Shown: piece by piece, positions 1-64,000 of the stretch
How the letters are laid out: each line of letters begins with the position of its first letter
Numbering within the stretch: the first letter of the stretch is position 1
From: Brachynemurus nebulosus
Lineage: Eukaryota > Arthropoda > Insecta > Neuroptera > Myrmeleontidae
Reading direction: 5' to 3'
Length of the DNA stretch: 64,000 nt
Assembly: GCA_035578155.1 (NCBI GenBank)
Contig: JAPWDM010000061.1
Coordinates: 246,001 to 310,000 of the forward strand
Program-made: the position numbers and the translations under genes
The notes under the pieces: model-generated
What the model saw: only the letters and a program-made list of their open reading frames with translations
The model's database searches: none
What the model was told of the DNA's origin: nothing

Positions 1-251
1 GTACAGCAGTTTCTTTATAAGATTTCAAAACGTGCGTTATTTTTAAAAATTATAAACAATGCCCCGGTAAAATAACAAAACAAAATACAAAGATGTCACG
101 CTCACCGCTTTTCTTTGATGACTGACTCATAACTGACAAAATTCAGTAGCATAAATTGATCTATGACCTTGTACGGTCATAACACTGACGAAGAAATATC
201 GAGAGGCAGCTCTGTCTAGATTCGCCCCTACTGTCTAGGTTCGCCCCACTG
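1..251. repeat. Right end of a TIR transposable element, cut by the window edge
   Basis: This stretch is clearly similar to 32489-32715, which is the right-hand part of a TIR element inserted at 31651-32715. Both end in the same kind of terminus (TTCGCCCCACTG here, TTCGCCCCAACTG there). Here two end-like motifs lie in tandem at about 216-251. The left part of the element lies outside the window. It has no coding capacity and is likely a non-autonomous DNA transposon. Confidence 0.65.
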
Positions 252-1289
252 ATGGTATACAAATTTGGCCGACGATAGATTCGCATCTACGAAACTTTTA
301 TTTTTATAAAATTTCGTAAAGAAATATTTTGTATTTTGAATGCTATTTGATAAAGCATTCGCAAAATCATATTGGCTCAATTTATTATCATTTGAGTTAC
401 AATATGATATTAAGGTGTTACCTTGTGACATGCTAGTAGAAAAAATTGCAAAGCAAAATTACTTTATGCCGTTATTGTCTGTATTAGTGGATAGATATTA
501 ATGATGTACTTTTCATACCAACATGTATATGCATACTTTCAAACAGCCTGTGTATACACACTTATACTATCAAAGTTTTTTATAATAAGTGCTCTGGCAT
601 CATTGTTATTTACCCAACGAACATATTAAGTGGTATGCATATGCGTTTGGCGCGCTTTACTTTTTTACCTGTACAAGGTAGACAGGTGCTCTCGTGGACT
701 TTTTTGTAGAGAATTCGATTCTCTACAAAAAAGTTCTTAACACTTTTTAATGTATCTATCACCGTTTTCGCTACGTAAGCGATGAAAGGTCGAAAAACGC
801 TATTCATTAATTTTTAATATTGCTTAAACAATAAATACGAATAAACCAGTTATTTAATATGCAGGGCTGCCAGACTGCTTCGGTTCAGTTGCCTGAAATT
901 GGTGTATTTATTAAAATACTATAATTTCTCTGATGGTATCTTCAATTCAAAACGATCAACAAATAATTCAATTTTTTCTTTATATTCAGGACTTATTAAT
1001 CTTTCTTTTACTAGTTTTTTATTAAATTCTGTCGAGTCATTATATTATTAAATACAAAATAAGGGTACGTAGTCAGAATTTTGAGATCTAATACATGGAG
1101 TAGATACAAACTTTAACCCTAATTATCTTAAGTCAGAAGCGATCAATCTTTCCCAAATTACAAGGACAATCAGATATAGCATTCTTCTTTATACTATTAA
1201 AATTTGAAACTATTTTGTCGAAAAGTTGAATGTCGAGGTAACTACCTTAATTGGTATGGTAACCTTAATGAATTACCGTATAAAATTTG

Positions 1290-3325
1290 TGAAGGAGAAG
1301 TTTTTATATCTGCTCGTACTTAAGTTCTCAAGTGTAATAACACCCAAGGAAGAACTTCAAGCCAATTGTTATCTGTGAAACAACACTTTATTGATTGTTT
1401 CAAAGTTTTATTAAATCTTTCTATCATCCCATTAATTTGTGGATGGTAACTAGTAGTTAAAATATGTTTGATTAAAAATTTATTAATAAAATGTTTCCAT
1501 TCGGAATTTAATAATTGACTACTTCTGTTAGTTGTGATGGACGTCGGTATACCATAACGACTAATCCATGCATCGACAATACTTTTAATTATAGTTTAAT
1601 CGTAACTATCCTTTAAAGGAATAGCTTCAACCCACCTTGAAAATCTATCAACGATTGATAGAATAAATTTATAATCATTGCAAATTGGCAGAGGTCCAAT
1701 TACGTCCAAATGGACTGATGAAAATTTACATCTTGTTCAATTATGGGTTTTAACTGTGCCATGTTGTGTCTAGTAATTTTGTTTTTTTGACCTTTATCGC
1801 ATGATTTAGCAATATTATTGATCATTTTGGACATATCGGGCCAGAAAAATTCATTTTATACCATTTTTCTGGTCTTTCTTATTGAATGATGTCCAAAATT
1901 ATACACAACTTTAATTACATTTTTTCTGTCTACTTGTCGTACGTAAATAAAATATTTTTTTATTTTTAACTAAACACCACAATTCTAAACCACAGTCTGG
2001 CATAGCAACAAGCTCCATATTAAATTTTCTATTTTCCAGAATTTGTTTTAGTTCCGGATCAATTTTTTGATGGTTGGGAATTTCAGCATAATCAGGACGA
2101 CTGAAAACTCCATCCATTTTTATATTATTGATTCGTGAGCAAAAATCTGCTGGTACATTTTCAATACCCTTAATGTATCTTATGTCATTTGTGAATTGTG
2201 ACACAAAATTTACATTTTTTATGTCACAATTCAAGAAATTATTATTAGTCGAATTCAAAGCCGACACTAAAGGTTTATGGTCGGTTTGAACAAAAAATTC
2301 TCTACTCTCCACAAAATGTTTAAGCTTCTTAATTCCAAAAACTATGGCCAATAATTCTCTGAAAAATCTACTGTGTTTCATTTCAGCACTAGTTAACTTC
2401 CGTGAAGCGAAACCCAAAGGTTTTCAATGACCACCAATTTTCTGTTGCAAATCAATTCCTGTATCTGACGCATCTGTATAGATACAGGTTTAAGCTTTCT
2501 TTAGTGGATGAGCTAATCGAACAACATGACATAACTGTTCTTTAATTAAATTATATACATCTAGTGCTGTCTGATCCAATACAACTTCTTTTTTAGAAGC
2601 TTTTCTAGGAACGACCAATTTATTTAATGGGATCAGAATTCTAGAACAATCTTTTATAAACCTATTATAAAAATTAACCAATCCCAAAAAATTCCTTAAT
2701 TTGTTTTTGATTCTTGGGAACTGGGAAATCCTTAATTACCTGAGTTTCAGCCTCAGATGGTTTGATTCCGTCTGAATTAATATTGTGCCTTAAAAAAAGT
2801 TCTGATACACCAAAGATACTTTTTTACGATTAATAACTATACCAGCTTCATTTACCTTATTGAATACTGTTCGTAAATGAAGCAAATGTTTTATTTTATT
2901 GCTGCTAGCAATCAACAAACCATCAAGATATGCAAACACAAAATTGCAATCTTTTTGAACTTCAGACATGAAACATGAAAAAGTTTGTGCCGCTCCACAT
3001 GATCCAAACGGCATTTTTACAAATTCAAATAAACCAAAAGGCGTAACAATAGCTGTTTTCAGAATATCCTCTTCAGCTACTCTAATTTTATAATAAGCAT
3101 GTTTCAAGTCTATTTTTGAGAAAGTCGTTTTATTTACAAGTTAATAGATGAGTACCGTCAGATTTTGTAACCATTAAAAAGGGTGAAGCCTATTCAGAAG
3201 AAGAAGGTCTAGAAATTCCTAAATCCATTATTTCTTTAAAATATGCTTTTGCAATATGACAATGTAATGGATGACCTTTTGTAGTAATTCTATGAACTAA
3301 TAAATAGTAATAAATACCCCTGTCG
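1290..3325 (-). pseudogene. Decayed Ty3/gypsy-type pol (RT, RNase H, integrase remnants)
   Basis: Reading the minus strand from about 3325 down, conceptual translation gives reverse transcriptase, RNase H and integrase pieces in the order expected of gypsy pol. The RT piece (2790-3107) has KTAIVTPFGLFEF and MPFG motifs, but the catalytic YxDD reads YLDG, so the second Asp is lost. The RNase H piece (1911-2417) has QTDHKPL. A further integrase-like segment with WLEVLPWVLLHLRTS lies at about 1310-1370. Stops and frameshifts separate the pieces, for example an in-frame stop near 3190. No LTRs were found next to it. It is an old, inactive copy of a retroelement and not a host gene. Confidence 0.85.
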
Positions 3326-4105
3326 CAGTATCTGCAAAACATAGCGAATTTCCAAATATTGGGCACTGGCGGATTTCATCTAAAATCTGTACCCATTTAA
3401 AATAGTTTAGTTTTCTAAGAGTAAAAGAATTCTTAAAATCGGCTGGGTAATTAGTTTTGGTATTTTTCGGACCCAAAAACCCTAATGGACTTTATGCAGC
3501 ATAGTTATATTCATTTAAAATAATCTAGTACTCTAGCAGTGAGAAAATTTTCAGAATCGGTTCGATAGCTTATTCCTGCTGTTTTCGGATCTGCAAGATT
3601 CCGGTGGACCTCATTAAAAAGTATTTTCAAAACCCGTTGTCTAGCATTCTACGCCGCATTTGCATCCGCAGGACAGTTGTGGATCTCAGATAACACAACC
3701 TGTACCTATCTAAAATAGTTTACCTCTGTAATAGTGAAAAAATTTTCAGAATCCATCATTTATTTTAGTTTTGACACTTTTGGATTCCATTGACGCTGTC
3801 GGACCGTACATAACGTAATCTATATCTATCTAAAATAGTTTAGCTCTCTAACAGTCAAAAAATTTTTAAAATCGGACGGTTAGTTTATTTTTGGCGCTTT
3901 TAAAATCCTAGGACCCTGGCCGATTTCATACAACATAATATAAGCTATATCCATCTAAAATAGTTTACCTCTGTAGCAGTGAAAGAAGTTTCAAAATCGG
4001 TCACTTATTTTATTTTTGACAAATTCGTGTCCAATAGACCCTGGCGGATCTTGCATAACGTAATCTATATCTATCTAAAATAATTAAGCTCTCTAACAGT
4101 GAAAA
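3310..4105 (-). repeat. Minisatellite array of about 120-bp units, minus orientation
   Basis: About six to seven diverged units carry the phrases TCCGCCAGGGTCC (as its complement), TCAGAATCGG and AAAATAGTTTAGCTCTCTAACAGTG. The whole stretch is the inverted counterpart of the array at 8590-9890, and the outermost units on both sides align best (3310-3610 with 9590-9890). It has no ORF. Confidence 0.75.
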
Positions 4106-5000
4106 AATTACATATGACAAGTTCTTGAACTATTAATTTACGTAAATCAATTTCAGAGAAAAATTTGTTAGAAATTGACTAAAAAATTTCCAAAGGGACA
4201 TTTGTTGTCTTTTTTTATTATACGGACAAACTATCTCCATTTCAATTTTTGAAATGGTACATTTTCAAAATGGAAACTTTTTGAGTGATATGAAAAAAAT
4301 TTTTTAAGCAAGGCAGTCGACGATATACAGCTGTCACACTCGATCATACAATATTCATATGTATGCCTGTTTTAAGTTGCTTTTTTTTCTTTAAAACCGC
4401 TAAATATTATTGGAATATGTCATGACAATTTGAAATTAATCATGTTGCATTTCCGCAATAAATCTCATCAGAGTCAGACACAAGACGTAAGGCGTCAGAG
4501 ATGTTCCAAAATGTTTTCTAATTTAATTCATTTTATGTAAGTATTTTTAAATATCACTAAAATTTGCTGAAAACATAATATCCGTTAAAATTTTTTTTTT
4601 ATTATTAAGTTAAAAAAATATTCAACATTCTAATTTACACTTTTTATTGTGTGAAGGAAACATTTTGACATATAAATAATAAAAATACTTTAGATAACTA
4701 TGATTTTCAGTTATTCTAAAAAAAAATTATAAGATTAAATTTATAAAATAATAGTACATTTAGATTGCATTCAAATATTAAATAATTATGTTAAAAATTT
4801 AATATGTAAATAAATCATTTATAGCAATGAAATTCAAAATATGAACGGGGCAGAAATTTGAAAATTTGAACTTTTTTGTTCGTTTATACGGTTTATAATA
4901 TCCATGTTTCTGTTAAAATTCGTAATGACTGATTCTTTGATTAACAGTTTTGAATTTGAATCGCTTTACAAAAATTTAAGGTGGAAATTGAAAATAAATT
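4103..5000. repeat. Dispersed repeat, copy 1 (partner at 61735-63372)
   Basis: From the phrase GACAAGTTCTTGAACTATTA through about 4910 this stretch matches 61740-62110 and then 63020-63360 in direct orientation, so the second copy has an extra block of about 0.9 kb. The repeat contains a poly-T rich core and no coding region. It is probably a non-autonomous mobile element whose ends I could not define. Confidence 0.65.
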
Positions 5001-5452
5001 GAAAAACTGAAAGTGATTGTAACTGAATTGTAACTGAAAAACAACTTGATCGTTTACAGGGTGCTTAAAACTCAGCTTCAATGAAAATAGATTCAAATTT
5101 TATGTAATTTTTAGTACTTACCTACTTTATAATGTACTTTGAAAATTTATTATCCTTCTAAACCCTGTGAGTAAAAAATTTCATTTACACTTCCATTGAA
5201 ATAGTACAGATTTCAGAAATTCATATTTTCAGAATTTATTCATTTCACAGAAAATCCTAAATTATTAAAAAAGCCAAATAATTAATAACAATAAAAATAA
5301 AAATTAAAAAAGGAAAACATTTATTTATATTTGCATTTTTATAAACAATGTATTAAATATTTAATATGTAGATGTAAACTTCTGATCGTAAATATCTCGT
5401 AAACGGTGCGTCGTAGCGAAAAAATAACGAAATTTTTGAAGGCTTAAGCGAA

Positions 5453-5825
5453 GCAAGTTATGGATATTCCGAACATATTGAGACTGTCAAAACCTACTTT
5501 TCATTATCGAAAATTATCGATACCACGTAACGTATCATCGATTGGTTTTAACTGGTTTCTTCAGGCTCTGTTAGCTCCATTGATTTAGTCACCAATAGCA
5601 TATTTTCGAAAAAATTAGTTTTCGATCTTTTTCGTAACTTTACGAAAAGTATCGAAAACTAATTTTTTCGAAAATATTCTATTGGTAACCAAATCAGAGG
5701 GACTAATAGAGCTTAAATTAAACAATTATAACCAATTTATGATAAGTAGTCCGTTATCGATAATTTTCGATAACGAAAAGTAGGTTTTAACAGTCGCAAT
5801 ATGTTTGGAATACCCACAACTTGCA
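5453..5825. mobile_element. Hairpin (foldback) MITE-like element
   Basis: The two halves are near-perfect inverted repeats of about 185 bp. The left arm begins GCAAGTTATGGATATTCCGA and the right arm ends with the complement of GCAAGTTGTGGGTATTCCAA. They meet near 5640 at a short palindrome (TCGTAACTTTACGA). It has no ORF. A related fragment appears near 31320-31440. A clean target duplication is not obvious. Confidence 0.7.
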
Positions 5826-7516
5826 AATTAAACGGAATGTTTTTTTTTATATTTTTTTATTTTCACACTTGTAATAAAAAATGCTTATCTTTTGGTGGTC
5901 TCGAACTACACGGTTTCAAAGAACACGGAATCAATTAATCGTGTTCTTCGGGGGATTGCTGTATGTGCGAACATCGTTACATTTGTTAAATAAATTGTAC
6001 ATTTGTGGTGCGGAAAACTTTGGTTTTAATTACTTTATACCTTATATCAAGAAGTAGCGACCGAGGGCACATTTCTTTGGTTTTGGGGAAAGATCCACAG
6101 GAAAATTTCGACTTCCACTGCAACTTTACAAGCTCACTAACACCTCGAGCTGGCTCTGTGAAACTTTCTGATTTTAGTGCGCTCTCTACATTATATAAAT
6201 ATCAACGTCAACACAAATACTTTACATACAAATAAAAATACATATATACGCCCTAACCCAACAAAATCAAAATTTAATTTTTAATTTTTTTGTAATTTAA
6301 TTTTTACTCGCTACACTAGTATTTAATAAAAGAATTATAGTACGTATAAATATGTTAACCATGTCACAAGCGAGAAATCAGAAATTTTGTAGAATTTCTT
6401 CTTGGATAATAATGAAGTAGAACACATTTTTCACGTAATATCAGAATTCTTCTGATTTAGTTAATATTTTTATTCGCTATAAATTAGATAAAAAGAACTT
6501 TACAACAAATTTCGTCTTAAAAAATAAAAATTTTATCCATTTTACAGCATTTCTACTAACAATTTGAATCAATACTTTTGAAGGACCTATTTTAACATCG
6601 AAATATACCATAATACAGAATTTCATATAGTGAGGACTATTTCTACTTTGAATTACTTTAGAATTTTCGAAAATTTGATTGTCTATATTTCCGAGAAATT
6701 CACTTTGGGATGAAACTTGTTATAATAGTAGGATACCTTTAGGATTTGTATATAATAAAACAGTAAAATGTTGGAAGTCCAAAAATCTTGGATGAGTTCT
6801 CCAGCCAGACACGTCGGATTCAGAAAACCTTAAAAAATGAGTTTTTTGCGAAAATTTACCAAAATTTAAAAGTCTTTCCAATTTATTTTTTACATTGTTT
6901 GAAAGAGCGAAGAAAACCACAGAAGATACATTTTTAACTATTACTCTAGGTAAGCGGGTTTTCAAGAAAAAGTAACTTTTATGATCGGAAATTCGCTGTG
7001 TTATGCAGAATGCTACGGCAGGAGGATTTTAATAAATTGAAATCACTTGAAAGTTGTTGTGGTTGTGGTACGGTAATCATTTGATATTGACAGGTTATTT
7101 GAGTGGAAAATAACAATCATTAAAACATTTTCTCATTGATTAATTATCAATAAGTACCTCCTGTAACAAATTCTAGTTACATACATTTAAAGTATTTGTC
7201 TTTTGCATGCCAAATGATGCTACAAAACGATTAAATAGGTTACAAGATAATTTAATGTCATTTCAAACGACTAAACAGAGTACTTTTATACCAATAGTAC
7301 TTATTAGTGCACTTTATCAGTGGCGTGTGGTAGGATTTTGGATATGGGAAGCAACTAGATTTAAAAAAAAATTAAACTTGTAATTTTAATTAAATATTTT
7401 AACTTTTTTAAAAATTAATACTAGTTGCCTGCTTCATTTACTTTTTTGGAAATTAATTTTCTCAGTTCTTGCTAAAGTTTTTAATTTTTTGTAAAAATAC
7501 ACATAGGTACACATAG
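5826..7516. other. Repeat-derived sequence without a recognisable gene
   Basis: No credible coding region is visible. A short stretch near 5940-6010 resembles an LTR-like regulatory tail (AATAAA near 5990), but no partner was seen. At 6985-7030 there is a fragment related to the phrase GGAAATTCGCTATGTTATGC that also occurs at about 3345 (minus) and 9841 (plus). At about 6790-6830 there is a fragment similar to the element end at 7883-8040. Confidence 0.4.
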
Positions 7517-7851
7517 GTAGGGGAAGGTAGGGTAATGTGGTCACCCTAAATTTTGAACTGATGTATTTTCTAAACGGTTTTAATAAATTAATATTTCCTT
7601 ACATAATACAATTGCAAATTTAATAATGTCTTTATTTGGTAACATACATACGGTTTACGTATTCATAGTAACAAAAAATTTTCAATTATTTCGTATGTGA
7701 CAAAATAACCACATTACCCACTTTGGGTAGGTAAAGTGGTATAGTATTATTAATATTAAAAATTAACATAGATAAAATTGATTTTTTAATTTTTAAATGA
7801 AATTACAATTTTTAATTAAAATAATTACAATTCGCTAGTAATTAGTAATTA

Positions 7852-7895
7852 TTATCGTGGCGATATATATATATATATATATGTCGCCACGATAA
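7852..7895. repeat. Inverted TTATCGTGGCGA / TCGCCACGATAA around a short (TA)n
   Basis: Two 12-bp inverted ends face each other across (TA)10 at 7863-7882. The right-hand sequence continues into an element end (TCGCCACGATAACTTTCG, to about 8040) that recurs at 61524-61690, also directly after a long (TA)n. This looks like a TIR of a TA-microsatellite-associated element family. The ORFs in this stretch are chance. Confidence 0.6.
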
Positions 7896-8589
7896 CTTTC
7901 GAACGAAACGTTTAGTGCATATGAAATTTTGTGTGCGAACTAAGATCAGGATTGGCGCGGCTAAGTTCGTCAGCCAGACACAGCGGATGTCCATAAGTAG
8001 ATTTTCTGGCCATTTTTTATTATTCGATCCTATCATTAGACAGTTCGATTTTTACATCGTTGAAAAAAAAAAAAATTGTGAAGAAAATATTCTTATAATT
8101 TTCTTTCTATCTTAAGTATTTTTCGAGAAAATTGTAATTATTCACATTTGTATTAATTTTCCATCTTTGTAAGTAATTTATATTTATGTCTCAATTCCTT
8201 ATAAAATATGAAAATATTTCTTTTTTTTTAAAGAATTTTGTGAGAACAAGTGAAATCTATCCACATATAAGTATTATAATAAAGAAAGTTTTGTTTCTCG
8301 TTTATTGCATTATAATTAGCATAGTTCTGTCTCAAGTTGAAAAATGAAAATTAAGCAGATTTTGTAAGCTTATGATTGTAATAAAGATATTTTTTTTATT
8401 GAATTTTAAATAAACAAGAAATTGAAATTTATGTTATGATATAATATTATTAAATATGAAACAAAACAACATAATATGTATATATGCACGGAAAAAAATT
8501 TTAAATGAATCGATTTTGAAAATTTTTTTGTTAGTAACTATTAATGTTAGAAAGTTAAACAATTTTAAACGGATTTAAGGTATCTTATG

Positions 8590-9461
8590 TGAGATCCGTC
8601 AAGGTCTTGGGAACCTAAAAAGGCCAAAAATTAATTACCCAATCGATTTAAAAAAATTTTTCACAGTTAGTAAGTTAAAGTATTTGAATTAATTAATTAA
8701 ATGATGTCCACAAGGAACTTACGGACTGTCATGAGACCCCTAGAACCCTTTTCTTACTGTTAGAGTATTAGAGTTGTATTAGTTCCGCCAGTGTTTACTG
8801 ATCCCATAATTGTAAAAAATAAACTAAACGACCAATTTTGAAAATTTTTTCACTGTTACAGAGCTAAACTATTTTAGGTAGATATAGATTACATTATGTA
8901 AGGTTCGCCAGGGTCCATAGGACCCAATAGTGTCAAAAATAAACTAACTGACCGATTTTGAAAATTTTTTCACTGTTACAGAGCTAAACTATTTTATATT
9001 AGATTATAGATTACGCTATGTAAGGTCTGCCAGGGTCCACAGGATCCAAAAGTGTCAAAAATAAACTAACCGACCGATTTTGAAAATTTTTTCACTGTTA
9101 GGGAGCTAAGTCATTTTAGATAGATATAGATTACGTTATGTAAGGTCCGCCAGGGTCCATGGGACCCAAAAGTGGTAAAAATAAACTAACCGACCGATTT
9201 TGAAAATTTTTTCACTGTTAGAGAGCTTTATATAGATTACGTCATGAAAGGTCCGACAGCGTCAGTGGGACCCAAAAGTGTCAAAAATAAAATAACTGAC
9301 CGATTTTAAAAATTTTTGTTCACTATTGCCGAGGTAAACTATTTTAGATAGGTACAAGTTGTGTTATCTGAGATCCACAACTGTCATGCGGATGCAAATG
9401 TGGCGTAGAATGCTTCACAACTGGTTTTGAAAATACTTTTACTGTTAGAAAGGTAAAATAT

Positions 9462-9541
<80 letters not shown>

Positions 9542-9890
9542 ACATAAAGTCCGTCTAGAAGATACGGTCGAGCTGATTTTTTAATGAGGTCCACCGGGAT
9601 CTTGCAGATCCGAAAACGCCAGAAATAAGCTACCGAACCGATTATAAAAATTTTCTCACTGCTAGAGAACTAAATTATTTTAGATGGATACAACTATGCT
9701 GCACAAAATCCGTTCGGGTTTTTGGGTCCCAAAAATGCCAAAACTAATAACCCAGCCGATTTTAGAAATTCTTTTACTCTTAGAAAGCTAAACTATTTTA
9801 AATAGGCACAGGTCTTAGATGAGATCCGCCAGTGCCCAATATGGAAATTCGCTATGTTATGCAGATGCTGCAACAGGGGTATTTAATTAT
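8590..9890 (+). repeat. Minisatellite array of about 115-120-bp units, plus orientation
   Basis: About eleven units are recognisable by the phrase TCCGCCAGGGTCC plus GACCGATTTTGAAAATTTTT and TCACTGTTAGAGAGCTAAA. Unit starts lie near 8593, 8710, 8782, 8907, 9027, 9148, 9252, 9371, 9590, 9708 and 9822. The array is interrupted by (TA)n at 9464-9537. It is the inverted partner of 3310-4105. It has no coding capacity. Confidence 0.8.
9464..9537. repeat. (TA)n microsatellite
   Basis: An uninterrupted dinucleotide run of about 37 units inside the minisatellite array. Confidence 0.95.
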
Positions 9891-10480
9891 CCAAAGTAGT
9901 CAGATGGTAACTATTCATTTTTTAGACAAAATTCACAAGTAAAATCATCATCTTCCTCATTGCAACCAGAGCAGATTTAATGGGCCCATCTTTTGCATAT
10001 CATACGTTGTATCCAGCCATCCTCTGGTTTTGATTCCGGCCATAATTCTGGTACGACCATTGGATCCCCTGAGCCACCTTTTCTTTATACATAGTGGGTC
10101 ACATTACCCAAAACTAAGTACAATGGCAAAACTGAAATAAGTCCCGCCCCAACGTATGATTTGTAATTGTTTATTATAAAATTAATTACTTCAGAACTAT
10201 GATAGACACAGGGGATATTCACAGAAACCAAGTATTTATAATACAACATATTTTATATAACATTTGTAAGTTCTTACCTTAGATCAGAGGGCACAAGAAA
10301 CGCTTTTTTTAAATAAAATTTTCTAAGTGACACCTAACGAGTTGATATGCACCATGACATTATATAAATTGTAAATCGATGATTTAAACTAAATAACAAG
10401 AGATGACAGCTTTTAGTTCATTTTCAAACTAATGATGACCACTTTACCTGCCTGGGCCACTATGGCGAGCCTTCCCCTAC

Positions 10481-11288
10481 TTAATAAGAAAATCTTTGTG
10501 ATGCTGGAGTAAACAGTAATCGCCAGTTAATTTTACTTGCAAATTATTTTTGCAATGTATTAGTTTTCTGTTCTGCACCTGTTATTCTAAATTTAATTAT
10601 TCCGATACAGCAAATGCTGCCATTCGAAAAATAACTACAGCCAAAAAAACAAATACAGCCATTCGAAAAATAACTAAAAATTTGGAATTTCTTTTGGCTC
10701 CTTTAATTTCATGGTAGTGTATTTCAGTTATAAAATTTAGAATTGTATATTCAATATAAAGTAGAATTTTAAGTAGGTATTTTGATTAATAAGTATTTAT
10801 AATTAAAAGATATTGATAATTTAACAAATAAAATTCTTCAGAAATACTTGGGCTTAATGTTATCAATTTATATTGGGATGGCTGTCTATGTATCTGGATC
10901 AAGGTTCAAATATAATCAGTTCTAAATACTATTGTACTGGATTTTTCATAAGAATAAAAAAAATTTGTCTTCACAATTGGTTCGTGTTATTTAGAAAATA
11001 CATTGCGCCCAGAGTTTGTAAGCAAAGTTATTATAAATTGTATTCTTTTTAATAAATGCTAGGTATTCATTCGACTATTTAAATTAACATAAAAATATTT
11101 AATTAAATTGAGTCAATTAAATTGAATGGCCATTATCTTTTAGTTTTATCCTTAATGATGGATAGGTTTACGAATAAACAGGTCCTAGACATTTCAACCA
11201 AAACAAATTAGACTACAATTACGATTTTTCATTGTAATGATAAGAAAATTGCAGTAAAATAATTAAGATAACAATTTACAACAGATAA
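10481..11288. other. AT-rich sequence, no gene seen
   Basis: No ORF with recognisable content is present. A short duplicated phrase (GCCATTCGAAAAATAACTA) occurs twice at about 10620-10680. Nothing else is interpretable. Confidence 0.4.
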
Positions 11289-11292
11289 TGTT

Positions 11293-11370
<78 letters not shown>
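11289..11370. repeat. (TA)n microsatellite, left border of a hairpin element
   Basis: A near-pure TA run that directly abuts the hairpin at 11371. A matching run follows the hairpin at 11986-12066. Confidence 0.95.
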
Positions 11371-11372
<2 letters not shown>

Positions 11373-11986
11373 GGTGGCGCAAAAAACCCACATATTTTTC
11401 TTTTTTTTGTCTCATAGGAAAAAAAGTTAATTTAGCTCGATTTAAGAATGCTCACCAAAAATTAGCTCGATAAAAAATTTTTTAAGGGTCGCTGAAACCT
11501 TTTTAAAATTTGAAAATGGACCAAAAATCGATTTTTATTTTCCATCAAATTTTTTTTCTCATCCCTGCATATGTTTGTACATAGAATAATAAAAAATTCC
11601 TCAAAATTTTTAACTCAAAAAATTGATAATAAAAGGTCGCTCAACAGTTCTGAAAATTTTTCAAGTCAAAATATTTAATATTTTTCAGCGCCCCTAAAAA
11701 ATATTAAATATTTTGACTTTAAAATCCTGAGCGACCTTTTATTATCAATTTTTTGATTTAAAATTTGGAAGAATTTTTTATTATTCATTGTACAAACATA
11801 TGCAGGGATGAGAAAAAAAGTTTGATGAAAAACAAAAATCGATTTTTGGCCCATTTTCAGATTTTAAAAAGTTTTGAGCGACCCTTAAAAAATTTTTTAT
11901 CGAGCTAATTTTTGGTGAGCATTCTTAAGTCGAGCTAAATTAACTTTTTTTCCTATGAGACAAAAAAAAGAAAAATATGTGGTTTT

Positions 11987-11988
<2 letters not shown>
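11371..11988. mobile_element. Hairpin MITE of about 0.6 kb bounded by (TA)n on both sides
   Basis: Two arms of about 300 bp are near-perfect inverted copies; for example CTCATAGGAAAAAAAGTTAA at about 11413 pairs with the stretch near 11941-11960. The centre lies near 11680 around a paired TTAATATTTTT motif. The left end carries AGGGTGGCGC, absent from the right. Both ends run straight into (TA)n, so the element either targets TA repeats or carries them. The predicted ORFs here are tracts of Tyr-Ile read from (TA)n and are not genes. Confidence 0.8.

Positions 11989-12066
<78 letters not shown>
11986..12066. repeat. (TA)n microsatellite, right border of the hairpin element
   Basis: A TA run with one C interruption near 11997, mirroring the run on the left side of the hairpin. 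Confidence 0.95.
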
Positions 12067-12067
<1 letters not shown>

Positions 12068-13490
12068 CTTACTATTAAGGAATGTCACCTGAGTATTCTC
12101 CATTCGATATTCTTTTGTATGTAAATTAAATTAATTTATTTTTGAGATGAAATTTATTTTTTAAAATATTTCACTGTTGAAAGATTTACTTTGTGATTAA
12201 TCAAGACTTTAAATAATTTTATATATTTTATATTGTCCAAATTATTTAAAATACCCACATACTTGATGTCATATTATTTCAAATTTTTTATTTTAATATT
12301 TATATGTTTATATATTATAAACATAGTATCTGTGAGAATGTAAACGTTAACATTTTTTCCTGGAAGTTATGAGTGGCTTAGGTAACATTTCTTTTAATAA
12401 TTTTTAATAAGTAAAACGAAAAGATAAGGTACATTAGCAAAGGTGAGCAGAGTTAATTTAAAATATAACTTCGTTAATCGTTATTTCGCTATTTAAAAAG
12501 TTAAGTTCGTTAATTGTTTGGATTTCTTTGATATTTATTTAATATTAAGAATTTATTAAAGATATTATAACGTAAAAGCCCCTATACCGGAACACTATTT
12601 TTAGGTGTGTAATTAAACTGGCTTATAAAAATTGACAAATAAATTAAACATCCATTTTTTTTTTCTTAATAAGCATGAAAGAAAGTTTTTTTAATCCAAT
12701 GAATATGTTTTTAAAAAAAAAACAATCCAGAAATTTATATACAAATCTATATACAAACAGAGAAATATTAATGACACTAGAAGTTGGGAACCGATATACA
12801 AACAGACGTGTAATATGCAGTGATGGAAAAAAACAGTTATTTTTTTAAATTTATAAAACAAACAGTTCAAAATGTTTTAAACATGTGTTCCTATGTTTTA
12901 AATCATGTTGTTATTCGTTTAATTTAAACATGTGTTTTAAACATTTTAAACTCTTTTTAAACATAAGTTTAAAACAAACTTTAAACAGGTTTGATCCCTG
13001 TAATTTAATCATATTATGGAAAAAACTTTTTGTCACGAAATACTGGACTTTTTGCTGCCAGTTACTGATATAAAAAAAATTTATGATAACTAGGTATACA
13101 TATGTACGATATGTACATTTAATTTATAATAGATGTCATTAACGGAAAAAATTTGAATATTTTGTTTGTTGCAAAATTTATAAACCGTTTGCTGTTTATT
13201 CAAAATTTTAAAACAACGTAAATTAGTTGTGTTGAATACGGTGTACAACAAAGACATTGCCTGGTGTTGCCGAGAAATTTTATAAAATTTGGTATTAAAT
13301 CTTCGAATAATCTCGAGAAATTTTTTCTTTAAATGAAACTGGTAAGTAGAATACGATAATTGAGAAAAAAATGTACCTTCTCAATTATTCGGTGTTTCTT
13401 TACGTCGTAATTCTTGATTTTTCAGCATTAAATTAGAAAAAAAAGAAAAATCGTTTTGTTTGTAAACTTATTTGAATTTCGAAATCGGGG

Positions 13491-14955
13491 GTGAATGTAT
13501 TTATAAAAAAAAATGTCAACTTGTGGACGGAAGAAGATAAGATATGGGACCACTTTATTTTAGTGGGTCAAGGAAATTCTGCACTAAAAACCAATAGAGT
13601 GCGTTTTCGAAAATGTAATTTTGAATTAGTAGGATTAGTAAAAAGAGTGGAAGTTCATTTTCAAAATGTAAAGCGTCGCTAAATAATGAGTCCGAGTCAG
13701 ACACTGGCACGAACGTGGAAAGTATAGACGGCGATCAAGACTCTGATGTCTATGTTAGCAGAAGCGTGAGCGTTTGTAGTAATGCCAGTAGTACCTCTAA
13801 CAAATCGGTACTGTCTTTACCTTTTACATCTAAAGATATTATAGTTTATCCTACTATTCTGTCTTCTGTATTTTTTTTCTTACTATTTACTAGTTAATTT
13901 CATAGAATTAAAATAGAAATTGAGCTGTAGATAGATAGTTCTTTTCTTGACTTAATGAATTTTGTCGAATTAAATTTGATGTTAGGTTGGAAATAGGCAA
14001 AAATAGAGTAAGTAACTATTGATATTAAACTTGTAAATATCAATAGGTACTCTATTTTTAGGACTCACATTTAGGTATTCTTTAGGACGAAATAAGTAAG
14101 GGTACTTGTAAATAATAAACAAATATTTTACTTTGCAAAATATTTGTTTATTATTTACAAATATGGAATACTATAAAGTAACTCTTAAATATATTAATAT
14201 AATAAGGGTACTTACTTCGTCTTCTGTCTTTTCTTAACTTTTCTGTACAATATTTTTATATTTGCTTGGGCTTTGTCTGTTCAATACATTAATCATTTTG
14301 TATTTTTAGGTAGCGGCGTATCAATTAAAAACCTCATAGTATCAACCAAACCAGATCAGAAAAATAAATTTGATCTACAATTATCACGTTTCGTATAAGC
14401 CACAAACACGCCTTTTACTCATGTAGAACATCCAGAATACTTAAAATTTGTAGAAATGCTCCATCCAGGATATAAACTACCAAATAGAAAACAGATAGGA
14501 GGTAATCTACTGGATGAAGTTTACAGTTCGACTAAGGACAAACTACGAGATGAACTAAAAGGAAAAGTACTTAACATGTCTCTTGATGGATGGAGCAATG
14601 TACGAAATGACTCTATTGTCTGTGTTTGTGTTTCTGATATTTTAAAGGAGAAAACTAATTTAATAGATACGATAGATACCGGAGCTGAGAGCCACACAGG
14701 AGATTATTTGGTGAAGATTGCTATAGCAGCCATTAAGAAATGTGAAGAATTTCAATGTACAGTTCGCAGTTTCGTCATAGACAATGCCTCTAATATGGGT
14801 TACATTCGGCTGTAGCGTCAAGTGCTGGAGTTGAAAGATTGTTTTCAACATTTGGGTTTATTCATTCCGATGTGAGGAATACACTGGGTACGGAAAAAGC
14901 TGTAAAGCTGATTGCTGTTTTCCAAGATTTAAATAGAAATAAATACTTAATATAA
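13491..14955 (+). pseudogene. hAT-family transposase, broken and internally deleted
   Basis: Pieces in order are a degenerate BED-type zinc finger (13491-13680, with IWDHF and KCNFELVG but apparently only one of the first Cys pair), an acidic Ser-rich linker, a probable intron ending near 14310, and a DUF659-like segment (14330-14805) with MSLDGW and FVIDNASNM. After a frame change at about 14806 comes the C-terminal hAT dimerisation segment with SAGVERLFSTFGFIHSDVRN, ending YLI-stop at 14955. The middle of the catalytic domain is missing: the join runs from ASNMG straight into HSAVASSAGVER. An in-frame TAA near 14395 also breaks the ORF. It cannot make active transposase. Confidence 0.8.
14106..14160. 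repeat. Short perfect hairpin inside the hAT intron region
   Basis: TTGTAAATAATAAACAAATA is followed, after a short AT loop containing CTTTG, by its complement. Similar sequence (TTGTAAATAATAAACAAATA) stands next to the Penelope-like element near 28180-28200. Confidence 0.6.
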
Positions 14956-15443
14956 ATTGGTACTTGATATAGTAATATACTTTTTTTATACGTGCTTATA
15001 TAGATCGGTAACTTTAGTGATAGCCACCATCTTAAGGTACTTTACATAAATATATACTTCTACTTAATATAAACGAAAAAAATTAACATAAATCGAAATA
15101 CTTAAATTTTAGTTTAACCTAAATCTTTGTTCTAATTATTTTAAGTATTATTCATGAATATTTAGAATGTAATGGCTTTAATTTTTAAATAAATAAAGAT
15201 ATAATTAGCCTATATTTTTATTTCAGAACATTTTATTTATACCTTTATTCTAGCCGAAAGAATTTAAAGAACGTTCAGAACACAGTTTATTATGCAATGT
15301 TTTTATTTGTTTTAAACATAGTTTAAAACATCGTTTAAAACACTTTAATTTCAAACATGATTTATTTAGATTGTCTTTTAAATACTGTTTAAAACCTATG
15401 ATTTAAAACACTTTGTTTTAAATATGCCAACCCTGGTAATATG

Positions 15444-15546
15444 AGTAATATGACACCTAGAGTGACATCTAGGTGTCAAAGTAAGAAACATAGAATGGTT
15501 TAAGTATAAGACGTAAATAAAGGATCAAAATACTAAATTCAACAAT

Positions 15547-15615
<69 letters not shown>

Positions 15616-16238
15616 CAAAACTCAATAATAAGGGAGTACAATTCTGTAAAGACGTGAAGCGAAAAGCATTATTTCTTAAATATTTTCCAAACGCTTTTGA
15701 GTAACGGATTGATATTTATTTTGCGTTACAAGGATTAAATTTATGTCAGCACTTATTCCACCACTCATGACTAAGGGGTGGTTTTGGGTTGTAGGTGTGA
15801 GTTATCACGTCTTTTCTTTTTTAATTTGCAATTATTTAAACAAAATCCCTGATAATATAACTCCTCAGACAATTTCATGCAAAAAAGGTATACTTGTGAC
15901 ATTTCCAGAAATATTACCCTTTTCGAGTAATTTAAAGTAGAAGTATCTATTTCCAAATTATCCCCTAATTATAAGTGATCGAATAATTGGTACCATAAAT
16001 TTAATTATCTTAATGTTCATACGCGCCCCTAGAATATGAATCCAGTAATCAAAAGCGCCTAAAAAATTAAAAAAAAAAGAAGTCAGTTTCGTTCCACCCC
16101 TCTATATTTTACCCCTCTGCTTTAACACCCTTATTATTGAGTTTTGGAAAATAGTGTAGATGAAAAGGTACAATTATTTTTGAACATACTGTCAGCTCCA
16201 GCAATTACGGTACATAATTCTGGACCGGCCTGTATACA
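15444..16238. other. AT-rich sequence with (TA)n/(T)n, no gene seen
   Basis: A (TA)n run at about 15552-15597 passes directly into a poly-T of about 19 bases. ORFs at about 15740-15956 on both strands have no recognisable content and overlap each other. Confidence 0.45.
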
Positions 16239-16243
16239 TATAT

Positions 16244-16318
<75 letters not shown>

Positions 16319-16327
16319 CATATATAT

Positions 16328-16384
<57 letters not shown>
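16239..16384. repeat. (TA)n microsatellite with a few C interruptions
   Basis: Left border of the TIR element at 16385-17387; interrupted by ACATACA near 16314-16335. Confidence 0.95.
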
Positions 16385-17489
<1,105 letters not shown>

Positions 17490-17722
17490 AGCAGATAGTA
17501 TGGGAACAAAATTTTTATATATAGCAGTTTTTGATGACATTTGTAGAATATGAGGACATTCTCCTAACTATTCTTGAATTTATTGTATAGTATGAGAACT
17601 TTTCGAGATTGTATATAAAATAAAATGTCCGCGAACTGACGCGAATTTTAGGTCCAATTTTTTTTGAAGTAAGTATTCAAAGTCGCCTTTTGACATTCTA
17701 GTGAAGCTTTTGAATAAATTAT

Positions 17723-17887
<165 letters not shown>

Positions 17888-17999
17888 CTATTTCCCAGAA
17901 CTATAATACCTACAGACTTGAAATTTGGCATGTAGGTCCCTATTGGGTCGTAGGCGCGCGCTAAGAAAGGTTTTTGCAAAATTTTTTGTCTAACCGTAC

Positions 18000-18898
18000 A
18001 AATTTGCGAAAAGCCATAAAATATCAATTTTTTATTACTGTATACAGTGATCTGTGGCCAACTTATCAAAAAATCATGCAAATTTGTTATAGTTGCTAAG
18101 TACTTGGAAAAAAATAATATTGTAATTTTTGTAAATATTAATAAATATTTCTATAGATACCAACAATAATATTTTTACTTACGACTACTATGAAATTACT
18201 TATTTAATGTGCAAAATATCATTTGTATCCTATAAGAAATAAACAACTGGACTCTACCAATTATCATCAATTGGCATGTTTGCTCTTCTCATTAAATTTC
18301 ATACAGATGAAATTTCCATCGAGCCGGGCTCAGTCCTGATATTAAAAATGAAATATGGACTTTATTTATTTGTTCTCAGTAGTTTCGAGAAAATGGTAGC
18401 AGGTATCAAAAAAATGATGAAACAAGACTATAGGTAAAATTGGTATACGAATCAAAAAAAAAAAAAAAAAACGATCAAAGTTAAAGTTATCTTGTAGGAC
18501 CTGAGAACCCCTAAAAAAGTGTAAAGTAAAGGACTGGAGTCTGAACGTACCTATCGTTACCAAATTTTTGGCTCTCCAAAGAAACCCAAAATAAATGGCT
18601 GGACGGATCTTTACCAAATTTTTTTCGAATAGGACTGAAATTCTGATAAAAATGGACATGAGGCTAAAATTCCCCCGTAGGCTTTTGCGGCCTCAGAAAC
18701 CCTTCAAATAAACGATCAGACGGATCTTACCCAAATTTTTCTTAAATATTATTGAGATTCCAAAATAAATCAATGTGAATTTAGAAATATTCTCCGGAGC
18801 TCTGGGATCTCAAAATGTCTCACAAATCACAGTGCGCTTAAAATTTTCAGTATGAATATCTAACTATCGACGATAACATCTTAAGGTATGAAAATTAG
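18000..18898. other. Repeat-like sequence, no gene seen
   Basis: Two to three loosely similar blocks near 18500-18800 (phrases such as GGACGGATCTTTACCAAATTTTT and CAGACGGATCTTACCCAAATT) suggest an old tandem repeat. The predicted ORF is interrupted by homopolymers and has no recognisable content. Confidence 0.35.
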
Positions 18899-19221
18899 CA
18901 GAGGCGGCACAAGACTAAAATGGGGAGTAGGCGAAATAATTTCTTCGAGGCCCCTTTTAATTTTTGAAATTTCTCCCTTAAAAATTGGGGATCGACGAGC
19001 AAAAAAACGCCTCAATCACTTTTGCGAGGCATCTTCTCATGATTTTTCAAAACCGACTCCCTAAAAATTTGATGATGAACAAAAAAAAAAAAGAAATCTC
19101 AACAGTCCGACAATACCCTTAATCAAGTTCTGTCTGCTTTCTTACAAATGTGAGGCCCCGCCTGGAGACCCCAAAAGCGCGAGGCCACTTCGCCCACCCA
19201 TTGCGCCGCCTCTGAAATTAG
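18892..19221. mobile_element. hAT-type MITE, 316 bp
   Basis: The element 18899-19214 begins CAGAGGCGGCACAA and ends with the complement of CAGAGGCGGCGCAA. AAATTAG lies directly on both sides (18892-18898 and 19215-19221), consistent with a hAT duplication that lost a base. It shares AAAATGGGGAGTAGGC with the MITE at 22517-22730, so both belong to one family or related ones. Confidence 0.8.
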
Positions 19222-20110
19222 ACACGCTTTTGAAATACGAATGTAGTGAAGAATTTCAGAATATCTGATTTGAAATTAAGGTGAAGTTGGAATGAATCCT
19301 CCAGCGCTATCGAATAAACAACTCTATACTCTAATTAAACAACTTGACTGATTTTGATAAAATTTTATGAAAGTTAGATATTATGCTATAAAAATATGAA
19401 TAGGACTTGGAAATATGAATAATACTTTAGAGTCGTCGAGCGAGCGAAGCGAAGCACATAAGCACATAAGGAACTGATTTTGTACAAGATTTCAGAATAT
19501 CAAATTTAAATGGACGTGTTTCATCCATCAGTTACACCAAATAGAGAGCAAATTAAAAAGCTGAAGAAATTTGACAATTTTTACTTAAGTACATGTTGAC
19601 ATCTCTGTTGACATCTCTGTGAAAGATGAAAGTGACGTTAAAATGATTTCCCGTGGCCTTGGTGCATTGAAGGGTCTAAAATAGAAACAATTCTAAAACT
19701 GCTGGTATAGGTACCCATACTAAGTTCTTAAGGTGCGAAAATTAGCCATGCTAATAAAATATGAAGATAGTTATTTTAGAGTGATTGGGCGAGCAGGGTC
19801 AAGTGCTATAAATAATTGATTTTGCACAGAATTTTGGAATATATGATTGAATTGACCTATAAATTTTACCTATAATTCAGATAATTTTATGCGACTGAAA
19901 CCGTGGGTCCCAGCTAGTACACTATATATGCGGCGCTAATTAACATTTCTTCAGAGTCGGCCATTATTGCCACGTGTACATGCAAATTTATCAGCAATAC
20001 TGTGGTTGATAGATGCCGGGATATATTTGGCTACATGTTGCCCAGCCATAGTTGCTGGCACCATATTATCTAAGTGTGGCCGGGCCACAATGTTCAGCAA
20101 TATTTCAGGC
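19222..20110. other. Unassigned sequence, no gene seen
   Basis: No coding signature is visible. A palindromic-looking patch near 20010-20100 has repeated GCCCAGCCATAG / GGCCGGGCCAC type motifs but no clear ends. Confidence 0.35.
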
Positions 20111-20114
20111 AATA

Positions 20115-20660
20115 TGTAGCAATTTTATTGCTCGTTTACGAGCCTCTTAATATAAATATCTACAACTATTAAAATTCTCAACTTTGCAAAAAGTGATTTT
20201 GCATGTTCAGTTGGATTTGAATTTGTCATTATTTTGACAAATAGTTTTTGTATTTTTAATACATTTTCAATATTAACAGAATTTCCCCAAAATAGAATTT
20301 CATATTTTAAATATGAATGCATATGAGCATAATATACTTGAAGTAATGCCTCTGAAGATATAATGCTTTTAAGTTTACATAAAGTGTAACTGAGTTTGGA
20401 CAGTTTCTTGGGTAGTTGATCTACATTCTACATGTACTTTACCACTTAAATTGCTATCTACTCCTAAATATATGCCTAAAAATTTTATATGTTCAATAAT
20501 TTTGATATTTGTATTTGAATTATCTAAGGTAATCGTATCAATATTATTATTTCGAAAACACAATGCGTATGTTTTTCCGATATTTAGTTTTAGATTATTA
20601 TCCTGAAACCAGTTATCTATTAGCAAGATATTTAGCTTTATTATATCTAGTAGTGAGCCA
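20115..20660 (-). pseudogene. Non-LTR (LINE) reverse transcriptase C-terminal remnant
   Basis: On the minus strand the part at 20375-20640 encodes DNWFQDNNLKLNIGKTYALCF followed downstream by IKFLGIYLG. This is the conserved block after the YADD motif in LINE RTs (N.LxLNxxKT ... KFLGI.LD). A second piece in another frame at 20125-20322 encodes SYLKYEILFWGNS, typical of the segment downstream of RT. The frames do not join, no endonuclease or catalytic YADD is present, and there is no poly-A end. It is a truncated dead copy. Confidence 0.75.
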
Positions 20661-21294
20661 AAAAAATTTGTGCTTTGGCTTAGTAGTAGTTATTTACGTC
20701 ATTTACACATTAAAAATAGTAGGTGTGTTATAAGTTTAAAAAAAAAAATAAAAAGCTTCCAAGTTAAATCGTTTGTTTACTGAAAATATAATTTTTTAAA
20801 CAGTCAACGTTACCTATTGTTAACTATCGTTAGATCAGCTAGCCAATTAGTCTTTATTAAGTCCACTGCCCAGTTTTCTTAACTTTTCTGCTCTGTTTTG
20901 TGAGTACGAATGAAGTGATAATGAATTTTCCTTTTCTCTATGAATACTAATAAATAATATATTTTTTTTTTATTTCAGGTAAGTCATCTATTGAATACTG
21001 ATGGAATTAATATATTAGTTAAAAGCAAAATAAATCAGTATACTTGGTAAGTTCTTTAATTTTTTAAAATCTTATGCTTCGTCTCTAATTAAAAACTGAA
21101 ATTTTTACAAAAATAACTTTGTGATAAGAAACCATTAGCCGATTTTGAAATTAAAAGTTAATTTGTTAAACAATACTTATGTAAACTTTGCCATTACAAT
21201 AATAAACGATTAACGAATTAACATATTTCTATTCAGCTTTGTGCAGCTACCACTTAATTGTTATTTTGATACAAAATAACAAAATAGTTATTAA

Positions 21295-21362
21295 GTCATC
21301 CGGAAAGTTCGTGCCGTTTTCGGAGCCGCTCGAATAAATTCATATTTCTTCAAGTAGCAACC
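21295..21362 (+). mobile_element. 5' terminal inverted repeat of a mariner-like element
   Basis: GTCATCCGGAAAGTTCGTGC at 21295 is repeated as its complement at 24619-24638. The motif AAAGTTCGTGCCGTTTT is characteristic of mariner TIRs, and TTA precedes it as expected for TA insertion. The body of the mariner is displaced by about 2.9 kb of later insertions. Confidence 0.75.
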
Positions 21363-22508
21363 GGGTCAATCCATATCAAGTGATCCAAAGACAATTAACT
21401 TACTATTTTATATTAACCTAAGATTTTGTCCACTGGTTATACTAGGTGATAGAAGAAAGAAAGCAAAAGATTTTGTTTTTATCTCAGGTACTTTTTTATT
21501 AAACAATTCTTTAAATTGTGAAATATGTAAAATTTAGACACACATTGTTTTACGTTTCTAGCTATATCTCTGCTTAGGATAAAGATATATTTTGGAGCAA
21601 AATACCATTTTTTTTTTTAGAAATTTATAAGCTTTAAAATGATATGCAACAAGCTAATTTCAAAAAAATTATAACCTTTAATTTTTCAACTTAAATTTTG
21701 AAAAATTGATTCCAAAAAAATAATATGTCAAATCTTTTTGAAATTTTTTTAGGTAATTACTTAAGTATTGATCTACAAACAAACAAAATTTTAAGCTGGG
21801 ATCTTATTGGGATCATATTTTAAAAAAAATGTTTCTCCTAAAAACACTCCAAAAAGTTATTATAATTTCTACTATCCTTTTTCAATATATTAGATAGTAG
21901 ATCTTGTGAGAGATAGCTATATTACGAGTTTGTTTAAAACATAACTTTATGTGGATGAGCCATTTCCAGCTGTCGTTCTTTTCGCTAAAACTATGGTTCT
22001 TTTTTTGAAGCAAGTATTTACGTTGTATACCACTGAAAATTATGACGACCTTGACAAAAATTCCTATATAAGCAATTTATAAGAGTGTAATAATAACAAC
22101 ACTTTAATGTAGTGGTATCTTTTTATACCCCAATTCAAAGTTAGTATTCCTTTAAGAAATATGTCTTGTCATTTATTAGATAGAGATAAAATATACTATA
22201 GGAACTCAAATGACTGCTGCTATTTTTTTTTGTAATGATAATTTAATTTTTTAAAGGACTTTTTGAGTTGTCTTTCTATACATTTCTATGATTGAACACC
22301 GAATTGTTGGATCAGATTGAATATAAAGACCAACTTGTAGAAACACTGAACAATTAACTGAACTACATTACTTAAGCACTGGCATGAGATCGATTCATAT
22401 CTAAAATTCTGCTTGCAAGATCCTACTTGTCTGTTTCTTGTCACAGCCTGACTGTCTCAGGACAAATAGAATAACTGTATCTTTATCAGGACTTATTGAA
22501 ACTTACAA

Positions 22509-22738
22509 AGTTTCTTCAGTGGCGTAGCTAGGCGTGGGCGATGTGGGCCCACGCCCACGGCCTCGCACTTAAAGGGACCTCGCGAGTGACTGTTTTTTGC
22601 TTTTTGTTTTTTTTTCTTTTTTTTTTAATTGACGCCTAATTTTTAAGACAGAAATTTCAAAAACAAAATTAAAGAGGGTCTCGCAAAAATTATCTTGCCT
22701 ACTCCCCATTTTCGTCTTGCGACGCCACTGAGTTTCTT
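22509..22738. mobile_element. hAT-type MITE, 214 bp, perfect 8-bp TSD
   Basis: The element 22517-22730 begins CAGTGGCGTAGCTAGGCG and ends with the complement of CAGTGGCGTCGCAAGACG. AGTTTCTT flanks it on both sides (22509-22516, 22731-22738). The right subterminal region shares AAAATGGGGAGTAG with the MITE at 18899. The small ORF inside is chance. Confidence 0.9.
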
Positions 22739-22768
22739 CTATAACATACATGAAATTACTATTTACAC

Positions 22769-22800
22769 CAGGGCCGGATTAACCCTGAGTCCGCCTCTAC
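22769..22800. mobile_element. hAT-like terminus CAGGGCCGGATTAACC
   Basis: CAGGGCCGGATTAACC looks like one end of a hAT MITE; nearly the same motif (CAGGGACGGATTAACC) is at about 57377. The opposite end was not found in either case. Confidence 0.35.
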
Positions 22801-23572
22801 TTTTTGTTTGAAAAAAAGGAAATCTTGGAAAAATAAAAAACGTCAATCACAAATTTTTCTACCGTGTTTTTAAAATTATAAAAAATAAACCCTATATCTG
22901 TTAATAAACTGAATTATAATCATCAGAACACACTAACTTCAAGATCCTTTAAATGCGTTTTTTAACGTGTCTTCATAAATATATATGATCTCATGAAGGT
23001 CCCAACTTGATTTTTTTAAATTTTGTTTATAAAAGTTAAAAGAATAACCAGAATTTTTTTCGAAATTTTTGAGAATATTATCTTTCTGGAATCTCCTTTG
23101 AAATTTTGAGTTTTTATATAAAAAATTTTAATTGCTTTAAACACACACCTGTAATATATCAAATTAAAGCTTAGGCAATTCTGAAAACAATGGTGTTTTT
23201 TTTTTTTATATTTCTATCACAACCCTAAACGGAGTTACAGTAAAAAACGTATTATGTTACACTGTCAAAATCTGCGAATGTTCCAAATTTCAAAATTATT
23301 TAAAAAGGCAACCACAAGTGATTAAAATTTGAAATTTGAAATTTGTGCTAAGTTAGAGTAGCTCTTCCAGAAAATCAAAAGGAAAAAAATATTGAGTGCG
23401 ATCAGGTAAAAAATTAATTAAAATTTGGATCACTTTGTATGGACTGACTCAACCGCAAACGAAACATGCAACAACATGTTAGTGCTAGGTCGATAGATTT
23501 GCTTGTAATATGTATCATAAATCTTTAAACAGTGTTTAAGTAATTTTTTTTTTGTCAGTAATAATGAGCAAT

Positions 23573-24282
23573 CTTACAAGTAAAGGTCCCGAACCTTACA
23601 TACGATAGTCCAATTTTAGAACCACTTATTGCAACATTATTACCCACTGTCAGTCAGTTAATAGTAAAAATGAGTGTAAGTAAACTAGTATGCAATTTAA
23701 GAGGGTGACTCACCCCCTCTCCAGTGTTGCTCAAAGTGAATTTTGAAATCGAGAATTTCATTTCTACGTTATTCTAATTGTCTTAAACTATTTTCCATGA
23801 TGAAGAACTTCTTGAACTATCCAAGTAGTACGACTATTCGACACAGTCACCCCCTAGTTAACTACCCCTAGACTTAATATTAGGACATTGAGCAAAAACA
23901 GGCCAATTAGATTTTTTGACGTAGATTTCAAATCTGTAAACAAAATTTTTATATTGTTTATTTTCCACTCTCTTTTTGCAAAATTAACCTCTAAATTTTA
24001 ACCCCCAACCACCCCTGTTAATGTAAATTTAACAAATTGCATATCAATAGATAGCTCTTTAAAAATAGCAATATCGCTAATTTAAACTTTTGCTCTATCT
24101 CTTACTGTTTTCGAAATATTCGTAAAACTAAAATTTTACCTCTATTTTTGAAGGGCGATTTCACCCCTTCAAACCGTTTTTCCGCCGATAAAAAAAATAC
24201 TTGTCCATTCGTTTTTAGTGTTGTACAATATATTTAAGTTTCATCAAAATCGATAGGTCCGGCCTCGGGACTTATACTTGTT
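23573..24282. mobile_element. 0.7-kb TIR element, copy A, inserted in the mariner
   Basis: The left end CTTACAAGTAAAGGTCCCGA matches the complement of the right end, CTAACAAGTATAAGTCCCGA. The body matches 31430-33163 once the insertion there is removed; for example CCCCCAACCACCC, AGATAGCTCTTTAAA and TTTTTCCGCCGATAAAA occur in both. It is immediately followed by mariner coding sequence. It has no ORF. Confidence 0.75.
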
Positions 24283-24638
24283 AGACATCAAAAAACATCA
24301 TGTCATGTTGTACGAGTTTAAAAAAGGTACTAATGCAGCTGACGCAACCAGAAATATTTATAGTGTTTATGGCGACGATGCACTTTCTAATAGAACTTGT
24401 AGAAAATGGTTTGCGAGATTCCAAAAAGGTAATTTGTCTTTGAAAGATGAAGTTCCCTCCGGCTGACTTGCGTGTATTGACGATGAAACAAAGCGTTAAG
24501 AAATAAAACGAAACCCGAGGCAAACTGTCAAGAATTAGCGGCAACTTTTGAGCATTCAAAATCCACAATTTTTGGGCCATTTGAAGAAAATCGGGATGGT
24601 CATTTACGCCAAAAACGGCACGAACTTTCCGGATGACC
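24283..24638 (+). pseudogene. Mariner transposase remnant (N-terminal HTH) plus 3' TIR
   Basis: The readable part encodes KKHHVMLYEFKKG, then RTCRKWFARF and LKDEVPSG, the N-terminal helix-turn-helix region of mariner transposases. Stops follow at about 24466 and in the next blocks, although NPRQT and HLKKIG can still be recognised. The catalytic D,D34D/E domain is absent: the HTH runs directly into the 3' terminal repeat (ending GGATGACC at 24638). This is an internally deleted relic. Confidence 0.85.
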
Positions 24639-24689
24639 CATTATTTAAAATACGTTTAATACTTATATTAAAATTAATATTTTATTCTA

Positions 24690-24770
24690 ACCCTTTGCAC
24701 TCGAAAGGCGCCGCTACGGCGATACAATAAATACCCTTTGCACTTGAAAGGCGCCTCTTAGGCGCCATCC
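24690..24770. repeat. Two tandem copies of a GGCGCC-rich short unit
   Basis: CCCTTTGCACTCGAAAGGCGCC and CCCTTTGCACTTGAAAGGCG follow each other about 43 bp apart, each with a small GGCGCC hairpin. Function unknown. Confidence 0.6.
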
Positions 24771-26320
24771 TATTCTTTACTTCAAATATCACACTAAGGA
24801 AAATTATAAAATTTAATATTAAAATATAATGATTGTAATATGCAAATAAAAATAAGATATGTAAGTAAAGTACTTTTGTTTAAAATACTTATCTTTGAAG
24901 TATTACAATTTTTTACTAAAACTACTGTCGAGTAGCTGAGTACCCATACAAAAAGATAGTACGAGTACAAAAGGTTAAAAACTACTGCTTCATTAGGGTA
25001 ATCTTTAATGTAACGTTTAAGGTCTAATTTGACATTAAACATAAATGTGGCTATAAAACACAATAAATAATAACGCCTTAATTTTTTTAAAGAGATTGTT
25101 ACTTACACTAAAAGTCAGTCGATCGCTTGGTGTCAGATTTTTCACACATCAAAAGATCTTAACGTTTTACTGTGGTTGTATTTAATGTTTGTTGTTTATT
25201 GTATTCTAACTTATGTATTGAACTGTCGATTTTTTCAGTATGTAGAGAGGAGAGATATTAAGTTCAAAAAATGATTTGATTTTTTAGAAATTTTTCAAAC
25301 AGGGCTTTATTTGTGGGATTTGACAATGGAAATTTACAAATCTTGATAGGTTTTGAATCCATTTTACGTTAGTGCGTTTACTTTAATTTTTTAATAAATT
25401 TCACTTTAATCATTATGTAACACGTAACACATAAATGTAGCTAGCCATTACAAGACGAAAAACTTAATACCGAATTTTTAATTGTGTTAATTAAAATGTT
25501 TTTTCAGCGTTAGACATTAACGCAGATGAAGTAGTAGCATAAAAAGTTTTAGGGTCCTTAGGGTCCTTATGTCCTTAGGTCCTAAATAGAGCTGGGGCAA
25601 GATGGCCATTTTTCATCAAAGAAATGTCAGAATATGCTATCACATGTTTGAGTAAATACCTATGTTTGAGTATATAATTATTGTTAGTTAGACGAGTTAA
25701 TGAACAATTAGAAAGTTTTAATTTAATTATTCTTTTTTGGTAAAATTAAATGATTTTTTTTAAATATTCAGTTTATTTTCGTTTTATTTTAGGCGAACCT
25801 TTGATGAAAAAAGACTCGTGTCCTGACTCTATTTAGTATAAGGGCTCTAAAAAGTTGTCCCTCCTCCCTTTTAACCTTGCCAGCTCTTGTGGAACAGAAT
25901 TGTTTTCTTCGCATTGAACATTTCCAAAATTTATTATTTTTCTTTATAAATAACGGCATTTAAATTGCACTCTCTGGGTTACATATACAAATTATAGGAT
26001 AATTTCAATACTTCAGATTTGGTGCTAATCAAATTATAAAATTTATACAGAGATGGTATTCTTATTTCTTGATTTCCATTTGGCAAACACACAAACACTC
26101 TAAATAAATCATCATTAATTCCAGGATGTTGTTCTGTTAAATAACTTGAATCGAAAAATAATCAAGTCCATATATTGTTTAAAATGATGATGTACTTATA
26201 GGTACTTAACACAAATAAAATTTATTTAGATAATTTAATTGTACAAGTTTTTCACTTTAGTTTATATTGCAAAATGTCCATTTTCATTTACAATAATTTA
26301 ATTGACTTTTTTTATTTTTC
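24771..26320. other. Apparently unique AT-rich sequence
   Basis: No repeat of other parts of the window and no recognisable coding region was noticed, apart from a short stuttered phrase (AGGGTCCTT) near 25550. This may be host intergenic or intronic DNA. Confidence 0.35.
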
Positions 26321-26752
26321 TTAATTGAATTTTACACTATAGAAAGTTTGTGAACTTTTTAATGATGCTAACGATCGTACAGTGCCCGTTGGACTATAAT
26401 AATTATATTCCGATGATTTAATTGAATAATTATCAACATCGTTCATATAATCACTAATGATAATATCGTGAAACACATCACTACCAATTCGTATTACACT
26501 TGCATCAATATTTGCAGTCGTTTTGTTTTCAGTCGTTGTTGTATTCCTGTCATTTTTCTTGTTTGCATTTTCGTTTTTAATTATTTCATTTGCCGTTGTT
26601 AGTGCAGCACATTTTTTCTCTTCTTTTTTATTTTCATCGGTCCATTTAGCAGGATTGCCACGACAAAAGGATAATCGTTGACCCATTTTTTGGTTTCTTT
26701 TAATATCAATTAATGAGGGACATGTTGATAAATCGAAAATATTTTTTTTCAA
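26321..26752 (-). CDS. Candidate host gene or exon, hypothetical protein
   Basis: An open frame of 143 codons from ATG 26752, or 121 codons from an internal ATG at 26686 that has a good context (AAAAATGG). The internal start gives MGQRLS, which fits the N-myristoylation pattern M-G-x3-S. The protein is hydrophilic, with a Lys/Glu-rich stretch, an Asn/Thr-rich middle and a Tyr/Ser-rich end containing YNYYSPTG. No known domain is recognised. The surrounding 3 kb lacks obvious mobile elements, unlike the rest of the window. It could also be a chance ORF or one exon of a longer gene. Confidence 0.35.
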   Translation of the reverse strand: MKKNIFDLSTCPSLIDIKRNQKMGQRLSFCRGNPAKWTDENKKEEKKCAALTTANEIIKNENANKKNDRNTTTTENKTTANIDASVIRIGSDVFHDIIISDYMNDVDNYSIKSSEYNYYSPTGTVRSLASLKSSQTFYSVKFN

Positions 26753-28194
26753 TTACTACTGTGCAAAGACGAATGAAAGATTTGTTATTTAAAAATTAAT
26801 GTGAACGTATATTTCAAAACTTATCTCATATCGTATTTTTATTTCACTTATCAAGAATGCTATTAGATTAAACAGAAAGAATTAACTATTGTTTAATTTT
26901 TTATTGATATTAAAAATTTTTTTTATTACCGTTGATACTAAAATATTTCTTCAACCGTTACTTTGGCTATTTTTGGCTGTGTTTTTCAATATTAAAGATT
27001 AATTCAGTGATGATACGTGTCTAAATGAGGAGGTCAAGTGTAAGTTGCATATTGGGCTACATTTTTAATGTTGTTTTTATTGGAGCGGGTGAGTGAAGCG
27101 ACGGAGCCATTCAAGTGGCTCCAAATGATTCAGGTGATGACTAAAAAGCTAGAAAATCAAAAAAATCTTAAGGAATATAGATAAGCCTGTGTATAGGCTT
27201 AGCTCAAGAGAAGAGAATAAGTGAGATCCAATATTTATTATCTATCTTACCATGGAAATATCCTTTTTTACGCGTTTTTGATGATTTATAGATCCTCTTC
27301 AAGTTTAACAGATTTTTCACCATTTTGACGCAATATCATTTTAGTTTTTGCTAAAAATTTAATAACAATAAAATAAAGCAGCACATTCCATCAGCCCTTG
27401 CCATAATAAATATTCCTTATGTTAAAATTTATATGTTTTTAGTTGTTACAAACACCTTGTATATACTATATTATATGCTCTATCAGTGACACTGATATAA
27501 TTACATTCAACATTGTTTTTGTGTTTAATTGATATAAATCAATCACAATTCATGACAACGTATTTGATCATACAGCAGTTGCTAAGTTTAACATGAAATT
27601 ATAATCTTGTAATAATGTAATCCATACTAACAATATATTATGTAATAACATATTTGAAATAACAAATAAATAGGTTTAACCGGAAGAAAGAGGTGGAAGG
27701 CATAATTTAGGATAATGGTTTCCAACTATCTTTCTTGCACATACGTCTTGACTAGGCCTCCCGTTTGTGAGTATCCCTATCCCTCAAAATGGGGCTTTCA
27801 ATTTCTTCTTATCATTATTCTTGTTTATAATAAATTTGTTCATGATTATTTTGAATTTATAATAATCGGTGGTATGATTTGAAATGATGAAGGCCAATAA
27901 TTACAAATATTAAGAAAAAAAAAATCGGTTTTTGGCTAATTTATTTTATTATTTTATTTTTTTATATTTTACTTCCCTGTATTGCAAGTATTGTTTTATT
28001 TCGGGAATTTGTCAAATATGTGTCCACTGAACATAACTATTGTATCCTGCAATTACTGTTATACTCGTATAAGAATGTTGCCCTTTACACTTAAATTTTC
28101 TCTTCCTTTGCATCGATATATTTCAACATAAAACTAAATTAATATTAATAGATTTGAGCGTTACTTTATGGTATTCCATATTTGTAAATAATAA
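26753..28194. other. Apparently unique AT-rich sequence upstream of the candidate gene
   Basis: No coding region is recognised. There is a small inverted repeat GGAGCCATTC / GTGGCTCC near 27103-27122. It could hold the promoter of the minus-strand ORF, but no convincing TATA/Inr pair was identified. Confidence 0.3.
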
Positions 28195-28472
28195 ACAAAT
28201 ACCTTACTTTGCAAAATACCACTTTTATTTTTGAAACTGTCATTTTCAAACAGAATAAATATTACATTCGATACATGCCCTTATATACTAATTTTATCTA
28301 CCTATACTTATGAAGGAGGAGTGGTATATGGTGTGGAAGTGGAAGCGGCGGGGGTAGTGGGAGAATCCGAAAAACAAGAAGAACAAGATTACATTACATG
28401 TGACAAATGCAAACAAACACGTGACAAAAGATCGAAATTACAGAAGAATACAATTTTAAAGGTTTAAATAAA

Positions 28473-28790
28473 TTATAATATTGAAAATAAAGTTGAACTG
28501 TAAATATCGGTGTAGTCATTTAAAAGGTAATGGGAGTTATGTTTATTTATTTCTATTGATTCTAGGATAGTTAACTTCTGTCCTTTGCTTGCCTCGTGTA
28601 ACACGGTAATTTCCCGTTCTGGTGTGTGTCCAGTGTCAATTAAATGCTTCGCAAAAGCAGAGTCGGATTTCTTATTTCTATAGGATCTGAAATGCTATGC
28701 TCTCCGGGTTTCAAAGTTTCTGCCAGTTTGACCGATGTAAAAACTATTACAGTCTTGGCAGTTTAATTTGTAGATACCCGATTTTTTAAG
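28473..28790 (-). pseudogene. Penelope-like GIY-YIG endonuclease domain
   Basis: The minus strand encodes GIYKLNCQDC, then FYIGQTGRNFE (the GIY and YIG motifs), then KSDSAFAKHLIDTGHTPE and a C-terminal EINKHN region, stopping at 28473. An in-frame TAG at about 28695-28697 interrupts the domain. The inverted copy at 29968-30229 has a sense codon at that position, so the stop is a copy-specific mutation. Confidence 0.85.
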
Positions 28791-29328
28791 TTTATCAATT
28801 TTTGTTTTATTGTTATGTATTAAGTTTCCTAGATTAAAGCCTGATTTAAATAGGTACCATATTTACGTTTGATTTTTCTAGAATTTTTTTTAATTTTATC
28901 TGATATATTACCAAAATATGTTATAAAGTTAGTTTTTGGTCCTGGTTTAACGGAGGGGTAAATTTCTTTTAAAATTTGTTTAAATTTTTTCTTAGCTATT
29001 AATTTATCGATTAAGTTTGAATTTTATCCATTATTCGCTATTATTTTTATATTATTTATTTCTTTTTCAAAATTTCTTCCGACAAAGGTATATTAAACGC
29101 TCGGTGGATCATGGAATTATAGGCTGGGATTTTACGTTGATACGGACTTATTGAATCATTTGGGATTGTAATGCCAGAGTAAGATGACTTTCGATATATT
29201 TTGAAATCAAGCTTATTGTTAATTTTGGTTATAGTTAAATTTAAAAAAGTTTATGCTATTATCTTTTTCTACCTCTAAGTCAAATTAATTTTTTTAGTTT
29301 AACGAATTTATTGACTTTACAAATTTTT

Positions 29329-29967
29329 CTAGTTCGCGGATCCATCGAAGCCTATAATTGTGTCATTCACGTATCTATACCAAAATTTTACATGTTGTTT
29401 GGTTAGTGTGTTGTTTATTATTACTTTCTCTAAGTTCGACATACAAATTTCGTCCAATAGAGGGCTCAGAGGTGATCCCACTGAAAGGCCACTTGTCTGT
29501 CGCAAGAATTTAGTGCCGAACTTAAAGTAGTTTTGTTTTAAAATTGTATTAAAAGTGTTTATTAACTCGGATTGTTTTAATGGATTATTTATCTTATTAT
29601 TTATTATTTCACTAATTAAATTTAGACATTCCTTGGCAGAAATGTTGGTGAACATACTACGCACGTCCAGGGAGGCCAATTTGTAGCGACCGGGAAAGGG
29701 AGTGTTATTTAACTGATTTACAAGTTGGAAGGAGTTTTTAATGCTGTGCTCGGAGGTGAACTGGGTTTCGGTTTTAAAAAGGGAGTTTAGGTGTTGTGAT
29801 AATTTATGTGATGGGCATCCAATATGAGAAGCTACTGGTCTGATTGGGTTGTCGATTTTGTGCGTTTTTACCAATCCATATAATCTAGGGGCTCTCGGGT
29901 TCATCTCCACCAAGAAATGTCTATTCCTATCAGTAAAGATACTTTTATTAATTAATTTCTCAAACAT
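29329..29967 (-). pseudogene. Penelope-like reverse transcriptase fragment
   Basis: The 212-codon open stretch has PRLYGLVKTHK, PIRPVAS, SLDVRSMFTNI, GLSVGSPLSPLL and FWYRYVNDTIIGF, in the order typical of Penelope RT. The catalytic aspartate pair, usually VDD, reads VND, so one metal-binding Asp is replaced. The frame closes soon after. The N-terminal fingers of RT are lost at the junction. Confidence 0.85.
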
Positions 29968-30540
29968 CGGTCAAACTGGCAGAAATTTTGAAACCTGGAG
30001 AGCAGAGCATTTCAGATCCTATAGAAATAAGAAATCCGACTCTGCTTTCGCAAGGTATTCAATTGACACTGGACACACACCAGAACGGAAAATTACCGTG
30101 TTACACGAGGCAAGCAAAGGACAGAAGTTAACCATCCTAGAAGCAATAGAAATAAATAAACATAACTCCGATCACCTTTTAAATGACTACACCAATATTT
30201 ACAGTTCAACTTTATTTTCAATATTATAATTTATTTAAACCTTTAAAATTGTATTTTGCTGTAATATTGTCTTTTTGTCAATTTCAATTCCAATATTTTG
30301 TCACGTGTTTGTTTGCCTTTTGTCACATATACTGTAATCTTGGTCATCTTGTTTTTCGGATTCTCCCACTACCTCCGACCCTTCCACTTCCACATCACAT
30401 ACCACTCCTCCTTATAGGAAGATAAAATTAGTATATAAGGCATGTATCGAATGTAATTTTTATTCTGTTTGAAAATAAACTAACGGTTCGAAACAATATT
30501 GTCATAATTTCAAAAATAAAAGTGGCATTTTGCAAAGTAT
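29968..30540 (+). pseudogene. Inverted second 3' fragment of the same Penelope-like family
   Basis: From IGQTGRNFETW onward the plus strand encodes the C-terminal part of the GIY-YIG domain without a stop until 30229, followed by the 3' tail to about 30540. It is the inverted counterpart of 28200-28740. The junction near 29967 joins it head-to-head with the RT fragment. Inverted partial copies are common for Penelope insertions. Confidence 0.8.
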
Positions 30541-30854
30541 TTAATAATGCCTTTTCAATCTCACTTTAAATAAAAATGTTGTAGCCTAAAAAAGTGCCTA
30601 AATATTGTATCTAGATCAATCTACCAGCACTATCTACTGTATCTGGATACTTTTAATTAAGGTATCATAGCGTTAAGGTACCTAAGCGCTAGATATATTC
30701 AAAGTGAAAAATGTATCTATTTAAGAAATTTTACTCATTTAAGTTATTGACATGTAGTCTTGGTTTTATAAAAACCCCAGCTAGTTGAACTGCCCGATTA
30801 TTTGGAAGTGCTCTCCCCTAGTAATGAGGTACCATCACCAACATGCTTACAATA

Positions 30855-30856
<2 letters not shown>

Positions 30857-30920
<64 letters not shown>
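30857..30920. repeat. (TA)n microsatellite
   Basis: A pure TA run. The overlapping ORFs in two frames that read Tyr-Ile repeats are artefacts. Confidence 0.95.
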
Positions 30921-30921
<1 letters not shown>

Positions 30922-31429
30922 GTTTTGGTTATATTTTCAAATTTCAAGTACACATTTACTCATGCGAGCATTAAAAAAATATTACTAGTGCACATGTGCG
31001 AACACAACAGAAGAGATTTTCCCTTAATTCAATTTTTTTAACTTATATTAAATTTGTAAACAAATTTAAAGAGTTCTTATCAGAAAGTTTTGTCACAAAA
31101 CGTGTCGTAACGAAATTTGTACCGTTACAAACTAGAGAACTTTGAAAAAATTAAGGCGCGTTAAATATTAAATTAGTGATCATTGCTAATAAGAATGTAT
31201 ACCGTGTTTACGACTTATTTTTAATGGAAAGATTTTGATAAAAAATGTATAATTTAGAAGGTGTTATATATTTGAAGTTTGATTAGTATTTTCTTTCCTT
31301 ATATCATCCATTTTGATAATATCTTACTTACGATAACAAAAACTAATTTAGATAATCGTAATATGCTTGGAATACCTATAACTCCTTTCATTTAATCCTT
31401 CAAAAATTTCGTTATCTTTCGCTACGACA

Positions 31430-33163
31430 AACCGTAATAAAAACCTCACATATGACAGTCCAACTTTAGACGAACCTACTCTGACATTATTGCCTATTGT
31501 TAATATTTGTGTAATTTAGGAGGGTGACTTAACCCCTTCTCAGTGTTCCTCAAACTGAATTTTGACTTCGAGAACTTCATTTCTACATTATTCTAATTGT
31601 CTTAAACTATTTGACGTGAAAAATTTCTTGAACTACACAAATATTACCGTCAGTTAGGGTGAATGCGGACGATTTTTCAGTTTTTTGGCAATAAATTGTT
31701 CAAAGTTGATCGAAAAAAATTATTTAAATGCTTTCGTATCACGAGCATATAGGATAGTAATAAAAATATCAATATTGATACTGCAACATTTTTTTTTTTT
31801 TTTTGATTATATAGTGTCCGGATTTGCCCCTATGTGTGGGGTAAATCCGGACAGTGCTTTTTTGCAATATAAATCATATTCAGGCATACATATGGATGAA
31901 ATCGGACATAAAAAGATAAAAATAGCTGAATTATCAACCTGGAAATTTGCTAAAGTAAATATCTGAAACAGCGAATGACTTTTTATGGGTGAAATAAACC
32001 ATTTTGGATTTAAATAAATTTTATTTCGATTTGCCTTTGAATCTGTTATGCAAGGTCGATTTGGGAACGTGGAAATATTCAGCAACTTAATACCGGAAAG
32101 CAGGGGCGCAACAACTACAAACCTGCAGGGAGTCCAACAAAAATTTAAATAACCAAATTTTTTGATAACGAAATTATCTGATAACAATGGAAAATGTAAT
32201 GGAACTCCAAAAATTTGATTAATATGGATAAAATAAATTGAAGGAAAATTTACGTAATTTTATGAGGAGTTCATGTCGTTTATACCCACTTTCTTTTTAT
32301 ATTGACCCACCATGGTGTATGGATTCGCCTCACCTATAGAAAATTTTTTGTTAATAAGTTTATGAAAAAAAAAAAAAATTAAGCACAGTAGAGCTTTCAT
32401 TTATTGTACATAACATATTGTCAACAAAACACCAAACATTTTGTTGCTAGTCCCTACCTTAAATAGTATATAACTGTTTTTTTTTTTGTAGAAAAGTTCC
32501 CTTATAAGATTTCAAAACGCACGTTATATTTAAAAATTATAAAAGACGTGCCTGTAAAATAACAAAATATAAAGATGTTACGTTCACCGCTTTTCTTCGA
32601 CGACTAACTCATAACTGACAAAATTCAGTAGCATAGATTGATCTATGACCTTGTGCAATCATAATACTGACGAAGAAATATCGAGAGGCAGCTTTGTCCG
32701 GATTCGCCCCAACTGATGTACGGTTATTTCGATACAGCCATCCCTTAATTAACTATTCCTAGAGTAGAATTAAAAAATTGAGCAAAAATAGGTCAATGAG
32801 CTTTTCTTTATGTAAATTTGGAATCTGTAAACAAAATTTTAATATTTTGTATTTTTCACCATCTTTTTGCAAAATTAATCCTTAATTTTTGACCCCCAAC
32901 CACCCTTGTTGATAAAATTTAAATAAGTTGCATATCAATAGATAGCTCTTTAAAGGACGGGAATATCGTCAACTGGTTCTACCTCTTAACGTTTTCGAGA
33001 TATTTGAAAATTATTTGTTAATTTTTTAAGGGCCGCTTCATTTCCTCAAACCGTTTTTTTCCGCCGATAAAAATAATGCGTGTTACTTATATTTTAATTT
33101 TCTACCACATATTCGAATTTTATCAAAATCAATGGGTCTAGCCTGGGGGCCTTTACTTGTTAG
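31430..33163. mobile_element. 0.7-kb TIR element, copy B, split by an insertion
   Basis: The parts 31430-31650 and 32716-33163 together match copy A (23573-24282) over nearly its whole length. The right end GCCTTTACTTGTTAG corresponds to the end of copy A; the left terminus is less clear. The interruption is the TIR element at 31651-32715. Confidence 0.7.
31651..32715. mobile_element. 1.07-kb TIR element, possibly two units end to end
   Basis: The left end CAGTTAGGGTGAATGCGGAC pairs with the complement of the right end, CAGTTGGGGCGAATCCGGAC (17 of 20). Comparison with copy A shows a nearly clean interruption with about 7-8 bp of imperfect duplicated target (TTACCGT / GTACGGT). At 31816-31852 a strong hairpin (GTCCGGATTTGCCCC ... 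GGGGTAAATCCGGAC) looks like two further element ends meeting. The overlapping ORFs on the two strands have no recognisable content. Confidence 0.7.
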
Positions 33164-33782
33164 TTATACTAGGTTTGGTATTACTTATACTTCAACTAAT
33201 ACTAAAGCAATTTAGCTAATTGTGTGTGGACTCACAGTTAACGAAAAAGATATTTATTTAAGCTACTTGCACTAATAATTAGTTTTTGTTACTTGTAAAT
33301 TGGGCATTACCAAACTATAAATATTAACAGGAAAAAATAATATCAGATGAACGAACCGAATTGTTTTTTTTTTACCCACCTCCTTTAATTCTGTTAAATA
33401 GAATTAATAGAAGCTACGAATTTTGTTAACTCATCAACTATTCACATATTCTACCATATTTGCTCGAAATAGCATTAATTTTTTATATATATTTTTTTAT
33501 GAGATTCATATTTTAAAATGGATAATAGATTGAACACCAAAATTATTATAAAACTTATTGAAATTTTTACTAGACATATTTACTAGCAATTTTTTTTATG
33601 GTTACGTAATAATTTTGGATATAAAATGTAACGATCGTAAATTTTTTCATTTATGCAGAATATTTTGTGCGCTCGCTTGTCACTTTTTATGTACGCAATT
33701 TAAAAATTACAAAATTACAAACCTATTTTAAGTTCTGGATCACTTCAAATGTGTAGGTATTCCAGATACTTTTATAATAATG
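33164..33782. other. AT-rich sequence, no gene seen
   Basis: Nothing beyond AT-rich unique-looking sequence. Confidence 0.35.
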
Positions 33783-34020
33783 TACACGGAGAGAAAATTC
33801 CTATAAAAATTACTGTGCTCATACTACCACCGACGTGTAACAGGCGAACATATCTAAAATTGTTAAAATATCTAATTTTTGTACGGTAAAATTATAAAAA
33901 TTACCATAATATAACTATAATTTTTATAATTTTACCGTACAAAAATTGGATATGTTCGCCTATTACACGTCGATTGTAGTATGAGCACAGTAATTTTTAT
34001 AGGAATTTTCTCTCCGTGTA
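33783..34020. mobile_element. Hairpin MITE, 238 bp
   Basis: The element is an almost perfect inverted repeat beginning TACACGGAGAGAAAATTCC and ending with its complement, with a loop near 33905. TA at each edge would fit a TA target. It has no ORF. Confidence 0.75.
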
Positions 34021-34376
34021 TAAATATACCCTGTTTCAAATACTATTGATCATGAGTCATCATTAAAAATAATTCTTATATTCGAAACAAATCAATCTTC
34101 TATTCTTTTCTAAAAGCAAATTCCAAATTTAAAATTTACGTAAATGCAATAATGAAAGAGATAAAGCCAAAGAAACGGAAATTATTTAAATTCATAAGTG
34201 ATGAAGCATGGTTAAATTTAAGTGAAATGGACCATACTAGAGAAGTTTTTTTTTATGTGGGTGAAAAAGTTTACCAATCGCTGATAATATATTATTGATT
34301 TTAATCTGCAAAAATGCAATTGATTCAGAAATGGATTAAGAAGCATAAAATAACTTTTGGGTGGAAGAAGAAACAT

Positions 34377-34478
34377 GTAACATAATTTATAAAAGCTTGA
34401 GGTGCGATTAATAATTATTTACTTCTCAGCAGCTACCAAATTTGATTAAACGCCTCAAGCTTTTATAAATTATGTTGC
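34377..34478. repeat. Short inverted repeat, 26-bp arms, 50-bp loop
   Basis: ACATAATTTATAAAAGCTTG at 34380 and its complement at 34456 form 26-bp arms with one mismatch. It could be a tiny MITE or a folded RNA. No gene is adjacent. Confidence 0.6.
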
Positions 34479-34761
34479 ACATTGCTTCAAATTTCATTCA
34501 TAAATTATTTTATACTTTTTAGTCCATTTTTCAATTAAAGGTTTATTTAATAATATTTTTTTTTACTTTAAATTTATTTTACACTTTTTAATCGGGATAT
34601 TGTTTATCTTAACAATTGTTTAGTTGTCACTTCATTATTCTATTTACTTAGAAAATTCTTTTGTCCAGTAATGTTTCTCATTTTATTTATTTCTTCTACA
34701 TGCTAGAGTATTAATTCCTTCAATAGCGAAGGCTGTTAGAAACATTTTTCACAAATATTGT

Positions 34762-35505
34762 TGTTGGCGCCAGCGTTTAATATATTAATTTTTTTTTTTT
34801 ATTTTTCTTTCGATACAAAATCTTAAATGTTGACGCCAATAATTATTTGTACAATTTCGAAAATATAAATTTATTTTTTTTTAGCATAATTAAACATATT
34901 ACATATACTTAATTAATTGATTAATCCCTTTATTGACAAATATTATGTATGTTACGATTACATAAGGTGGCACAAATAGGCATATTTTTAAAATACAAAA
35001 TTATACTTTACAAATTATTAATCGTTTAGATTCATTATTGTTCGCCCGCATTATATATTACTAGAAAATTCTCTTTGAATAGATTTTGTTCACTCCGTTT
35101 TTCGGATTAATTGTTTGTTCCGCAGTTATAAAATTAATTACGCTAATTTTATGATTATTCGATTTCTCGTGCGTTTTGTATTTATCGCAAATTCGACACT
35201 TTCTAATTAAATTTAATTAATAATTATTATATTTTTTTGTTTAAATTTAATTAATTCATAAAGTGAAAACCTCCATTTATTAAATGGTTATTTTCCCCAT
35301 TTTTCCTAATAACTTTCCTCAGTCACTTATAACCATTTAAAGTGCATCGCAGATTTGTCTAGCAACACATCAGCAAATTGGTGAGTTTTTTACTTTTAGT
35401 TTTTCTTTTGATTTTCGTTATTATTTTTTCATATCTCGAACTGATTAATCGACTGCTCAATACAGTCCATTAAAATTGAAATTGTAAAAACCGCTTTACT
35501 AAACA
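34762..35505 (+). repeat. 5' LTR of the BEL/Pao element
   Basis: It starts TGTTGGCGCC and ends CTAAACA, bounded by TG...CA. An internal GGCGCC-like inverted motif recurs near the start (GTTGACGCC about 65 bp later). It should contain the promoter; TATATT near 34782 and the 3' AT-rich part are not decisive for the start site. Confidence 0.95.
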
Positions 35506-35510
35506 TTTAT

Positions 35511-35528
35511 TGGTCCATAGCTCGCCGG
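35511..35528 (+). other. Candidate tRNA primer-binding site
   Basis: TGGTCCATAGCTCGCCGG starts five bases after the 5' LTR and begins with the TGG that pairs with a tRNA CCA end. I cannot name the tRNA from memory; comparison with the host tRNA set would show it. Confidence 0.5.
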
Positions 35529-35920
35529 ATATTTGGAAAATTTAACGAAAATCAAATTTATATCGGTACTGTTGGTTTTCAAAAAAAAAAAAAAAAAATA
35601 GAATTGTTCGTCCATTTTTACTGATTAATTTCATTGGATTTGTGCCGCCTATTTTGTGCATACGTAATTTGTTTTATTGAATTGGCTAGTCAAAATAAAA
35701 CATAGTGATATCTTGTTTCAGCTTTATTTTCAATTATATTGAAATTATTTCAGAATTTTCTTTCATAAAAATTATTTTACAACTTTTATATATATTTTTT
35801 TAAATATAAAGTTTTAGTACTCGTATCTTTAACACTCGTATAGTTTGAAACCATTTTCGTTCATTTTGCAATATTTTCGTAATTATTACAATTGTTTTGA
35901 GTGTTTAATTTTCTTTAAAT

Positions 35921-38900
35921 ATGGAACCCACAAGAAAATTAAAAATTTTGCTCAAAAAGAAAGAAACTCTATTTGCTAGAGTTCAACGACTACTTGAAGA
36001 TGGGAAAAGAATTGCTAACCAATTTAATTACGAAAATTTTCTTATTAGATATCAGTCATTGGAGGAAACAAAAACTGAATTTTTTTCCATTGTTGATCAA
36101 ATAAATGAACTTAGTATTTCACTCGATGAAAATTATGTGCCCGATTTTGCAGTTTTAGACAGTTTCGACGAAATATATTGCCACATTTTAAAAATTAAAA
36201 AAGACATTAATACCGAAACTCGTAAAACTTCTATACCAGAGGCTGTAAATGACGATGTGGTTGCTGGTCCAAGTAAATCGATGCCACGTCTGCCAAAAAT
36301 TTCTCTACCGCGTTTTTCTGGAAATTTACAGGATTGGCCAGTATTTTCGGAATGTTTCAGAAATCTCATTCACGAAAATCCCACACTTACGGACACTGAT
36401 CGTGTACATTACTTGATAGGTCAACTTGATGATAAAGCGCTTCGTATTTGTTCAGGTGTTCCACCTACCGGCCAAAATTACAGTTTTTTGTGGGAATCCT
36501 TAAATGAAAAATATAATGATGAGCGATTATTGGCTAATAGTTATCTCGATCAATTATTTGATTTCAAACCTGCTGCTAACCAAAGTGTTAATTCACTGAA
36601 TAATTTTTTATTAAAATTCGATGCATCGGTACGAGCTCTCAAAAAATTAAAAATTGAAAATCTTTGTGATTATATTTTCGCGTATTTAGCATTAAAGAAA
36701 CTAGATTCAGAAACTATTCGATTATTCGAAAATACACGTCGACAATCATCGTTACCGTCATATGACGACATAATTCAGTTTGTTTCAGAACAAGTCAAAA
36801 TTTGTATTAGATCTCCGATGTCTCAAAAATTGGTTACCTCTGTCGAAAAAAGTAAAGTTTCGCACACCTTTGTCAGTACTCAAAATCATTCTAATGGTAG
36901 TCATTGTTCAATTTGTAACTCAAATTCACACAGTATTTATAATTGTGGAAAATTTTCAGCTCTCAAGCCGTTGGATCGTTACAAATTAATTAAAGAAAAT
37001 AATCTGTGTATCAATTGTTTAGGTTCTCACAAAGTACTTGTTTGTAAAAGTAAAACTTCGTGTAAAAAATGTGGTAAAAAACATCACTCTCTACTGCATT
37101 TTTCAAATACTGAAAATATTTCAACAAATCCCATTCCTTCTTCCACAAAATCTCCTAGTTCATCGCCTAACAGTAAATCTGTAGGGGAAAATGTGGCAAA
37201 CTCGGACACAAAAATTTTTCATAGTTTGAGTTTGTGCTCCACTAATGAAACAACTCTGAAGAATTATAATTCAACTGTATTGTTATCTACCGCTATAGTA
37301 AATATTATTGATGAGCATAATAACATACACAAAGCTCGATTTTTATTGGATTCAGCCAGTCAACGGAATATTTTATCTTTTGGGTGTTGTAAAAAATTTA
37401 ATTTACGAATTCAAAAATGCTCAGCAACTATTCGTGGTATAGGTACTTCTACAAACCAAGTAAAAGGTCAAGTAAATTTAATTATTTCGTCTTGTTTCGA
37501 TCCGTCAAAACGCTATTCTTTAGATGCATTAGTTATAGAAAATATTACTGATCAGTTACCTCATTGTAAAATTCCTCTCGAGAAACTTACGTACCTTGAA
37601 AATTTACCGCTAGCCGATCACAGTTTTCACACTCCGGGAAATATTGACGGCATATTGGGGGGTGAGTTGTATCCCCATTTATTGGGTCATAATCGTATAA
37701 TGGCCTCACCGGACTTACCCGTTGCCATTGAAACCACTTTAGGTTATGTACTTTTAGGTAAAACTCCTGTAACACATAGCCAAGATATCGTAAATTCATT
37801 TTACACAGTCGTAGAACCGCATCTTGAAAATTTGGTCCAGAAGTTTTGGGAGCTTGAAGAGGTTCCGTCCGAATTAATTCAAGATCCAGATGAACTGAAA
37901 TGCGAAGAACTTTATGCTTCGACTTATAGCCGTCAAAATTCAGGGAGATATACTGTGTCACTACCGTTCAAGTCCGATCCCGCTAATCTTGGTAATTCGC
38001 ACGCGGTGGCACTTAGGCGATTCTTAAGTTTGGAACGAAAATTTAAACAAGTCCCAAAATATAAAGAACAATATGTTCAAATTTTTAATGAATATTTGGA
38101 AGCTGGTTACATTAGAAAAGTATCAAACAAATCTGTTTCTGAACCATCATATTTTATCCCACATCATGGAATATTTAAAGTTGACAGTGTTAGTACTCCT
38201 CTCAGAATTGTATTCGACGCAAGTGCTCGTTCTGATACTGGTTTTTCACTGAATGATTTGTTATATGCGGGTCCAAAATTGCAAACTGATGTCGTAAATA
38301 TTTTCTTGAATTTCCGCTTATTTTTAATTGCTATTACATCAGATATTAGACGCATGTATCTGCAAATTAATTTATGTGAGGAACACAGAAAATTTCAACA
38401 AATTTTATGGCGCTATTCAGAGACAGAACCGATATCGTCATACGAATTAACCACAGTTACTTTTGGCGTAAAATCCTCTCCTTTTCTTGCTCTTAGAACT
38501 GTACATCAACTTTCACATGACGAAGAAAATGATTTTCCATTAGCTTCGGAACATGCTCGAAAGTTTATGTACGTTGATGATTACTTGGCAAGTGTTAGTA
38601 ACATACATATTGCGAAACAGATTTACCAGGAAATGGTTAATATGTTTCAAAGAGGTGGTTTCGATCTAGTTAAGTGGTCAACTAATTCACATGAATTGTT
38701 AGATTTTATACCTAAGGAAAACTGTACTCCCGAAATAGTTAATTTTGAAAAAGATTTTTTGAAAGTTTTAGGTATGCAATGGCACCCTGAAACTGATTAT
38801 TTGTCATTTAAATTAAACATAGACGAAACCAGAGAATGTACCAAAAGAAACATTTTATCTCTCGCAGCTCGTTTTTTTGATCCTCTGGGACTTGTTGCAC

Positions 38901-41104
38901 CAGTTATTGTAAAATTGAAATTGTTCATAAAACATTTGTGGTCACTGCATTTAGACTGGGATGCCACTCCACCAGAAAATTTCATTAAAATCTGGAAACA
39001 ATTCGAAAATGAAATTCCATTGCTAAAAAATTTTAAAATTCCTAGACATTTAGGCTTACTCGAAAATACTAACTCCATTATTTTAATTGGTTTTGCTGAC
39101 GCGAGCACTACCTCATATGGTGCTGTAGTTTATCTCCGCTCGTCAACTGAAACCAATATAACCTCAAATTTAGTTTGTGCAAAATCTAAAATTGCACCAT
39201 TAAAAACCATTTCAGTACCTCGCCTTGAATTATGTGCTGCTCTATTATTGGCTAAATTATTATCTTTTGTACATCAAATATTTTCTCGCATAAAAATAGA
39301 TAAAATTTACGCTCTTTCGGATTCAACTGTAACGCTCAGTTGGATTAATGATTCACCGCACAAGTGGAAAACATTTGTATCGAACAGGGTCACAAAAATT
39401 CAAAACTTAATTCCGTCGTCTAATTGGCACTACATCAATACCAAGTTAAATATCGCTGATGCAGTATCTCGTGGTTTATCCCCATCACAGTTTTTGTCTC
39501 TCTCTGATTGGATTTCTGGACCAACTTGGCTACTTGATGCGGAAACTGATTGGCCTATTCAGTCATTGCCATTAGAAAACGTCACGGAATTAGAGAAAAA
39601 GGAAATTACATTAATTGTTACCAATCGCGCACCTAATCCCTTGTATAATTTAATTGATCGATGCTCAAATTGGAAAAAATTATTACGTTCGACTGTGTAT
39701 GTACTACGTTTTACAAAAATGCTTCCTCTGCAAACCAATATTACCGCTACCGACTTAAATTTTGCCGAACGAATCATTTTAAAAATCGTACAAAATGCTC
39801 ATTTTGAAACCGAAATCAGATCACTAAATAATAATCAACAATGCTCCCCTTATTTGCGTAAACTTCGCCCTTTCTTAAAAGATGGTATACTTCGTGTTGG
39901 TGGGCGACTTGCAAATTCAAATTTGAATTTTGACACCCAGCATCCTATTTTACTCCCCAAAAGGGATCCTGTTGTAAATTTATTAATTGACTATCATCAT
40001 CAAACTAACTTTCACACAGGTCCTAATTTGGTACTGGCTTTACTTCGACAACGGTATTGGATACTTTCAGCGCGAACTGTAGTTCGAAATCGTATTTCGA
40101 AGTGTAATTTTTGTTTTCGTATGAATCCAAAACCACAATATCCATTGATGGGTGACTTGCCTGCTTATAGAGTGCAACAAGTAAAACCATTTTTCTCTAC
40201 GGGAGTAGATTTTGCTGGGCCAATAAAAATTTTACTTAACCGATTTCGTGGTACTCGTTCACAAAAGGCGTATATATGTTTATTTATATGCCTTGGTATT
40301 AAAGCAGTCCATTTAGAACTCGTCTCAGATCTATCAACTCCAAATTTCTTACAGGCTTTTAAACGATTTTTAGCGCGCAGAGGGCTATGTTCTACTTTAG
40401 TGTCCGATGCCGGTACTACCTTTATCGGAGCAAAAACAGAACTAAGTGAACTATATCAATTGTTGGCTTCCTCTGATTTTCAAAATCAGCTTGGAAACGA
40501 ACTCAGTCACAGAGGCGTTACGTGGAAAATTAATCCTCCTAGTGCGCCACATATGGGTGGCATCTGGGAGGCAAACATAAAATGTGTAAAAACACATCTT
40601 CACAAAGTAATTGGGGAACAACTACTTACTTATGAAGAAATGAATACCCTTCTAATACAAATCGAGTGTTTGCTAAATTCCCGACCTTTATGTGCACTGA
40701 GTTCCGATCCAGCTGACCCCATTGCTCTTACACCCGCTCATTTTCTCACACTGACACCGCTAAATTGGCTGCCTGCTGAGGATCTGTCTGGTACTAAAAT
40801 TAATCGTTTAACTAGATACCAACTTATTGATAAAATGGTACAAGATTACTGGAAACGATGGCATATCGAATATTTAACGTCGTTACAAGTTCGTGAACGT
40901 TGGACCAGTTCACCCGAATCTATTGAGATCGGAAAGATTGTCATTTTACAACAACCAAACACTCCACCTTTACAATGGCCACTTGGTCGAATAACTGAAA
41001 CTTTCCCCGGTAAAGATGGGGTGGTCAGAGTGGTATCTGTAAAAACCAAAAATGGAATTTTTAAACGCCCGGTCGTAAAAGTTTGTCCACTACCACTGCA
41101 ATAA
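35921..41104 (+). CDS. BEL/Pao Gag-Pol polyprotein, 1727 aa, intact
   Basis: A single uninterrupted ORF holds all expected domains. A coiled N-terminus is followed by a DUF1759 Gag region (about residues 124-290) and Cys/His knuckles (about 328-342 and 364-395). The aspartic protease has LLDSAS near 476, where Ala replaces the usual third residue Gly or Thr. The reverse transcriptase has FDASAR near 765 and catalytic YVDD at 884-887, and is followed by the Pao-type linker. RNase H has GFADAS near 1057. The integrase has an HHCC region (about 1357-1395) and a D-D-E triad at 1430, 1496 and 1550. A C-terminal DUF5641-type segment includes WKRWHIEYL. It encodes the machinery to make particles, copy its RNA and insert the DNA. 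The length and completeness suggest a potentially active copy. Confidence 0.97.
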   Translation: MEPTRKLKILLKKKETLFARVQRLLEDGKRIANQFNYENFLIRYQSLEETKTEFFSIVDQINELSISLDENYVPDFAVLDSFDEIYCHILKIKKDINTETRKTSIPEAVNDDVVAGPSKSMPRLPKISLPRFSGNLQDWPVFSECFRNLIHENPTLTDTDRVHYLIGQLDDKALRICSGVPPTGQNYSFLWESLNEKYNDERLLANSYLDQLFDFKPAANQSVNSLNNFLLKFDASVRALKKLKIENLCDYIFAYLALKKLDSETIRLFENTRRQSSLPSYDDIIQFVSEQVKICIRSPMSQKLVTSVEKSKVSHTFVSTQNHSNGSHCSICNSNSHSIYNCGKFSALKPLDRYKLIKENNLCINCLGSHKVLVCKSKTSCKKCGKKHHSLLHFSNTENISTNPIPSSTKSPSSSPNSKSVGENVANSDTKIFHSLSLCSTNETTLKNYNSTVLLSTAIVNIIDEHNNIHKARFLLDSASQRNILSFGCCKKFNLRIQKCSATIRGIGTSTNQVKGQVNLIISSCFDPSKRYSLDALVIENITDQLPHCKIPLEKLTYLENLPLADHSFHTPGNIDGILGGELYPHLLGHNRIMASPDLPVAIETTLGYVLLGKTPVTHSQDIVNSFYTVVEPHLENLVQKFWELEEVPSELIQDPDELKCEELYASTYSRQNSGRYTVSLPFKSDPANLGNSHAVALRRFLSLERKFKQVPKYKEQYVQIFNEYLEAGYIRKVSNKSVSEPSYFIPHHGIFKVDSVSTPLRIVFDASARSDTGFSLNDLLYAGPKLQTDVVNIFLNFRLFLIAITSDIRRMYLQINLCEEHRKFQQILWRYSETEPISSYELTTVTFGVKSSPFLALRTVHQLSHDEENDFPLASEHARKFMYVDDYLASVSNIHIAKQIYQEMVNMFQRGGFDLVKWSTNSHELLDFIPKENCTPEIVNFEKDFLKVLGMQWHPETDYLSFKLNIDETRECTKRNILSLAARFFDPLGLVAPVIVKLKLFIKHLWSLHLDWDATPPENFIKIWKQFENEIPLLKNFKIPRHLGLLENTNSIILIGFADASTTSYGAVVYLRSSTETNITSNLVCAKSKIAPLKTISVPRLELCAALLLAKLLSFVHQIFSRIKIDKIYALSDSTVTLSWINDSPHKWKTFVSNRVTKIQNLIPSSNWHYINTKLNIADAVSRGLSPSQFLSLSDWISGPTWLLDAETDWPIQSLPLENVTELEKKEITLIVTNRAPNPLYNLIDRCSNWKKLLRSTVYVLRFTKMLPLQTNITATDLNFAERIILKIVQNAHFETEIRSLNNNQQCSPYLRKLRPFLKDGILRVGGRLANSNLNFDTQHPILLPKRDPVVNLLIDYHHQTNFHTGPNLVLALLRQRYWILSARTVVRNRISKCNFCFRMNPKPQYPLMGDLPAYRVQQVKPFFSTGVDFAGPIKILLNRFRGTRSQKAYICLFICLGIKAVHLELVSDLSTPNFLQAFKRFLARRGLCSTLVSDAGTTFIGAKTELSELYQLLASSDFQNQLGNELSHRGVTWKINPPSAPHMGGIWEANIKCVKTHLHKVIGEQLLTYEEMNTLLIQIECLLNSRPLCALSSDPADPIALTPAHFLTLTPLNWLPAEDLSGTKINRLTRYQLIDKMVQDYWKRWHIEYLTSLQVRERWTSSPESIEIGKIVILQQPNTPPLQWPLGRITETFPGKDGVVRVVSVKTKNGIFKRPVVKVCPLPLQ

Positions 41105-41318
41105 TCACACCTTTCTTTTCTTTCTCACAAACAACTTGTTTATTATTCGTTCATTATTTTCATCATTTTTCATTTGTTTATTTATTCATTAATTAAATTG
41201 TTAGATCACCTGTTCAATTGCTAGTTTTTTTTTCAATAATGGAATAACTTCAATTAATAGTTTCTCTTGAGTGCTTGAATGGTTTCATAATTTTATCTCA
41301 CGTTCCTGAAATTCCTTC

Positions 41319-41331
41319 AGGGGCGGGGGGA
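41319..41331 (+). promoter_or_regulatory. Polypurine tract
   Basis: AGGGGCGGGGGGA ends exactly where the 3' LTR begins, the position needed for plus-strand DNA priming. One C interrupts it. Confidence 0.8.
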
Positions 41332-42074
41332 TGTTGGCGCCAGCGTTTAATATATTAATTTTTTTTTTTTATTTTTCTTTCGATACAAAATCTTAAATGT
41401 TGACGCCAATAATTATTTGTACAATTTCGAAAATATAAATTTATTTTTTTTAGCATAATTAAACATATTACATATACTTAATTAATTGATTAATCCCTTT
41501 ATTGACAAATATTATGTATGTTACGATTACATAAGGTGGCACAAATAGGCATATTTTTAAAATACAAAATTATACTTTACAAATTATTAATCGTTTAGAT
41601 TCATTATTGTTCGCCCGCATTATATATTACTAGAAAATTCTCTTTGAATAGATTTTGTTCACTCCGTTTTTCGGATTAATTGTTTGTTCCGCAGTTATAA
41701 AATTAATTACGCTAATTTTATGATTATTCGATTTCTCGTGCGTTTTGTATTTATCGCAAATTCGACACTTTCTAATTAAATTTAATTAATAATTATTATA
41801 TTTTTTTGTTTAAATTTAATTAATTCATAAAGTGAAAACCTCCATTTATTAAATGGTTATTTTCCCCATTTTTCCTAATAACTTTCCTCAGTCACTTATA
41901 ACCATTTAAAGTGCATCGCAGATTTGTCTAGCAACACATCAGCAAATTGGTGAGTTTTTTACTTTTAGTTTTTCTTTTGATTTTCGTTATTATTTTTTCA
42001 TATCTCGAACTGATTAATCGACTGCTCAATACAGTCCATTAAAATTGAAATTGTAAAAACCGCTTTACTAAACA
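41332..42074 (+). repeat. 3' LTR of the BEL/Pao element
   Basis: Matches the 5' LTR along its whole length; the only difference seen is one fewer T in the run near 41443-41450. It is followed by the TSD ATTGT. Confidence 0.95.
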
Positions 42075-42079
42075 ATTGT

Positions 42080-42719
42080 AAAATTCGTTTTACAAAAATG
42101 TTAATAAATCGAAGTAACTAAACGTAATAAACTACTACCCTAGGAAAATTGTCATATTTATCTAAATCACTATATTCAGTCGTACTGTGGGCTGGATTAT
42201 ACATAATAATAAAGTTTTCGGGAAAAATATTTATTATTATGTATATTTACCTACAAAAATTTTCACTTGAGATTTATTATGAGTATAATTTAGAATAGGC
42301 AAATTGTTGGAGATTATGCTTCAGCCATTTTGTACTCGGAAATCAAATGTTTTTACCAAAAGTAAAAATATTTTTATACCAAAACATTAAATAATTTAAT
42401 GTTTTAGAAATTATATTTTATATTGGTTTCTGTACCTAAACGGTAAAGAACAATTAATAACATATCTAATTATAAGATTACTGATTATAAGGTATTATAA
42501 ATAATTTAAAATTTAAGTTTAACTCACTTTTTAGGTATTATGAAACTGTTACAAGCTTACAGTGGCTCAGTAAAAATCTAAAATAAAGTGAAATTTTATA
42601 AAACGAATAATCTTCGAAAGTCAGATTGTAGTCAGTTTAAAATTAAGACCGTTATGTTATTTTATTGCATCAACATTTGGTAATTCGTTTAAATTATTTA
42701 ATTACACATGATAATATTT
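42080..42719. other. AT-rich sequence between two elements, no gene seen
   Basis: No recognisable feature was noticed. Confidence 0.35.
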
Positions 42720-43083
42720 CTCCTGTACAGTGTTGGGCAAGATATTGAATTTTATTATCTAGATAACAGATAATAGATAACATAATTTAATAAAATTTTA
42801 GATAACAGATAAGATAATATTCACAGAATTAATGCACTTGGTCAGTGTTTCTCAACCTCCGATCCGTAGACTGTGGGCCCTGTGGGCTGGGTTGCGAAAG
42901 TACCTCGCCGGTTCCCAGAAAGATGTGTTAATTACAATAAATTATAAAAATGTTACAGAAAGGTTTTCGACGACAAAAATCACATGTTTTGGAATTTAGT
43001 TTTTTTTGCTTACGGTCAATGATAGCACACGTTTAGCACAGTAGAGTACAACCTTTTTTGTTTATAGAAAGTTTTTAAACAGA

Positions 43084-43760
43084 GTCGATATTTTTCTGAA
43101 TTATATGATCGACCAAGTGGTCGGAAAAAGGCATTCCATATTACACGACTAAATGTTATTCCAACTGATGGCCGAAATGATTCCTAACTGCAAGAATTCC
43201 ATTTAAAATACGAGAATTGCCCTTAAACATTTCTCTAATGTTTAAATAAAAAAGTGCCGGTATTCATCTAAATTACATGGTCGAACAAATGGTCGGAAAA
43301 CGACATTTTATATTACACAATCTACTATTATTCTAATTAATGGTGGAAATGATTCCAAGCGACAAAATTCGATCTAAAATTAAAGAATTTCTTTTGAGCA
43401 ATTGGCTAATGCGTAAGAAAGTGTCGATACTTGTCTGAATTATATGGTGGTGGATCAGTTGGTCGGAATACCACATTTCATATTACACCACTCAAATGAT
43501 TCCAACTAATGGCGGAAATGATCAGGCCCGGTGAGAGGGTGGGGTAACCGAGGTTTCAACCCCGGGGCCCAAGGAAAAATTTAAAGGAGATATATTCCCG
43601 GAGCCCGCTATTTATCTCTACGGCCCTGGAAATAATTACAGGGTACAAGAATTCTATTTAAAATTAAATAACTGCTTTTAAACATTTTTGTAATTTTAAG
43701 AAAGTATCAAAAGTTACCTGAATTATATGGTCGACCAAGTGAATATAGGAAAATAGTGAA
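43084..43760. repeat. Minisatellite of about 171-bp units inside the hAT element
   Basis: Three units share GGTCGGAAAA and CATATTACAC phrases, with GGTCGGAA at about 43120, 43292 and 43462 (periods 172 and 170). A partial fourth follows the nested MITE. The same unit appears outside the element at 57640-57880, so a linked family exists elsewhere. Confidence 0.75.
43515..43636. mobile_element. Small hAT-type MITE, 106 bp, nested
   Basis: The element 43523-43628 begins CAGGCCCGGTGAGAGG and ends with the complement of CAGGGCCGTAGAGATA. GAAATGAT (43515-43522) and GAAATAAT (43629-43636) form an 8-bp duplication with one mismatch. It interrupts a minisatellite unit of the host element. Confidence 0.8.
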
Positions 43761-43954
43761 TTTAGCTTCAAATTTCTTTTTTCCGAAAAAAATGTATTGT
43801 TATTATCTTATCTTTCTCTTACGCTTAATAAAAAGATAAGATAAAAGATAACTTCTTTTAGAAATATCTAGATAAAAGATAACAGATAACGAAAACGTTA
43901 TCTAGATAAAATTTCAAATAACGTTATCTAGATAAGCACAACACTGCTCCTGTA

Positions 43955-44768
43955 TTGCAGTAGTTTTATGAATCACTCTAGCTAATGAAAAAGCCTGAAA
44001 TTTATTTTGACGTCGTTAAAAATTAATCAAGTTGAAAGAAACGAAAAAAACTTTGTTCAAATTAAATTTTTTTAATTTCAAAAAATGGAAAAAATAATTT
44101 TAAAAAATTTATTAAAATGATATATGAGTCTACATATATACGTATTTAACGATGTCTATGATACGTGTGTTGTATAACAAAAGTTTTTAGTAGAGCCTGA
44201 CATATTTTATCAATAACCTAATTCTTAAAATTCACTTATATTTTCATTTTTATGATTTGTGGATTTAATTTCAGTCTAGTACTGCACACAAATAGGTATA
44301 TCTATCATATCAAATATAGGTATATAATATAATACCTATTTAGGTTTTTGTAAATATTTAATAGGTATTTCAAAACATATAAGTAATAATGTTGTCAGAA
44401 AGTTATAATGAAACGAACGAAACTACCAATTTGTTGACAAAAAAGTTTTCGGGTTGTATTTTAGATTATTATAAACTTTTTTTTTGTTGTTGTATTGTAT
44501 TAGAGCAGAAAAGTTGATAAATCTTTCTTGTTTTTTTCTTTATTTTCTTTTTCGTGTTCGCCTTTTTTTTTGAAAAATGAGTCCGCTTAATCAATCCTTT
44601 TATCCTTTTCTTTATTTACTTTTCATTTTCGTTAAATATTTTAGCAAAGTGATAGCATGATAAAAAAAATTAAACAGTTTAATCTTGATGAATTGTTTTG
44701 TACATTTGTGACGTTATGTTTCAAAAGTCAGTTTCATATAATGAGGAAAAAAATTATCTTTTTGATAA
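43955..44768. other. AT-rich sequence left of the palindromic element, no gene seen
   Basis: Poly-T tracts and short AT repeats only. Confidence 0.35.
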
Positions 44769-44776
44769 TATTATAA

Positions 44777-45520
44777 GTAGATAGGCTAGGAGAGATCTGT
44801 GACACCGTAAAACTAACCAACTTGAACCCTTTTGCCAATGTTTGAAATCGTGTAACTTTACGGTACTAGACATTCCGAACTGATCAGTCATCAAACTGTA
44901 TCGATGTGCAAACCTTGACCTTTGACCCGGCACGTACTGAGTACATGTATTTAAAATTTGTTGTTGACATATGACCCCAGCACTCGCTCATACTGCTGGC
45001 CTTGAAACTCCAAAGACATGAGTCATCACTTCGACAAAATAAATTCAAGTTAACCCATTATGCATCATCACTATTTTCGTCACAATTTAGTTTTGTGTTA
45101 ACCCATTACCCGCCATAGTTTTTGAATGCAAACCTAACGCATGCGCAGACTGAATTTAAGTACATGACGCATGCGCAGACTGAATTTAAGGTTACAATTT
45201 GATAGATGGGGTACACTACCGCGTCAAAAATGTGGGGTTACCCTAACTCGGGGGTGGCCACAAACTTTTGACGCCGTACTGTACTTAAATTTTTGGTACA
45301 CTGCCGTGTCAAAAGTGCGGGCCCCCCTGAGCAAAAAGGTATCCGATCATTTGTTGAAGCGCACTGTACGTGCAAACCTTAACCCCAACACGCGCTTACC
45401 TTAATTGCGTCATTTTAAACGAACTACCAAGTCAAAAATGTGGGGAATACCCTAACCCACGGGGAGGCCGCTAAATTTTGTGGGGGCACTGTACCAAGCG
45501 CTACCGCAAAACTAATTTCA
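44777..45520. repeat. Diverged left terminal region with subterminal repeats
   Basis: This part aligns with 54080-55040 inverted but with frequent substitutions and indels, unlike the inner arm. It holds two tandem copies of GACGCATGCGCAGACTGAAT (about 45136 and 45166) and repeated phrases AAAATGTGGGG, CCCTAAC and TACTGTACTTAAATTT. Such clustered repeats near the ends would suit binding by a transposase or replication protein. Confidence 0.75.
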
Positions 45521-46690
45521 GACTCCAGGGTCCAGATGTCTGACCGCTACTGTACTGCCGGAAATTTGGGTGTCAACTGTAACTCAGGGGTTTTTGTGTA
45601 TATTTAACCTTGGAAAATTCCAGGAATTTTTATCAGTTTTAACATAAACAAACAACTAATAATTAAATGTTTGTTTTAGCTGAATTATGATCGTAAGACT
45701 CATATAAGGAGTTTTTTTGGTATAAGAAAGATGACGTCATGGAATATTAATGAGTTAAAAAAATTGTTTAGTAAAAAATATTACCCATTGTAGGCCTCAA
45801 GCAAGAAATTATTTTTATCAGTTTTTAATACTTTAACATTTAACCTACAGTGACCAATTTTTTAGTTAACTAACAAAAGTTCTTGAAATTTTAACAAGTT
45901 ACAAAAAATATTACTTCTTATGGTGCACAACATTTTTGAATTTGACTGTAGCACAAAACTGTTTCTATATCAAACGAAAATTATCTGAAATAATTCAGTA
46001 TGTACATATGTATAGACTCTGTATATTAAAAATATTTTATGTATACACTCTGTATATTGAGAATAAGAAAGAAAATTTGTATATAATTTTAATTTTTATG
46101 AATACTAGTAAACGAATTGTATAGCCATTTATGAATAAGTATTAAATCTAATTATAAAATAATTTATAAATATTGCAAAAAATTTGTTTAATCAGCAAAA
46201 TCAATGTATATCATTTTAATACTGATACATATTTATATTAGGGTATAATAGTATTGTATTTAACATTTTTAAACAGAATAAAAGTTCAATTTTTGGTTTT
46301 AAATTACTATAAGTTAAACACGTCGCTTAATATAAAAATGATAACAGCATTGAGTTTTACTAAATTTTTAAGTCTGTAAAATCAAAATTTTTTATAGACA
46401 CATAGAACATTTTGAATTTGCTACTTTATCATTAACATACAAATAATATCATGTATATATAACGGGTGTATATTTAGTATTTTTAATAAATATTTTAGTA
46501 TACAGGGTGTATCATGAAATATGCTTTTCAATTAGAATAATAAATTTCATAAGATTTTTGTTAATACTCTTATAGGTTAACGAAAGAAACTTTTTGCTGT
46601 AAAAAATTAGGGGAATGCAGGGTAATAATTAAATAAAACGCACATATTTTTTTTTTAAATTTTATTTATAGAATATGTATACAAAAAATT
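45521..46690. other. Left-arm AT-rich non-coding segment
   Basis: Between the diverged terminus and the 161-aa gene; nearly identical to the mirrored 52920-54080. Several small ORFs have no recognisable content. A stretch of about 400 bp near 46440-46640 contains TACAGGGTGTATCATG, which occurs in many insect repeats. Confidence 0.5.
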
Positions 46691-46721
46691 AAATTGCTTA
46701 AATCTATATATTACTTAAAAT

Positions 46722-47207
46722 CTATTTATTTTCCATATAAAAATTTTTTAAAAGAATACAATTTTCTAATGAACAAATTTTATCTGAATGAAGCATACAG
46801 CGTCTTGAATAATATTCATCTCGCAGAATGGAAATCTTCGGTACATCAAATATTTCTTCCAAATTCAAAATCCACGGCTGGTTTTCGGTACCATCAAACA
46901 AACTTGATGTCCATTTCTTCTTTTCAACACCCTTGACGTATATAACATCATACTTCTTTAATATAGGTTTCAATATGGTATGAAGTTTTTTGTATGGAAT
47001 AAATCCATACGACCAAGGTATCCCATGCCAATTTCGGTAAAGCCAACTGGCTACTCGTTGATATTTCTTCGGCAACTCGTTGAAATCAAACGGTGCGTCG
47101 AATATAAGATGTAATATATCATCCGAATTTTCTGCAGCAATACCAACTTCTTTAAAATAAAATTCGTTGTTAGCTCCTTGATAGCCTTGTATGTCAAGAA
47201 ACGCCAT
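46722..47207 (-). CDS. 161-aa protein, intact left-arm copy; possible nuclease-like fold
   Basis: The start ATG at 47207 gives MAFLDIQGY. Visible motifs are D5-x-Q7 in a likely first beta strand, W59-H61-G62 with WSYGFIPY (65-72), IYVKGVEKKKW (89-99), LNLEEIF (114-120), and a Cys/His cluster (C137, H140, C145, C150). From memory, this pattern resembles small uncharacterised proteins that are common in insect genomes. The D-x-Q ... NLE layout recalls DEDD-type 3'-5' exonuclease folds, but this is a weak inference. AATAAA overlaps the stop codon. Confidence 0.75.
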   Translation of the reverse strand: MAFLDIQGYQGANNEFYFKEVGIAAENSDDILHLIFDAPFDFNELPKKYQRVASWLYRNWHGIPWSYGFIPYKKLHTILKPILKKYDVIYVKGVEKKKWTSSLFDGTENQPWILNLEEIFDVPKISILRDEYYSRRCMLHSDKICSLENCILLKNFYMENK

Positions 47208-47226
47208 TTTTTACCGCCACCATAGA

Positions 47227-47261
47227 ACTGAATTTATTCACACAATCCACAACTTTATATA
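47227..47261 (-). promoter_or_regulatory. TATA box plus TCAGT initiator, left 161-aa gene
   Basis: Read on the minus strand, TATATAAAG (47261-47253) is followed about 32 bases later by TTCAGTT (TCAGT at 47231-47227), the arthropod initiator consensus, 20 bases before the ATG. This spacing is that of a canonical RNA polymerase II core promoter. Confidence 0.75.
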
Positions 47262-47370
47262 GAATAATTAAAAGTGGTGGGGGTAGTTAGTTAATTTGTG
47301 GAACGTATTCGAAAATGGCTATTAATAGCTATTGCTAGTTTACCATCAAATTACAAACTGTTAATAATAT

Positions 47371-47547
47371 TTAGCACATTTGTGAGTACCAGGTTCTTTT
47401 CACTTTAAGACCTAGTGATTTAAGGAATGCTAAATTTTCAGGTGAAATGTGTTGTTGCTCAAAAGTTTTACGTTTAATGATTTTAGGTTTCGAAAGTCCT
47501 TTGCTAGGTTCTCTAGCGGTGTACTGCGCTGAATTGTAAATTAACAT
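47371..47547 (-). CDS. Small basic protein, about 58 aa (left arm copy)
   Basis: The frame is open from further upstream, but the first ATG is at 47547, giving 58 codons. The protein is basic, with SKPKIIKRKTFEQQHI and then SPENLAFLKSLGLKVKRTW. It is not recognised. The frame remains open without an ATG for over 100 bp upstream of this start, so the ORF could be a last exon. The same reading exists in the right arm. It lies between the zinc-finger gene and the 161-aa gene in the same direction. Confidence 0.55.
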   Translation of the reverse strand: MLIYNSAQYTAREPSKGLSKPKIIKRKTFEQQHISPENLAFLKSLGLKVKRTWYSQMC

Positions 47548-47719
47548 GGTTCCAAAATGTAATTGTTTTACCACGAAAGTATAATTTTCAACGAAAGAGA
47601 TGTTAACTCTTTGACAACCACCGGTAAATAGATAATATTTTATGTAAGTTCAACTATTTTATACCCTTCAACCATGATAAGGTGTATAAGCTGGAGTATA
47701 ACTCAGCAAATTATATAGC

Positions 47720-47940
47720 GGTGGTGACGTAACACACAAATGCGGTGGTTGTGTTGCGGTTGTGGCGGTGGCGGTGTTTGTGTGGCGGTTGTGTGGCGGT
47801 GGCGGTGGTGTTTGTGTGGCGGTGGCGGTGGGGTTTATGTGGTGGCGGCGGTGGTGTTTGTGTGGCGGTGGTATTTGTATGGTGGTTTCGGTGGTTGTGT
47901 GGTGGTTGTGAGGGTGGCGGGGTAGCAGCGGTGTTTGCGG
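47720..47940. repeat. GGCGGT/GTGTTT compound microsatellite, left arm
   Basis: Imperfect 9 to 15-bp units built of GGTGGCGGT and GTTTGTGTGG lie between the zinc-finger gene and the small basic gene. The ORFs read through it on both strands are low-complexity artefacts. Mirrors 51665-51885. Confidence 0.9.
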
Positions 47941-48044
47941 CTGACGTGCAGAACTTTATCATTAATTCAATCGAAGCAGCAATTTACTGTAGACAATAAA
48001 TCGGTGGTGACATCTCGCGGTGTTTGTTGAACGCAATATCTAAA

Positions 48045-48911
48045 TTAATCATCATCATAATCGCTAGTATCTTCTTTATCAGTTTCATCCAGATAATCAC
48101 CTAGTGGCTCAATAACATCAGCCTTTTGAAGTTCACGAAGTATAGAGAATATTTCTTGACCGACAGTAGTTTCTCTTAAAGCATCTAACTCTTCGATTAA
48201 AGCTTCACTATCGTCAACGTTAAACAATATGTTTTTATTTTCCTCTATACTCCGAATAATATTGAGTATTTTTTCACCAGTCTCTGAAGTCTCGTATAAA
48301 CGTCGTAATTCATCTATTAAAGTATTAGGATTATGCCAGTATTTTATTTTTTTCGATTGCCCATTAGCATTTTCCGAGTCGTTGTATTTGATACGCTTAG
48401 CAAGTAGCTCTTGGTCCGTTGAATTGACTGGACGTTTTATTGCTATTCGTTCATTAGAATCCTCACCTTTATTTTGAGTTTCTTTGATTAATAAAATATC
48501 TAAAAGGGTTTGCAAAGCTGTAGTTAACTTGGGAATGATAACAGTTCCACTATCAGAAGTAGTTAAAACCCTGTTATTAGACTCATCGCTGGGTGTGTAA
48601 ACATTATTTTGATTTCTTAAATTATTAAATTTAGTTTGAATTGCTTTTGATGCAGCTTTAATTATTTGTTCAAGTGGATTGACCCTTTCTTCAACTTTAT
48701 TGTTTAGAAATTCATCATCAACATCATTCCTCCCGGTATCATAACTAGATAAGTCATCAGCCGTGTCTAATGTTTGTCTTTTTAGCGGATCAAGAGAGTA
48801 ACTATTTTCAAACCTTTTTGGTGAAAATTCCCGCATATGTGTATTTCTTATATGACGTGAAAGAGAATCTTTCCGCGAGAAGCTTTTATAGCACCGCGTA
48901 CACTCGAACAT
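48045..48911 (-). CDS. C2H2 zinc-finger protein, 288 aa (left arm copy)
   Basis: The N-terminus holds one classical C2H2 finger: C4, C7, H20, H25, with the usual F11 and L17 core positions. A basic stretch (about 169-192, with KRIKY and SKKIKYW) could be a nuclear signal. The C-terminal half has two similar helical repeats of about 30 residues (198-229 and 238-266), each with the pattern LI(D/E)EL...L.ET...G..I..I(I/L)R. The tail (271-288) is strongly acidic. It is read outward from the centre. DNA binding is inferred from the finger; the rest is not recognised. Translation equals that of the right-arm copy. Confidence 0.85.
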   Translation of the reverse strand: MFECTRCYKSFSRKDSLSRHIRNTHMREFSPKRFENSYSLDPLKRQTLDTADDLSSYDTGRNDVDDEFLNNKVEERVNPLEQIIKAASKAIQTKFNNLRNQNNVYTPSDESNNRVLTTSDSGTVIIPKLTTALQTLLDILLIKETQNKGEDSNERIAIKRPVNSTDQELLAKRIKYNDSENANGQSKKIKYWHNPNTLIDELRRLYETSETGEKILNIIRSIEENKNILFNVDDSEALIEELDALRETTVGQEIFSILRELQKADVIEPLGDYLDETDKEDTSDYDDD

Positions 48912-48974
48912 TATAATAGATGTGTAAAGCGCAACTAGTCTTACAAGATTAATTCAGAATTGTGTTAGCGATTA

Positions 48975-48982
48975 CTTATATA
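48975..48982 (-). promoter_or_regulatory. TATA box, left zinc-finger gene
   Basis: CTTATATA on the plus strand, i.e. TATATAAG read toward the gene, 64 bp upstream of the ATG at 48911. Mirrors 50623-50630. Confidence 0.6.
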
Positions 48983-48983
48983 C

Positions 48984-49072
48984 TCCACCACCACCACCAC
49001 CACCGCCGCCACCACCACCGGCACCACCACCACCACCACCGCCACCACCACCACCACCGCCGCCGAAACCAC
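48984..49072. repeat. CCACCA/CCGCCA microsatellite upstream of the left zinc-finger gene
   Basis: About 30 triplets of CCA/CCG, a strong GC island in AT-rich DNA. On the gene's sense strand it reads GGT/GGC, with many runs of paired G. Mirrors 50532-50622. Confidence 0.9.
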
Positions 49073-49089
49073 CACATCTGTGTTGCTCA

Positions 49090-49777
49090 TTTTACTCCAT
49101 GAAGTAGCTGTTGACATCCGGCTTACACAGTTTACCCCCATTACGCTCTTTCGGTTTGGAAATTAGTTCAGAAAAATGAATGAAGAGCTATATGCAAGTG
49201 TCAGGTGACTCAACACCAACATTAAAATACTTGCTCCTGAATATAGGCAATTACATTGCGTTGCCAACTGGGTTCGTACCTACTGAGAGTCTTATCATAA
49301 TTCAAGATATAATTTGGGAGGTTCTAGTGTGTTGTAAAATAAGAACAATATAAGAATTTATACCAAAAATAATTTATTTTTTAATGAAATATACGTTTAC
49401 AATATTAAAATTAAAAAGTAAATCAATTCATTTTCATATCTGACAGTTACCTTAATCTTACATCTAACATCATACATGTGATAGCTATTTACTAAATTCC
49501 ACATTATGTAAAAAACCACTAGAATAAGTTCCTTTATATGTAATAAAATATTGTCCTGTACGTAAACATTGAATGGTCTGCTCATCCAAATCCGCGAATC
49601 GTTTTGGAAGGAACACTTGAGCATCTGCAAGTTACACCGCAACCGCTGGTCTAAATTAAGTTACTCTAAAGCAACCACACATTCATATGATCAGTGTTTA
49701 TACACCACAACCAATGGAAAATATCAAATAAACATTAGCATTTATTTAGTAATGAGGTATAACGTGTATTTTGAGTA
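49090..49777 (-). other. Left-arm central segment with an uncertain 81-codon ORF
   Basis: The minus-strand frame 49397-49642 (mirrored at 49963-50208 plus) has 81 codons with a hydrophobic second half (VVFYIMWNLVNSY and YFLILIL). A different frame overlaps it on the other strand. It may be a small membrane protein, or chance. Both arms preserve it, but they preserve everything here. Confidence 0.3.
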
Positions 49778-49827
49778 ACAGTGGAATTGACCAATACCTA
49801 TTAATCAGTATTAAAGTTTTTGTTGAA
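49778..49827. other. 50-bp spacer at the centre of the palindrome
   Basis: The only non-palindromic part of the centre. The inverted arms reach TTTTGAGTA at 49777 and TACTCAAAA at 49828. Within the last 25 bp of each arm there are two or three mismatches (for example AACGTG against the mirrored AATGTA). Confidence 0.9.
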
Positions 49828-50531
49828 TACTCAAAATATACATTATACCTCATTACTAAATAAATGTTAATGTTTATTTGATATTTTCCATTGGTTGTGG
49901 TGTATAAACACTGATCATATGAATGTGTGGTTGCTTTAGAGTAACTTAATTTAGACCAGCGGTTGCGGTGTAACTTGCAGATGCTCAAGTGTTCCTTCCA
50001 AAACGATTCGCGGATTTGGATGAGCAGACCATTCAATGTTTACGTACAGGACAATATTTTATTACATATAAAGGAACTTATTCTAGTGGTTTTTTACATA
50101 ATGTGGAATTTAGTAAATAGCTATCACATGTATGATGTTAGATGTAAGATTAAGGTAACTGTCAGATATGAAAATGAATTGATTTACTTTTTAATTTTAA
50201 TATTGTAAACGTATATTTCATTAAAAAATAAATTATTTTTGGTATAAATTCTTATATTGTTCTTATTTTACAACACACTAGAACCTCCCAAATTATATCT
50301 TGAATTATGATAAGACTCTCAGTAGGTACGAACCCAGTTGGCAACGCAATGTAATTGCCTATATTCAGGAGCAAGTATTTTAATGTTGGTGTTGAGTCAC
50401 CTGACACTTGCATATAGCTCTTCATTCATTTTTCTGAACTAATTTCCAAACCGAAAGAGCGTAATGGGGGTAAACTGTGTAAGCCGGATGTCAACAGCTA
50501 CTTCATGGAGTAAAATGAGCAACACAGATGT

Positions 50532-50622
50532 GGTGGTTTCGGCGGCGGTGGTGGTGGTGGTGGCGGTGGTGGTGGTGGTGGTGCCGGTGGTGGTGGCGGC
50601 GGTGGTGGTGGTGGTGGTGGAG
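50532..50622. repeat. GGTGGT/GGCGGT microsatellite upstream of the right zinc-finger gene
   Basis: GGT/GGC triplets end directly at the TATA box of the zinc-finger gene. The purine-rich strand could form two-tier G-quadruplexes; this is inference. Confidence 0.9.
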
Positions 50623-50630
50623 TATATAAG
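50623..50630 (+). promoter_or_regulatory. TATA box, right zinc-finger gene
   Basis: TATATAAG in the right arm, following the GGT-rich tract and preceding the ATG at 50694. An initiator motif is not clear. Confidence 0.6.
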
Positions 50631-50693
50631 TAATCGCTAACACAATTCTGAATTAATCTTGTAAGACTAGTTGCGCTTTACACATCTATTATA

Positions 50694-51560
50694 ATGTTCG
50701 AGTGTACGCGGTGCTATAAAAGCTTCTCGCGGAAAGATTCTCTTTCACGTCATATAAGAAATACACATATGCGGGAATTTTCACCAAAAAGGTTTGAAAA
50801 TAGTTACTCTCTTGATCCGCTAAAAAGACAAACATTAGACACGGCTGATGACTTATCTAGTTATGATACCGGGAGGAATGATGTTGATGATGAATTTCTA
50901 AACAATAAAGTTGAAGAAAGGGTCAATCCACTTGAACAAATAATTAAAGCTGCATCAAAAGCAATTCAAACTAAATTTAATAATTTAAGAAATCAAAATA
51001 ATGTTTACACACCCAGCGATGAGTCTAATAACAGGGTTTTAACTACTTCTGATAGTGGAACTGTTATCATTCCCAAGTTAACTACAGCTTTGCAAACCCT
51101 TTTAGATATTTTATTAATCAAAGAAACTCAAAATAAAGGTGAGGATTCTAATGAACGAATAGCAATAAAACGTCCAGTCAATTCAACGGACCAAGAGCTA
51201 CTTGCTAAGCGTATCAAATACAACGACTCGGAAAATGCTAATGGGCAATCGAAAAAAATAAAATACTGGCATAATCCTAATACTTTAATAGATGAATTAC
51301 GACGTTTATACGAGACTTCAGAGACTGGTGAAAAAATACTCAATATTATTCGGAGTATAGAGGAAAATAAAAACATATTGTTTAACGTTGACGATAGTGA
51401 AGCTTTAATCGAAGAGTTAGATGCTTTAAGAGAAACTACTGTCGGTCAAGAAATATTCTCTATACTTCGTGAACTTCAAAAGGCTGATGTTATTGAGCCA
51501 CTAGGTGATTATCTGGATGAAACTGATAAAGAAGATACTAGCGATTATGATGATGATTAA
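50694..51560 (+). CDS. C2H2 zinc-finger protein, 288 aa (right arm copy)
   Basis: Same protein as the left-arm gene at 48045-48911, with no amino-acid difference in translation. The start ATG lies 64 bp after a TATATAAG box (50623-50630), itself directly downstream of a GGT-rich microsatellite. Preservation of two identical full-length ORFs in inverted arms implies recent selection or gene conversion. A single finger with an acidic tail could be a transcription factor or a terminus-binding protein of the element; this is inference. Confidence 0.85.
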   Translation: MFECTRCYKSFSRKDSLSRHIRNTHMREFSPKRFENSYSLDPLKRQTLDTADDLSSYDTGRNDVDDEFLNNKVEERVNPLEQIIKAASKAIQTKFNNLRNQNNVYTPSDESNNRVLTTSDSGTVIIPKLTTALQTLLDILLIKETQNKGEDSNERIAIKRPVNSTDQELLAKRIKYNDSENANGQSKKIKYWHNPNTLIDELRRLYETSETGEKILNIIRSIEENKNILFNVDDSEALIEELDALRETTVGQEIFSILRELQKADVIEPLGDYLDETDKEDTSDYDDD

Positions 51561-51664
51561 TTTAGATATTGCGTTCAACAAACACCGCGAGATGTCACCA
51601 CCGATTTATTGTCTACAGTAAATTGCTGCTTCGATTGAATTAATGATAAAGTTCTGCACGTCAG

Positions 51665-51885
51665 CCGCAAACACCGCTGCTACCCCGCCACCCTCACAAC
51701 CACCACACAACCACCGAAACCACCATACAAATACCACCGCCACACAAACACCACCGCCGCCACCACATAAACCCCACCGCCACCGCCACACAAACACCAC
51801 CGCCACCGCCACACAACCGCCACACAAACACCGCCACCGCCACAACCGCAACACAACCACCGCATTTGTGTGTTACGTCACCACC
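51665..51885. repeat. ACCGCC/AAACAC compound microsatellite, right arm
   Basis: Inverted copy of 47720-47940 with apparently the same unit order, which is notable because such arrays usually change length quickly. Confidence 0.9.
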
Positions 51886-52057
51886 GCTATATAATTTGCT
51901 GAGTTATACTCCAGCTTATACACCTTATCATGGTTGAAGGGTATAAAATAGTTGAACTTACATAAAATATTATCTATTTACCGGTGGTTGTCAAAGAGTT
52001 AACATCTCTTTCGTTGAAAATTATACTTTCGTGGTAAAACAATTACATTTTGGAACC

Positions 52058-52234
52058 ATGTTAATTTACAATTCAGCGCAGTACACCGCTAGAGAACCTA
52101 GCAAAGGACTTTCGAAACCTAAAATCATTAAACGTAAAACTTTTGAGCAACAACACATTTCACCTGAAAATTTAGCATTCCTTAAATCACTAGGTCTTAA
52201 AGTGAAAAGAACCTGGTACTCACAAATGTGCTAA
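52058..52234 (+). CDS. Small basic protein, about 58 aa (right arm copy)
   Basis: Same as 47371-47547, no amino-acid difference seen. The first ATG is at 52058. The frame is open back to about 51956 without another ATG, and that upstream part also reads like protein (FVENYTFVVKQLHF), so an upstream exon is possible. Function unknown. The LxFLKSLGLKV pattern near the C-terminus is the best search handle. Confidence 0.55.
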   Translation: MLIYNSAQYTAREPSKGLSKPKIIKRKTFEQQHISPENLAFLKSLGLKVKRTWYSQMC

Positions 52235-52343
52235 ATATTATTAACAGTTTGTAATTTGATGGTAAACTAGCAATAGCTATTAATAGCCATTTTCGAATAC
52301 GTTCCACAAATTAACTAACTACCCCCACCACTTTTAATTATTC

Positions 52344-52379
52344 TATATAAAGTTGTGGATTGTGTGAATAAAATTCAGT
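52344..52379 (+). promoter_or_regulatory. TATA box plus TCAGT initiator, right 161-aa gene
   Basis: TATATAAAG (52344-52352) and TCAGT (52375-52379), spaced 33 bases to the initiator A, one base more than in the left arm. The ATG follows at 52400. Confidence 0.75.
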
Positions 52380-52399
52380 TCTATGGTGGCGGTAAAAAA

Positions 52400-52886
52400 A
52401 TGGCGTTTCTTGACATACAAGGCTATCAAGGAGCTAACAACGAATTTTATTTTTAAAGAAGTTGGTATTGCTGCAGAAAATTCGGATGATATATTACATC
52501 TTATATTCGACGCACCGTTTGATTTCAACGAGTTGCCGAAGAAATATCAACGAGTAGCCAGTTGGCTTTACCGAAATTGGCATGGGATACCTTGGTCGTA
52601 TGGATTTATTCCATACAAAAAACTTCATACCATATTGAAACCTATATTAAAGAAGTATGATGTTATATACGTCAAGGGTGTTGAAAAGAAGAAATGGACA
52701 TCAAGTTTGTTTGATGGTACCGAAAACCAGCCGTGGATTTTGAATTTGGAAGAAATATTTGATGTACCGAAGATTTCCATTCTGCGAGATGAATATTATT
52801 CAAGACGCTGTATGCTTCATTCAGATAAAATTTGTTCATTAGAAAATTGTATTCTTTTAAAAAATTTTTATATGGAAAATAAATAG
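52400..52886 (+). pseudogene. 161-aa protein gene, frameshifted right-arm copy
   Basis: The ATG at 52400 starts the same MAFLDIQGY as the left copy. One extra T in the run near 52446-52455 (ATTTTATTTTTAAAG against ATTTTATTTTAAAG) makes the frame stop after about 18 codons. The remaining codons stay intact in a shifted frame and are otherwise the same as the left arm. An upstream GTG/ATG-led frame that bypasses the N-terminus gives a different start and is probably not used. A neighbouring poly-A run is also one base longer. Confidence 0.8.
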
Positions 52887-52919
52887 ATTTTAAGTAATAT
52901 ATAGATTTAAGCAATTTAA

Positions 52920-54079
52920 TTTTTTGTATACATATTCTATAAATAAAATTTAAAAAAAAAATATGTGCGTTTTATTTAATTATTACCCTGCATTCCCCTA
53001 ATTTTTTACAGCAAAAAGTTTCTTTCGTTAACCTATAAGAGTATTAACAAAAATCTTATGAAATTTATTATTCTAATTGAAAAGCATATTTCATGATACA
53101 CCCTGTATACTAAAATATTTATTAAAAATACTAAATATACACCCGTTATATATACATGATATTATTTGTATGTTAATGATAAAGTAGCAAATTCAAAATG
53201 TTCTATGTGTCTATAAAAAATTTTGATTTTACAGACTTAAAAATTTAGTAAAACTCAATGCTGTTATCATTTTTATATTAAGCGACGTGTTTAACTTATA
53301 GTAATTTAAAACCAAAAATTGAACTTTTATTCTGTTTAAAAATGTTAAATACAATACTATTATACCCTAATATAAATATGTATCAGTATTAAAATGATAT
53401 ACATTGATTTTGCTGATTAAACAAATTTTTTGCAATATTTATAAATTATTTTATAATTAGATTTAATACTTATTCATAAATGGCTATACAATTCGTTTAC
53501 TAGTATTCATAAAAATTAAAATTATATACAAATTTTCTTTCTTATTCTCAATATACAGAGTGTATACATAAAATATTTTTAATATACAGAGTCTATACAT
53601 ATGTACATACTGAATTATTTCAGATAATTTTCGTTTGATATAGAAACAGTTTTGTGCTACAGTCAAATTCAAAAATGTTGTGCACCATAAGAAGTAATAT
53701 TTTTTGTAACTTGTTAAAATTTCAAGAACTTTTGTTAGTTAACTAAAAAATTGGTCACTGTAGGTTAAATGTTAAAGTATTAAAACTGATAAAAATAATT
53801 TCTTGCTTGAGGCCTACAATGGGTAATATTTTTTACTAAACAATTTTTTAACTCATTAATATTCCATGACGTCATCTTTCTTATACCAAAAAAACTCCTT
53901 ATATGAGTCTTACGATCATAATTCAGCTAAAACAAACATTTAATTATTAGTTGTTTGTTTATGTTAAAACTGATAAAAATTCCTGGAATTTTCCAAGGTT
54001 AAATATACACAAAAACCCCTGAGTTACAGTTGACACCCAAATTTCCGGCAGTACAGTAGCGGTCAGACATCTGGACCCT
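52920..54079. other. Right-arm AT-rich non-coding segment
   Basis: Mirror of 45521-46690; the same reading applies. It serves as a conserved non-coding spacer between the last gene and the terminus. Confidence 0.5.
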
Positions 54080-55040
54080 GGAGTCTAAAGTTAGTTTTGC
54101 GGTAGCGCTTGGTACAGTGCCCCCACAAAATTTAGCGGCCTCCCCGTGGGTTAGGGTATTCCCCACATTTTTGACTTGGTAGTTCGTTTAAGATGACGTA
54201 ATTAAGGCAAGCGCGTGTTGGGGTCAAGGTTTGCACGTACAGTACGCTTCAAAAAGTGATCGGATACCTTTTTGGTCAGGGGGGCCCGCACTTTTGACAC
54301 GGCAGTGTACCAAAAATTTAAGTACAGTACGTCGTCAAAAGTTTGGGACCACCCCCGAGTTAGGGTATTCCCCACATTTTTTGACGTGATAGTTCGTTTA
54401 AGATGACGTAATTAAGGCAAGCGCGTGTTGGGGCCAAGGTTTGCACGTACAGTACGTTTCAAAAAGTGATCGGATACCTTTTTTGGCTAGGGGGGTCCAC
54501 ACTTTTGACACGGTAGTGTACCAAAAATTTAAGTACAGTACGGTGTCAAAAGTTTGGGACCACCCCCGAGTTAGGGTATTCCCCACATTTTGACGCGGTA
54601 GTGTACCCCATCTATCAAATTGTGGCCTAAAATTCAGTCTGCGCATGCGTCGTGTACTTAAATTCAGTCTGCGCATGCGTTAGGTTTGCATTTCAAAAAC
54701 TATGGTGAGTAATGGGTTAACACAAAACCAAATTGTGACGAAAATAGTGATGATGCATAATGGGTTAACATAAATTAATTTGGTTGCTGGTAATGACTCA
54801 TCTCTTACGAATTTCAAGGCCAACAGTATGAGCGAGTGTGGGGTCAAATGTCAACAACAAATTTTGATACATGTACTTGGTACGTGCCGGGTCAAAGGTT
54901 AAGGTTTGCACATCGATACAGTTTGATGACTCATCAGTTCGGAATGTCTAGTACCGTAAAGTTACACGATTTCAAACATTGGCAAAAGGGTTCAAGTTGG
55001 TTAGTTTTACGGTGTCACAGATCTCTCCTAGCCTATCTAC
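54080..55040. repeat. Diverged right terminal region, with a 210-bp tandem duplication
   Basis: The block starting AGTTCGTTTAAGATGACGTA occurs at 54181 and again at 54391, a period of exactly 210 bp, whereas the left arm has only one such block (about 45370-45420). This accounts for nearly all of the 212-bp length difference between the arms. The tandem GCGCATGCGT repeats lie at about 54645 and 54672. Confidence 0.85.
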
Positions 55041-55048
55041 TATTATAA

Positions 55049-55776
55049 GTATTTATTTATTTTTATCTAGTTGTTCAATTGTTTTGTTGCTTTCTTTTCT
55101 ATGTGGTCAATTATGCCCTGATTACATTTTTGTGATTTTATGAAACTTTAACAAAATTATTAAAATGTACGGTAAGTTGGTATAGGCACATAAAGTTTGA
55201 CATCTTGGTAAAATTACAAGTGTGCAAGTTTTTTGATTGATCAAAGTCTACTCTTAGCTCTAATACAGTATTTCGTTAAATAAATGAAAGTAAGGGTATT
55301 TACATCGTTATAGAAATATGTTGTTATTATTATTGTTATCATACAGGTGTGTTTTCACAAAAAAATCTTATTCTTAATGTTTTTAAAAAATAATATAAAA
55401 AGTCGACAGCGTAGTTCTGAAGCATTATATTTCTTATCACATGATTTTAATTAATAGCAACAACAAATAATAATAAAACGGTATACACTTTTCTTTATTA
55501 AAAATTGTGCGTTTCAATCGTTAATTAAATGAAATATAGTTTGTTTTATTGACAGACATAGTACAACAGTAAAATCTGCTTGTCTGATATTGCTATTATT
55601 ATGAATTGTGATGATAATATTTGTATGTTTTCAAGTGTATGTTTTCATAGTGATTAAAAAATTGATATCAAACTGGGTTGCCTAGGACTCGAACTTAGAA
55701 TTTGCCACGGGCGATTTTAGGAATTTTATTTTTAGTACGCCCGAATTTTTCTGTATTGTAAATACATAACTTATAT
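55049..55776. other. AT-rich sequence right of the palindromic element, no gene seen
   Basis: No repeat or coding region recognised. Confidence 0.35.
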
Positions 55777-57282
55777 AGTAGCCGTCCAAGATAGTCACAC
55801 AAATGTTCCTCTAGTGACTATCTTGGAAGTCATAGACGTCCGTCAGGTGGGGTAAATCCTTACACCAGGAATCCAATGGTACGTAGTGGTCGGTGCAAAT
55901 TTAAGGGGAAGCACGTAAAATTGGAAGATCAGGGGCGTCGGCTAAATTTTATGCGGGGGGTTGGTAAAAATTATTTATCTAAATTTATTTAAAACAAACT
56001 ATTCTAAGAAACAATTTACACCTAAAATTCAGTTCTATAGATAAACGGAATTGAATGTTATATTAATGAATATAAGTGCGACTTTTAGAAAACTAGCAAA
56101 GATGTCGAAAAACCAACTTCACTATCGGATTCATCAGGTAAAAGACGCCAAATAGCCGAAGTTGACAAAAATTCTAGAATATTCTACTCGTCAACTAGCA
56201 GAGATATCAAAAAACAGACTTCACTTTTGATTTAGTTACTAAAAATTAGATTAAGCAGCGCAATTTGACAAAAATTCTAGAATGTTCTATTCGTCAACTA
56301 ACAAAGATATCGAAAAACCGGTTGTACCATTTAATTGGTCATAAAAAAGACGAAATATCACATTTTGATAAATGTTTTAGAATATTCTATTTTGGCTGAC
56401 GAACAGATCATTCTAGAATGTTGGCCAAAATGGAACATTTAGTTTATATTAGTTTAATTTTGGTTGGACAGTCAAATGGTGCAATTAATTTTTCAATATC
56501 TTTGCTACTTGACAATTAGAATATTCTAGAACATTTACCAAAATGTGCTATTTGGTCTCTTTTTAGGTGACCAATTCAATGGCGACGTCTGTGTTTGGAT
56601 ATCTTTGCTAGTTTACGAATAGAATATTCCAGAACATTTATCAAGATAGGCTGTTTGGCCTCTTTTTCAATGACCAATTAAATGCTGTAATTGATTTTTC
56701 GATATCTTTGCTAGTTAACAAATAGAACATTCTAGAATTTTTAACAAACTGTGCTGCTTAATCTCATTTTTAGTGACCAATTCAATAGTGAAGTTTGTTT
56801 TTTGATATCTCTGCTAGTTGACGATTAGAATATTCTAGAATTTTACGTTACTCATTTTGCATTTGCATTTTGCATATTACGTATGCAGAATATGTGCATA
56901 TATGTATGCAATAAAATTTAAAAATTTTTAGTCTATGGGACCCTTGTAGTGTGTAGACGTAGTGTGTGCTAGAGCCCACTATAAAAAATTGGTCATCATG
57001 TTTGTACGGACCAATGTCTTCACTCTAGAAGTCTACATAGACTAATATATTATGTACATATGTATCACACACGACACACATCACACACATTACACGGTAG
57101 CTACCTCACAAGGTACCACACGGCAGGTACACGGGGTATGTAATGTGCTGAGTAAGCAAATATTACATGTGACGCATATGTGCGTATAGACAAGAGCAAA
57201 CATAGTATGTGGATGACGTATGTGTATGTCTATTTCACTCGAAATGTGACTATCTCGGAAGTGACTATCTTGGACGGCTACT
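55777..57282. mobile_element. 1.5-kb TIR element carrying a palindromic repeat array
   Basis: The left end AGTAGCCGTCCAAGATAGTC and the right end, its complement (to GGCTACT at 57282), form TIRs of about 22 bp. GTGACTATCTTGGA is repeated next to both ends (about 55817 and 57261). A purely non-coding interior includes the array at 56080-56850 and a short ACACAC-rich run near 57060-57100. Superfamily unassigned. Confidence 0.65.
56080..56850. repeat. Palindromic array of 101-103-bp units with heat-shock-element-like motifs
   Basis: Units to the left of about 56410 run in one direction, those to the right in the other. The TTCTAGAATATTC-type motif sits at 56172, 56274 and (degenerate) 56375 and 56411; its complement sits at 56519, 56622, 56725 and 56828 (period exactly 103). 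Six of these eight match nTTCnnGAAnnTTCn or its reverse, the three-block heat-shock element. The rest of each unit (GATATCTTTGCTAGTT and similar) is also conserved. Confidence 0.8.
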
Positions 57283-57629
57283 GTATGTACTATTTTTCTT
57301 GAAGCTGAACATTTTTATTGCATAATTTTAAACCATTGCCATTTCAGGTAATCACTTAAGAAAGCCTATATATAACCAGGGACGGATTAACCTATTTTGA
57401 GTCTCTAGATATTTTGTTTTTACCCCCCCCCCCCCCTTTCAAAATATATAGCACGCAAAAATTATAAAACAATAAATAAAGCAAAACTAAATAATGTGAA
57501 AAACTAAAATAATTTTCGAATATTGAATCAAATATTAAAAACAGACACTTTGAGCAGACCCTTTAAAATATCGGGCGCTAGCCATTTGCCTAATTTGTTT
57601 ATGCGATGATCCGACTCTGAATGTGGATA
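57283..57629. other. AT-rich sequence with a poly-C tract
   Basis: CAGGGACGGATTAACC near 57377 looks like a hAT MITE end; a poly-C run of about 15 lies at 57422-57437. No gene is seen. Confidence 0.45.
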
Positions 57630-57890
57630 TTTAATCTGAATTACATTCTCGACAAAGTGGCCCGAAAACGACATTTCATATTACACGACCTAATATTATT
57701 CCAGATAATGGCGAAAATGATTCCAAGCTGCAAGAAATCTGCATTTCTCTAATGCTTAAAAAAGTGTCGATATTTGCTTGGATTACATAGTTGGCCAAGT
57801 GGGCGGAAAGCGATATTCCATATTACACGACCTAATGGTATTCCAATTAATGGCGAAAATTATTTCAGGCTACAAAAAATCTACTCGGAG
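57630..57890. repeat. Two units of the minisatellite also found at 43.1-43.7 kb
   Basis: CATATTACACGACCTAAT and AATGGCGAAAAT phrases occur twice (about 57680-57720 and 57815-57860), matching units inside the hAT element at 42728-43946 (CATATTACACGACTAAAT). This may be a remnant of another copy of that element, with CAGGGACGG at 57377 as an unrelated end. Confidence 0.65.
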
Positions 57891-60025
57891 CTAAAGAATA
57901 CATAATTATATAAAACAATCATAAAATCTTTTTGAGATTATATGACGTTTAAAAGTCTGAAATTTCTCTTTTAATTTCAGCCTGAGTAAATTAATCTTCT
58001 GTATTTCTAGAATCAGAGTTTAATAGTATAGGTTATAGTTTCATTTTTATTAAAATAGTCCCAGGCTATTGAGTATTTATCATCGAGTCATGGATGATTT
58101 TAAATGCGAATTAATCCGTTTTATAGTAAAAAAAAGTCTCGATTATTAGAAGCTGTACTTTAAGATATCGCCAATAACATTTTAACAAGTTTTAGAATCC
58201 TGAAAAATGCTTGACTTAAGGTCATTCTTTAAACCCTTTATTAATGTTCTTGCTTCTTTTTCATTTTTTCAAAGCCTTTGGGTAGGCCCGGGCTTACCCA
58301 TCCTTCCCGCTAAAATCGTTACCAGGATCTCCTGATGATTAGTCAAGTACCTTGCCACTAGGTTACCGATGCCTGTTCGAGTGCCACTGCAGTTTAATAA
58401 CGTATTAATGTTACTTTCTTGGTAAAAGAGTAATATATTCAAGAGAGTAATATATGCATGGGCGGAGTTAGAGGGTGTTTGTCGGGGGGGGGGTACATTT
58501 TTTAAGATTTTCTAGGTATAGTAACTTGTTTTCAGCATTATGATTTTATTTCAAAAAATACCAACATAGCAATCAGTGGACGGGTAGTACAACTCGACAA
58601 TGCAGCACGGCGGGTGTAACATCACTCATCCTACATAATGAGTATTGAACGATGTACGAAATATCAAATCGCCGTGTACATTTTGAATTGTGATTTAGTA
58701 TTACAGTCCAATTATGATTTTTTATTTCTCATATTTTATTTTTTTTTTAAATAATTTAGATCCTCCTGGAGAACTCAAAATGAATAAATAATTCGAGAGG
58801 AAATATTTTATTTATTTTCTAAAGGTTGGGGGGAGGCAAAGTTTTGTAACTATTTTGAGTTAGTATTCAAGTTGTGCTTTTACGGATTTCTCATATTTTT
58901 TGCATCGAAATTTCATGGCTTCTTTATGCTTTTTGGTGGGTGTGACACGTTTCGCACGTTTGTGACACACGTGTGACATCTTGAGAATTTATAGGACTGT
59001 AATTTTATACATGGATTAAATTAGTGTGCAGGATGTACCTTTTGGGGCTTCAATATTTAACCCTCACCGCCACCATTACTACTCAAAAAGTTTTTAATAT
59101 TTCATAAACAAAAATCTCAATCACATTTAGATATCTTACAAATATTGAAGTTAAAGGAAAAATTCGACTTGAGTGATGGAGTTCTGCTCCTCACGAGTTT
59201 TTATTATAGTTTCCACGAGAATAGGGAAACTATAAAAAATGAATAGTAAAATTTTATTTTATTTGGCCTTAAAAAAAAAGAAAACGGTTTAAACTTAAGA
59301 TCTTTAAACTAGAATACCACCTAAATTAAAATTTTCAGTTTTATTTATTTAAAAATTTTACTTAAAATTTTTAAAGCTTTGAAATCGTATATTTTCTTAT
59401 TTGGAGCGGACTAGGTTTATGGAATGTAAACGTAAATAAACAAGATTGTATCATACGAAAATAATTATTTAGTTAGCGTACTGTGTAAATAAAGTGTAGT
59501 TTTCAAGTACGTACATGAACATTTCGTTAATTTGAACTGTTTCTTTTTGAAAATGTTATGAAACTTTATGTGTCTGTATACCTAGGGGCGAGTTGACTTG
59601 ATTGGATCAATGCCTTCGATGAACTATCATCTAATATTGAATACGAAAAACATTTTCATTTGCTTTAGTTGGTTATGATTGTAGTCCTAATCTTCCGGCT
59701 ACAGTGTTGCTTGCGTAATTACTTTAAAAACTTTTGTATTATATTTGAGTAAAAGGTTTCTTCAAGTTTTGATTGAATTTTCAAACTCGAAATAATACAT
59801 ACCGTACCAATTTGTAAGTACTACCAAATGTAATTATGTCACTGAAATGGGTATTACATTAGCTACAAAAGATATGTCCAATTCCTATGTTTACAGTATA
59901 GTTAGGAAACTTTGTACGTGTTCAATCATTTGGTCGATTTGTCTTACTTGGATCACAAAAAGTTGCTTACAATGGACTTAAAATTTCCACTATTTTAACC
60001 CCAATTCTTTTACTAAAGTAAAGAG
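57891..60025. other. No gene recognised
   Basis: AT-rich with occasional GC patches (GGTAGGCCCGGGCTTACCC near 58273, a poly-G run near 58482-58492) that resemble fragments of hAT MITEs. No ORF with recognisable content was seen. Confidence 0.35.
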
Positions 60026-60358
60026 AACAGCGGAGTGGTCAAGGGTGCTGAGGCACTGGCATGCCGACTGGTAAGTCAAGGGTTCGAATCTCACAGCCGG
60101 CTATGTTCATAGAGGTTTTCTGCAGTTTCCCTTCACAAATCCAGATGAATATGGGTATAGTCCCTTAAAAAGACGGCTGCAGACGCATACCTACCAAATC
60201 CTAGCCTTCACACCACTTCCCTTGTTCTCCATTCACATCATAATGAATTGTAATATGTAATGAAATAAATAAAGCTAGGAAAATATTGATGTGGGTGGCG
60301 TCTGTTGTAGACTGTTGTCTGAAAAACGGACGTTAAACTCTATTATTATTTTTTTTTA
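60026..60358 (+). mobile_element. tRNA-derived SINE
   Basis: The head has a tRNA-like polymerase III promoter: an A-box-like GCGGAGTGGTCAAGG (60030) and a B box GGTTCGAATC (60081-60090), with a layout like tRNA-Ser (extra arm). The tRNA-unrelated body ends with GACGTTAAACTCTATTATTA and a T-rich tail to 60358. The length of about 330 bp is normal for an insect SINE. It has no coding capacity and depends on a LINE for mobility. Confidence 0.8.
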
Positions 60359-61449
60359 CTACGGCAAAATGCTAGGAAATTTGGTATAGCTAAAAGCATT
60401 CAAAAGAGACATTAAAAAGAAATTTAAGGGATGGGGAAATACTAGCCTGTATTGCAAGATTTGTAAAGCTAAAGAAGAAGATGTAATACAACGCATGGAT
60501 TATTGTACTTGGAAAGGATGACTTACACCAGGATTAGTGCAAATAAATTTGCTAATTTCAATATTACAGATGTCTGTGGTCCAAAATATTTGTGGTCCAA
60601 AGAAAAAAACTAGATTCGCTAGCTAAAAAACTAGTGCGGTTGGCGTAAAAACAACTGGACTTTCGATGAAACTTTGTAAATTTATTCCTTAGGGACTTCT
60701 GTAACATTTGCGATTAGAATTACTGAGATATTCCTTATGGGGGTTGAGATAATGAAGATAGAAATTGATATATTAAGAATATTAAAAAGATAAAAGAAAA
60801 ACAAATGAATACTACTAAACTACGATTTCTTCAAAGTAATACTCAGAAAAATAAAAATGTTAAACATATTTCTTATTAAATTTTATTTTAGAAGAGGTTA
60901 ATAATAAAATATAATTATCGAAAAAATGAACGTCAAGGGGGCGCCACTTAGGGTAGGTTCGGCAATTTCTTTTAGTCTTAAACGAATAAGAGAAAAGTAT
61001 AAACTGGTCCAATTAGGATGACTCTCCCCTACAAATGAAAAACAGAAACATAATTTACATTAGTAGCAGATAAGTCTGGTTTACTTTTTCTCTATTAAAA
61101 ACTTTTCAATTTGTATTTATTGCGAACTCTACGAGTCCCAAGTTCGTTAAGTATTTATTATAGTAATTAAAAGTTGTTTTAATTAACTAATACCTATAAA
61201 AATAGTTTTTTTTTTCAACTCTGTTTCTGTTTCTGTTCATCTGGGGAAAAAATAATACGCTGACTTTTTAGTAAATCTATATTGTAAAATAATTTGATAG
61301 ATCAACTATTTCCGATAAAATGTGTTTTAACGAATTTCCAAAACTAGAAATTCAGCTTTTACGGTCGTTCTCATGACGCAACCTCAGGCCGAGACTATGA
61401 CAGAAATATGTTTTGAGGTGCCTAGAATACGAAAATGATATTCATTAAA

Positions 61450-61451
<2 letters not shown>
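60359..61451. other. No gene recognised
   Basis: AT-rich. A short patch near 60930-61030 (GGGGGCGCCACTTAGGGTAG ... CTCTCCCCTAC) may be an eroded element end. Confidence 0.35.

Positions 61452-61523
<72 letters not shown>
61452..61523. repeat. (TA)n microsatellite
   Basis: A pure TA run that directly borders TGTCGCCACGATAAC, the same junction as at 7881-7895. Confidence 0.95.
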
Positions 61524-61526
<3 letters not shown>

Positions 61527-61690
61527 GCCACGATAACTTTCGAACGAAACGTTATGCTTATGAAATTTTGTGTGCGGACTGGAATCCGAATTGGCTTGGC
61601 CAAGTTCGTCAGCCAGACATATCGGATGCTCAGAAGTAGGTTTTCCGGCCGTTTTTTGGCAAGAAAATAAGTTTTCTGACAGAATTAAGC
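61524..61690. mobile_element. End of a (TA)n-bounded element, second copy
   Basis: Matches 7883-8040 from TCGCCACGATAACTTTCG through CGTCAGCCAGACA to TTTCCGGCCGTTTTTT. The opposite end is not obvious; the dispersed repeat at 61735 follows closely and may be part of the same element. Confidence 0.65.
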
Positions 61691-61734
61691 AACTTTTCAA
61701 ATTTTGTTACGCCATTCGAAAAAACGAGCAAAAA

Positions 61735-63372
61735 TTACATAAGACAAGTTTTCGAACTATTACTTTTCGTAAATTAATTTCAGAGAAAAATTAGGAAATT
61801 TGTTAGAAACTGATTAAAAAATTTCCAAAGCGACATTTGTTGTCTTTTTTATTATACGGACAAACTATCTCCGTTTCAATTTTTAAAATGGTACATTTTC
61901 AAAAAGGAAGCTTTTTGACTGATATGTAATCGAAAAATTTTTTTAAGCAAGGCAATAGATGATATACATCTGTCTTACTCAATCACACAATATTCATATG
62001 TATGTATGTTTCAAGTTGTTTTTTTTAAAAACAGCTGGATACTGTGGGAATACGTCATGAAAATTTGGAATTAATTATGTGTGCATTCTCACAATAAATC
62101 TCGTCAGAATCAGACGCAAGACGTAGGGCCCTCTATAGAAATATTATTTTTATGTCAGGCAAAGCTTTCCTACAAGCTTATTTTTCGTGATATACAAAAT
62201 TCGAAGTTAAATGGTTCATCCTGTATATATTTTCAAATTGCCCTCAAAATGTTACGCAAAACTTTATATTTTTAACTAAAAAAAGTTTTATGTAAAAGTT
62301 TTTAAAACGTTACAAAACGTTTATTCTCCGCAAAAAAATGCGTTTATACTTACCAGCCGTCATATTGTAGACATTATTGTGTAGGGTCAATTTTGCCACT
62401 CATATTTGAAAATCAGGGTTCATAATCTTTGAGTTATTGTAGACCTATTTTAAGTAACACCAGTTTTGGAAAGCATGGGGTCTCCTGTTCAGAAAGAATG
62501 TCCCATATGTATAATTTAGATATATTAGATGTAATAAGGTGATAAAACTATAATATCAATTACACATTATATTCGTTGTTATTTTTAACCATGTTCCACC
62601 AAATGCAAACTTTTATATTTATAATCTGTTAGAGCAGAGTCTCAGATGATTATATAATATTTATTTGGTTGATGTCTCTCCAGTGGTTCATATAAAAAAC
62701 CACCCTTAAATAATAAATATAGTATTTTACACTTCTGAAAATTAATCAAAAAATAAAATATAAAAAAATACTAAATATAGAGCTGATTGATATCTATTTT
62801 TTGGCGTTCCATTTATTCAAATATCTATCATAGTTTCTGAGAAAAAAGAAAATATCTTTAGGGGTTGTTACCCCCATATCTCCCTTATAAATGAGAGCAG
62901 AGATCTAAAATCACGGGTATCAGTACTTTGGGCAAAAAAGCAATATTTAAAAGGTTAAACTATGTCCAGTCACGTCAGTGCAATTTTCATATGGTAAGTC
63001 TGCTAGACCCTTTGCTGAAAACGTATCATCCGTTTAAATTTCTTTTTTATTATTAAGTTAAAAAATATTCAACATTCTAATTTACACTTTTTATTGTGTG
63101 AAGGAAACATTACGTATTTTGACATATAATTAACAAAAATATTCTAGGTATCTATGATTTTCAATTATTCTAAAAAAATTTATAAGATTATATTTTTCAG
63201 TAAAAATTTATAAAATAATATTACATTTAGATTGCATTCAAATATTAAATAATTATGTTAATAAATTTAATATGTAAATAAATCATTTATAATAATTAAA
63301 TTTAAAATATGAACTTGGGAAGAAATTTGAAAATTTGAATTTTTTGTTCGTTTATACGGTTTATAATATCTA
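61735..63372. repeat. Dispersed repeat, copy 2, with an extra block of about 0.9 kb
   Basis: Parts 61735-62135 and 63015-63372 match copy 1 at 4103-4910. The extra block at about 62140-63010 has no counterpart there; it has no recognisable coding region. Copy 2 ends where the tRNA-like tandem array begins. Confidence 0.65.
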
Positions 63373-63405
63373 TTAAAAATCACAAAGTGATTGAAAAAAT
63401 TATCC

Positions 63406-63477
63406 GGATCGGCCGGGAATCGAACCCAGGATTTCCTGGTAACTAGCCAGGTGTGCTGACCTCTACACCAACGATCC
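63406..63477 (-). tRNA. tRNA-like cloverleaf, Thr(AGT)-like, in a satellite unit
   Basis: The minus strand folds as a 72-nt tRNA: acceptor GGATCGT with CCGATCC (6 of 7 pairs), D stem GTGT/GCAC, anticodon stem CCTGG/CCAGG (5 of 5), loop CTAGTTA (anticodon AGT), variable AAATC, T stem CTGGG/CCCGG and loop TTCGATT. The B box GGTTCGATTCC is perfect. Base 37 is T rather than a purine, and it lies in a repeat, so a repeat-borne tRNA relic or SINE head is more likely than a decoding tRNA. Confidence 0.5.
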
Positions 63478-63758
63478 CATGCTCGGTAAGCGGCCGAGCC
63501 GGACACCCATTCAATCACCTATGTGAATTAGTACTCTGATTCGAGAAACAGTTACAATTTTAATTTCAAATATTATCGAGTGCTTGTGAGACACTACTAC
63601 GTATGGCAAACTTTTGTTTGCATTTCAACACACGCAGTATTGATATGTTCACTAATCGTTCAGCTAAACTGAAACTTTAAGCACTCGATTTCTTTGGTAT
63701 AGTATGACCAAAAACCACATGTAAATTAAACATCACAAAGTGATTGAAAAAATTATCC

Positions 63759-63830
63759 GGGTGGGCCGGGAATCGAACCCAGGATTTACTGGTAACTAAC
63801 CAGGTGTGCTGACCTCTACACCAACGATCT
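63759..63830 (-). tRNA. Degenerate second copy of the tRNA-like segment
   Basis: Same position in the next 353-bp unit, also 72 nt. The B box and anticodon loop (TTAGTTA) are kept, but the acceptor halves AGATCGT and CCCACCC hardly pair and one anticodon-stem pair is lost. This copy is not a functional tRNA. Confidence 0.5.
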
Positions 63831-64000
63831 CATGCTCGGTAAGCGGCCGAGCCGGACAGCCATTCAATCACCTATGTGTATTAGTACTCTCTCTGATTCG
63901 AGAAACAGTTACAATTTTAATTTCAAATATTATCGGGTGCTTGTGAGACACTACTACGTATGACAAACTTTTGTTTGCATTTCAACACACGCAGTATTGA

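What the first reader, a model, noticed from the sequence alone, without database searches (positions are those of the whole stretch)
44769..55048. A 10.26-kb palindromic, gene-bearing mobile element with no visible transposase
Seen: exact inverted ends (GTAGATAGGCTAGGAGAGAT), a perfect 8-bp flanking duplication TATTATAA, 5-kb arms around a 50-bp spacer, and three outward-reading genes per arm (C2H2 zinc finger, small basic protein, 161-aa protein). Known: 8-bp duplications occur with hAT, P, Merlin and some MULE transposases, but none of these carries this gene set, and long-TIR foldback elements are usually gene-poor. Inference: a new class of long-inverted-repeat element, or a head-to-head dimer of a 5-kb linear replicon (virus-like) inserted by a transposase-like reaction. 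It is the best candidate in the window for an undescribed system.
Basis: partly seen in the sequence, partly recalled or inferred. Interest (0 to 1): 0.92.

Follow-up and report, generated by a model that had tools for sequence, protein, structure and literature searches.

The report
Palindromic non-autonomous Polinton element
The palindrome is one copy of a large family of shortened, gene-carrying relatives of Polinton/Maverick virus-like transposons; they share the ends of full-size Polintons in the same genome, lack their replication and integration genes, and sometimes turn into near-perfect palindromes.

Summary
The structure is real, but the 8-bp duplication was misread. In 20 of 20 elements examined (window included) the ends are 5'-AG...CT-3' and the target duplication is exactly 6 bp: Polinton/Maverick hallmarks. 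The 19-bp end occurs 525+533 times in the host assembly (control 1+1). Two 16-17 kb elements with these ends carry a Polinton gene set: integrase, double-jelly-roll capsid, A32-type ATPase, PLA2-like protein, probable PolB. All 126 scored integrase copies have intact frames. The window's 161-aa protein is 97% identical to a gene next to the Polinton TIR. The ~10-kb elements lack nine Polinton genes in 20 of 20; they keep a small Polinton-like protein and a zinc-finger gene, and the 19 others have TIRs of 3.3-4.8 kb. The window's full palindrome is best explained by fold-back at a short inverted repeat that non-palindromic relatives still carry. Two other loci share its junction; one has a different centre. 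Best reading: a non-autonomous, possibly satellite-like Polinton lineage mobilised in trans; a new variant of a known kind. Trans-mobilisation and zinc-finger function are inferred.

The parts
44770..44775 (.). left 6-bp target-site duplication ATTATA
   Evidence: the 8-bp TATTATAA is this 6-mer plus a T before and an A after it
55042..55047 (.). right 6-bp target-site duplication ATTATA
44776..55041 (.). whole element, ends 5'-AGTAGATAGG...CCTATCTACT-3'
44776..45519 (+). outer left TIR segment; first ~108 bp identical to the right end, remainder 6.2% substituted; its nearest relative among the fetched elements differs from that of the right end
54087..55041 (-). outer right TIR segment with an extra ~210-bp subterminal repeat copy
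45520..49737 (+). left inner arm; no substitution against the right arm, five 1-bp homopolymer indels
49868..54086 (-). right inner arm (read as the original arm: colinear with non-palindromic relatives)
49726..49879 (.). palindrome centre: imperfect inverted repeat also present in non-palindromic relatives (proposed fold-back seed); homology to them breaks at 49726
46722..47207 (-). 161-aa gene, left copy, intact; 97% identical to a Polinton gene
52400..52886 (+). 161-aa gene, right copy, with a 1-bp homopolymer frameshift near its N-terminus
47371..47547 (-). 58-aa basic protein gene, left copy
52058..52234 (+). 58-aa basic protein gene, right copy; a homologue (53% identity) lies between the capsid gene and a 302-aa gene of the two Polintons read
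47580..47678 (-). stretch matching residues 247-279 of a 302-aa Polinton protein (67%), left copy
51927..52025 (+). stretch matching residues 247-279 of a 302-aa Polinton protein (67%), right copy
48045..48911 (-). 288-aa C2H2 zinc-finger protein gene, left copy
50694..51560 (+). 288-aa C2H2 zinc-finger protein gene, right copy
49488..49655 (-). C-terminal remnant (aa 70-125) of the 125-aa A-type gene, left copy, with an internal stop
49950..50117 (+). C-terminal remnant (aa 70-125) of the 125-aa A-type gene, right copy, with an internal stop
50530..50629 (+). putative promoter of the zinc-finger gene: GGTGG array followed by a TATATAA box (50623)
51736..51894 (+). putative promoter of the 58-aa gene: CCACC array followed by TATATAA (51888)
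52344..52350 (+). TATATAA box upstream of the 161-aa gene

Best explanation
The element is one of several hundred copies carrying Polinton/Maverick-type ends in this genome. It belongs to a ~10-kb non-autonomous class derived from the left end of a Polinton (order TIR - 161-aa - 58-aa - relic of a 302-aa gene, capsid gene missing), and holds a zinc-finger gene not found in the two Polintons read. Shown: 6-bp duplications, shared ends, the derived gene order, absence of Polinton core genes, and a palindrome junction at an inverted repeat that relatives also have. Inferred: Polinton-encoded polymerase and integrase act in trans on the shared ends, and the linear intermediate is copied end to end, keeping the two TIRs of each copy nearly identical. 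During such synthesis (or gap repair) a strand folded back at a ~48-bp imperfect inverted repeat in the centre and copied the right arm outward, replacing the left half, then joined a divergent left TIR by homologous recombination. The product then integrated, or the change occurred in situ between existing duplications; the data do not separate these two.
For: Ends and duplication: 20 of 20 elements with exact 6-bp duplication and AG/CT ends, plus 2 of 2 Polintons. Abundance: 525+533 end sites, control 1+1; of 42 paired ends among the first 100 listed sites, 32 are 8.4-12.0 kb and 7 are 16.2-16.85 kb. Helper candidates: integrase rve 3.7e-15, DJR capsid 3.4e-122, Pox_A32 3.5e-10, PLA2-like 9.5e-13; 126 of 126 scored integrase copies (of 3567 candidates) have an intact frame. 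Derivation: 161-aa 97% identical; 58-aa homologue in both Polintons; 58-aa and 302-relic in 40 of 40 half-elements, and no PolB, integrase, ATPase, protease, PLA2, capsid, 337-, 143- or 132-aa hit at 1e-6 in 20 of 20 elements. Palindrome: C116 carries the inverted repeat (48-bp arms, 95.8%) and 8 of 8 fetched relatives with this region lose homology at 49726; 3 loci match across the junction and 37 other places stop at it. TIRs: the own other arm is the nearest relative in 16 of 20, median difference 0.09% versus 1.44%.
Against: No functional test of trans-mobilisation. Bases ~21-115 of the ends diverge strongly between the two Polintons read and these elements, so those two may not be the exact helpers. 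The polymerase ORF was recognised by no library; its label rests on motifs recalled from memory. In 4 of 20 elements the own other arm is not nearest: C106 (misaligned by an internal shift), C58:26.63M, C74 and the window. TIR identity could also reflect recent insertion or gene conversion. Of the first 100 listed end sites 16 are unpaired and were not examined.
Confidence: 0.86

Rival explanations
1. A long-TIR foldback element of a DDE cut-and-paste superfamily with 8-bp duplications (hAT, P/Galileo, Merlin, MULE), non-autonomous.
For: Exact 8-bp repeat in the window; long, internally repetitive TIRs as in Galileo (PMC4168063, passages).
Against: The 8-bp reading holds in 6 of 20 copies, the 6-bp reading with AG/CT ends in 20 of 20. 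Two full-size elements with the same ends encode a retroviral-type integrase and, in the one scanned with Pfam, a DJR capsid.
Confidence: 0.02
2. A head-to-head dimer of a 5-kb virus-like linear replicon.
For: Near-perfect arms, outward-reading compact genes. 16 of the first 100 zero-mismatch end sites are unpaired and were not examined.
Against: The 19 sibling elements have centre segments outside TIRs of 3.3-4.8 kb. Non-palindromic relatives hold the inverted repeat at the junction. The 40 end hits scored pair into 20 two-ended elements.
Confidence: 0.04
3. The inner arms are identical because of ongoing gene conversion within an old palindrome, rather than recent fold-back synthesis.
For: Sharp drop from 6.2% divergence to none at 45519; palindromes are known to convert (recalled).
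Against: Divergence is confined to the subterminal-repeat zone, and the centre keeps a mismatched inverted repeat that relatives also have. A palindrome with a different centre exists.
Confidence: 0.25
4. The ~10-kb elements are decaying deletion derivatives with no selected function, amplified passively.
For: Relic fragments of Polinton genes. ZnF dN/dS is 0.82 among close pairs and 0.63 between types; the 58-aa protein gives 0.90 at intermediate distance.
Against: ZnF match without a stop in 129 of 135 best-scoring A-type places (biased to the best) and a ZnF frame of at least 280 aa in 17 of 20 elements. 58-aa found in 40 of 40 half-elements, one of them partial, though only ~53% identical to the Polinton version. 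161-aa dN/dS 0.13-0.24.
Confidence: 0.35

Closest known systems
Polinton/Maverick (adintovirus-like) elements
   Same: 6-bp target duplications, AG...CT ends, TIRs, a shared end-proximal gene and a small gene of the capsid region (PMC8097293 and PMC4028283, passages)
   Different: ~9-11 kb instead of 16-17 kb; no integrase, polymerase, ATPase, protease or capsid gene; TIRs of 3.3-4.8 kb instead of ~1 kb; a C2H2 zinc-finger gene absent from the two Polintons read
Galileo / Foldback elements of Drosophila
   Same: very long, internally repetitive TIRs that can extend inward and recruit formerly internal sequence (PMC4168063, passages)
   Different: 7-bp (three copies 8-bp) duplications there, P-superfamily transposase; here 6 bp, and the arms carry intact genes
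Virophages and virus satellites
   Same: smaller element that appears to need a larger virus-like one (from listings and recall)
   Different: no capsid gene found; dependence not tested; the helper would itself be a Polinton
Fold-back (hairpin-primed) inverted duplications in yeast and cancer (PMC10622511, PMC7467729; listing and start of abstract only)
   Same: inverted duplication seeded at a short inverted repeat or hairpin
   Different: here in a mobile element, closed by recombination in its TIR (inferred)

Membership tests
Polinton/Maverick | 6-bp target-site duplication | tested here: met
   20 of 20 elements, 2 of 2 Polintons
Polinton/Maverick | 5'-AG...CT-3' ends with TIRs | tested here: met
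   vertebrate end motifs in PMC8097293 (passages)
Polinton/Maverick | own integrase, protein-primed PolB, ATPase, protease, capsid genes | tested here: not met
   0 of 20 elements including the window; hence filed as a non-autonomous derivative, not as an autonomous Polinton
Polinton/Maverick (the 16-17 kb elements) | integrase, DJR capsid, ATPase | tested here: met
   first element; second element's proteins 97-100% identical
Polinton/Maverick (the 16-17 kb elements) | protein-primed PolB and cysteine protease | tested here: inconclusive
   1177-aa ORF unrecognised by libraries, labelled from recalled motifs; 141-aa ORF weak hit E 0.021
hAT / P / Merlin / MULE | 8-bp (or 9-bp) target-site duplication | tested here: not met
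   8-bp reading in 6 of 20 only, no repeat longer than 8 in the 20 printed
hAT / P / Merlin / MULE | cognate transposase in a full-length relative | tested here: not met
   the two full-length relatives read encode an rve integrase instead; other relatives not read
Virus satellite | multiplication depends on a helper | not testable with these tools
   shared ends and missing core genes only
Virus satellite | own conserved genes distinct from the helper's | tested here: inconclusive
   ZnF and 125-aa genes not found in either Polinton by tblastn, but a weak C-terminal resemblance of ZnF to their 337-aa protein; selection signal mixed
Galileo/Foldback | 7-bp (sometimes 8-bp) duplication | tested here: not met

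The most novel reading that the evidence does not exclude
These are true satellites of an animal Polinton virus: a long-lived lineage with at least two zinc-finger types that keeps its own regulatory genes, takes fresh end sequences from its helper by recombination, outnumbers it, and whose end-to-end replication repeatedly extends the TIRs until whole elements become near-perfect palindromes.
Probability: 0.45. Interest if true: 0.82.

Novelty: new variant of a known kind. Interest (0 to 1): 0.63.

Why it matters
No listed title or abstract start in the paper searches made here described non-autonomous Polintons that carry their own genes; the listed papers were mostly not read. A genome with at least 126 intact Polinton integrase frames beside a ~10-kb derivative class that is commoner in the sample of paired ends (32 against 7 of 42) would make three questions testable in one animal: whether animal Polintons are still active, whether they have parasites of their own, and how their terminal repeats are kept identical. 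The recurrent palindromes would give a natural record of fold-back synthesis at known hairpins.

Tried and rejected
Homologues of the 161-aa, 288-aa and 58-aa proteins in the 5.8-billion protein set: none at E <= 0.001. IMG/VR: none for the three proteins, for the terminal 20-mer or for the Polinton capsid protein. Single-sequence structure predictions were poor (pLDDT 46 and 40); the PDB fold search on the first gave nothing at E <= 0.001; not used. A first arm-to-arm comparison was spoiled by off-register tandem repeats and replaced by an alignment, in which C106 is still misaligned. ZnF against the Polinton 337-aa protein: pairwise 16 residues, profile match prob 55%, E 1.2e-4 over 50 columns: suggestive, not relied on. 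125-aa protein: no Pfam family below E 0.1. Whole-genome searches with the 161-aa protein and the 58-aa protein and the empty-site search with joined host flanks did not complete. Rejected: 8-bp superfamilies, 5-kb dimer, simple missing-adapter read artefact (flanks and outer TIRs differ, centre has a mismatched stem).
Full report
OBSERVATION. The element spans 44776-55041. Aligned to each other, the outermost ~108 bp of the arms are identical; from there to 45519 there are 39 substitutions in 631 aligned sites (6.2%); 45520-49737 shows no substitution and five 1-bp indels, all in homopolymers; and the ~39 bp before the loop carry three mismatches. The 288-aa zinc-finger ORF is intact in both arms and exceeds the longest ORF in 500 simulated sequences (158 aa). 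The right-arm 161-aa ORF has a 1-bp frameshift in a homopolymer run. A TATATAA box lies 71, 170 and 56 bp upstream of the three start codons, and GGTGG/CCACC arrays precede the first two.

FAMILY. The host assembly has 960 Mb in 138 contigs. The terminal 124 bp gave 40 scored hits out of 1251 candidates; they pair into 20 elements, the window's included. The other 19 were fetched as halves. In the 19 the main inverted arms are 97-100% identical and reach 3.3-4.8 kb, with shifts in three (C126, C106, C1:86.13M); the window's reach ~5 kb with a less similar outer part. The 8-bp duplication holds in 6 of 20, whereas a 6-bp duplication with AG...CT ends is exact in 20 of 20. The 19-bp end with up to 2 mismatches occurs at 525 forward and 533 reverse sites against 1 and 1 for the reversed control. 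Among the first 100 listed sites, 84 form 42 pairs and 16 stay unpaired; sizes are 32 of 8.4-12.0 kb, 7 of 16.2-16.85 kb, one of 13.1 kb, and two of 4.0 and 7.1 kb.

FULL-SIZE RELATIVES. Two of the 16-17 kb elements were read in halves. Both have the same first 20 bases, 6-bp duplications and ~1-kb TIRs. In the first, Pfam finds an rve integrase (with a chromodomain match just under its cut-off), a double-jelly-roll capsid domain, a Pox_A32-type ATPase and a PLA2-like domain. Its 1177-aa ORF looks like a family-B polymerase by motifs recalled from memory (DVNNLYG, NNAVFGKTMEN, YTDTDS), but no library recognised it. A 141-aa ORF has only a weak match to a viral cysteine protease (E 0.021). The second element's proteins are 97-100% identical to the first's. 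Integrase copies: 126 scored of 3567 candidates, 126 of 126 with an intact 315-aa frame. This matches published Maverick/Polinton features (passages of PMC8097293, and PMC4028283).

DERIVATION. The window's 161-aa protein is 97% identical to the gene beside the TIR at the capsid end of the Polinton (called left here). The 58-aa protein matches, at 53%, a small gene lying between the capsid gene and a 302-aa gene in both Polintons; the zinc-finger and 125-aa proteins have no match there at 1e-3. Mapping 12 Polinton and 4 satellite proteins on the 40 half-elements at 1e-6 found no PolB, integrase, ATPase, protease, PLA2, capsid, 337-, 143- or 132-aa gene in 20 of 20. It found the 58-aa gene (one copy partial) and a C-terminal relic of the 302-aa gene in 40 of 40, and the 161-aa gene whole or in part in 40 of 40. 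Nine elements (A type, window included) carry the 125-aa gene or its remnant; eleven (B type) carry fragments of a 296-aa Polinton gene and a second zinc-finger type, 56-57% identical to the window's in the two aligned. The order TIR-161-58-relic is the Polinton's left end without the capsid gene. The mixed divergence (97% next to 53%) suggests that the ends were exchanged with Polintons after the lineage split; that is inference. Against close kinship of the exact ends, bases ~21-115 diverge strongly between these elements and the two Polintons.

PALINDROME. In the non-palindromic copy C116 the sequence matching the window's centre runs straight across it and contains a 48-bp inverted repeat at 95.8% identity with a ~50-bp loop; C119 has it at 91.7%. 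All 8 fetched relatives with this region lose homology at 49726. A 171-bp query over the junction (40 candidates scored of 696) matched through at 3 loci (window, C17:6.19M, C58:23.75M) and stopped at the junction in 37 other places. C17 has arms of at least 5356 bp at 99.9% and C58 arms of about 5.3 kb at ~99.4-99.5% (the stretches fetched did not reach the exact ends). Both lack a 352-bp deletion (size) that the window shares with the non-palindromic copy C95:12.28M, so the junction arose at least twice or was passed on by recombination. C95:11.74M is inverted around a different, 373-bp centre, C1:13.17M (B type) has 4836-bp identical arms, and C80:2.83M has a close inverted ZnF pair (not fetched). 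Among the fetched elements the window's left outer TIR is nearest to C1:79.35M (94.9%) and its right to C95:35.46M (97.0%); in most of the others the two ends agree. This points to recombination in the left TIR when the palindrome was closed.

TERMINAL REPEATS. Over the first 2300 bp, the two arms of one element are each other's nearest relative in 16 of 20; median difference 0.09% against 1.44% to the nearest other element. The four exceptions are C106 (misaligned by a shift), C58:26.63M, C74 and the window. This fits copying of both ends in each round (as in protein-primed linear genomes, recalled), recent insertion, or conversion.

SELECTION. 161-aa dN/dS is 0.24 (dS under 0.05) and 0.13 (dS 0.05-0.2) over 13 intact copies; ZnF 0.82, 0.35 and 0.63 by rising distance class over 20 copies from 17 elements; 58-aa 0.19, 0.90 and 0.62 over 40; 125-aa 0.74 and 0.23 over 7 (pairs are not independent). 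Only the 161-aa result is clear. Of 135 best-scoring A-type ZnF matches (of 2943 candidates; the window counts twice) 129 have no stop, a sample biased to good copies.

VERDICT. A non-autonomous, gene-bearing Polinton derivative with giant TIRs, in a palindromic form. Family placement is firm; trans-mobilisation by Polintons is likely; satellite status is open. The listings of searches showed no title or abstract start on gene-bearing non-autonomous Polintons; a passage of PMC4028283 says that Tlr elements were once suggested to be a non-autonomous Polinton derivative.

Noticed in passing
window 35909-41104 (+): Long open frame (1731 aa) of a Bel/Pao retrotransposon with Peptidase_A17, RVT_1 and integrase zinc-binding matches.
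   Followed up: partly
window 29329-29970 (-) and 1911-2423 (-): Reverse-transcriptase fragments: an RVT_1 piece and an RT RNase H piece.
   Followed up: partly
window 63405-63477 and 63766-63823 (-): Two tRNA matches, the second only just above the gathering score.
   Followed up: no
G000 genome: 126 scored Polinton integrase copies, 98-100% identical and all intact, pointing to recent Polinton activity.
   Followed up: partly
C58:26.63M and C74:50.81M: One arm of each differs at no aligned site over the first 2300 bp, so the two copies look like very recent sisters.
   Followed up: no
20 insertion sites: T before and A after the 6-bp duplication in 6 of 20 sites, perhaps a mild T-N6-A target preference.
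   Followed up: no
C1:74958898-74962873: A 4-kb pair of the same ends, possibly a miniature form; sequence not obtained.
   Followed up: no
B-type elements, e.g. C71, C106 and C1:13.17M: Near the inner TIR boundary a coding-like tandem repeat (HSGSKM... on one strand, THFAPGV... on the other) is open on both strands.
   Followed up: no
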